From a virus: 27,498 nucleotides of DNA. Below are positions 1-27,498 of this stretch, in pieces (position 1 is the first letter of the stretch; every line of letters starts with the position of its first letter). The stretch is from the IMG/VR virus record IMGVR_UViG_3300019754_000016, positions 1 to 27,498 of that record, one strand, 5' to 3'. The position numbers and the translations under genes are program-made. The notes under the pieces were generated by a model that was not told where the DNA came from, ran no database searches, and worked only from the letters and a program-made list of their open reading frames with translations.

Positions 1-8
1 CTATATCT

Positions 9-181
9 TATGTGTATAAAATATTATGTGTATATTTTTGTTCACATGTGGGCTGTATTTTATGTGAATAACCTTTTTACATAATTACACGAAAACCTTA
101 AAAGTCCTATTTTATAGTATTTTTGTAGTTTTTATGTAATTATGTAAAAAAGTAATATTGTTTTAAGTGTATATTATGTAT
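9..181. repeat. Left terminal inverted repeat (putative hairpin telomere, left)
   Basis: The first ~180 bases are AT-rich and match the reverse complement of the right end in an ordered series of blocks. 9-19 matches 27462-27472 (11/11). 27-49 matches 27419-27441 (22/23). 61-71 matches 27397-27407 (11/11), with the same 11-base spacing from the previous block. 127-147 matches 27309-27329 (21/21). 162-181 matches 27256-27275 (19/20). Small indels separate some blocks. Copies of TTATNCACA (11-19 and 63-71, both on the reverse strand) and of TATGTAA occur inside. Ends that are inverted copies of each other next to a telomere resolvase gene are what resolution of a palindromic telomere site leaves behind. 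The exact hairpin tip cannot be placed; the right end carries about 30 more bases than the left. Confidence 0.8.
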
Positions 182-205
182 ACTATGGAATATTAAAAAA
201 AAAGG
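160..205 (+). promoter_or_regulatory. Putative promoter and RBS of the telomere resolvase gene, inside the left repeat
   Basis: The segment TTTAAGTGTATATTATGTAT (162-181) contains a TATTAT-like -10. It is repeated with one mismatch in inverted orientation at the right end (27256-27275), where it again lies upstream of genes pointing inward. An AAAGGA ribosome binding site (201-206) precedes the ATG at 212. The -35 is not obvious. Promoter assignment is inferred from composition, mirrored position and gene orientation. Confidence 0.45.
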
Positions 206-211
206 ATTTAC

Positions 212-1735
212 ATGAATAAGAGTGAAGCCCTAGCGTTACTATATAGTAAAAAAAATATAAGATTAACTGCTAGTAATTGGGATGAAGATGAGTTTATAAC
301 TCTTATAGATGGTGTAGTCGTGAGTTTGGACGGGAAAGCCTATAACATAATGACGGCAGAGGAAGATGAGTTTATAGAGTGGGTTGAGCCTATAAAAGTT
401 GAAACTCTTAAAAGAGAGGAGGCGTTACAAGCTCTCTTTGGGGGTAAACGCATAAAAGCTCTTGAATGGGATGATAGTGTTAACTTAATATTAAAAGATG
501 GTCAGATTGTTATAAATGATACTGAGCCTTTTAATATTATGACAGCGAATGAGGATAAATGGGTTGTTGTAGTTGATGAGGTAGAAAACAATTCTAAAGA
601 GATAAATACACTAACCGAAAAAGTGGATAAGTTGATAATGAAGATAGAAGAACAAGACACATTATTAAAGAAGATGGAAAATAAAGATAAAGTTCCTGAG
701 TCTGATGCTGATGTTGCTATCTCTCCTAAATGTGAAGAAGAGACAAACGAGAAGATAATGGCTGTATATGGTGTAAATAATTCTAACGAGGTTAAAATAC
801 TCTTTGCTGATGCAATTAAAAGTGCAAAAAATAAAAGAGATGTACAGGTTGCAATAACTACGGCAATACCTTATTGCTGGATAGGTAAAAAACTACATAC
901 TACAAAACTGTACTACTCAAACATGAGAAATATTGTTAAGGAGAGTTGCCCAGAAGAGTATGTCGATATGGCTCTAGTGCTACTAACACCTCCTAGTCGT
1001 GAAGTTACACGAATGGAGAAAGGTGTTGAGGTTACGACTAGAGTAGGTCTCTATGAATACCTCAAAGATGGTGAGATACAAGCTGGAGAGAGTAAGTATG
1101 ATGATAGAGATGATTATGACTTAGATATGGTAGAGGCTGTTACATCTAAATTAAGAGATGAGATACAAAATGAAAGCTATAAAGTGAGTAGGCAAGATCA
1201 GGTAGCTGGTCGTAGTGCTATGTATGTAAAGGCTACATACTTGGCACTAGTAACGGGTCGTAGAATGAGTGAGATACTTTTATCCGTTAAATTAAAAGAA
1301 AAAGGTGGACATTGGATTTATGATGGACTATTAAAAAAGAAAGATGATAAAGATCGTACTGGTGTGGCTTATACACTTGATAATGATATGGAGTTTTTAG
1401 CATCTCTCTTTGATGAGGTGCAAGAGCATGTACGAATCTCTATGGATGGGAAAGAGATAAACGAAAAGACTGTTGCAAGTAAATTTAATAGATCTTGTAA
1501 TAATGCATTTAAGAAGTTGACATCTACAAACTATACATTTAAGGATGCTAGAGAGATTTTTGCTGATACTCTTTGGAGATATGAGCAAGAAGCTAGAGAG
1601 AAAGAGGGACTTAGTGAACAAGGACAGATAGCAGAGGAGAAGTTTAAGGCTATGGTTCTTGAACACGAGTACGACAATAAGAAAACTCCTACCCTCAGTT
1701 ATATGACTAAAAGAGGTGTAAGAAATGATAAATAG
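212..1735 (+). CDS. Telomere resolvase (protelomerase)-like protein with duplicated N-terminal domain
   Basis: Protein of 507 aa. The C-terminal half (about residues 190-507) resembles the protelomerase/telomere resolvase family (TelN, TelK, ResT), which cut and rejoin a palindromic telomere site into two hairpin ends. Visible catalytic-type residues are Arg350 in TGRRMSEIL, a basic cluster at about 375-377 (LLKKKDD), Lys444 and Arg447 in FKDAREIFAD, His485 in LEHE and Tyr497 in LSYMTKRG as the candidate nucleophile. The first ~125 residues hold two copies of a ~55-residue unit beginning EALxxL and ending near FNIMTA.ED.W, similar in style to small phage DUF2829/Tad2-like domains; a Gln/Glu/Lys-rich coiled-coil linker follows. 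That fusion is unusual for the family. The gene starts 212 bases from the left end, and the terminal inverted repeats are its expected product. It overlaps the downstream parA by 11 bases, so the maintenance genes are probably one operon. An ordinary tyrosine recombinase is the alternative, but GRRMSE and KDAR favour a resolvase. Confidence 0.8.
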   Translation: MNKSEALALLYSKKNIRLTASNWDEDEFITLIDGVVVSLDGKAYNIMTAEEDEFIEWVEPIKVETLKREEALQALFGGKRIKALEWDDSVNLILKDGQIVINDTEPFNIMTANEDKWVVVVDEVENNSKEINTLTEKVDKLIMKIEEQDTLLKKMENKDKVPESDADVAISPKCEEETNEKIMAVYGVNNSNEVKILFADAIKSAKNKRDVQVAITTAIPYCWIGKKLHTTKLYYSNMRNIVKESCPEEYVDMALVLLTPPSREVTRMEKGVEVTTRVGLYEYLKDGEIQAGESKYDDRDDYDLDMVEAVTSKLRDEIQNESYKVSRQDQVAGRSAMYVKATYLALVTGRRMSEILLSVKLKEKGGHWIYDGLLKKKDDKDRTGVAYTLDNDMEFLASLFDEVQEHVRISMDGKEINEKTVASKFNRSCNNAFKKLTSTNYTFKDAREIFADTLWRYEQEAREKEGLSEQGQIAEEKFKAMVLEHEYDNKKTPTLSYMTKRGVRNDK

Positions 1736-2291
1736 GATAGCAATAATAACACTAGACGGAGGAGCTGGCAAGACTGCTATAGCCTTTAGTCTAGCAAAGG
1801 ATTTGGATTACTATCTAATAAGCAACGATGATAGTGTGATAGAGCGTGCTTATCCTGATGGTGCTAAGATAATGAAAGACCCAAAGGTGATTGATGAGGT
1901 CGTGTATGATTTTGGTGGGTTTGTTGATAGTAATGTGTTGAGTGTTATAGAGGCTTGTGATTTGGTAATAGTACCTTGCATAAATGACCTAAATAGCAAG
2001 ATGAAAGCTATAAAAACTATACAGCAGATACAAGAGCATAATAAAAACATAATAGTAGTTGGTACACGCTTGGAGGGTGATAAAGACTTAAGCGAGATAC
2101 AAGAGACTATAAAAAGCTCTCTTGGTGATTTGCCTATGTTCCCTCTAAGGAAAACAAAGCTTTTTAAGAATGCTTTGGAATTTGGTATGAGTCCATTGGA
2201 GCTAGAAGAGGATAGCAAACAGGTGGCGTATACTCAGCGTAATATACTAGTAGAGTACAAAGCTCTACTAAACTATATAAGGGGGCTATAA
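1725..2291 (+). CDS. parA: ParA-like partition ATPase
   Basis: Protein of 188 aa in the ParA/MinD/Soj P-loop superfamily. The N-terminus IAIITLDGGAGKTAIA carries a deviant Walker A with Gly12, Gly13, Gly15, Lys16 and Thr17; VVYDFGGF is the Walker A'/B strand, and LVIVPCINDLNSKMKAI resembles the next conserved strand. The usual signature lysine of KGGxGKT is Asp11 here, which is unusual because that residue contacts the partner ATP in the dimer. It is short, with no N-terminal HTH, so it resembles type Ib ParA proteins. It overlaps the resolvase gene and abuts the small gene at 2291, giving the ParA plus small DNA-binding-partner layout of a segregation cassette. The probable role is positioning plasmid copies before division. 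The role is inferred from family and neighbours. Confidence 0.8.
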   Translation: MINRIAIITLDGGAGKTAIAFSLAKDLDYYLISNDDSVIERAYPDGAKIMKDPKVIDEVVYDFGGFVDSNVLSVIEACDLVIVPCINDLNSKMKAIKTIQQIQEHNKNIIVVGTRLEGDKDLSEIQETIKSSLGDLPMFPLRKTKLFKNALEFGMSPLELEEDSKQVAYTQRNILVEYKALLNYIRGL

Positions 2292-2596
2292 TGGCTAAAG
2301 AGAGAATGAATATCAATGATGTATTGGGTGGGGAGGTTGAACCTCCTGTAACAACTTTCAAAGAGGCTGATGCTAGAGCAAAAGAGGAAAAAATACCTAC
2401 TATAGACAAAGGTGGTAGACCTATAAAAGGGAAGAGTGCTGTATCACACGATATTAGGTTTAAAGTGGATGATGAGACCTATGAGTGGCTGATGAAACAA
2501 ACTGTTAAAGCTGATGGATACCCAGCAAGAGAGAGAACTGCACATGCAGTTGTTAAAAAAATAACAATGGCACAGTTTAATATTAGTAATCCATAA
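2291..2596 (+). CDS. Ribbon-helix-helix-like partner of ParA (putative centromere-binding protein)
   Basis: Protein of 101 aa. It begins at the last base of the ParA stop codon, so translation is probably coupled. The N-terminal ~45 residues are charged and look unstructured. The C-terminal part, SHDIRFKVDDETYEWLMKQT (roughly residues 52-71), has the pattern of a ribbon-helix-helix strand and first helix, with KITMAQ at the end. Small RHH proteins directly behind ParA are the usual type Ib ParB/ParG analogues: they bind the centromere and stimulate ParA. No clear centromere array lies immediately beside it; the 39-bp repeats at 5701 and the 18-bp palindromes at 4636 and 26877 are candidate targets. 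Function rests on position and fold pattern, so it is moderately certain. Confidence 0.6.
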   Translation: MAKERMNINDVLGGEVEPPVTTFKEADARAKEEKIPTIDKGGRPIKGKSAVSHDIRFKVDDETYEWLMKQTVKADGYPARERTAHAVVKKITMAQFNISNP

Positions 2597-2613
2597 GTGT
2601 CAAGGAGAGTAAT

Positions 2614-3384
2614 ATGCAATTAGTGCTTAGCCTGTTTAGCGGTGTTGGTCTACTTGATAGAGCTTTTAGAGAAAAAGGCTTCTGTGTCGTGTGTGCAGGT
2701 GATCTCATCATCGGTCAAGATATACGAGATTTTCATACCGTTGCTGATAAATTTGATGGTGTGATAGGTGGGCCGCCATGCCAGGACTTTTCTACACTAA
2801 AGCGAAACCCTACGAATTACTCAAATGAGATGTTAGATGAGTTTAAGAGAGTAGTAATGGAGGCAAAACCAAAGTGGTGGCTTCTTGAGAATGTCAAAGG
2901 TGTACCCGATGTGACTGTACAGGGCTATGAATGGCAGAGGATAGATATAAATCAGGGGTGGTACACAGACACTAGCCGTTTGAGACATATACAGTTCGGG
3001 TCTAAAGATGGCTTGTATCTTGATATTCCTAGAGGTGATATGAGTGGAGTTAAACAAAGTTGTGCTTTGGCTTCTGATGATAGAAGCTTTAGAGAGCTTT
3101 GTTATCTGCAAGGATTGGAGAGTGATTTTGATTTGCCTGATTTTAATGTAGCTGGCAAAAAGAGAGCAGTGGGGAATGGTGTGCCGTTGGCTATCGGTCG
3201 TGTGCTTGCTGATGCAGTTTTGAAAGTGACAGACCCTGGAGCTTTTTGTGTGACTGATCGATATACTAAAAGTGTGACTGAGCTGCGGTGTATCTGTGGA
3301 TGTAAGAGAGTTCTTACAGGTCGCAAAAAATATTATGATGCTTCTTGTAGGAAAAGAGGTCAACGGCGTAGGGAGGCTAGCTAG
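2614..3384 (+). CDS. DNA (cytosine-5) methyltransferase
   Basis: Protein of 256 aa with the ordered motifs of C5 cytosine methyltransferases. Motif I is LSLFSGVGLLDRAF at the N-terminus. Motif IV is GGPPCQDFS with catalytic Cys56. LLENVKG is motif VI (the ENV glutamate), and TSRLRHIQFG falls in the motif VIII region. GNGVPLAIGRVLADAV near residue 190 is motif X. The C-terminus holds CICGCKRVLTGRKKYYDASC, a small cysteine cluster that could bind zinc. It is short compared with stand-alone enzymes (over 300 aa), with a reduced target-recognition region, as is common in phage enzymes. No restriction endonuclease is adjacent, so it is an orphan methyltransferase that may protect the element from host restriction. 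The recognition sequence cannot be read from the protein. Confidence 0.9.
   Translation: MQLVLSLFSGVGLLDRAFREKGFCVVCAGDLIIGQDIRDFHTVADKFDGVIGGPPCQDFSTLKRNPTNYSNEMLDEFKRVVMEAKPKWWLLENVKGVPDVTVQGYEWQRIDINQGWYTDTSRLRHIQFGSKDGLYLDIPRGDMSGVKQSCALASDDRSFRELCYLQGLESDFDLPDFNVAGKKRAVGNGVPLAIGRVLADAVLKVTDPGAFCVTDRYTKSVTELRCICGCKRVLTGRKKYYDASCRKRGQRRREAS
3362..3381 (+). repeat. 20-bp direct repeat carrying an RBS, copy 1
   Basis: AACGGCGTAGGGAGGCTAGC here is exactly repeated at 3481-3500, 119 bases downstream. Each copy contains a GGGAGG Shine-Dalgarno just before the start of the next gene (3385 and 3503). The exact match suggests recent duplication or insertion of the intervening segment. Confidence 0.85.
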
Positions 3385-3558
3385 ATGAATACTTTTATTA
3401 TAGTATGTACTGTAGTTGTTGGTTTGGCTGGGATTGGTGTGAGTATATGGTCTATAGTGTCAACCAACAGTAAATTAAAAAACGGCGTAGGGAGGCTAGC
3501 GAATGAAACAAGCAAGAATACTAAAAAAGCTGATAGACGAAACAACAATAACAGATAA
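3385..3558 (+). CDS. Small single-pass membrane protein (57 aa), hypothetical
   Basis: ORF of 57 codons plus stop. Its ATG directly follows the methyltransferase stop and is preceded by a GGGAGG site. The N-terminus (about residues 3-26) is one hydrophobic segment with no charges, reading FIIVCTVVVGLAGIGVSIW; the C-terminus is rich in Lys, Arg and Asn. It overlaps the start of the next gene (3503) by 56 bases in another frame, and its second half encodes the second copy of the 20-bp direct repeat. The ORF may therefore be a truncated or recently rearranged membrane protein whose natural end was lost. Function unknown. Confidence 0.45.
   Translation: MNTFIIVCTVVVGLAGIGVSIWSIVSTNSKLKNGVGRLANETSKNTKKADRRNNNNR
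3481..3500 (+). repeat. 20-bp direct repeat carrying an RBS, copy 2
   Basis: Exact second copy of the sequence at 3362-3381, placing GGGAGG just upstream of the ATG at 3503. It lies inside the 57-aa membrane ORF. Confidence 0.85.
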
Positions 3559-4642
3559 AACTAAATTTGTAATAACTACGAGTGGTGGTAAAGACTCTAA
3601 AGTAACTCTAATAGTTGCTCTTGAATATTTGTTAAAAGTAGTTGATAAAAAGCAAATTGTAGTAACCACATCAGATACTATTTTTGAAAAAGAATCTACA
3701 TATGATGAGTTAAATAATATTAAAAATAAGCTTGATAAGATTGGGATAGAGTTTAAAGTTTTGATAAATGATAAATTTCCAAAGGGTATGGAAGATCTTA
3801 TTTTATTTAAAAAAATGTTTCCATCTCGTATGGCTAAATTTTGCACGGAAGAGTTAAAAATGAAACCAGCACTTAACTATTATAGAGAGCTGTCTCGTGA
3901 TGGCTTTGATGTGATAGCACTAGTAGGAAAAAGAAGAGATGAGAGTAGAGATAGAGTAAACACACCAGATAGCGAAATCATTTATAATAAAGATTTTAAT
4001 TTAACTGTCTGGTATCCAATAGCTGATTGGACTGAAACTGATGTGTATAGTTGTCTTGATGAGTCTTGGGGGATTCCTAAACAATATTTTGATGGGAATA
4101 AAAGGCTTGGTTGTGATGAATGTTTCCAAGCCGATATGAAGTCAATATCCTTAATGAGTGAGAGTAGGATATCTCAGATTGAACAGATAGAAGAAAGTTT
4201 AAACTGGGTTAACACCAAGAGTGGTGTTAACACCAAGAGTGGTGTTAACACCACTTTCTTTTTCAGACGAAATAAAACATTTCCTGATGGTTATGCACCT
4301 GTGAGAGAGATGGTAGCTTACGCAAAAGAGAAATATAACTTTAACTATCATACTTTCCATACTAGGGCATTGAAAGCAATGAGCAACAAGATAGGCTCTA
4401 AAGCACTAAGATATAAATTTATCCAATATGGATATATACCACCAAAGAGCAATTTTTCTAAATATCTCAATGGTCATCTATCTGTACCACAAAAGATGCA
4501 GTTTGATGTGGAGGTGTTGACAACTAAAATATTGAATGTTAGAGAGAGAGCAAATCTCCTAAAATTTGAGAAACTAGAAGAGATAGAAAAAGAGGATGAT
4601 AACACTGCTTGTAGTGATTGTGAAAGTTACAATTTGTTGTAA
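3503..4642 (+). CDS. Phosphoadenosine phosphosulfate reductase-family (PP-loop) protein
   Basis: Protein of 379 aa in the PAPS reductase / DndC-like adenine nucleotide alpha-hydrolase superfamily. TTSGGKDSKV gives the PP-loop at residues 27-32. FPSRMAKFCTEELKMKP is the conserved Arg/Cys segment after it. GKRRDESRDR matches the family GxRxxES..R motif. WYPIADWTETDVYSCL and RLGCDECF complete the core. Phages and mobile elements often carry such proteins without sulfate-assimilation genes; suggested roles are sulfur-based nucleic acid modification or cofactor chemistry, but the substrate is unknown here. No dndB, dndD or dndE partner is visible. Between the core and C-terminal region there is an in-frame tandem repeat encoding NTKSGV units (4208-4253). 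The end is cysteine-rich (TACSDCESYNLL). Its start is set by GGGAGG upstream of 3503. Confidence 0.8.
   Translation: MKQARILKKLIDETTITDKTKFVITTSGGKDSKVTLIVALEYLLKVVDKKQIVVTTSDTIFEKESTYDELNNIKNKLDKIGIEFKVLINDKFPKGMEDLILFKKMFPSRMAKFCTEELKMKPALNYYRELSRDGFDVIALVGKRRDESRDRVNTPDSEIIYNKDFNLTVWYPIADWTETDVYSCLDESWGIPKQYFDGNKRLGCDECFQADMKSISLMSESRISQIEQIEESLNWVNTKSGVNTKSGVNTTFFFRRNKTFPDGYAPVREMVAYAKEKYNFNYHTFHTRALKAMSNKIGSKALRYKFIQYGYIPPKSNFSKYLNGHLSVPQKMQFDVEVLTTKILNVRERANLLKFEKLEEIEKEDDNTACSDCESYNLL
4208..4253 (+). repeat. 18-bp palindrome-rich tandem repeat inside the PAPS-reductase-like gene
   Basis: Two exact copies of GTTAACACCAAGAGTGGT (4208-4225 and 4226-4243) are followed by a partial third copy. 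The unit is in frame and encodes NTKSGV. The junctions create perfect inverted repeats, for example GTGGTGTTAACACCAC (4239-4254), followed by a T-rich stretch. Confidence 0.85.
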
Positions 4643-4653
4643 TATATTACAAC
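4636..4653. promoter_or_regulatory. 18-bp perfect palindrome, candidate operator or centromere site (copy 1)
   Basis: GTTGTAATATATTACAAC is a perfect palindrome spanning the end of the PAPS-reductase-like gene and the gap before the ASCH-like gene. A copy with one mismatch is at 26877-26894, 22 kb away. Two long near-identical palindromes on one replicon suggest a dimeric regulator or partition protein. It could also act as a weak hairpin. The binder is unknown. Confidence 0.5.
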
Positions 4654-4668
4654 GCAAAAGGAGAAAGC

Positions 4669-4983
4669 ATGCCATTACACCTAACTCTAAAAAAAGAATA
4701 TTTTGATGATATAAAAAGTGGTAAGAAGAAACTAGAGTATCGACAGATAAAACGATATTGGATCACTAGACTTGGAGATATTGGTACAAAAGCCAATAGT
4801 AATAAGAGTGATGTAGTTGAGTTTGTGCCAAAAAGATTTGATAGTATCATCTTCAAAAATGGATATAAAAAAGATGCACCTACTATTGTAGTAGAGTGTA
4901 AAGGTATCACAATCCAAAGAAATATTAATACACCTCTTGGATTCGGTGATTTTTTTGTGATTGAGTTGGGAGAGATATTATGA
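4669..4983 (+). CDS. ASCH/PUA-like domain protein
   Basis: Protein of 104 aa. The opening LHLTLKKEYFDDIKSGKKKLEYR matches the ASCH pattern: a strand, then a helix ending in sGkKxxEyR with a conserved Glu and Arg. A beta strand containing IIFKNGY, a middle VVECKGI strand and a final GFGDFFVIELGEIL strand fit the small PUA-like beta barrel. ASCH proteins are thought to bind RNA or modified nucleotides, and some act as RNases or deaminase-like enzymes. An AAAGGAG site sits 8 bases before the ATG. The stop overlaps the next methyltransferase start (ATGA), so the two are cotranslated. Within this island a nucleic-acid-modification accessory role is plausible but not shown. Confidence 0.6.
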   Translation: MPLHLTLKKEYFDDIKSGKKKLEYRQIKRYWITRLGDIGTKANSNKSDVVEFVPKRFDSIIFKNGYKKDAPTIVVECKGITIQRNINTPLGFGDFFVIELGEIL

Positions 4984-5693
4984 GTAGCTACCAAGGTGGT
5001 AAAGGTGCTAGTGGTGTGGCTGAGCAGATTATAAACCGTATGCCTAAGCATAGGGTTTATATAGAGACTCACTTGGGTAGTGGTAGAGTACTACTAAAAA
5101 AGAAACCTGCTAACTCTAGTATCGCTATAGAGAGAGATAATAAAGTGCTAAATGCGTTTAAGTACTCTATCGCTGAATATGATGGTATGAATATCACTCT
5201 ACACAATAAAGATGCTGTTGAGTATTTGAAAAAAGCGTATCTCTCTAAAGATGTACTCATATACTCTGACCCTCCCTATGTGATGGGTACTCGCAAGAGT
5301 CAGGAGCCTATGTATAGATATGAATATGATGACAATGACCATAGAGAGCTTGTAGCTGTTTTGGATAGCCTTGATTGCTTTGTGATGTTGAGTGGTTATG
5401 AGAGTGATCTTTATGATGAGTTGTTAGACTCTAGCAAGTGGCACAAGTTTACTTTTAATGCTATGACGCGTCAGGGTGTGAGGCGTGAGGCTCTTTGGTG
5501 TAACTTTGACCCTGATGAGTACATCAAGCACGACTATAGCTATATGGGAGAGAACTTTAGAGAGAGGGAGCGGATAAAGAGAAAGTCTAAACGATGGATA
5601 AACAATCTAGCAAAGCTACCCAACGATGAAAGAAATTTTCTACTCTCTTCTATCTCTGATAATTTTGGACTTGAGTTGTCAAATCATTTGTAG
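4980..5693 (+). CDS. D12-class N6-adenine DNA methyltransferase (Dam-like)
   Basis: Protein of 237 aa. YQGGKGASGVAEQIINRMP at the N-terminus is the D12 motif X/AdoMet segment, YIETHLGSGRVLLKK is motif I and YSDPPYVMGTR carries the catalytic DPPY (Asp97 to Tyr100). The later part (DHRELVAVLDSLDCFVMLSGYESDLYDEL) fits the family fold. Its start overlaps the ASCH gene stop. A second D12 enzyme lies 400 bases downstream on the opposite strand; the two differ markedly in sequence and are unlikely to be a recent duplication. No cognate nuclease is present. Likely role: methylating element DNA to evade restriction or regulate replication. Target sequence unknown. Confidence 0.88.
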   Translation: MSSYQGGKGASGVAEQIINRMPKHRVYIETHLGSGRVLLKKKPANSSIAIERDNKVLNAFKYSIAEYDGMNITLHNKDAVEYLKKAYLSKDVLIYSDPPYVMGTRKSQEPMYRYEYDDNDHRELVAVLDSLDCFVMLSGYESDLYDELLDSSKWHKFTFNAMTRQGVRREALWCNFDPDEYIKHDYSYMGENFRERERIKRKSKRWINNLAKLPNDERNFLLSSISDNFGLELSNHL

Positions 5694-5700
5694 CTGCTAG

Positions 5701-5803
5701 TATCGTTATAGATAGCGGTGCGATATCTAAATAGTACTCTATCGTTATCTATGGCGATAAGATATCTAATCGGTACACCATCGTTATTTGTAGCGATAAT
5801 ATG
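5701..5803. repeat. 39-bp tandem repeat, about 2.7 copies
   Basis: Units begin at 5701, 5740 and 5779, an exact 39-base period. Each starts with ATCGTTAT and continues with a GCG/GCGAT element, and the first two share GATATCTAA. Each unit contains an imperfect inverted repeat of the TATCG...CGATA type. Related single copies occur at 6067-6094 and 10341-10370. The array fills the gap between the adenine methyltransferase and the 79-aa gene. Partition site, regulator-binding array or repetitive extragenic palindrome are all possible. Confidence 0.75.
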
Positions 5804-5828
5804 ACATAATAAAAAAGAGGAGTTTTAA

Positions 5829-6068
5829 ATGCAAAACGATCTAACTATAAAAACAGATTTTACAGATAAAAACGAGCTTATTTTTTGGCTTATTTGCAAT
5901 AATAAAAAAGTGATTGGTTTTGATGATTATTGGATACAAAATAGTAAACTAAATGATAAAGAGATAAAAAATCTAAATGATGAGAAGATAGGTGAGACTA
6001 CTATTGGTAATAATGATTATAGAGAGTACTTGATAAAAGAGTATTGTGGTAGTGTGATAATGCTGTAG
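5829..6068 (+). CDS. Hypothetical protein (79 aa)
   Basis: Small acidic and Asn/Lys-rich protein preceded by an excellent GAGGAG site. It has no signal peptide, membrane segment or recognised motif. The N-terminus is DLTIKTDFTDKNELIFWLICNN-like, suggesting a compact alpha/beta fold. It is the last plus-strand gene of the modification island and converges on the second adenine methyltransferase; a hairpin spanning both stop codons separates them. It follows the 39-bp repeat array directly, so its expression could respond to whatever binds there. Function not recognised. Confidence 0.6.
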   Translation: MQNDLTIKTDFTDKNELIFWLICNNKKVIGFDDYWIQNSKLNDKEIKNLNDEKIGETTIGNNDYREYLIKEYCGSVIML

Positions 6069-6094
6069 AGTATCGCCATCAATGGCGGTACTCT
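6067..6094. terminator. Hairpin between convergent genes (possible bidirectional terminator)
   Basis: AGAGTATCGCCAT and ATGGCGGTACTCT form a 13-bp stem (one G-T wobble) around a 2-base loop. It overlaps the stop codons of the 79-aa gene and the minus-strand methyltransferase. There is no strong T-tract, so termination would be weak or Rho-assisted. The same palindrome core recurs at 10341-10362. Confidence 0.5.
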
Positions 6095-6866
6095 AGTAAT
6101 TTGTGATAAATATCTCTCTCACTTTTTTACTACTTTTACTTGCAAGTGTGTATCTAACCTCACTACTCTCTACTATTTTAAAATCTTTGTATAAATCGCG
6201 TATATAGGGCGTATCGTTGTAAGATAGTAGAAACTTACCTTTTATCTCTTTTAACGCAAAATATAGCCTATTGTGGTCATTTAAATCAAACTCTCTTACA
6301 TTTTTATAATAACTTTCTGTGCCTACATAGGGAGGGTCACAATAAAAGAAAGAGATCTCTTTGTCATATTCTTTGATGAGCTTTTCAAAGTCAAGATTTT
6401 CTATAGTTACCCTCTTCAACCTTTGTGACCATTTTGTGAAATCTTTGTTTAAATCTCTTGGTTTTCTGCTCTTTGCATTCATAGCGAAATGAGTGCCTTT
6501 AGAACCAAATGATTGAGTAAGCTGGTAGAAATAAAAGCTTGCTTTTTCTATGTTGTTTTTTGGCTTATATGTACCATTTAAGATATAGCTAAAAATCTTT
6601 CTACTTACAAATAAACCATTGAGATATTTTTGTAATAGTTTGGGATTTTTTCTTATGGTTCTGTGTAAGTTAATGAGTTGACTATTGTAGTCGTTTACTA
6701 CTTCTCTGTAACTAGCTCTTGTAGGTAACTCTTTTGCATATAGCACATTTAACGCACCGCCAAATACTTCGATGAAGAGATCGTGATTATCGGGTATGAG
6801 TCCTACTATCTCTTTTGATAGTTTAGATTTACCGCCAACCCACCCGTGCGGTGGTTTTAATGTCAT
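6093..6866 (-). CDS. D12-class N6-adenine DNA methyltransferase (second copy)
   Basis: Protein of 257 aa. GWVGGKSKLSKEIVGLIP is the N-terminal AdoMet-binding segment, LFIEVFGGALNVLYAK is motif I, and FFYCDPPYVGTESYY carries the DPPY active site (Asp177 to Tyr180). LTQSFGSKGTHFAMNAKSRKP in the middle is typical of Dam/DpnM-type enzymes, and the C-terminal part ends in a conserved EIFITNY strand. It is complete for the D12 family (about 250-290 aa). It is convergent with the 79-aa gene and is the first minus-strand gene beyond the tail operon's lipoprotein, separated from it by an inverted repeat at 6913-6953. An orphan methyltransferase role, protecting element DNA, is most likely. Confidence 0.9.
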   Translation of the reverse strand: MTLKPPHGWVGGKSKLSKEIVGLIPDNHDLFIEVFGGALNVLYAKELPTRASYREVVNDYNSQLINLHRTIRKNPKLLQKYLNGLFVSRKIFSYILNGTYKPKNNIEKASFYFYQLTQSFGSKGTHFAMNAKSRKPRDLNKDFTKWSQRLKRVTIENLDFEKLIKEYDKEISFFYCDPPYVGTESYYKNVREFDLNDHNRLYFALKEIKGKFLLSYNDTPYIRDLYKDFKIVESSEVRYTLASKSSKKVREIFITNY

Positions 6867-6912
6867 TTTGTTGATTTTTTCTCCCTTTTTATTTTTTTAT
6901 TGTATTGTCTCT

Positions 6913-6953
6913 TCGCTGGTTAGGTGGGAGGTAGAAGTTTCCCTAACCAGCGA
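6913..6953. terminator. Inverted repeat downstream of the tail operon
   Basis: TCGCTGGTTAGG (6913-6924) and CCTAACCAGCGA (6942-6953) form a perfect 12-bp stem around 17 bases, just after the stop codon of the minus-strand lipoprotein gene. It probably marks the 3' end of the long tail operon, although no T-tract follows. A protein-binding site is the alternative. Confidence 0.5.
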
Positions 6954-6956
6954 CTA

Positions 6957-7373
6957 CTATATCAAGCGACTAAAGCTAATCGCTACCTCTTTGGCACTAT
7001 CACATACCTTATCTGTACATGTAGACTCTGTCGTATTACTATCACACACATTATCGGCTATTTTCTGAAAGCTATCTGGGGACAAGAAGACTCCACCACC
7101 ACAATCAAAGTTCTCTCCATTTTCTGAAGCTGTCTCATCCGACTCACTCATCGTCTCTTCTTGTACAAAAGAAAAACTATAGCTATTATTATCCCCATTT
7201 GTGTTGATAAGCACTGCACCAGCACCTAAAGTATTGGTAGTTACTACTGTTGTAGTTGTGACTGTTTTTGGTGTCTCTTCTACTACTTCTTTTACTGTAG
7301 TACCACTAGAACCACAGCCAACTACCATAAACCCCAATGCTATAACCATAATTAACATCATAAATTTACGCAT
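6957..7373 (-). CDS. Predicted lipoprotein at the end of the tail operon
   Basis: Protein of 138 aa. MRKFMMLIMVIALGFMVVGC is a lipoprotein signal peptide with lipobox VVGC (Cys20). A Thr/Val-rich extended segment follows (TVTTTTVVTT), then an acidic Ser/Glu stretch and a C-terminal part with four cysteines (DCGGG, NVCDS, STCTD, KVCDS) that could form disulfides in the periplasm. It is preceded by AGGAG and overlaps the 99-aa gene by 8 bases, so it is cotranscribed with the tail genes. Lipoproteins at the edge of tail or lysogeny modules sometimes act in surface exclusion, lysis or immunity, but nothing here decides between these. No family recognised. Confidence 0.7.
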   Translation of the reverse strand: MRKFMMLIMVIALGFMVVGCGSSGTTVKEVVEETPKTVTTTTVVTTNTLGAGAVLINTNGDNNSYSFSFVQEETMSESDETASENGENFDCGGGVFLSPDSFQKIADNVCDSNTTESTCTDKVCDSAKEVAISFSRLI

Positions 7374-7665
7374 AATTCTCTCCTAAACGAATATTAATAT
7401 TAATGTTTTTTTCTTCTTTACAAACACCATCAGAAAAATGATGAGTTGTACTTTCATCTCCAGTAACAATATTTACTTTACCACTTCTGATTCTTGATAC
7501 AAAATCACAAACATCACAAAGCTCTTGTTCTGTCAATTTTGCTTTAAACTCTGCACTTGTATCTTTAAATGGTTTCCCATAAGTACGCAAAACAATCTCA
7601 TGTTTCTTGTGGTTTGGTGCAAATGACTTTACATCAACTTCACTATGTATACTTTTTTGATTCAT
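7366..7665 (-). CDS. Hypothetical protein (99 aa) downstream of gpD
   Basis: The ATG at 7665 is chosen because AGGAG lies 6 bases upstream; an in-frame extension to 7725 would overlap the gpD stop region without an RBS. The protein starts MNQKSIHSEVDVKSFAPNHK, contains an ELCDVCDF CxxC-like pair and ends in INIRLGENYA. It has no signal peptide or membrane segment. It lies between the late control protein D gene and the lipoprotein gene in the same minus-strand operon. Not recognised; a tail accessory or regulatory role is possible only by position. Confidence 0.6.
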   Translation of the reverse strand: MNQKSIHSEVDVKSFAPNHKKHEIVLRTYGKPFKDTSAEFKAKLTEQELCDVCDFVSRIRSGKVNIVTGDESTTHHFSDGVCKEEKNININIRLGENYA

Positions 7666-7678
7666 ACTATCTCCTAAA

Positions 7679-8614
7679 TTAAATTTTAAAATTTTCAAAT
7701 TGCACGCTGACAGTCCAACCGCCACCTCGTGTATATCTGTGTGTAGCTGACTCTATAGAATAGATGTCATCATCCTCATTTTCAAATGTGTTTATTAACT
7801 TAAGTCTAGTTCCTGCATAGATCTTTTGACCAAAGTATTCTAAATCCCCACTTACCGTTCCTCTCTTTGCTACATCTAACTTTGCCTTTCCCTTTAGTTT
7901 TGCCTCCTCTTCATTTTTGCAAACACAGTTAACTTTTAATACGGGTTCACCTTTGTCTATACCTACCTTTACCCGTTCTGCTATCTTCCTATCATAGAAG
8001 CTGACTTCACACGACTTAAACTGTGTTTTTGTTGAAAACTTTACAGTGATATGGGAACATTTTGAAGCGTCTATGGTGTAGAGAGGTAAAGCCTCAATAT
8101 TTTTATTTACGAAGAAAACTACTCCGTCTTTGATAGAAAAGAGAACATTGTGCTGTTGAGCTAATCTATCTAAAAACTGAACATCACTCTCATCTGTTTG
8201 ATAGATAGATTCTACTTCTTGATCTTCTGTCTCAAACTTGACTTTATGACCTAGCCTCCCTGATACGAGATTGACTATCCCTGACAAAGTAGTCATTTGA
8301 TAATTTTGAGAGCGTTTGAGTTTTTGGCTTTGGTTGAACTCCACGCCTGTTGCTGTAAATGATAGATTTTTGTTATTTCTTCTTGTTACAGATTGTAGGT
8401 GAAAAGTACCGCAGTCCATATACTCATCTAAATCATTAAACAATTCAAGCGTTACAACTGTACCAGCCTTAGGTCTAGGTACATTGGGTAAAACTTCTAC
8501 AGATATCTGGTCGCTTTTTGTTCCTGCTTTGTCATAGAAATTTATAGAGACTATTTGGCTCTGGTCAAAGACAACACCATCTAGTGTTATTACCGCCCAA
8601 CTTTTTACTACCAT
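7679..8614 (-). CDS. D: Phage late control protein D-like baseplate hub protein (P2 gpD family)
   Basis: Protein of 311 aa (P2 gpD is about 387). The N-terminal region contains FYDKAGTKSDQISVEV, typical of the first beta-barrel domain of gpD/gp27-like hub proteins. QTDESDVQFLDRLAQQHNVLF matches the family signature (e.SDweFLqrlA...g). The C-terminal IYSIESATHRYTRGGGWTVSVQFE matches the closing strand, where most gpD proteins have HxyspgGw.t...ae. It assembles at the tail base and holds the spike during baseplate assembly. The ATG overlaps the end of gpX. Its place as the last core tail gene after U and X is the standard tail-module order. Confidence 0.88.
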   Translation of the reverse strand: MVVKSWAVITLDGVVFDQSQIVSINFYDKAGTKSDQISVEVLPNVPRPKAGTVVTLELFNDLDEYMDCGTFHLQSVTRRNNKNLSFTATGVEFNQSQKLKRSQNYQMTTLSGIVNLVSGRLGHKVKFETEDQEVESIYQTDESDVQFLDRLAQQHNVLFSIKDGVVFFVNKNIEALPLYTIDASKCSHITVKFSTKTQFKSCEVSFYDRKIAERVKVGIDKGEPVLKVNCVCKNEEEAKLKGKAKLDVAKRGTVSGDLEYFGQKIYAGTRLKLINTFENEDDDIYSIESATHRYTRGGGWTVSVQFENFKI

Positions 8615-8823
8615 AGAGTATCTTTCTCTTTTTTGACTGTTATTGTAGTTTTGCGTGACTCTACAGGCAAAGATACTAAAGTACCTGCTTTGAGTACTAG
8701 AGGTAGCTTTGATAGATGTATATTTGAAGCCAAAACTTGAGGTAACATATCTAAAGAACCATAGTGATCTAATGTAATCAAATCTATCCTATCATCCTCT
8801 TTACAGCTATACAAGTTCACCAT
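8608..8823 (-). CDS. X: Tail protein X (LysM-like)
   Basis: Protein of 71 aa, the size of P2 gpX (67 aa). DRIDLITLDHYGSLDMLPQVLASN followed by LPLVLKAGTLVSLP is the LysM-like pattern of the family, in which a small domain binds near the tail tip or peptidoglycan. AAAGGAGG precedes the ATG, and the gene overlaps gpU upstream and gpD downstream, so the three are translationally coupled. The short basic C-terminus (TTITVKKEKDTLW) is as expected. Confidence 0.85.
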   Translation of the reverse strand: MVNLYSCKEDDRIDLITLDHYGSLDMLPQVLASNIHLSKLPLVLKAGTLVSLPVESRKTTITVKKEKDTLW

Positions 8824-9271
8824 AGACCTCCTTTAGTTGGAGGTTATAACGCTGTACTGTGAACTCTCCATTTACTTTGAAATTTGACTTTGTAATAGTC
8901 AACCCCTCGATCACTACTTCTAAATCATCGTCTATCGTGGTGAGCCTGATAGGTTCTCTCATCATGAGCATCCATTTAAGAGCTTTTAAGTCATCTATAG
9001 GCTCTGCAACCAATACACCGTCGAGAGTGATATTACGCCCAAATCCTCCACTATCTCCTAATACTTCCTGACCCTTAATAGGCTTATAAGAAGAGAAGCT
9101 TGCTCTTAGTTGCTCTTGTATCTGCTTGAAGTCGTTGTGGTGCATAAAAAAAGGAAACATTCCAAGCTTACCCATAACTGCACCCTGATTACCTACTAGC
9201 TGTGCACCATAGAAAAAAGCATTAGCTACACCCATCAATGCACCTATATCAAAATCGGGTAATTTAACCAC
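8807..9271 (-). CDS. U: Tail protein U (tail terminator or completion)
   Basis: About 154 aa from a GTG at 9271, immediately after the endolysin stop; an upstream start at 9343 would overlap the endolysin by 71 bases, and an ATG at 9235 is an alternative. LGMFPFFMHHNDFKQIQEQL is the gpU opening pattern. GGFGRNITLDGVL, LKALKWMLMMREPIRLTT and NFKVNGEFTVQRYNLQLKEV match the conserved body of P2 gpU (159 aa). An N-terminal extension of about 30 residues before LGMFPFF distinguishes it from P2. gpU caps or completes the tail tube and sheath. In a headless particle this cap could close the end where a head would attach. Confidence 0.82.
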   Translation of the reverse strand: MVKLPDFDIGALMGVANAFFYGAQLVGNQGAVMGKLGMFPFFMHHNDFKQIQEQLRASFSSYKPIKGQEVLGDSGGFGRNITLDGVLVAEPIDDLKALKWMLMMREPIRLTTIDDDLEVVIEGLTITKSNFKVNGEFTVQRYNLQLKEVYGELV

Positions 9272-9272
9272 T

Positions 9273-9833
9273 TTATACCGCCTTAGCCCTATTGACCCAA
9301 CCACGGTAAAAACGGCGGTTTTTGGCTCTGTTCTTGCCCACAAAAGATATAAATTTGTAGTATGCTATTTCTATAAGATCAAACTCTATATCAAACTTCT
9401 TTGCATCGTAGTTATTTAATGCTTTTATCGTGTTTTGACCTATCCAGCCGTCTACTTTAACCCCTATAAGCTTTTGAGCTTTCCTGATAGCTTTTCTAGG
9501 ATTTGTATTTACTCCAAATATGAAAAGCTCATCTGCGATTTTTTGAGAGTGTATAAAGTCTAGTTTCATCTCATCCCAAAATTCGTCTTTATAGAAAGAG
9601 TAGACTTTTCTAGTAAGGTTTTGATTTTTATAGAGTAAGTGAGATGCACGGCTCATCTTGTGTATTTTTAGCATTCTATAGATTTCTCTCCATCCTGACC
9701 ACTTAGGGTGAGCAGTTTGGTAAATGCCAAAATATGTATAACCATTTTCACCAGCGTTTTTATGTAAAACATTTAGAGGATTGTCAAACTCTAATGCCTT
9801 TAGTTCATCCATACTTTTTATAAAATTTGCCAT
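9273..9833 (-). CDS. Endolysin: GH108-like muramidase with C-terminal peptidoglycan-binding region
   Basis: Protein of 186 aa, no signal peptide. The N-terminus ALEFDNPLNVLHKNAGENGY followed by TYFGIYQ resembles the GH108/TtsA start, where a catalytic Glu in an EGGY motif is followed by GGxTxxGI; Glu15 is the candidate, though the EGG motif itself is changed. NPRKAIRKAQKLIGVKVDGWIGQNTIKAL matches the PG_binding_3-type region that accompanies GH108, and FYRGWVNRA is typical of its end. It lies between the nuclease and gpU genes, with GGAGG before the ATG. Without a signal peptide it would need the holin-like protein for release; the spanins then open the outer membrane. Degraded motif I makes the enzyme class less certain than the lytic role. 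Confidence 0.65.
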   Translation of the reverse strand: MANFIKSMDELKALEFDNPLNVLHKNAGENGYTYFGIYQTAHPKWSGWREIYRMLKIHKMSRASHLLYKNQNLTRKVYSFYKDEFWDEMKLDFIHSQKIADELFIFGVNTNPRKAIRKAQKLIGVKVDGWIGQNTIKALNNYDAKKFDIEFDLIEIAYYKFISFVGKNRAKNRRFYRGWVNRAKAV

Positions 9834-10334
9834 CTATTTACCTCCTCTAGCATAGATACCTCTACGCTCTAAGTGTGCTTGTTTAGATGCTTCTAGGAGA
9901 AAGGCTTTTCTTTTTGGGTGTAGTAGATTGTTTGGGTATTGGACTGCTAAGCCGTTGCGGATTAGTAAGAAGTTAATATCCTTTAGGTACACCAGCTCTC
10001 TATCATATATATCTAGTTTGTAGCTGTGGTACTGCACTTTTTTACCTAGTACTCTTTTCTTTACAAATCTATGAGCATCCCAACCTAGACGGAGTACATC
10101 GCTTACAGTATGCTTCTCTCTTGGGTGTATGTTTTTTAGTGTTTCTAGCTGTTTAAAGACTCTGTGGTTCATCTTTGTTTCAAAGGTATCTAGTCCTACT
10201 AGTCTGACTTTTACCACTTTGCCGTTTTGTTTTTTGAGCATCATTGTGTCACCATCTATCACGGTTACTATTTTGCCGTTTTCCCATGCGTTTAATGAGA
10301 GAGTGAGTGCTAATATCAATAATATTTTTTTCAT
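9834..10334 (-). CDS. Secreted thermonuclease-family (SNase-like) nuclease
   Basis: Protein of 166 aa. MKKILLILALTLSLNAWENG is a signal peptide with likely cleavage after LNA. The mature part has the SNase OB fold signatures: VTVIDGDTMML, VRLVGLDTFETK (usual form RLxGIDxPE, with the Pro replaced by Phe), YHSYKLDIYDRELVYL holding the catalytic-type Arg, and NGLAVQYPN. These calcium-dependent enzymes cut DNA and RNA in the periplasm or outside the cell. Its place in a tail and lysis operon is unusual: it could degrade host nucleic acid during lysis, lower viscosity or act as a co-released toxin. The ATG overlaps the stop of the preceding 35-aa ORF, and GGAGG lies just upstream. Confidence 0.8.
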   Translation of the reverse strand: MKKILLILALTLSLNAWENGKIVTVIDGDTMMLKKQNGKVVKVRLVGLDTFETKMNHRVFKQLETLKNIHPREKHTVSDVLRLGWDAHRFVKKRVLGKKVQYHSYKLDIYDRELVYLKDINFLLIRNGLAVQYPNNLLHPKRKAFLLEASKQAHLERRGIYARGGK

Positions 10335-10438
10335 ACTGCAGTACCTCCATCAATGGCGATGCGATATCTATATCTACTACCTTTTAGTACTTCACTATCT
10401 TTTAGTAACCATTTGAATAGCTCTTTTAACTTTTTCAT
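10331..10438 (-). CDS. Small hypothetical protein (35 aa) between tape measure and nuclease
   Basis: An ATG at 10438 has a strong AAGGAG 7 bases upstream, and the TGA overlaps the nuclease ATG, so it is well placed for translation. The product is basic, MKKLKELFKWLLKDSEVLKG then a YRYRIAIDGG-like tail. The first 18 residues could form an amphipathic helix. The 3' half is encoded by a copy of the dispersed 39-bp repeat family (10341-10370), meaning the C-terminus may come from repeat insertion. No family recognised. Confidence 0.55.
   Translation of the reverse strand: MKKLKELFKWLLKDSEVLKGSRYRYRIAIDGGTAV
10341..10370. repeat. Dispersed copy of the 39-bp repeat family
   Basis: GTACCTCCATCAATGGCGAT (10341-10360), then GCGATATCTA. 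The first part matches the hairpin at 6070-6091 with few mismatches. ATGGCGATGCGATATCTA matches the tandem units at 5701 and 5740. The copy lies inside the 35-aa ORF. Confidence 0.65.
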
Positions 10439-10453
10439 CTATGCTCCTTTGAT

Positions 10454-12790
10454 TTAACTAGCTACATCTTGTAGCTGTGTATCTTGCTCTGTGTGTTTTG
10501 CTTCTCTTTGGATTCGTTGCAAAACTTGTGATAGTTCGTGTGGATCTACTTTCCCATCCTGTGCCGTCACATTTATGGTGTTGTTGAATGTTTGGTGCGT
10601 TTGTTGGTTGTTGTTATTTGTTGTTTGGGCTTTAGCATCGTTAATGCCTTGTTGGGTTATATCTCCAACGCTTGGAATGGATGCTGGAGAGATTCCCGTT
10701 TTCATTTGACTTGCTAAAGTATCTATAGGCTTTATTCCGTTGTGGTGTAGTGTTTTTTTTGTCGGGTCAAATAGTGCATTATTAGCTGGTGTTTGTAGAG
10801 CTTTTGGTATATTCTTTTGACGCTCTTCTACTGTCTTACCCCCATCATTTTTACCACTAGAAAAGAAGCCTGTAACCTTTTTGATGCTGTTTTGGATTTT
10901 GTCTACTTTGGCAGTAAACCAAGCTAATTTGGTTTCTATATTTAGCATTAGACTATCCCAAGCAGTTTTTATAGTGTTGATGGGTTTCATAACTATAGAG
11001 GTTATGCCACTCCAAGCGGTGATAAAATTTGTTTTTATACCACTTAATAGATTATTAAAGAATGTTTTTGTAGTGCCAAAAGCAGTTTTTATACTACTCC
11101 AAGCATTACTGAAAGTCATTTTTATATCATTCCACCATTCACCATAAAATGTTTTTAGAAGAGTCCAATTATCCATTATTAGATAAACACCTCCAGCGAT
11201 AGTAGCTATACCTGCGATAGCCAAGATGACAGGAGAAGCAAGGACAGCTAATCCAGCACCAAGGACACCAACTCCTGTACCAACTAGAGTCGCGACTAGA
11301 CCAAAAGCCATAAGCCCAACTGTGGCTACACCTATAGCTACACCAACGCCATATAATCCTGCTGATAGTTTTGGGTTTTCTTTAGCCCAAGACTGCATAT
11401 TATTTACACCGTTTGTAACTATCTGTATAAAACTTTTAAGTGGTGGGAGTAGTTGAGATGACATAGTAATAGCCAAACCACTAACTGCTGATTTCATAAT
11501 AGTAAATTGACCAGATACTGTATTGAGTCTATCTTTAGCCATTCTCTCTGCATCATTATTGACATTTAAAACATAACTTGTATATTCTTCTATCTCTTTT
11601 CTACCTTTGCCAAGTAATATATTTGCACTTGGAGCTGCATCACTTCCAAAGATATTTTTTAAAGCCATTGCCCTTTGTGCTGATGAGTATTTTTTGAGTT
11701 TTAGATTTGTATTAATCTGACCGATGATGTCGTAGAGAGGTTTCATATTTCCATCTTTACCCCACACTTTTACATCTAAATCATTTAGAGACTCACCCGC
11801 TTTTTTGGGTGGTGCTGTGAGGTTACGAGTCATTATCCCATAATGTCTACCAGCCTGACCATTCTTTATACCCTCTCCACCGAGAAGACCCATAATAGCC
11901 AAGGCTTCAGGAAGAGCTTTTCTACCACGATGCTCTTTATTTGCAGTTGATGGTAAAGCATATTTGAGAGCTTCACCCAATGCAACTACATCTGTATTTT
12001 CTGATGTTACTGTACGAGCTATCATATCAGCCACATAGCCCATCTCTGATTTTTTATATTTTGATGCACCCAATACATCTGATCCAATGTCTGAAGCAGT
12101 TTTTAAATCAACCTCTCCAATAGTACCTAGAGATAAAATACCACTCATGCTTTTATCTATCTCTTTTGGACTAAAACCAGCCTTTGATAAATACTTCTGA
12201 CCTACTGCTACCTCTGACATCGTCCACTCTGTAGATGAACCTAGTCTTAAAGCTGTCTCTTTTAGAAGAGGGAGGTCTTTAATATATTTTTTATCTGTGA
12301 TTGCCTCTACATTCTTAACTGCTTGCTCAAACTTCACCGCTTCATATAGAGGCATAGCTAGAGGTGCTACAGCCATCGCTGTACCTATCACAGAGCCTGC
12401 TGATATATTTCTCTTACCTCTCTTTGCATTATTCCTTTGATTACCAGCATTTTGACGAGAGTGATAAGCAGTTTGTTCTGCCTCTCTCCTTATAGCTGTC
12501 ATATCTTTTCTGGCTTCTTTTAACGAATTACGACTTGTTTTTATATCTAGCTTTATTGGGTTAGCTGATATCTTTGCTGATTGGCTTCTTATCTTTCCTA
12601 AGTGATTTTCTAGGCTAGTGAGATTTCTTTTAAGAAGAGGAAACTTAGTGGCTTTTAGTAGATCTATCTTCTCTACTGTTTTGGCGTATTTGTGTAGCTT
12701 GTTTACAGATACTTGTAGAAAACCTGCCCCCTTTATAGCAGAGCTCATAACCATATTTATACTAAGTGATTGGTCTCTAGCTGATGCCAT
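10454..12790 (-). CDS. T: Tail tape measure protein
   Basis: About 778 aa from the ATG at 12790, chosen for AAGGGG 7 bases upstream; an in-frame start at 12814 adds 8 residues. The N-terminal ~130 residues are charged and helical. A TP901-type core follows (about residues 150-420), with FSPKEIDKSMSGILSLGTIGEVD, ARTVTSENTDVVALGEAL and MGLLGGEGIKNGQAG typical of P2-like tape measures. A long hydrophobic Gly/Ala segment spans about residues 482-540. The C-terminus is rich in Gln and Asn. The length is close to P2 gpT (815 aa), so the tail should be similar to P2, on the order of 110-135 nm by the usual length relation. It sets tail length, and the hydrophobic part is thought to enter the target membrane. 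Confidence 0.9.
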   Translation of the reverse strand: MASARDQSLSINMVMSSAIKGAGFLQVSVNKLHKYAKTVEKIDLLKATKFPLLKRNLTSLENHLGKIRSQSAKISANPIKLDIKTSRNSLKEARKDMTAIRREAEQTAYHSRQNAGNQRNNAKRGKRNISAGSVIGTAMAVAPLAMPLYEAVKFEQAVKNVEAITDKKYIKDLPLLKETALRLGSSTEWTMSEVAVGQKYLSKAGFSPKEIDKSMSGILSLGTIGEVDLKTASDIGSDVLGASKYKKSEMGYVADMIARTVTSENTDVVALGEALKYALPSTANKEHRGRKALPEALAIMGLLGGEGIKNGQAGRHYGIMTRNLTAPPKKAGESLNDLDVKVWGKDGNMKPLYDIIGQINTNLKLKKYSSAQRAMALKNIFGSDAAPSANILLGKGRKEIEEYTSYVLNVNNDAERMAKDRLNTVSGQFTIMKSAVSGLAITMSSQLLPPLKSFIQIVTNGVNNMQSWAKENPKLSAGLYGVGVAIGVATVGLMAFGLVATLVGTGVGVLGAGLAVLASPVILAIAGIATIAGGVYLIMDNWTLLKTFYGEWWNDIKMTFSNAWSSIKTAFGTTKTFFNNLLSGIKTNFITAWSGITSIVMKPINTIKTAWDSLMLNIETKLAWFTAKVDKIQNSIKKVTGFFSSGKNDGGKTVEERQKNIPKALQTPANNALFDPTKKTLHHNGIKPIDTLASQMKTGISPASIPSVGDITQQGINDAKAQTTNNNNQQTHQTFNNTINVTAQDGKVDPHELSQVLQRIQREAKHTEQDTQLQDVAS

Positions 12791-12882
12791 AAATTCCCCT
12801 TTTAATATTTTCAAACAATCTTATGAGATAAGACTCTGTGAAACTATTGCAGCACGGTCACACTTTTATTCTCTCGATAAGT

Positions 12883-12906
12883 CACAAGAGACTTTTGTCT
12901 CTTGTG
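12883..12906. terminator. Perfect 10-bp hairpin between the HU-like gene and the tape measure gene
   Basis: CACAAGAGAC, loop TTTT, GTCTCTTGTG just downstream of the HU-like stop on the minus strand. A T-tract is absent, so it may attenuate rather than stop transcription into the tape measure gene, or stabilise the upstream mRNA. The surrounding gap (12791-12913) holds no convincing gene; a second small stem, CTTAT/ATAAG, lies around 12820-12832. Confidence 0.5.
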
Positions 12907-12913
12907 TCGCACA

Positions 12914-13279
12914 TTAGATAGATACAGGTGCGTTGAGTGCGTCGAGTAGACTATCACTTGAGTTGAAACCGATGTGAAAACCAGCTGGTGCGTTGTGTGT
13001 AGTGTAAGTGCGTGGCAAGAAAGTACCTGGATTTGCAGGATCTTCCACAAGTTTGTTTGGTACTTTGTAAGCTCTAGCTTGATGCTGTCTAATTTCAAGC
13101 GTTCCAAGACCTTGTACTTTTACACCTTTTCCTGATGCAAGAGCTGCGATACTCAAATCTGATGCTACATCAAGGATTTGATCAACGGCTGTTTTCGTTA
13201 CTGTAATGCCTCTAGCTGTCAACTCTGCATGTACTGCTTCTCTAGCTTCTTGTTCATTTACTGTGTTTAATGCGTCCAT
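12914..13279 (-). CDS. HU/IHF-like DNA-binding protein in the tail operon
   Basis: About 121 aa from the ATG at 13279 (GGAGG 5 bases upstream; a TTG at 13291 is less likely). The sequence AVDQILDVASDLSIAALASG followed by KGVKVQGLGTLEIRQHQARA matches the HU/IHF fold: two helices, then the G.V.l.GlGtf.v..r.aR strands. After the arm region a Pro-rich loop (VEDPANPGTFLPRTYTTHNA) and PAGFHIGF close the fold. It is longer than normal HU (about 90 aa). HU-like proteins bend DNA, but here the gene sits between the E/E' chaperone and tape measure, where a structural or assembly protein would be expected. It may be a repurposed tail protein or a DNA-binding regulator made late. Confidence 0.65.
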   Translation of the reverse strand: MDALNTVNEQEAREAVHAELTARGITVTKTAVDQILDVASDLSIAALASGKGVKVQGLGTLEIRQHQARAYKVPNKLVEDPANPGTFLPRTYTTHNAPAGFHIGFNSSDSLLDALNAPVSI

Positions 13280-13322
13280 ATTTTCCTCCAAGGAAATAAA
13301 ATATTTTTTACAGCTTTGCCAA

Positions 13323-13338
13323 CCTAAATAAATTTAGG
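13323..13338. other. Small hairpin after the E' frame
   Basis: CCTAAA, loop TAAA, TTTAGG, located between the E' stop codon (13348) and the HU-like gene. AT-rich stem of 6 bp; possibly a weak mRNA 3' structure. Confidence 0.3.
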
Positions 13339-13347
13339 AGATTTTTG

Positions 13348-13814
13348 TTAGATGCGTCTTAGTTGCATCATCTCAATTTTTTGTTCATGTTTCTTTATGG
13401 CTACTTTATGCATTAGTAACCATTTGCTGTTGATAATATTCAACTGCTTATCAATAGGTATCCCCATAGCCTCATATATCAAGGCACGCGACTCTAGCAT
13501 CAGCTCCTCATCATTAGGGAGCAATACTAAAAATTTGTAAGCTCTTTAAGCACCTTATCACTATCTTTATCTGCTAGACTCAAAGCATCATCATAGTCAA
13601 TACCAGCAGATGAAGCTATCTGCAAATAACCGACCAATTTACCTTTCTCTGACTCTCTTGAGATACTTACATTATCGTGACCATTTAACTCTGTTAGAGA
13701 TAAAACTGTAATAGTTTTTTTACTTTTACCTACCTCAATCTCTTTTTTCTTACCAAATGGATAAGGTCTTGATAATTCAACTTCTGTTACACCATATTCA
13801 ACTTTTTCACTCAT
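13348..13814 (-). CDS. E: E+E' tail assembly chaperone fusion made by -1 ribosomal frameshift
   Basis: The E frame ends in ACA AAT TTT TAG. The heptamer A AAT TTT (13530-13536 on the minus strand) is a canonical X XXY YYZ slippery site directly before the stop. Slipping back one base opens a frame of 60 codons to the TAA at 13348, continuing LVLLPNDEELMLESRALIYE, then AMGIPIDKQLNI and KWLLMHK. The fusion would be 155 aa. P2 E/E+E' and lambda G/GT chaperones are made this way, with the longer form binding the tape measure. The extended frame is open, occupies an otherwise empty gap and has no good start codon of its own, which supports frameshifting. Confidence 0.8.
13527..13814 (-). CDS. E: Tail assembly chaperone E
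   Basis: Protein of 95 aa, matching P2 gpE (91 aa). VELSRPYPFGKKKEIEVGKSKKTITVLSL followed by a helical half (DYDDALSLADKDSDKVLKEL) is the pattern of the E/41/14 chaperone family, which coats the tape measure before the tube polymerises. TAGGAGA precedes the ATG. It follows FII, as in P2. It is the unshifted product of the E/E' pair. Confidence 0.85.
   Translation of the reverse strand: MSEKVEYGVTEVELSRPYPFGKKKEIEVGKSKKTITVLSLTELNGHDNVSISRESEKGKLVGYLQIASSAGIDYDDALSLADKDSDKVLKELTNF
13530..13536 (-). promoter_or_regulatory. -1 frameshift slippery heptamer A AAT TTT
   Basis: Read on the minus strand, the last two sense codons of E (AAT TTT) plus the preceding A form AAATTTT immediately upstream of TAG. 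Both P- and A-site tRNAs can re-pair after a one-base backward slip. No strong downstream pseudoknot is evident, but stop-codon proximity can stimulate slipping. Confidence 0.75.
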
Positions 13815-13828
13815 TTATATCTCCTATT

Positions 13829-14314
13829 TTAAAGTACATTCTTAGCGAATTTTTCAAGCAAATTCACACCATTTCCACCTAGTATAAGCTCTAACTTCTC
13901 TCTACTATATTTAACAGTTTGAGAGCCACTTACTACCTCTTCAAAGTTATCTATACGACCCTCCAAAGTTCGGCTGATATATTCACCCTCTTTTGTATCT
14001 GTACCTACTTTATGTAGTTGACAATTCATAGTCGCGGAGTAGGGTACATCTACACCGTTTTCACGGATATTCCCCTTTATGATGAACGACTCTCCAGCCA
14101 TCATAGCTGACAGATAAGAACCGCTCATGTCGTGGACTTGGATACTAATCTTTGCAGATTTTGGTATACCTGTAGACTCTTCGTCTACTACCTCAAACTC
14201 CCACTCGGGTAGTTTTACATCACCTGTCTTACCAAATGTATTCTTACCACCCATTACGATGGTTAAACCGCTAAGAACAGAACCCGTATTACCTAGACCT
14301 TGTTTTGTTGCCAT
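13829..14314 (-). CDS. FII: Contractile tail tube protein FII
   Basis: Protein of 161 aa (P2 FII is 172). VKLPEWEFEVVDEESTGIPK and KISIQVHDMSGSYLSAMMAGESFIIKG carry the conserved P2 FII pattern, in which an N-terminal LP.l.....e..gaG.....d strand is followed by charge-poor beta strands. KEGEYISRTLEGRIDNFEEV and KYSREKLELILGGN complete the fold. It forms the inner tube that is driven through the target envelope when the sheath contracts. AGGATAGAGAG precedes the ATG, and the sheath gene lies directly upstream. Confidence 0.9.
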   Translation of the reverse strand: MATKQGLGNTGSVLSGLTIVMGGKNTFGKTGDVKLPEWEFEVVDEESTGIPKSAKISIQVHDMSGSYLSAMMAGESFIIKGNIRENGVDVPYSATMNCQLHKVGTDTKEGEYISRTLEGRIDNFEEVVSGSQTVKYSREKLELILGGNGVNLLEKFAKNVL

Positions 14315-14318
14315 CTCT

Positions 14319-15515
14319 CTATCCTTGTGTTAGATTTTCTATCGCGTAGTATTCGTTTGTAGCGAGTGGTTGGATAACCATCGTACGCATACCCAGGTTG
14401 TTTCCTGCGATATAGTCCATATATATCGTACCTACAGCAACCTCTTCGGGTGTATTTTGATCACTCCATCTCGTTCTTGCACCTACAGCTGAACCAGCTT
14501 TTACTGCTTTACCCATAAAGGCTTCTGCATCAGCTTTGGCTAGATTGAAAACATCTGTCATAGGTCTATGTTTGTGCTTAACAAGAGTTCTCTGCAAACT
14601 CTCACTAATACCATCAAAGAAGCGGATAGTATCTAGTTTGTTAAAACGCTCATCGTCAAGAGGAGTTTCAAAATTGTATAACTTCCAACCGTCATCATTG
14701 AGCAGAACTGCACCGCCTGCATTGCAAATAATGTTAACTGCACACTCTTCTAGACCCTCTTCATAGTCGAGATGTGTGGTTGTTGACTCTACATCTTGAA
14801 TATTTCTGTTAGCGTGATCAAAGCAGAAGCCAAACTCTCCAAGCATTGAATCCCAATACGCTATATGACCAGCAACTATTGCAGAGTTAGGTTTCTCTAT
14901 AGTTGCATTCTCATAAACTGACCAAGCTCTCCTATAGAAAGGAAATACTAACTGTCTACGAGACCCTAGAGCTTCTAGTGCAGGTAAAGCCTCTGCTACT
15001 GTAGTGAGGTGTAGATCTCTGATAGCTATAGTCTTGGTATCTGTAGCCAATACCTCAAGAGCGTTATAGATAGTGATATCGTTAGAGAACCACGACGCTA
15101 TTGCTATACGCACTTTTGTAGCGTATCCATAGATAGTTCTTGAGAACTTTAGATTGTTTACTGCTAGCTCTATGTCAGTTTTGATCTGTGCATCACCATA
15201 GAACTCTTGTGGTGCGTTTAGTAGATGATCTTCTGTAACAGCTACTAGAGAGATAACTATAGGACTCTTTACATTTTGTCTATCTATATCCCACAAATCC
15301 TCTCTGATAGTTCCTTTTACATCTGCAAAGACTACAAGAGCCTCTTCAGCACTGTTAAATCTCAACAAGTTCTTATTGTCAGCCAGTGTGGCTTTCAGAC
15401 CATCGCTAAAGTTAGTTGTTACTGCTGTACCTACCACACCTATCACGGTTGTACTCTCAATCCTTGTGGCTGTAGCACTCATATTTTTTACGGGTAATAC
15501 TTTAATCCCAGGCAT
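14319..15515 (-). CDS. FI: Contractile tail sheath protein FI
   Basis: Protein of 398 aa, the length of P2 FI (396). MPGIKVLPVKNMSATATRIE, then TTVIGVVGTAV is the usual sheath opening with the VigiVGtA strand. ALEALGSRRQLVFPFY and SAIVAGHIAYWDSMLGEFGFCFDHANRNI match the family core. LDDERFNKLDTIRFFDGI and the C-terminal ENLTQG region fit the interlocking arms. It polymerises around the FII tube in an extended state and contracts on firing. GAAAGGAAA precedes the ATG. The full length with no visible damage argues that the tail module is under selection rather than decaying. Confidence 0.93.
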   Translation of the reverse strand: MPGIKVLPVKNMSATATRIESTTVIGVVGTAVTTNFSDGLKATLADNKNLLRFNSAEEALVVFADVKGTIREDLWDIDRQNVKSPIVISLVAVTEDHLLNAPQEFYGDAQIKTDIELAVNNLKFSRTIYGYATKVRIAIASWFSNDITIYNALEVLATDTKTIAIRDLHLTTVAEALPALEALGSRRQLVFPFYRRAWSVYENATIEKPNSAIVAGHIAYWDSMLGEFGFCFDHANRNIQDVESTTTHLDYEEGLEECAVNIICNAGGAVLLNDDGWKLYNFETPLDDERFNKLDTIRFFDGISESLQRTLVKHKHRPMTDVFNLAKADAEAFMGKAVKAGSAVGARTRWSDQNTPEEVAVGTIYMDYIAGNNLGMRTMVIQPLATNEYYAIENLTQG

Positions 15516-15740
15516 TTAATTTCCTTTCTCTATTTCTAAATTTCCATTTTCCAAATCATAGGTGATACCATCACCACAGACACCTTTTAAGATAACTTCA
15601 CCACTATCTACTATCTCAAAATCACTACACATCCAACAAGTCAAAGACTCATCATCATTTTTTTTGTAGAGGTGGTGATTTGCATCATTTGCAAAATGCT
15701 CAACCAGCTCTTCAATGAACAAAACCGCATTACTTCTCAT
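15516..15740 (-). CDS. Hypothetical protein (74 aa) between tail genes
   Basis: An ATG at 15740 with GAGGAG 8 bases upstream is preferred over an in-frame non-ATG start at 15794. The product is acidic, beginning MRSNAVLFIEELVEHFANDA, with HHLYKKNDDESLTCWMCSDF holding a CWMC pair, and ends in beta-strand-like repeats (GVCGDGITYDLENGN). It has no signal or membrane segment. It overlaps the PLA2-like gene by 11 bases and directly precedes the sheath gene. Accessory or chaperone roles are possible; the family is not recognised. Confidence 0.6.
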   Translation of the reverse strand: MRSNAVLFIEELVEHFANDANHHLYKKNDDESLTCWMCSDFEIVDSGEVILKGVCGDGITYDLENGNLEIEKGN

Positions 15741-16002
15741 TTTTACTCCTCTGTGCTTTTTTCCAAAAGTGCCAACCAGCAACACGAACCCCAAACCACA
15801 TGCTTACTGCTATAGTCTTGTTTGCGTGTTTTTTGAGACAGTTATAAAACTTTGCATCTGCTTTCCATCTGCTAACTCTTTGGCGTGTGTAGCTTGCATC
15901 GTGAAGCTTGCAACAAGGAGTTAGAATAAAGCCCTTAAAATTATCCCAAAAGCAAGTGCAGTAACCACGATTGCAAGCTGTATATATAAATTTAAAAAAC
16001 AT
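15730..16002 (-). CDS. Phospholipase A2-like small protein in the tail operon
   Basis: Protein of 90 aa. FILTPCCKLHDASYTRQRVS contains a C-C-x-x-H-D-x-x-Y arrangement (Cys30, Cys31, His34, Asp35, Tyr38), the catalytic loop pattern of PLA2-type enzymes, and RWKADAKFYNCLKKHA supplies the second helix with Ala-Asp (Asp49). Several extra cysteines (10, 15, 17, 55) could form disulfides. A hydrophobic-aromatic C-terminal helix (IAVSMWFGVRVAGWHFW) could touch membranes. PLA2-like domains occur in some phage and parvovirus particles for membrane penetration. It follows the tail fibre chaperone-like gene, overlapping it by 11 bases. Enzymatic activity is inferred from motif only; a structural HDxxY protein is the alternative. 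Confidence 0.5.
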   Translation of the reverse strand: MFFKFIYTACNRGYCTCFWDNFKGFILTPCCKLHDASYTRQRVSRWKADAKFYNCLKKHANKTIAVSMWFGVRVAGWHFWKKAQRSKNEK

Positions 16003-16510
16003 CTGGGAACTCCATATAGTTAGGCTCTCTACCCTCTTCTATAGCTAGCTTACCCTCGATGATAGCTTGCTCTGCCCACTCTGTGCGTATAGCTACTTTG
16101 ACTAACTTTTCATAAAACGGTCTAATCTGCTCTTCTACACTAGAGAGTATATTTTCTAAAGTTTGACCACTAAAAAAGAGAGTGGCATAGTTGACTACTT
16201 TTTGCTCTATCTCTGTTTGACCAAGTGCTACTAGTTTGGTTCTGTAGGCATTTGACCACATTAGGTCTTGGCTTTGTGCAGATTGACTGTATACGCTATA
16301 TATGTATATCTCTATATTTTTGTATTTTTGTTCTAGTTCTAGTATAATTTTTTCTTCATCTGTATATTTAGGTTCTGCTTTGTTTTCTTTAAACCATTCT
16401 GCCAGCTCTTTTTCATCATCTACATCATAATCAAAAGGAATAATTCTCTCATCATATAAACCAAAATTGACTAACCAGCCGTCATCACTTATCTTTACTT
16501 TTTTTATCAT
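15992..16510 (-). CDS. Putative tail fibre assembly protein (gpG position)
   Basis: Protein of 172 aa directly after the tail fibre gene, where P2 gpG and related fibre chaperones sit. It starts MIKKVKISDDGWLVNFGLYDE, followed by FDYDVDDEKELAEWFKENKA, then a long helical region with Glu- and Gln-rich segments. It lacks clear sequence similarity to gpG that I can see, and the assignment is positional. The beginning resembles short beta-strand adaptor proteins with a predicted lead domain. GAGAGG precedes the ATG. Confidence 0.45.
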   Translation of the reverse strand: MIKKVKISDDGWLVNFGLYDERIIPFDYDVDDEKELAEWFKENKAEPKYTDEEKIILELEQKYKNIEIYIYSVYSQSAQSQDLMWSNAYRTKLVALGQTEIEQKVVNYATLFFSGQTLENILSSVEEQIRPFYEKLVKVAIRTEWAEQAIIEGKLAIEEGREPNYMEFPDVF

Positions 16511-16514
16511 TTTT

Positions 16515-17360
16515 TTACCTCTCCACCCTAACTATATATCTTGCTTTTACATTAGCTCTATTTACAAGAGCATATCCGCCCTGATGTCTACCATACGACT
16601 CCTCTACCAAAAAAAACATCCTACCGTCAGAGGAGATAGAGGTTTTAGCTACTTCTCGTACTGTATCTAGCACACCATACTGATAAAACATAATCTCTCC
16701 TGAACCATTACCAGAGCTTATGCCTGTTATGGTCGAATCTGCTTTTTTTAACGCTTGCAGTACATCATATTTAAAGCTAAAAGGATCATCTCTAGGCATT
16801 TGTATCGAAAATCCATTCAGCTCAATTGCTACAGATATAAAAGCAGTATTTCCTACCGATCTAATTTCCACGCTAATAAAACCAACGCCAATTGCGGTAT
16901 CTCCGAATACATTTTCTTCTGTTATGTATGTATCTGCTTCATCAGCCACTGAATACGAATGCCAAGTTTGAGCGTATCTTGCGAAAGATGCCGAATTTAA
17001 ATTATTTAATTTATCTGAATTAGAAGCAGTACCTGTTAAGGGTAGATAATTATGTGTATGATTGGCTAATGCATATTTACTTAAGTCTATGGATGTTAAT
17101 GCTGAATCTAATTCTGTAATAGCATTAGCATTAGCCTCTACAGCACTTTTCAGCCAATTAGTCCTAGAACCTAACTGTTTGAAGACAGTAGAGTTTGGTG
17201 CGTGTTGCCCTCCTAGGTCATCTGTGGTAGAAGATGGTGCATGCAGGTTTGTACACCACTTGTTATCCTCACCAAGGACAATAAGTGTCTCTTCTATGAC
17301 TATGTCTTTATCTTCTAATTCAACCCCATTCGTTTCAAGCTGTGCTTGTGTATATTCCAT
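16515..17360 (-). CDS. H: Tail fibre protein (gpH-like), short
   Basis: About 281 aa from the ATG at 17360 (GGAGG upstream; a TTG at 17372 is less likely). The N-terminal part (HAPSSTTDDLGGQHAPNSTV) and SKYALANHTHNYLPLTGTAS, then DKLNNLNSASFARYA, are typical collar and repeat elements of tail fibres (NHTH and A.A.kLnn). The C-terminus is a beta-rich unit (SGEIMFYQYGV, then GRMFFLVEESYGRHQGGYALV) that should carry the receptor-binding tip. It is much shorter than P2 gpH (669 aa) or R-pyocin fibres, so it is either a short fibre or a reduced version. The tip decides which strains the particle binds. Confidence 0.8.
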   Translation of the reverse strand: MEYTQAQLETNGVELEDKDIVIEETLIVLGEDNKWCTNLHAPSSTTDDLGGQHAPNSTVFKQLGSRTNWLKSAVEANANAITELDSALTSIDLSKYALANHTHNYLPLTGTASNSDKLNNLNSASFARYAQTWHSYSVADEADTYITEENVFGDTAIGVGFISVEIRSVGNTAFISVAIELNGFSIQMPRDDPFSFKYDVLQALKKADSTITGISSGNGSGEIMFYQYGVLDTVREVAKTSISSDGRMFFLVEESYGRHQGGYALVNRANVKARYIVRVER

Positions 17361-17362
17361 AT

Positions 17363-17965
17363 TTACCTCCAAGTCCCGTGTTTTGTTGTTCCGTCATGTT
17401 TTGTTTTCCCATCGTGTAGATTTCTAAGCGTGCTGATAAAGCCCACTATCTCACACCTAGTTGGGATAGTAGTTCTAAGTAACCTATGTGCTAGTCTAAT
17501 CTGTCGCACTGAGGCTGGTACAGAGATAACTACAGCTATCTGCCACCAGCTGTTAATAGCTAGGTTGTAGATATTCATACCGCCGTTATGCTTGGAACTG
17601 CCATCGTGTTTGGAACTACCATCGTGTTTTTGCTTATGCTTATAGTCTTCTCTAGTCCAGTACTCTATTATCAGAGCTGGAGCTTCTAGCGTATGCAATC
17701 CGATGCTAGAAAGAGCATCCAACGCACTCTGTATAGTTCCTTTTTTGCCATATATCTTGCTAGAGTTGGCTATATAGTTCCTAGCTTCTCTCTCTGTCAT
17801 ATCAGCTATATTTAGATTTTCACTAACTGCAAGATGAGGCAATAGGGTAGCTTTGCAAGTCATAGGATTGGTATCTAGTTCCTCATAACTGCACATAGCT
17901 TTTTTGTCTAAAAACTCTGCAAAATTTTGATCTTTTATAGGATACTTATATGGTAAGAGTCTCAT
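17363..17965 (-). CDS. I: Baseplate/tail protein I
   Basis: Protein of 200 aa, near P2 gpI (176 aa). RLLPYKYPIKDQNFAEFLDK and TEREARNYIANSSKIYGKKG then TIQSALDALSSIGL match the gpI domain, which helps attach fibres to the baseplate. The central and C-terminal parts contain short repeats of KHDG type (residues ~113-129 and ~183-200), seen in many gpI-like proteins near the fibre junction. GAGGTAGCAG precedes the ATG. It overlaps gpJ by 4 bases (17962-17965) and is followed by the fibre gene. Confidence 0.82.
   Translation of the reverse strand: MRLLPYKYPIKDQNFAEFLDKKAMCSYEELDTNPMTCKATLLPHLAVSENLNIADMTEREARNYIANSSKIYGKKGTIQSALDALSSIGLHTLEAPALIIEYWTREDYKHKQKHDGSSKHDGSSKHNGGMNIYNLAINSWWQIAVVISVPASVRQIRLAHRLLRTTIPTRCEIVGFISTLRNLHDGKTKHDGTTKHGTWR
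17578..17640. repeat. Short in-frame tandem repeats in gpI coding region
   Basis: Units such as TTGGAACTGCCATCGTGTTT and near copies encode the KHDGSS units. Related CATCGTGT/CGTCATGT repeats encode the C-terminal KHDG units at 17363-17416. They give homologous tracts at the gpI-fibre boundary. Confidence 0.6.
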
Positions 17966-19077
17966 TCTGCTACCTCTCTAAAAGAGATATTTAGAACATC
18001 TATGACTATCACTTTTGTATCATCTATTATCAAGTCACTAAAGTCTGTATTGACTCTATAAACATTATCTAAATGGCACTTTCTAAGTACATCGGATAGA
18101 ACCAAATCTTGCCCGATAAAAAGAGAATCTTTGAAATTTGCTCTAATGACCTTTTCAGTCTCGACCGCTTCCAACAAGTCAAATAGCTCTATCTCTATAT
18201 CTAATGTGATATTCTCTACAACAGCTAAGAGCGGTGTAGGTTTGTCGCTTATAGGTCTTACAGTTTTATCGGTCAAAACTGTACTTATTCTCTCTAGCAT
18301 CGCTTCATCTGTCGAAGAGAAGCTATGTACTACTATATAGACAACTCCATCTGTTGCAGAGATCTTTACATCATCTATACGAGAGTCAGCAAATCTCGTA
18401 TAGTATTCGTATGCATCACTACAACCAGCGGTGCTATATTTAGCGTTTGATAAGATTATCCTCATTCTGTATCTCTCATCATCTTCTAGCACAAAACCAT
18501 TTTCAAAGCTACTCAACTGTTTTGGTGCTACCACAAAAGGAAGAGTAGTAACGATATTCTCACACTTCACCTCACTAGAGACTACATACTTATTAAGCTC
18601 TATTGCTCCCTGTACAGTCACATCACCTTTTTTTATAAGTAGATTCTCTACTATCACGGCTTCAAGAGGCTCTTGACTAGATGCATCTGTGCTATTGTTT
18701 AGGATTGTTCCTCCTGGTATAGTCACATCAAAAGGTAGAGTCGTAGAAAGTTCAAAGGTCATCAAAGCTCTAGGCTTCTCACCATTATCACGCACTACCT
18801 CTTTCTCTAGTCCTAAGTGATCTAGATTGATACCCGTAGCAGTTGTAACTAGCATCTGCCTAATAGTTTCATTTTTATCTGCTTGGTTGTGCATCTGTCT
18901 CAAAGTAAGTACTCTAAGCTTCTTCATATATGGGTCAGACTCAAGAGGTAACCAATCATTACCCAATACCTCTTTTGCTAAGAGTATATTATCAGCTAGT
19001 AATGTGTCGAACTCATCTACTTTTATAACTGTAGGTTCTGCTAATGTGTCTAATCTCTCTTGTATCTCTCTACTCAT
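17962..19077 (-). CDS. J: Baseplate assembly protein J (wedge)
   Basis: About 371 aa from the ATG at 19077, which overlaps the W stop (ATGAGTAG); an upstream GTG at 19092 is less likely. P2 gpJ is 302 aa. SREIQERLDTLAEPTVIKVDEFD opens with the gp47/J pattern, ALMTFELSTTLPFDVTIPGGT is the conserved GT..... strand, and NAKYSTAGCSDAYEYYTRFADSRIDDVKI closely resembles the J core (Ea..sTAGp..aY.y.A.sadp.V.dv). It forms the wedge that triggers sheath contraction. Gene order W-J-I matches P2. Confidence 0.9.
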   Translation of the reverse strand: MSREIQERLDTLAEPTVIKVDEFDTLLADNILLAKEVLGNDWLPLESDPYMKKLRVLTLRQMHNQADKNETIRQMLVTTATGINLDHLGLEKEVVRDNGEKPRALMTFELSTTLPFDVTIPGGTILNNSTDASSQEPLEAVIVENLLIKKGDVTVQGAIELNKYVVSSEVKCENIVTTLPFVVAPKQLSSFENGFVLEDDERYRMRIILSNAKYSTAGCSDAYEYYTRFADSRIDDVKISATDGVVYIVVHSFSSTDEAMLERISTVLTDKTVRPISDKPTPLLAVVENITLDIEIELFDLLEAVETEKVIRANFKDSLFIGQDLVLSDVLRKCHLDNVYRVNTDFSDLIIDDTKVIVIDVLNISFREVAE

Positions 19078-19408
19078 ACGACAAAACCCCACTTATTACA
19101 CCTACATTCAAATGTACATTGAATTTAACAGTGCCTATATGCATCTCTGATAGGTCAAAAAAAGCTTTTTGAAAAGACAATCTAGGGTCAAAGTTACATG
19201 CATCTTTAAAATCTCTACGAATATCTATCATAGAAGAGTCATTAAGTGTCCTATGTTTCCTAGTAGGGAACAAAGTACCATAGGTAGGTAGATGCACTAC
19301 AGAGCGTAATTTGGTCATAAGTGCATCTGTCCAGCTATCTATAGGAGATACGGCATAGCCGAAGCCGTCTGTCGGTATAGTGGTGTCTAGTATCTCTATC
19401 TTTATCAT
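19070..19408 (-). CDS. W: Baseplate protein W (gp25-like)
   Basis: Protein of 112 aa (P2 gpW is 115). LRSVVHLPTYGTLFPTRKHR corresponds to the gp25/GPW region, where a G.r...peyGs.lw segment leads into a Asp/Arg-rich helix (IDIRRDFKDACNFDPRL) and ends in beta strands. W starts the baseplate sheath platform. It overlaps V by 4 bases and J by 8, so the three are coupled. Confidence 0.85.
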   Translation of the reverse strand: MIKIEILDTTIPTDGFGYAVSPIDSWTDALMTKLRSVVHLPTYGTLFPTRKHRTLNDSSMIDIRRDFKDACNFDPRLSFQKAFFDLSEMHIGTVKFNVHLNVGVISGVLSYE

Positions 19409-19839
19409 ATTACTTTACCATTCACAGAGACTACACCGAAAAACTCTATTTTTGGTGCAGTTATCTTCACATCGCAGGGAGTTTCTATCTCTATAGTTTT
19501 CTCTTTTAGGTTATGTTTGTAGATCGTGCCATCTTCAGCCCAAAAGATAATGTTATCCTCATCTATTAGCTCGTGGTGTGGTACTCCGTCATAGGCTATA
19601 TTATTATCTACATGGCCATCTTCATTTTTCCCCTCGTGATTGACGACTCTTACTTGGTCACCTTCGCGTGGTGGTATATGTGCTTTGAACGCACTTGATA
19701 TAGTAGAGGTATATGGAAGCCAATTAGTGTCTCTATCATCTACTAGTACTTTCACCTCACATTGTTTACCAGCACCTAGAGCTACATAGCGTATTTCAGA
19801 GATGCGACCTAGTTGCTCGTTCATCGCTTCATCTTTCAT
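19405..19839 (-). CDS. V: Baseplate spike protein V
   Basis: Protein of 144 aa in the phage baseplate assembly protein V family. Near the N-terminus VLVDDRDTNWLPYTSTISSA is the conserved strand of the OB domain (the place of W.p.......G), and REGDQVRVVNHEGK the typical eGdqV.v....Gd segment. The C-terminus has short repeats (IFWAEDGTIYKHNLKEKTIEI and CDVKITAPKIEFFGVVSVNG) that build the beta-helix spike. It is shorter than P2 gpV (211 aa), and the apical HxH metal site cannot be seen, so the spike may be blunt or use another tip protein. AGGAG precedes the ATG; it overlaps the o-spanin stop. Confidence 0.85.
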   Translation of the reverse strand: MKDEAMNEQLGRISEIRYVALGAGKQCEVKVLVDDRDTNWLPYTSTISSAFKAHIPPREGDQVRVVNHEGKNEDGHVDNNIAYDGVPHHELIDEDNIIFWAEDGTIYKHNLKEKTIEIETPCDVKITAPKIEFFGVVSVNGKVI

Positions 19840-20110
19840 TTAGAAGCTCCTGAAGAGAATTTAACTTTTCTGCGTTTTGGTAGTGTGCTTGGAGTAGTGC
19901 CATTCCATAGGCTCTTAGCTCATCTTCACCTTTGGCTATCTCTACATCTTTTAGAGTGTCAGGTGAGGGTGCAGGTGTAGCCACCAACAGCTCTGCTGGT
20001 ACTGTAGGCTCTACTACTTTGTACTCTGTTACTACTGTAGGCTCTATCACTTTGCTACTGCAAGCTGTTAGCGTGAGCAATAAAGTTATTGATAGTATCA
20101 ATTTTCGCAT
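19829..20110 (-). CDS. Rz1-like outer membrane spanin lipoprotein
   Basis: Protein of 93 aa with a lipobox signal (LLLTLTAC). The mature part is proline-rich at its start (VIEPTVVTEYKVVEPTVPAELL), a hallmark of o-spanins, and ends in a helical tail. It overlaps the upstream i-spanin-like gene by 56 bases in another frame, the classical nested Rz/Rz1 arrangement. The pair joins the inner and outer membranes during lysis. GAGAGAGG lies upstream of the ATG at 20110. Confidence 0.8.
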   Translation of the reverse strand: MRKLILSITLLLTLTACSSKVIEPTVVTEYKVVEPTVPAELLVATPAPSPDTLKDVEIAKGEDELRAYGMALLQAHYQNAEKLNSLQELLNER

Positions 20111-20363
20111 GACCTCTCTCCTTTGCTATTTTTGCTTTAAATCTTGTGAGTATTTCATTTCTCTTTTTGTTCTTTGCTATTAGCTTGAGTAGTGATTCAT
20201 CACAGCTCTTTGATGCGTTGGTCGCTGTGGTGATATCTGCTTGTAGTGTTAAGATGTTCTTTTGTTCTACTTCTCTCTCTTTGTTTTGCCATACTAGGTA
20301 GGCTACTAGAGCTATTATTATGGCTATTAGGAAAAAAGGGATTAGGTTTTTTAGGTTAGACAT
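20055..20363 (-). CDS. Rz-like inner membrane spanin
   Basis: Protein of 102 aa. A single N-terminal transmembrane segment (LIPFFLIAIIIALVAYLVW) is followed by a charged coiled-coil periplasmic domain (NKEREVEQKNILTLQADITT onward). Its 3' end overlaps the Rz1-like lipoprotein, and its 5' end overlaps the holin-like gene. Together with Rz1 it fuses the two membranes in the last step of Gram-negative lysis. Length and topology are as expected for Rz. Confidence 0.75.
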   Translation of the reverse strand: MSNLKNLIPFFLIAIIIALVAYLVWQNKEREVEQKNILTLQADITTATNASKSCDESLLKLIAKNKKRNEILTRFKAKIAKERGHAKIDTINNFIAHANSLQ

Positions 20364-20703
20364 GATCTTGACCTTTGCTAACTAAAAGCAATAGTTGCTT
20401 TTTTACTTCTTCATAACACTCTCTAGTATTTTGTCTCTCAAGCTCTGTAGTTTTTGTTATTAGAGCTATTACTTCTCTGTTGTGTGTTTCAGATTCTTTA
20501 TATAGTAGATTAAAATTGGTTTGATTTTCAACCATTTTGTCGAGAGTTTTAGATAGATTCTTTTGATATCCTTTGTCACTTAGTATGACCCAAAGCAAGA
20601 TAGCAGATATGAGAAAATACATTATCATAGATGCACCGATCACGCCTTGTTCTAAAAATTTATCTCCAACGGTGTATGCTACATTTTCTAAAGATTTTGT
20701 CAT
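20356..20703 (-). CDS. Holin-like membrane protein, first gene of the lysis and tail operon
   Basis: Protein of 115 aa with one hydrophobic segment near the N-terminus (GVIGASMIMYFLISAILLWVIL, about residues 20-41) and a coiled coil behind it containing KTLDKMVENQTNFN and TTELERQNTRECYEEVKKQL. One membrane span with a charged cytoplasmic helix resembles BhlA/UviB-type holins and phage-encoded lysis regulators. It overlaps the Rz-like gene, and it lies directly downstream of the strong promoter at 20733-20762. A classical holin role is likely but not certain; it could be an antiholin. Confidence 0.6.
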   Translation of the reverse strand: MTKSLENVAYTVGDKFLEQGVIGASMIMYFLISAILLWVILSDKGYQKNLSKTLDKMVENQTNFNLLYKESETHNREVIALITKTTELERQNTRECYEEVKKQLLLLVSKGQDHV

Positions 20704-20732
20704 TTTTTGCCTAATTTTGTTTGATTGCTAAC

Positions 20733-20762
20733 ATTATGAGGTAATCGTGCGAATTATGTCAA
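20733..20762 (-). promoter_or_regulatory. Strong consensus promoter for the lysis and tail operon
   Basis: On the minus strand TTGACA (20757-20762) is followed after 17-18 bases by TCATAAT. The -35 is a perfect consensus and the -10 matches well. It lies about 30 bases upstream of the holin-like ATG. The ACATAAT and CATAATGT arms around it make a partial inverted repeat that could be an operator. This is the only strong promoter visible ahead of 13.7 kb of minus-strand genes. Confidence 0.65.
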
Positions 20763-20810
20763 TGTGGTTTTTGTTAAATTTTTAGATAGAATAAGCTAAA
20801 GGATTTTTCA

Positions 20811-21047
20811 ATGAAAAAAATAATTATTTTAATTGCTGTTATACTAGTTACAGCATCTCAAGCTCGTACTAAATGTAGTCAATTCGATGACCAAAGGGAG
20901 GCACAGAGATATTACGACTCACATAAAAAAGGGTATAAATCTTTGGATAGAGATAAAGATGGTGAAGCATGCGAATGTTTAAGAGGTGGGTCTAGCTATG
21001 GAAGCTCTGTATGTAATAGATGGAGAAAGAAGAACAATAAACGATAA
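20811..21047 (+). CDS. Secreted Excalibur-domain protein (78 aa)
   Basis: MKKIIILIAVILVTASQA is a signal peptide. The mature part contains FDDQREAQRYYDSHKKGYKS followed by LDRDKDGEACE, the calcium-binding DxDxDGxxCE signature of the Excalibur domain. Cysteines suggest a disulfide. The C-terminus is basic. Such small secreted proteins often occur beside extracellular nucleases. The only SNase on this element is 10 kb away in the tail operon. AAAGGA precedes the ATG. The gene diverges from the tail operon and starts about 108 bases from the holin-like gene. Confidence 0.75.
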   Translation: MKKIIILIAVILVTASQARTKCSQFDDQREAQRYYDSHKKGYKSLDRDKDGEACECLRGGSSYGSSVCNRWRKKNNKR

Positions 21048-21078
21048 TATCTGATATAATATTATTAAAAGGAAATCT

Positions 21079-21390
21079 ATGAAAAAAATATTTTTGGGAG
21101 TCTTACTATCTTCTAGTATACTTATTGCAAATTCACTAAAAGGTGGATACCCTGCATGTACGAGTAAAAAAGATCTCAGTGATTTTTCAATGGCTGGAGT
21201 TAAAAAAGACTATAGAATGATGAATTATCTCGTAGAAAGTGGTAATTGTGTTATAACAAAAAAAGGAATCAAAATAGATATTTTAGATTCATCAATTTTT
21301 TCGGGAAATGCAAAGGTGAGAGTTTGGATAGGTAAGACACCTGTAGAGGTATGGACAAACATAGAGAACATTGAGATATCTACAAGTTAA
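21079..21390 (+). CDS. Small secreted protein (103 aa), hypothetical
   Basis: MKKIFLGVLLSSSILIANSL is a signal peptide with likely cleavage after ANS. The mature part has two cysteines (PACTSK and GNCVITKK) likely paired. A pattern of alternating strands follows (GIKIDILDSSIFSGNAKVRV, then WIGKTPVEVWTNIENI), which could be a small beta domain. AAAAGGAAAT is the RBS. It follows the Excalibur gene after 31 bases, probably as one transcript, and converges on the repressor gene. Role unknown; the pair may act in the periplasm as immunity or envelope modifiers, but this is speculative. Confidence 0.6.
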   Translation: MKKIFLGVLLSSSILIANSLKGGYPACTSKKDLSDFSMAGVKKDYRMMNYLVESGNCVITKKGIKIDILDSSIFSGNAKVRVWIGKTPVEVWTNIENIEISTS

Positions 21391-21402
21391 ATACTATCAA
21401 AT

Positions 21403-22092
21403 TCAATTCTTCAAAATTCTACCCACCACAACCCCAATAATATCAAGAGACTCTTGAGTCTCTTGATAATTTATAATCTCTTTATCGTATGCTTTATTAC
21501 AAGAAGAAATAACTATATCCCCATTGGTTTTGAATGTTAAGTTTTTTATCATTGTACCATTGATGGTCGTTATTATATATTTACCATCTGTTAGATTATA
21601 CTCACCTCTATTTATTTTAGAAAATATAACTATATCAGAGTTGTCAACATACGGAATCATACTATCACCTATAACAATGAGTGCATCCAATTGTCTATTT
21701 CTGTATTGTCTATCCAACATGAATTTATCCACATAAAGATGGTCAATAACATTAATTTCATCTCCAATATAGCTAGAAGAACCAGCACCAACATAACCAT
21801 CTACTAAACTTATTTTTTTTGTATGTTCATTAAAAGAAGTATAACTAGGTATAACCTTTTTAACTATTCTATTTATTTTACTATCACTATCATCAAATAA
21901 AAATTGTTCAGGAACTCCAAGTAAATCAGCAAGAGCTATTATAACCTCTATTTTTGGGTTAGTACCTTTTTCCCAAGAGCCAACATTTACTGCACTACAT
22001 TCAATACTATACGCACTACTAAGCCTATGTGCAACAGCTTCTTGAGTCAAACCAAGTTCTTTTCTATACTTTTTTAATTGATCACCAAACAT
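21403..22092 (-). CDS. LexA/CI-type SOS-cleavable repressor (XRE HTH plus S24 peptidase)
   Basis: Protein of 229 aa. The N-terminal HTH (LGLTQEAVAHRLSSAY and SAVNVGSWEKGTNPK, residues ~14-47) is XRE type. The C-terminal half is an S24 self-cleaving domain: the scissile-type Ala103-Gly104 in VDGYVGAGSSSYI, Ser144 in IGDSMIPY and Lys183 in TMIKNL. RecA-activated self-cleavage would inactivate it, as in lambda CI and LexA. It diverges from the excisionase-like gene across 139 bases that contain two candidate operators. The likely role is holding the lysis and tail operon off until DNA damage. A 26-bp palindrome lies within the 3' end of the coding region. Confidence 0.85.
   Translation of the reverse strand: MFGDQLKKYRKELGLTQEAVAHRLSSAYSIECSAVNVGSWEKGTNPKIEVIIALADLLGVPEQFLFDDSDSKINRIVKKVIPSYTSFNEHTKKISLVDGYVGAGSSSYIGDEINVIDHLYVDKFMLDRQYRNRQLDALIVIGDSMIPYVDNSDIVIFSKINRGEYNLTDGKYIITTINGTMIKNLTFKTNGDIVISSCNKAYDKEIINYQETQESLDIIGVVVGRILKN
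21442..21467. other. 26-base inverted repeat inside the repressor 3' coding region
   Basis: ATCAAGAGACTC, loop TT, GAGTCTCTTGAT: a 12-bp perfect stem within codons for the QETQESLD segment. Its CAAGAGAC core also occurs in the hairpin at 12883-12906. It could serve as a terminator or stability element for the convergent plus-strand genes. Confidence 0.45.
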
Positions 22093-22129
22093 AATTAATC
22101 CTTTACTTAATTATATATTATGACATAAA

Positions 22130-22195
22130 GATATTATTAGGATTTTTTTCTATAAAATTAATATAGTTGATATTACTAGAACATAACCATATTTT
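22130..22195. promoter_or_regulatory. Divergent control region with candidate operators and a plus-strand promoter
   Basis: The 11-mer GATATTATTAG at 22130-22140 recurs with one mismatch as GATATTACTAG at 22169-22179. The second copy overlaps a plausible plus-strand promoter, TTGATA (22167-22172), 17-base spacer, TATTTT (22190-22195), which drives the HTH gene at 22232. Repressor binding here is inferred from the divergent layout. Confidence 0.45.
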
Positions 22196-22231
22196 AGTTA
22201 AGATTATAGAATAAAAAAAATAAGGTAATAA

Positions 22232-22687
22232 ATGCTTACAGTAGCTCAAATATCAAACATTTTAGATGTTACTACACGACAAGTTCAAAAATATATTGAA
22301 AATGGTCATTTAAAAGCTACTAAAAAAGAAAATGTTTATTACATCACAATAAAATCATTTGATGATTTCAAAAAAAATTATTATCAAAATAGGCATAAAG
22401 GTAAAGGTAAAAAAATACCAACAGAAACACATCTTCAAACTCTTAAAGAATTTATAGAAGATATAGAAGATGAGAATATGTGCTTTGATAATTTTTCAAA
22501 GAAATATAAAAATATAAATTTTTTAATACCACCTATTGACCACTTTTTATCATTCAAAAGAAACAATACAATAGTTTTTGACAGGGTACATAAAAATATT
22601 ACATATTGTGAATTAAAAAAGAAATATGGATTATCAATAAGAAGTATTGAAGAAATAGTAAGTAAATCCAAACAAGGGAGTATCTAA
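22232..22687 (+). CDS. Excisionase/MerR-like HTH DNA-binding protein
   Basis: Protein of 151 aa. LTVAQISNILDVTTRQVQKYIENGHLKATK at the N-terminus is the winged HTH of the excisionase/MerR type (HTH_17), followed by a wing strand (YYITIKSFDDFKK). The linker is basic and Lys-rich; the C-terminal part with YCELKKKYGLSIRSIEEIVSKSK could be a second HTH. Divergent from the S24 repressor, it resembles the Cro/CII position in a lysogeny switch. AAGG precedes the ATG. It might act as an anti-repressor, activator of the tail operon, or replication regulator; there is no integrase for a true excisionase to serve. Confidence 0.7.
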   Translation: MLTVAQISNILDVTTRQVQKYIENGHLKATKKENVYYITIKSFDDFKKNYYQNRHKGKGKKIPTETHLQTLKEFIEDIEDENMCFDNFSKKYKNINFLIPPIDHFLSFKRNNTIVFDRVHKNITYCELKKKYGLSIRSIEEIVSKSKQGSI

Positions 22688-22727
22688 TTTAATAAACTGC
22701 CACAATTCAACCACAATATTTTGTTTT
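22684..22727 (+). repeat. Diverged inverted repeat flanking the 70-aa gene, left copy
   Basis: CTAATTTAATAAACTGCCAC, then AATTCAACCAC and an AATATT run. It resembles the reverse complement of 23059-23104, sharing AATAAACTGCYACAA and TCAACCAC in the same order with a 5-base indel. Confidence 0.55.
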
Positions 22728-22791
22728 TAACTAATAGTTAAAGATAGTTTGTATATACTTTTAGAAGTTCAAATGAATAAGGATTTAAAAG

Positions 22792-23004
22792 ATGACAAGA
22801 GAAGACCTTTATACTGTACCTACAGATATGAGTTTGTTCCCGATAAAGTATAAAAAACAAAATTCAAATTTTTCTGTAAGAGCAGATATCATAAGAGATT
22901 TTACAATTTACGCAAAAAAAATGAATTTGAGTAAGTCAGGTGTTGTTGAGACTTTGCTAGAAAATTTCTTGATACAAGCGGGTGTCAGAGAAAAAAAGGC
23001 ATAA
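22792..23004 (+). CDS. Small RHH/CopG-like protein (70 aa)
   Basis: NSNFSVRADIIRDFTIYAKK followed by MNLSKSGVVETLLENFLIQAG has the pattern of a ribbon-helix-helix protein: a beta strand with a basic residue, then two helices. The N-terminus (REDLYTVPTDMSLFPIKYKK) is extended. AAGGA is upstream of the ATG. It lies directly before the replication module, and the gene is flanked by a diverged inverted repeat (22684-22727 and 23059-23104). A CopG-type transcriptional repressor of the downstream primase gene is the likely role. The family cannot be proven from sequence. Confidence 0.6.
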   Translation: MTREDLYTVPTDMSLFPIKYKKQNSNFSVRADIIRDFTIYAKKMNLSKSGVVETLLENFLIQAGVREKKA

Positions 23005-23039
23005 AAAAAGGGGTTAGAGTGATAAAACACTCTAACCCC
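23003..23039 (-). terminator. Intrinsic terminator on the minus strand
   Basis: A perfect 12-bp stem, 6-base loop (TTTTAT read on minus), followed by a run of seven T on the minus strand. On the plus strand the same stem is not followed by T, so it is directional. Confidence 0.85.
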
Positions 23040-23095
23040 TGATTGAAAACTGCTACAAAACATATTTTCGTGGTTGATAATATTGTAGCAGTTTA
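23003..23095 (-). ncRNA. Candidate antisense/regulatory RNA upstream of the primase gene
   Basis: Read on the minus strand the region gives a 12-bp stem (AAACTGCTACAA with TTGTAGCAGTTT, 24-base loop; 23047-23094), a short link, then a perfect 12-bp GC-rich stem (GGGGTTAGAGTG with CACTCTAACCCC; 23010-23039) followed by seven T residues (23003-23009). This is a textbook intrinsic terminator on the minus strand only. There is no minus-strand protein gene upstream, so a short transcript of about 90 nt is the natural explanation. Copy-number antisense RNAs of plasmids have this architecture. A minus-strand promoter is only suggested (TTGTTA near 23117), not clear. Confidence 0.45.
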
Positions 23096-23104
23096 TTAAT
23101 TAGT
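23059..23104 (-). repeat. Diverged inverted repeat flanking the 70-aa gene, right copy
   Basis: The reverse complement begins CTAATTAATAAACTGCTACA and contains TCAACCACGAAAATAT, matching the left copy at 22684-22727. It also forms part of the stem-loop described above. Confidence 0.55.
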
Positions 23105-23127
23105 ATTTTATTAATAAAGGTAACAAT

Positions 23128-24147
23128 ATGGAACAATTAACGCTAGAACAATTAAAAGAATCCCTCGACATCGTACAGATAGCAGAACTCTACGGAGAAC
23201 TCATCAAAAGCGGTGCTAACTACAAATACAAAGATGATAAAAGCATCATTATAAATGAAACCAAACAAATGTTTAGCGATTTTAATGGAAGTATCACAGG
23301 TGGGTCAGTCTTAGACCTCATAACATACATGGAAAAATGTGACTTAGCAGCAGGGATTAAACGACTCAAAGAGCTAAACGGTCAAGAGATCTATCAAGTA
23401 GACCCAGCCCTCAAGCTCAAACGCAAAGAAGAGGCTAATAGAGAGAAAGTTGTAGACTTTCAAAAGTTGGGACTATTTGCACAAAATGACCTCAAAGCTG
23501 GTCAATCCAAAAAACCTTTTGTAGTAGAAGACGAAACAACAAATCAAAGCTATCTATCAGTTAACCCCACTTTTACAAAGCTGTTTGAAACAGACAAACT
23601 CCCACTAGACACAAAACTAAAGCTAGACTATCTTCACTCCAAGATAATCGGATATGATGAGTTCTTCAAATGCTCTAGCATCATCATCCGTGACCGTACA
23701 GGTAAAGTTGTAGATAAATGTGCATATAGACCAAATCAACCAGAGGGATATGACAAGTGGACCAACCCGAAGTATATACATAAAAATAGTCACAATAGAG
23801 GTCAGGACTTTTTGTATCCTTTTCAAGTTGAGGTGGAGAAGATAATCAAGAGGGAAAGATACCTGATAGTAGGTGAAGGTATCAAAAACGCTATCAATGC
23901 TCTTTTGTACTCTGCACCTTTTATAAGTGTAGAGAGTTCATCAAATAGTACGAATAAAGAATTTATAAAATATATCAATAGTTATATAGATAGAGGTTTC
24001 TCTATCATATATATGTTTGATGGGGATAAAGCTGGTCAAGAAGCGTTTATCAAATTCAGAGAGGTATCAGGAATAAATGCAGATAATTATCTAAGCTTTG
24101 ATAGTGGGATAGATTTTACAGATTATCTTTTGAGTAGTGAATCATGA
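23128..24147 (+). CDS. Toprim primase-like replication protein
   Basis: Protein of 339 aa. The N-terminal ~85 residues resemble a CHC2-type primase zinc domain (LDIVQIAELYGELIKSGANY, then GSVLDLITYMEKCDLAAGI), but the zinc cysteines and histidine are missing. The C-terminal half has Toprim motifs: LIVGEGIKNAIN with Glu250 and IYMFDGDKAGQEAF with Asp298 and Asp300. In N15 the single RepA protein joins primase and helicase; here they are split, with the stop of this gene overlapping the helicase start (ATGA). It presumably primes replication of the element. AAAGG precedes the ATG. Which strands it primes, and whether the altered zinc domain binds DNA, cannot be told. Confidence 0.8.
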   Translation: MEQLTLEQLKESLDIVQIAELYGELIKSGANYKYKDDKSIIINETKQMFSDFNGSITGGSVLDLITYMEKCDLAAGIKRLKELNGQEIYQVDPALKLKRKEEANREKVVDFQKLGLFAQNDLKAGQSKKPFVVEDETTNQSYLSVNPTFTKLFETDKLPLDTKLKLDYLHSKIIGYDEFFKCSSIIIRDRTGKVVDKCAYRPNQPEGYDKWTNPKYIHKNSHNRGQDFLYPFQVEVEKIIKRERYLIVGEGIKNAINALLYSAPFISVESSSNSTNKEFIKYINSYIDRGFSIIYMFDGDKAGQEAFIKFREVSGINADNYLSFDSGIDFTDYLLSSES

Positions 24148-25973
24148 GTGTAAATAACATACAACAAAAACTTGATGCTATTAAAGAAAAAGCTAAAGCA
24201 AACCTATCAGACCAAAGCGATCACTACAGTGCTGTAGCTGGTCATATAGAGGAAGCCAAAAACATAAGAGAGTCAAACAGACTACACAATCAAGATCAGG
24301 TCAAAAAACTTGATAAAGATTTTGCAGATGAGATCAAAAGTATAAATGAAGATTTTAGTAAATCAGAAGATTTAAGCGTTAAAGACAAACTAGAATCACT
24401 TGAAAATGCTTATTTTAAATATGCAAAGAAAAAAGCATCACTTGATAGACTTGGAGAAGAGACACTGTTTTTTGATTCGATCACAGATATGTTCGTCCGT
24501 GTCAGCTGGTATACCTATGAAGACAAGAAAGGGAACAAAGAAGAGAGACTAAGAACAGATAGGTTCAAAAAGAGTGTTATCAGTAAATTTATAGATTTAG
24601 ACTCAAAGCGTAGAATAGGTATACATATAGATAACAAAAAGGTAAATAATATACTTAGAGAGTTTAGACCATATATAAAAGAGTTTGAGCCTGCTAAACC
24701 TAAATTTTATGGAGACTTTTTCAACACTTACACACCAAACGGTTTTTTAGATGTAAATGTACAAAATGTACTATCATTAGAGAAGTTTACTAATGTAACT
24801 CTCCCTAGCAGATACCCTCATATCAACGCACTACTTAACAATATAGCACCAATGGAAGATGAGAGGGTATTTATGCTCAATTGGCTCTCTACTATCCTCA
24901 ACACATCAAAGAAAACTAGAACAGCCATCATCCTCAAAGGTATTCAGAGAACAGGCAAAGGTGTATTTGCAGCGAAGATCATCGAACACGCCATGAATGA
25001 AGCAAACTGTTATATAGCTACAAATGCTAACTTATCAGAACACTTTAACGGATATCTGGAAGATAAGCTTTTTATCACTTTTGATGAAGTCAAAGGAGAC
25101 TTTGGTAAAGACAAAGATATTGGTAACCAAATAAAGCTCATAGTATCAGAAGAGCGGATGAGTATTAGGATAATGAATAAAGACTCATATATGATTAAGT
25201 TCCATGCTAATTGTATATTTTTGAGTAACGAAGACCTACCCATACCGATGGATCAATCCGATGAGAGGTTATCTGTCATAGAAACACGCTCACGCACGCT
25301 TGCAACGGTTGCCAAAGATGAGTTTGATTTAGAGATACACGAATTTATAGAGCTATTAGAAAAAGAGAGGGATGAGTTCCTTATACATCTCAAGATGTGT
25401 ACATATAATGCTAGACTAGCATCTACCACGATTAACAACAAAATCAAAAGAGCTATACAAGATGCTACTGCTACCACTCAATCAATGTTAAAAACATCTT
25501 TCAGAGGTGGAGATGTAGATACTATAGAAGAGATGTTAATAGACGCTATACAAGACTCACAGCTAGAGTACCTCATCAAGGGAGAAGAAGAAGTTTTCAG
25601 AGAGTCACCAGATGGTTCTTTCAAAGTAAAAAAACAGATACCATTCACAGCAAACAATATCACTATGCTAGAATATTTTATAGATGAGTTTAGATTAGGT
25701 CAGTTATCAAACACCTCCCTAAAATGGTTCACAAAAGCCATGAAGATAGAACACATACTAAAATCCGATGTTAAATTCGGTAATTTTTGGAATCTCGTAC
25801 TATCCACACCTGTAACAGTTAAACTAAAAACAAATGATGGAGATAGAAAAGAGAAATTTAGACATATCAACCCACATTCAGAGATTAAGACATTTAGCTT
25901 TAACGGTCAGAACTTTACATACTCTGGACAAAAAACAGCAATCCTCACACAAAACCCTGAAGATGTTTTTTAA
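24144..25973 (+). CDS. SF3-type replicative helicase (VirE/D5-like, DUF5906 type)
   Basis: Protein of 609 aa. Walker A GIQRTGKG (residues 266-273) and Walker B LFITFDEVKGD (Asp314, Glu315) are clear, and NCIFLSNEDLPIPMDQSDERL matches the sensor and arginine-finger region of phage D5/gp4-type helicases. The N-terminal ~200 residues are charged helices followed by RRIGIHIDNKKVNN and a VSWYTYEDKKGNKEERLR stretch, perhaps a primase-interacting domain. The last ~120 residues could bind the origin. It is cotranslated with the primase-like protein. The origin-like iterons lie immediately downstream. Role: unwinding at the origin of the linear plasmid. Confidence 0.85.
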   Translation: MSVNNIQQKLDAIKEKAKANLSDQSDHYSAVAGHIEEAKNIRESNRLHNQDQVKKLDKDFADEIKSINEDFSKSEDLSVKDKLESLENAYFKYAKKKASLDRLGEETLFFDSITDMFVRVSWYTYEDKKGNKEERLRTDRFKKSVISKFIDLDSKRRIGIHIDNKKVNNILREFRPYIKEFEPAKPKFYGDFFNTYTPNGFLDVNVQNVLSLEKFTNVTLPSRYPHINALLNNIAPMEDERVFMLNWLSTILNTSKKTRTAIILKGIQRTGKGVFAAKIIEHAMNEANCYIATNANLSEHFNGYLEDKLFITFDEVKGDFGKDKDIGNQIKLIVSEERMSIRIMNKDSYMIKFHANCIFLSNEDLPIPMDQSDERLSVIETRSRTLATVAKDEFDLEIHEFIELLEKERDEFLIHLKMCTYNARLASTTINNKIKRAIQDATATTQSMLKTSFRGGDVDTIEEMLIDAIQDSQLEYLIKGEEEVFRESPDGSFKVKKQIPFTANNITMLEYFIDEFRLGQLSNTSLKWFTKAMKIEHILKSDVKFGNFWNLVLSTPVTVKLKTNDGDRKEKFRHINPHSEIKTFSFNGQNFTYSGQKTAILTQNPEDVF

Positions 25974-25998
25974 CAGGTCAGTCACACTCATATCATAG

Positions 25999-26071
25999 TA
26001 GGAACGCCAAACCCCACCACGGGAACACCGTAGGAACGGGTTAGGAACGCATAGGAACACTACTAGGAACG
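25999..26071 (+). repeat. Left iteron array (TAGGAAC), putative origin
   Basis: TAGGAAC occurs at 25999, 26031, 26042, 26052 and 26064, plus a degenerate GGGAAC at 26021. Spacing of the last four is 10-12 bases, one helical turn. The extended unit is about TAGGAACGGGT. The array is mirrored by the GTTCCTA array at 26255-26326. Confidence 0.85.
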
Positions 26072-26254
26072 CCACTTAAAACCCCACCAAAGCCCTACCA
26101 CACCGCAAACAAGCCACTTTTTTAACCTACTTTTATATTTTTTTTCAAATTCCTTTTTATTTTTTTAAAACTTTTTTCTACAAAATTTTTTATTTTTATT
26201 GTGTAATCCTCTGTAGGCTCAGTGTGGTGGGGCTTAGTGGCTTTTTATGCTAGT
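26072..26254. other. AT-rich core between iteron arrays (putative DNA-unwinding element)
   Basis: About 26117-26206 is almost entirely A and T, with long T runs (such as 26120-26170), flanked by inverted segments: the ACCCCACCAAAGCCCTACCA-like sequence at about 26081-26100 and GTGTGGTGGGGCTTAGTGGC at 26222-26241. No ORF of note is present. An easily melted core between opposed iterons fits a bidirectional replication origin. Confidence 0.6.
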
Positions 26255-26326
26255 GTTCCTAACCCGTTCCTAACCCGTTCCTAACCCATTCCTATACCCT
26301 TTTTTGGCGTTCCTATAGTGTTCCTA
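26255..26326 (-). repeat. Right iteron array (GTTCCTA), putative origin
   Basis: GTTCCTA occurs at 26255, 26266, 26277, 26309 and 26320, with ATTCCTA at 26288; spacing is 11 bases (one 21-base step). The sequence between is AACCC, so the unit is CGTTCCTAACC. It is the inverted partner of the left array. Confidence 0.85.
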
Positions 26327-26438
26327 GTTTTTTTTTGTTCTAGTAAAAGAAGAGTAGACTTTAAGAGGTTCTGTTTGCCGTACCACTTTCAAAGTTTATT
26401 TTGTTACTATATTCAAAAATAAATTACAAGGCTAAAAA

Positions 26439-26849
26439 ATGGGAAATACAATATCAACTAATTCATTCTCGGCTCAAGCAGAAACAGAAGAAGACCTCAT
26501 CAAAATACTCTTAGAAATGGGTGGTTATAAACATGCTGGAGAATTAGCTACATATATAGGCGTATCTGCCACAGTGCTGGACAATTATCCAAATATAACC
26601 CTAACATACCTTGGAGATATAATTGACGCTAATTTGACGCATTTGGGATATGTCATGAAAGATACAAAACAAGAGGGAATGCTAGGAGAGTATAGAGATC
26701 AGGTAGAGATACATAAAGAGTTAAACGCTCAAGACAGTAGACCACAACCTATAATCATAAATGATGGCATCATAACAGAGGCTGGAACTCTCAAAATTAG
26801 CTACATAGCCAACGCAGAGAGGATTATGAGAGCCTCTAACTCTATATAG
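26439..26849 (+). CDS. Putative HTH DNA-binding protein (136 aa)
   Basis: About residues 19-60 (EDLIKILLEMGGYKHAGELATYIGVSATVLDNYP) match the helix-turn-helix of CI/phage-repressor-like proteins, and the remaining NLTHLGYVMKDTKQEG is helical. The C-terminus has a beta-rich IIINDGIITEAGTLKISYIA. It has no peptidase domain. AAGG precedes the ATG. It lies next to the iteron region and could bind it or control the nearby primase promoter. Its exact function is unknown. Confidence 0.6.
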   Translation: MGNTISTNSFSAQAETEEDLIKILLEMGGYKHAGELATYIGVSATVLDNYPNITLTYLGDIIDANLTHLGYVMKDTKQEGMLGEYRDQVEIHKELNAQDSRPQPIIINDGIITEAGTLKISYIANAERIMRASNSI

Positions 26850-26867
26850 GCATAAACAGCCTATATA
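26843..26867. terminator. Hairpin at the 3' end of the HTH gene
   Basis: TATATAGGC, loop ATAAACA, GCCTATATA: a perfect 9-bp stem that includes the stop codon. No T-tract follows on the plus strand, so it is a weak or attenuating terminator. Confidence 0.55.
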
Positions 26868-26876
26868 TGTAAAAAA

Positions 26877-26894
26877 GTTGTAATATAGTACAAC
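26877..26894. promoter_or_regulatory. 18-bp palindrome, candidate operator or centromere site (copy 2)
   Basis: GTTGTAATATAGTACAAC matches the palindrome at 4636-4653 with one mismatch. It lies just beyond the HTH gene and 79 bases from the end of the second micro-ORF. Confidence 0.5.
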
Positions 26895-26972
26895 TAACAG
26901 CGGTTTATATCATTTTAATAATCCTGCAGCTCAGTCACAAATAGAGATGATTTGATATCACATCGTCATCTA

Positions 26973-27050
26973 TTACTTAGTCACTTTCAATGCAATAAAA
27001 ACTAACAGTAGCACTTCCACAAGATCAATAGCTAAACTTAATTTTTCCAT
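26973..27050 (-). CDS. Hydrophobic micro-ORF 2 (25 aa)
   Basis: ATG at 27050 with AAGGTG upstream and TAA at 26973-26975. The product has an acidic-basic start (MEKLSLAIDL) and a hydrophobic centre (VLLLVFIAL), ending in KVTK. It is one membrane-span long. It is exactly the same length (25 codons) as micro-ORF 1 just upstream in the same transcript. Small paired hydrophobic proteins are typical of type I toxins, but no known family is recognised, so this is a candidate only. Confidence 0.4.
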   Translation of the reverse strand: MEKLSLAIDLVEVLLLVFIALKVTK

Positions 27051-27089
27051 ACCATACACCTTCTTATGCTATAATATCAAGAGTTTAAT

Positions 27090-27107
27090 ACCCCTCACTT
27101 GAGGGGT
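27090..27107. other. Hairpin between the two micro-ORFs
   Basis: ACCCCTCA, loop CT, TGAGGGGT: 8-bp perfect stem in the intercistronic region. It could mask or expose the RBS of micro-ORF 2 in a folded transcript. Confidence 0.6.
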
Positions 27108-27112
27108 GAGGC

Positions 27113-27190
27113 TTAGTACCTCAAGAGCGTTTCAATTATCTTCAATATAAGCAAGATAACGGTTAACGCTTTTATAACTCTGTTCATCAT
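27113..27190 (-). CDS. Hydrophobic micro-ORF 1 (25 aa)
   Basis: ATGATG at 27190 with AAAGGA upstream; TAA at 27113-27115. The product begins MMNRVIKALTVILLILKIIE and ends in TLLRY. It has one hydrophobic helix with two lysines, of the Ibs/Fst-like style for a short membrane peptide. It lies 62 bases upstream of micro-ORF 2 on the minus strand. The promoter is probably inside the right telomere repeat, about 70 bases upstream. Candidate type I toxin or stability peptide; not proven. Confidence 0.4.
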   Translation of the reverse strand: MMNRVIKALTVILLILKIIETLLRY

Positions 27191-27244
27191 AACAAATCCT
27201 TTCAATTAAACTCACAAGCTAGGGGTCACACCCCCTCTCTTGCT

Positions 27245-27275
27245 GTAAGTATATTATACATTATATACACTTAAA
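27245..27275 (-). promoter_or_regulatory. Putative promoter of the micro-ORFs, inside the right repeat
   Basis: On the minus strand TTTAAGTGTATATAATGTAT (27256-27275) then AATATACTT. A TATAAT -10 is present. This is the mirrored copy of 162-181 near the telomere resolvase gene. A second truncated copy of the TTAAGTGTATAT motif occurs at about 27285-27297. Confidence 0.45.
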
Positions 27276-27472
27276 CCAACTTAAAATATACACTTAAAAA
27301 TATTAATATTACATAATTACATAAAAACTATTAAACACTTACAGTATAGGCACTATATAGATATTATGTAACTATGTAATTATGTTATTATGTAACTTAT
27401 TCACATAGAAATATCAATACATGTGAATAAAAATATACACACAAACAACTATAACAATATATTATACACATA
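27256..27472. repeat. Right terminal inverted repeat (putative hairpin telomere, right)
   Basis: Reverse-complement partner of the left end: 27256-27275 with 162-181, 27309-27329 with 127-147, 27397-27407 with 61-71, 27419-27441 with 27-49, and 27462-27472 with 9-19. An 8-base tandem TATGTAAC-type repeat (27365-27396, four copies) is inside. TTATNCACA boxes occur at 27397-27405, 27422-27430 (reverse), 27462-27470 and 27476-27484 (reverse). Confidence 0.8.
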
Positions 27473-27484
27473 CAATGTGAATAA
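27462..27484. other. Imperfect 23-base palindrome near the right end (candidate telomere tip)
   Basis: TTATACACA, spacer TACAA, TGTGAATAA: 8 of 9 arm bases pair. A palindrome close to the end of a hairpin-terminated replicon could be the telomere core, with the final ~25 bases being sequence read through the hairpin. The pairing beyond the arms is poor, so this remains a guess. Confidence 0.3.
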
Positions 27485-27498
27485 CTTTAAAATAGACA

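Follow-up and report, generated by a model that had tools for sequence, protein, structure and literature searches.

The window (the entire 27,498-bp viral-contig record analyzed here) contains two facing arrays of short repeats at positions 25999 to 26326, directly 3′ of a helicase gene, and this region has the anatomy of the rep-ori known from PICIs, SaPIs, and P4. We consider it very probable, from its sequence and by analogy with those systems, that the region serves a hairpin-ended linear phage-like plasmid as its oriV-like replication origin and that it is bound by the adjacent SF3 helicase, an NrS-1/SaPI-Rep-like protein that would load as two opposed hexamers. An earlier note on this DNA had called the region a likely replication origin, and that proposal holds: arrays accompany this helicase family in unrelated phages, three relatives have the array with a drifted sequence, and origins of the same layout have been proven in PICIs, SaPIs, and P4.

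Anatomy of the facing arrays

The region contains 10 exact and 2 degenerate TAGGAAC heptamers, divided between two arrays of equal length (65 + 7 bp = 72 bp each) (Table 1). On the left, exact copies start at 25999, 26031, 26042, 26052, and 26064, and the degenerate copy CGGGAAC, which matches TAGGAAC at 5 of 7 positions, starts at 26020. On the right, GTTCCTA starts at 26255, 26266, 26277, 26309, and 26320, and its degenerate counterpart ATTCCTA starts at 26288. The earlier note had listed five TAGGAAC sites and one degenerate copy on the left and six GTTCCTA/ATTCCTA sites on the right, and every one of them was recovered. By chance, 0.08 exact copies would be expected in 465 bp, against the 10 observed, and none of 2000 Markov shuffles had more than 2; nowhere else in the 27.5-kb record does a heptamer occur at least five times within 350 bp. 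The spacings, said to be mostly 10 to 12 bases, measured 21-11-11-10-12 in the left array and 11-11-11-21-11 in the right, which are multiples of one helical turn. Phasing within the arrays is strong (period of ~10.8 bp; resultants of 0.97 and 0.99 for the two arrays), placing the sites of each array on the same side of the helix. The arrays mirror each other around position 26162.5: reflected about this point, four of the five exact copies on the left coincide with an exact copy on the right, and the fifth misses by one base.

The interval between the arrays had been described as about 90 bases of nearly pure AT. The 88-bp core is indeed AT-rich, but with 11 G/C it is not quite so pure. Inverted GTGGTGGGG-type segments, also claimed, are present on both sides of the core. 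Those on the left are AAACCCCACCAC (26009 to 26020), which sits within the left array, AAACCCCACCA (26078 to 26088), and AAGCCCTACCACACC (26091 to 26105); the one on the right is AGTGTGGTGGGGCTT (26222 to 26236). The array does lie directly after the helicase gene, its first repeat beginning 26 bp past the stop at 25973.

Table 1. Features of the window
Feature	Coordinates	Strand	Remarks
Left terminal inverted repeat (telomere region)	24..175	.	Local alignment to reverse complement of right end
Telomere resolvase-like protein	212..1735	+	PF16684 just under cut-off; relative's homologue over cut-off
parA	1725-2291		
Small protein encoded after ParA	2291-2596		
Ribbon-helix-helix-like protein	22792-23004		
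Separate primase	23128..24147	+	CHC2 zinc finger and Toprim, near-threshold Pfam scores; overlaps start of helicase gene
SF3-type helicase (DUF5906), proposed initiator	24144..25973	+	Homologous to C-terminal hexameric helicase of NrS-1 polymerase
Left iteron array	25999..26070	+	5 TAGGAAC and CGGGAAC at 26020; ACA-end toward core; same position in L116, L147, and L148
Inner inverted element, left	26078..26105	.	AAACCCCACCA / AAGCCCTACCACACC; aligned to relatives' AAGCCCTA...TAGGGCTT palindrome
T-rich core, putative DNA-unwinding element	26118..26205	.	12.5% GC; relatives' cores 2-14% GC
Inner inverted element, right	26222..26236	.	AGTGTGGTGGGGCTT; pairs with 26091-26105
Right iteron array	26255..26326	-	5 GTTCCTA and ATTCCTA at 26288
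136-aa ORF, no family match	26439..26849	+	Between origin and right telomere
Right terminal inverted repeat	27285..27444	.	With TTATTCACAT-N14-ATGTGAATAA, also at L148 end

An intergenic position, with HTH_17 and CI-like proteins encoded nearby, could also suit a regulatory region or terminator, in which the repeats serve as operators for HTH proteins or control transcription of the helicase operon or of the ORF at 26439. We find this barely credible, as an array of 12 phased copies that spans 330 bp and surrounds a melting core goes beyond an operator, and across phages the array tracks the helicase and not a regulator.

If the region is an origin, initiation could proceed as follows. The helicase, probably via its C-terminal region, would bind both of the opposed arrays, each with about six iterons in helical phase. 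Two hexamers would be positioned by the dyad on either side of the T-rich core, facing one another, and the core would melt. After self-loading of the helicases onto the strands, the separate Toprim primase would supply primers for extension in both directions by the host replicase. Forks would travel 1.2 kb rightward and 26 kb leftward to the telomeres, and the telomere resolvase would resolve the copied ends.

Close relatives and the candidate initiator

Scans of viral contigs with the helicase or the resolvase as single proteins recovered no relative, whereas alignments of two and three sequences succeeded. A genome scan with a three-helicase alignment identified a 27,683-bp contig (L116) from an uncultured Helicobacteraceae MAG, and a further scan added L147 and L148; all three helicases are 60% identical to that of the window. 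L116 matches the window gene for gene over nearly the whole length, from the resolvase through the helicase, and its resolvase is 32% identical to the window's with a Pfam score over the cut-off. Plasmid records searched with the helicase gave no match.

In all three relatives, repeats lie directly 3′ of the helicase gene, and the heptamer has drifted from TAGGAAC to AGAAAC/CAGAAAC. The L116 contig ends inside the left array, in which CAGAAAC repeats are spaced at 10 to 11 bp. L147 and L148, the two relatives that reach past the left array, keep the AAGCCC inverted elements and the T-rich core. The whole dyad is present in L148: AGAAACAC repeats, the first of which overlaps the helicase stop codon, are followed by a AAGCCCTAAATATAGGGCTT palindrome, a T-rich core of 2.4% GC, a second such palindrome, and GTGTTTCT repeats. 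L147 has the same layout as far as its contig end. When the window is aligned with these relatives, its AAGCCCTACCACACC and GTGTGGTGGGGCTT land on the relatives' palindromes, which explains the GTGGTGGGG-type segments noticed earlier. The copies of the heptamer have changed together, with spacing, order, orientation, and core preserved, as would be expected if the initiator and its binding sites were co-evolving.

L148 also has a second repeat cluster, absent from the window, upstream of its primase gene (8551 to 8750; TACTCCA/TCCAAAA, up to 7 copies in 350 bp), which is possibly a centromere or a set of operators. The sole match in a scan of viral contigs with ACAGAAACGGT was an apparently unrelated coding sequence. 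Extra matches in a scan for three TAGGAAC copies were dismissed on inspection, for example, as long simple repeats without opposed copies, and were not counted.

The helicase matches PF19263 (E = 5e-21) and the NrS-1 CTR (E = 1e-17), and by fold it matches the NrS-1 helicase and the SaPI5 primase-helicase in Foldseek. By homology, the initiator would thus be an SF3/AAA+ helicase acting as a putative hexamer. The C-terminal 190 aa are 54 to 57% identical among relatives, and the AlphaFold model of this region, of moderate quality (pTM 0.65), has a helix-helix-hairpin (helix/wing) order. The region may be a double-stranded-DNA-binding domain that reads the iterons. The moderate quality of the model, for which a PDB search gave no significant match, is a counterpoint to the origin reading. 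The 3′ flanks of the helicase genes of phiA008 and Vibrio K300, the other good helicase matches, are without an array, so a DUF5906 helicase does not always have one.

Arrays across the helicase family and in known systems

We fetched 80 loci by protein alone (VapE/DUF5906-type primase-helicases), thereby avoiding selection by motif, and 77 of them had enough sequence. An array was scored when a heptamer was present at least five times within 630 bp 3′ of a stop codon. Helicase genes had one at 46 of 77 loci, versus 24 of 358 such flanks for the other ORFs of these loci; the sets include related phages, so the counts are not independent. Arrays were present in 3 of 147 same-size control regions, in 6 of 1560 shuffled sequences, and, once loci sharing 20-mers were merged, in 35 of 66 clusters. 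These enrichment statistics use protein-chosen loci exclusively. A further counterpoint to the origin reading is that about 40% of the helicase relatives are without a detected 3′ array; perhaps arrays were missed in some loci with short or degenerate iterons.

A larger set of 51 arrays adds motif-found arrays, loci from the genome scan, NrS-1, and P4. Repeats in both orientations occur in 50 of the 51. Clusters lie a median of 97 bp apart, and in 45 arrays the intervening core has a lower GC content than the arms. The repeats align on TGTYYC (motif score of 243.5, versus 172.7 ± 7.1 for letter-shuffled repeats; 39 distinct cores), a family that includes the P4 type-1 repeat TGTTCACC. With respect to the core, clusters do not point the same way in every array: they are convergent in the window and divergent in many others. 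The Streptococcus satellite Javan168 has no heptamer repeated five times. In the APSE-7 phage (L145, 3676 to 3912), seven opposed GTTGGTA repeats lie directly 3′ of a VapE-type gene; the record places a putative origin elsewhere, upstream of a Cro-like gene.

Centromeres, too, typically have paired clusters of short, helically phased repeats, as in R1 parC, which has two clusters of ~11-bp repeats. The arrays might therefore be a parS/parC-like centromere, bound by the small protein encoded after ParA or by the ribbon-helix-helix-like protein. The element does have parA, and no repeat array lies beside this gene in the window or the relative. We nevertheless think a centromere quite unlikely. 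In a centromere like R1 parC, the repeats would be expected to lie beside the par operon and to control it; here, 23 kb separates the array from parA. Arrays of this kind follow the helicase family in phages and P4 whether or not par genes are present, and a T-rich core with inner inverted elements at the mirror centre is what an origin would be expected to have. The arrays may have a double role as origin and centromere.

The origin reading has close precedents. In PICIs and SaPIs (EcCICFT073, SaPIbov1, and SaPI5), iterons and an AT core likewise lie directly 3′ of the initiator helicase gene, and the SaPI5 helicase is a structural match to that of the window. A PICI pri-ori segment replicates, and deletion of the ori impairs replication (PMC6092414). 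According to PMC7581432, which cites earlier work, the C-terminal domain of SaPI Rep mediates binding to the iterons directly downstream of its own gene, where the protein apparently sits as two hexamers; SCCmec Cch2 likewise uses its C-terminal domain. The same paper describes SaPI primases as of the AEP type, whereas the element has separate genes for a DnaG-type Toprim primase and a helicase. PICIs differ further in being integrated islands that replicate without telomeres, and their iteron sequence is unlike that of the element.

In P4, type-1 octamers (TGTTCACC) occur in both orientations in crr, directly 3′ of alpha, and share the TGTYYC core. P4 differs in its single fused alpha protein, its second, remote ori, and its non-hairpin genome. 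The arrays could accordingly be part of an origin at which synthesis starts elsewhere, since in P4 the crr 3′ of alpha is required in cis, ori is 4.5 kb away, and the record has type-1 repeats in both. For the window we consider a remote start very unlikely, given that the record is without a second array and that PICIs unite both functions in one site.

The closest solved helicase structure is that of NrS-1, a Nitratiruptor phage (Campylobacterota), which has a homologous hexameric helicase domain and repeats directly 3′ of the gene; in NrS-1, unlike in the element, the PrimPol is fused to the helicase, the iteron is another one, and the layout is less regular. The NrS-1 cluster (L112, 5149 to 5540) comes immediately 3′ of ORF28, the primase-polymerase gene; its 13 AAAGTGT(AACC) copies are mostly AAAGTGTAACC, and it overlaps an annotated hypothetical ORF, NRS1_29. 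To judge from these repeats, the cluster is likely to be the NrS-1 origin; in the accessible text of the NrS-1 structure paper, no mention of an origin was found. Replication of pRN1 also requires the region 3′ of its primase-helicase gene, as in the window, but in this family of crenarchaeal plasmids the region contains a 100-nt stem-loop instead of iterons (PMC4234260), which is another counterpoint to the origin reading.

N15 and VP882 resemble the element as hairpin-type linear replicons with a telomere resolvase, partition genes, and a CI-like repressor. Of the N15-type traits, the element has the telomere resolvase and terminal inverted repeats. It lacks a single large, multidomain RepA without an external array, and has instead a separate primase and helicase with an array outside the genes. 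In PY54, repA alone is the published minimal replicon. We found no comparable array at repA in the whole of VP882 or in 18 kb of N15 around repA; the one repeat match in VP882 is an AT-rich repeat just before the protelomerase gene. The earlier note had considered opposed iterons to be needed for a linear plasmid, a claim that these comparisons contradict: the telomere phages N15 and VP882 have no such array in or near repA, and P4, PICIs, and many phages have this layout without any link to a telomere resolvase. As P4 and PICIs use the same design, the opposed layout is not a special adaptation to linearity; it would suit a linear replicon.

The linear element and its probable origin type

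Linearity of the element is supported independently of the layout. Positions 24 to 175 and 27285 to 27444 form imperfect inverted repeats (alignment score of 104, versus a shuffled maximum of 45), and together with the telomere resolvase-like gene they fit a near-complete linear replicon whose ends would be hairpins. The host is presumably a member of the Campylobacterota, as suggested by the Helicobacteraceae MAG relative and the similarity to NrS-1. We found no telomere phage described from this phylum.

The origin type itself is already known from PICIs, SaPIs, and P4. What is new is this type in a presumed Campylobacterota hairpin linear element, unlike N15 and VP882, and the repeat code across phages. 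In the literature searched, we found no paper naming TAGGAAC iterons and no general iteron code for these helicases; such absence is weak evidence. The finding gives a linear hairpin replicon's probable origin a base-level location and suggests that origins of the PICI/P4 type can function in a replicon of this kind. Comparison across phages yields a rule, namely, opposed TGTYYC-type repeats ~97 bp apart, 3′ of an SF3 helicase gene, by which the origins of many uncultured phages become testable. We tentatively extend this to a proposal in two parts, to which, taken together, we give slightly less than even credence. The iterons of SF3/D5-type phage initiator helicases would be divergent members of a single family, sharing a TGTYYC (GRRACA) core that co-evolves with the helicase, so that in a large share of uncultured temperate phages and satellites the helicase 3′ flank would directly reveal the origin; and a family of hairpin-ended linear Campylobacterota plasmids with a contractile tail and without head genes would have taken up this type of origin instead of the internal one of N15-type replicons. 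Vectors for sulphur-oxidising Campylobacterota are a possible use.

Besides the resolvase-like protein, the ParA-like protein, the primase, and the helicase, the window encodes DNA methylases, a CI-like repressor, and a P2-like contractile tail cluster. This cluster (6957 to 20703) is complete, with sheath, tube, tape measure, hub, baseplate, fibre, and endolysin genes, and beside it no capsid, portal, or terminase gene was recognised in the window. The syntenic 27.7-kb Helicobacteraceae MAG relative (L138/L139) keeps the tail gene order, and an extra head-sized cluster was not seen there. The element is possibly a hairpin-ended linear plasmid with a headless, tailocin-like tail or one part of a divided phage genome. 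The 136-aa ORF to the right of the arrays has a homologue with 34% identity at the corresponding position of L148 (12312 to 12754; size range, 136 to 147 aa). Conserved TTATTCACAT / ATGTGAATAA pairs occur near both ends of the window (1 to 200 and 27240 to 27498) and at 12956 to 13047 of L148 and are candidate binding sites for the telomere resolvase.
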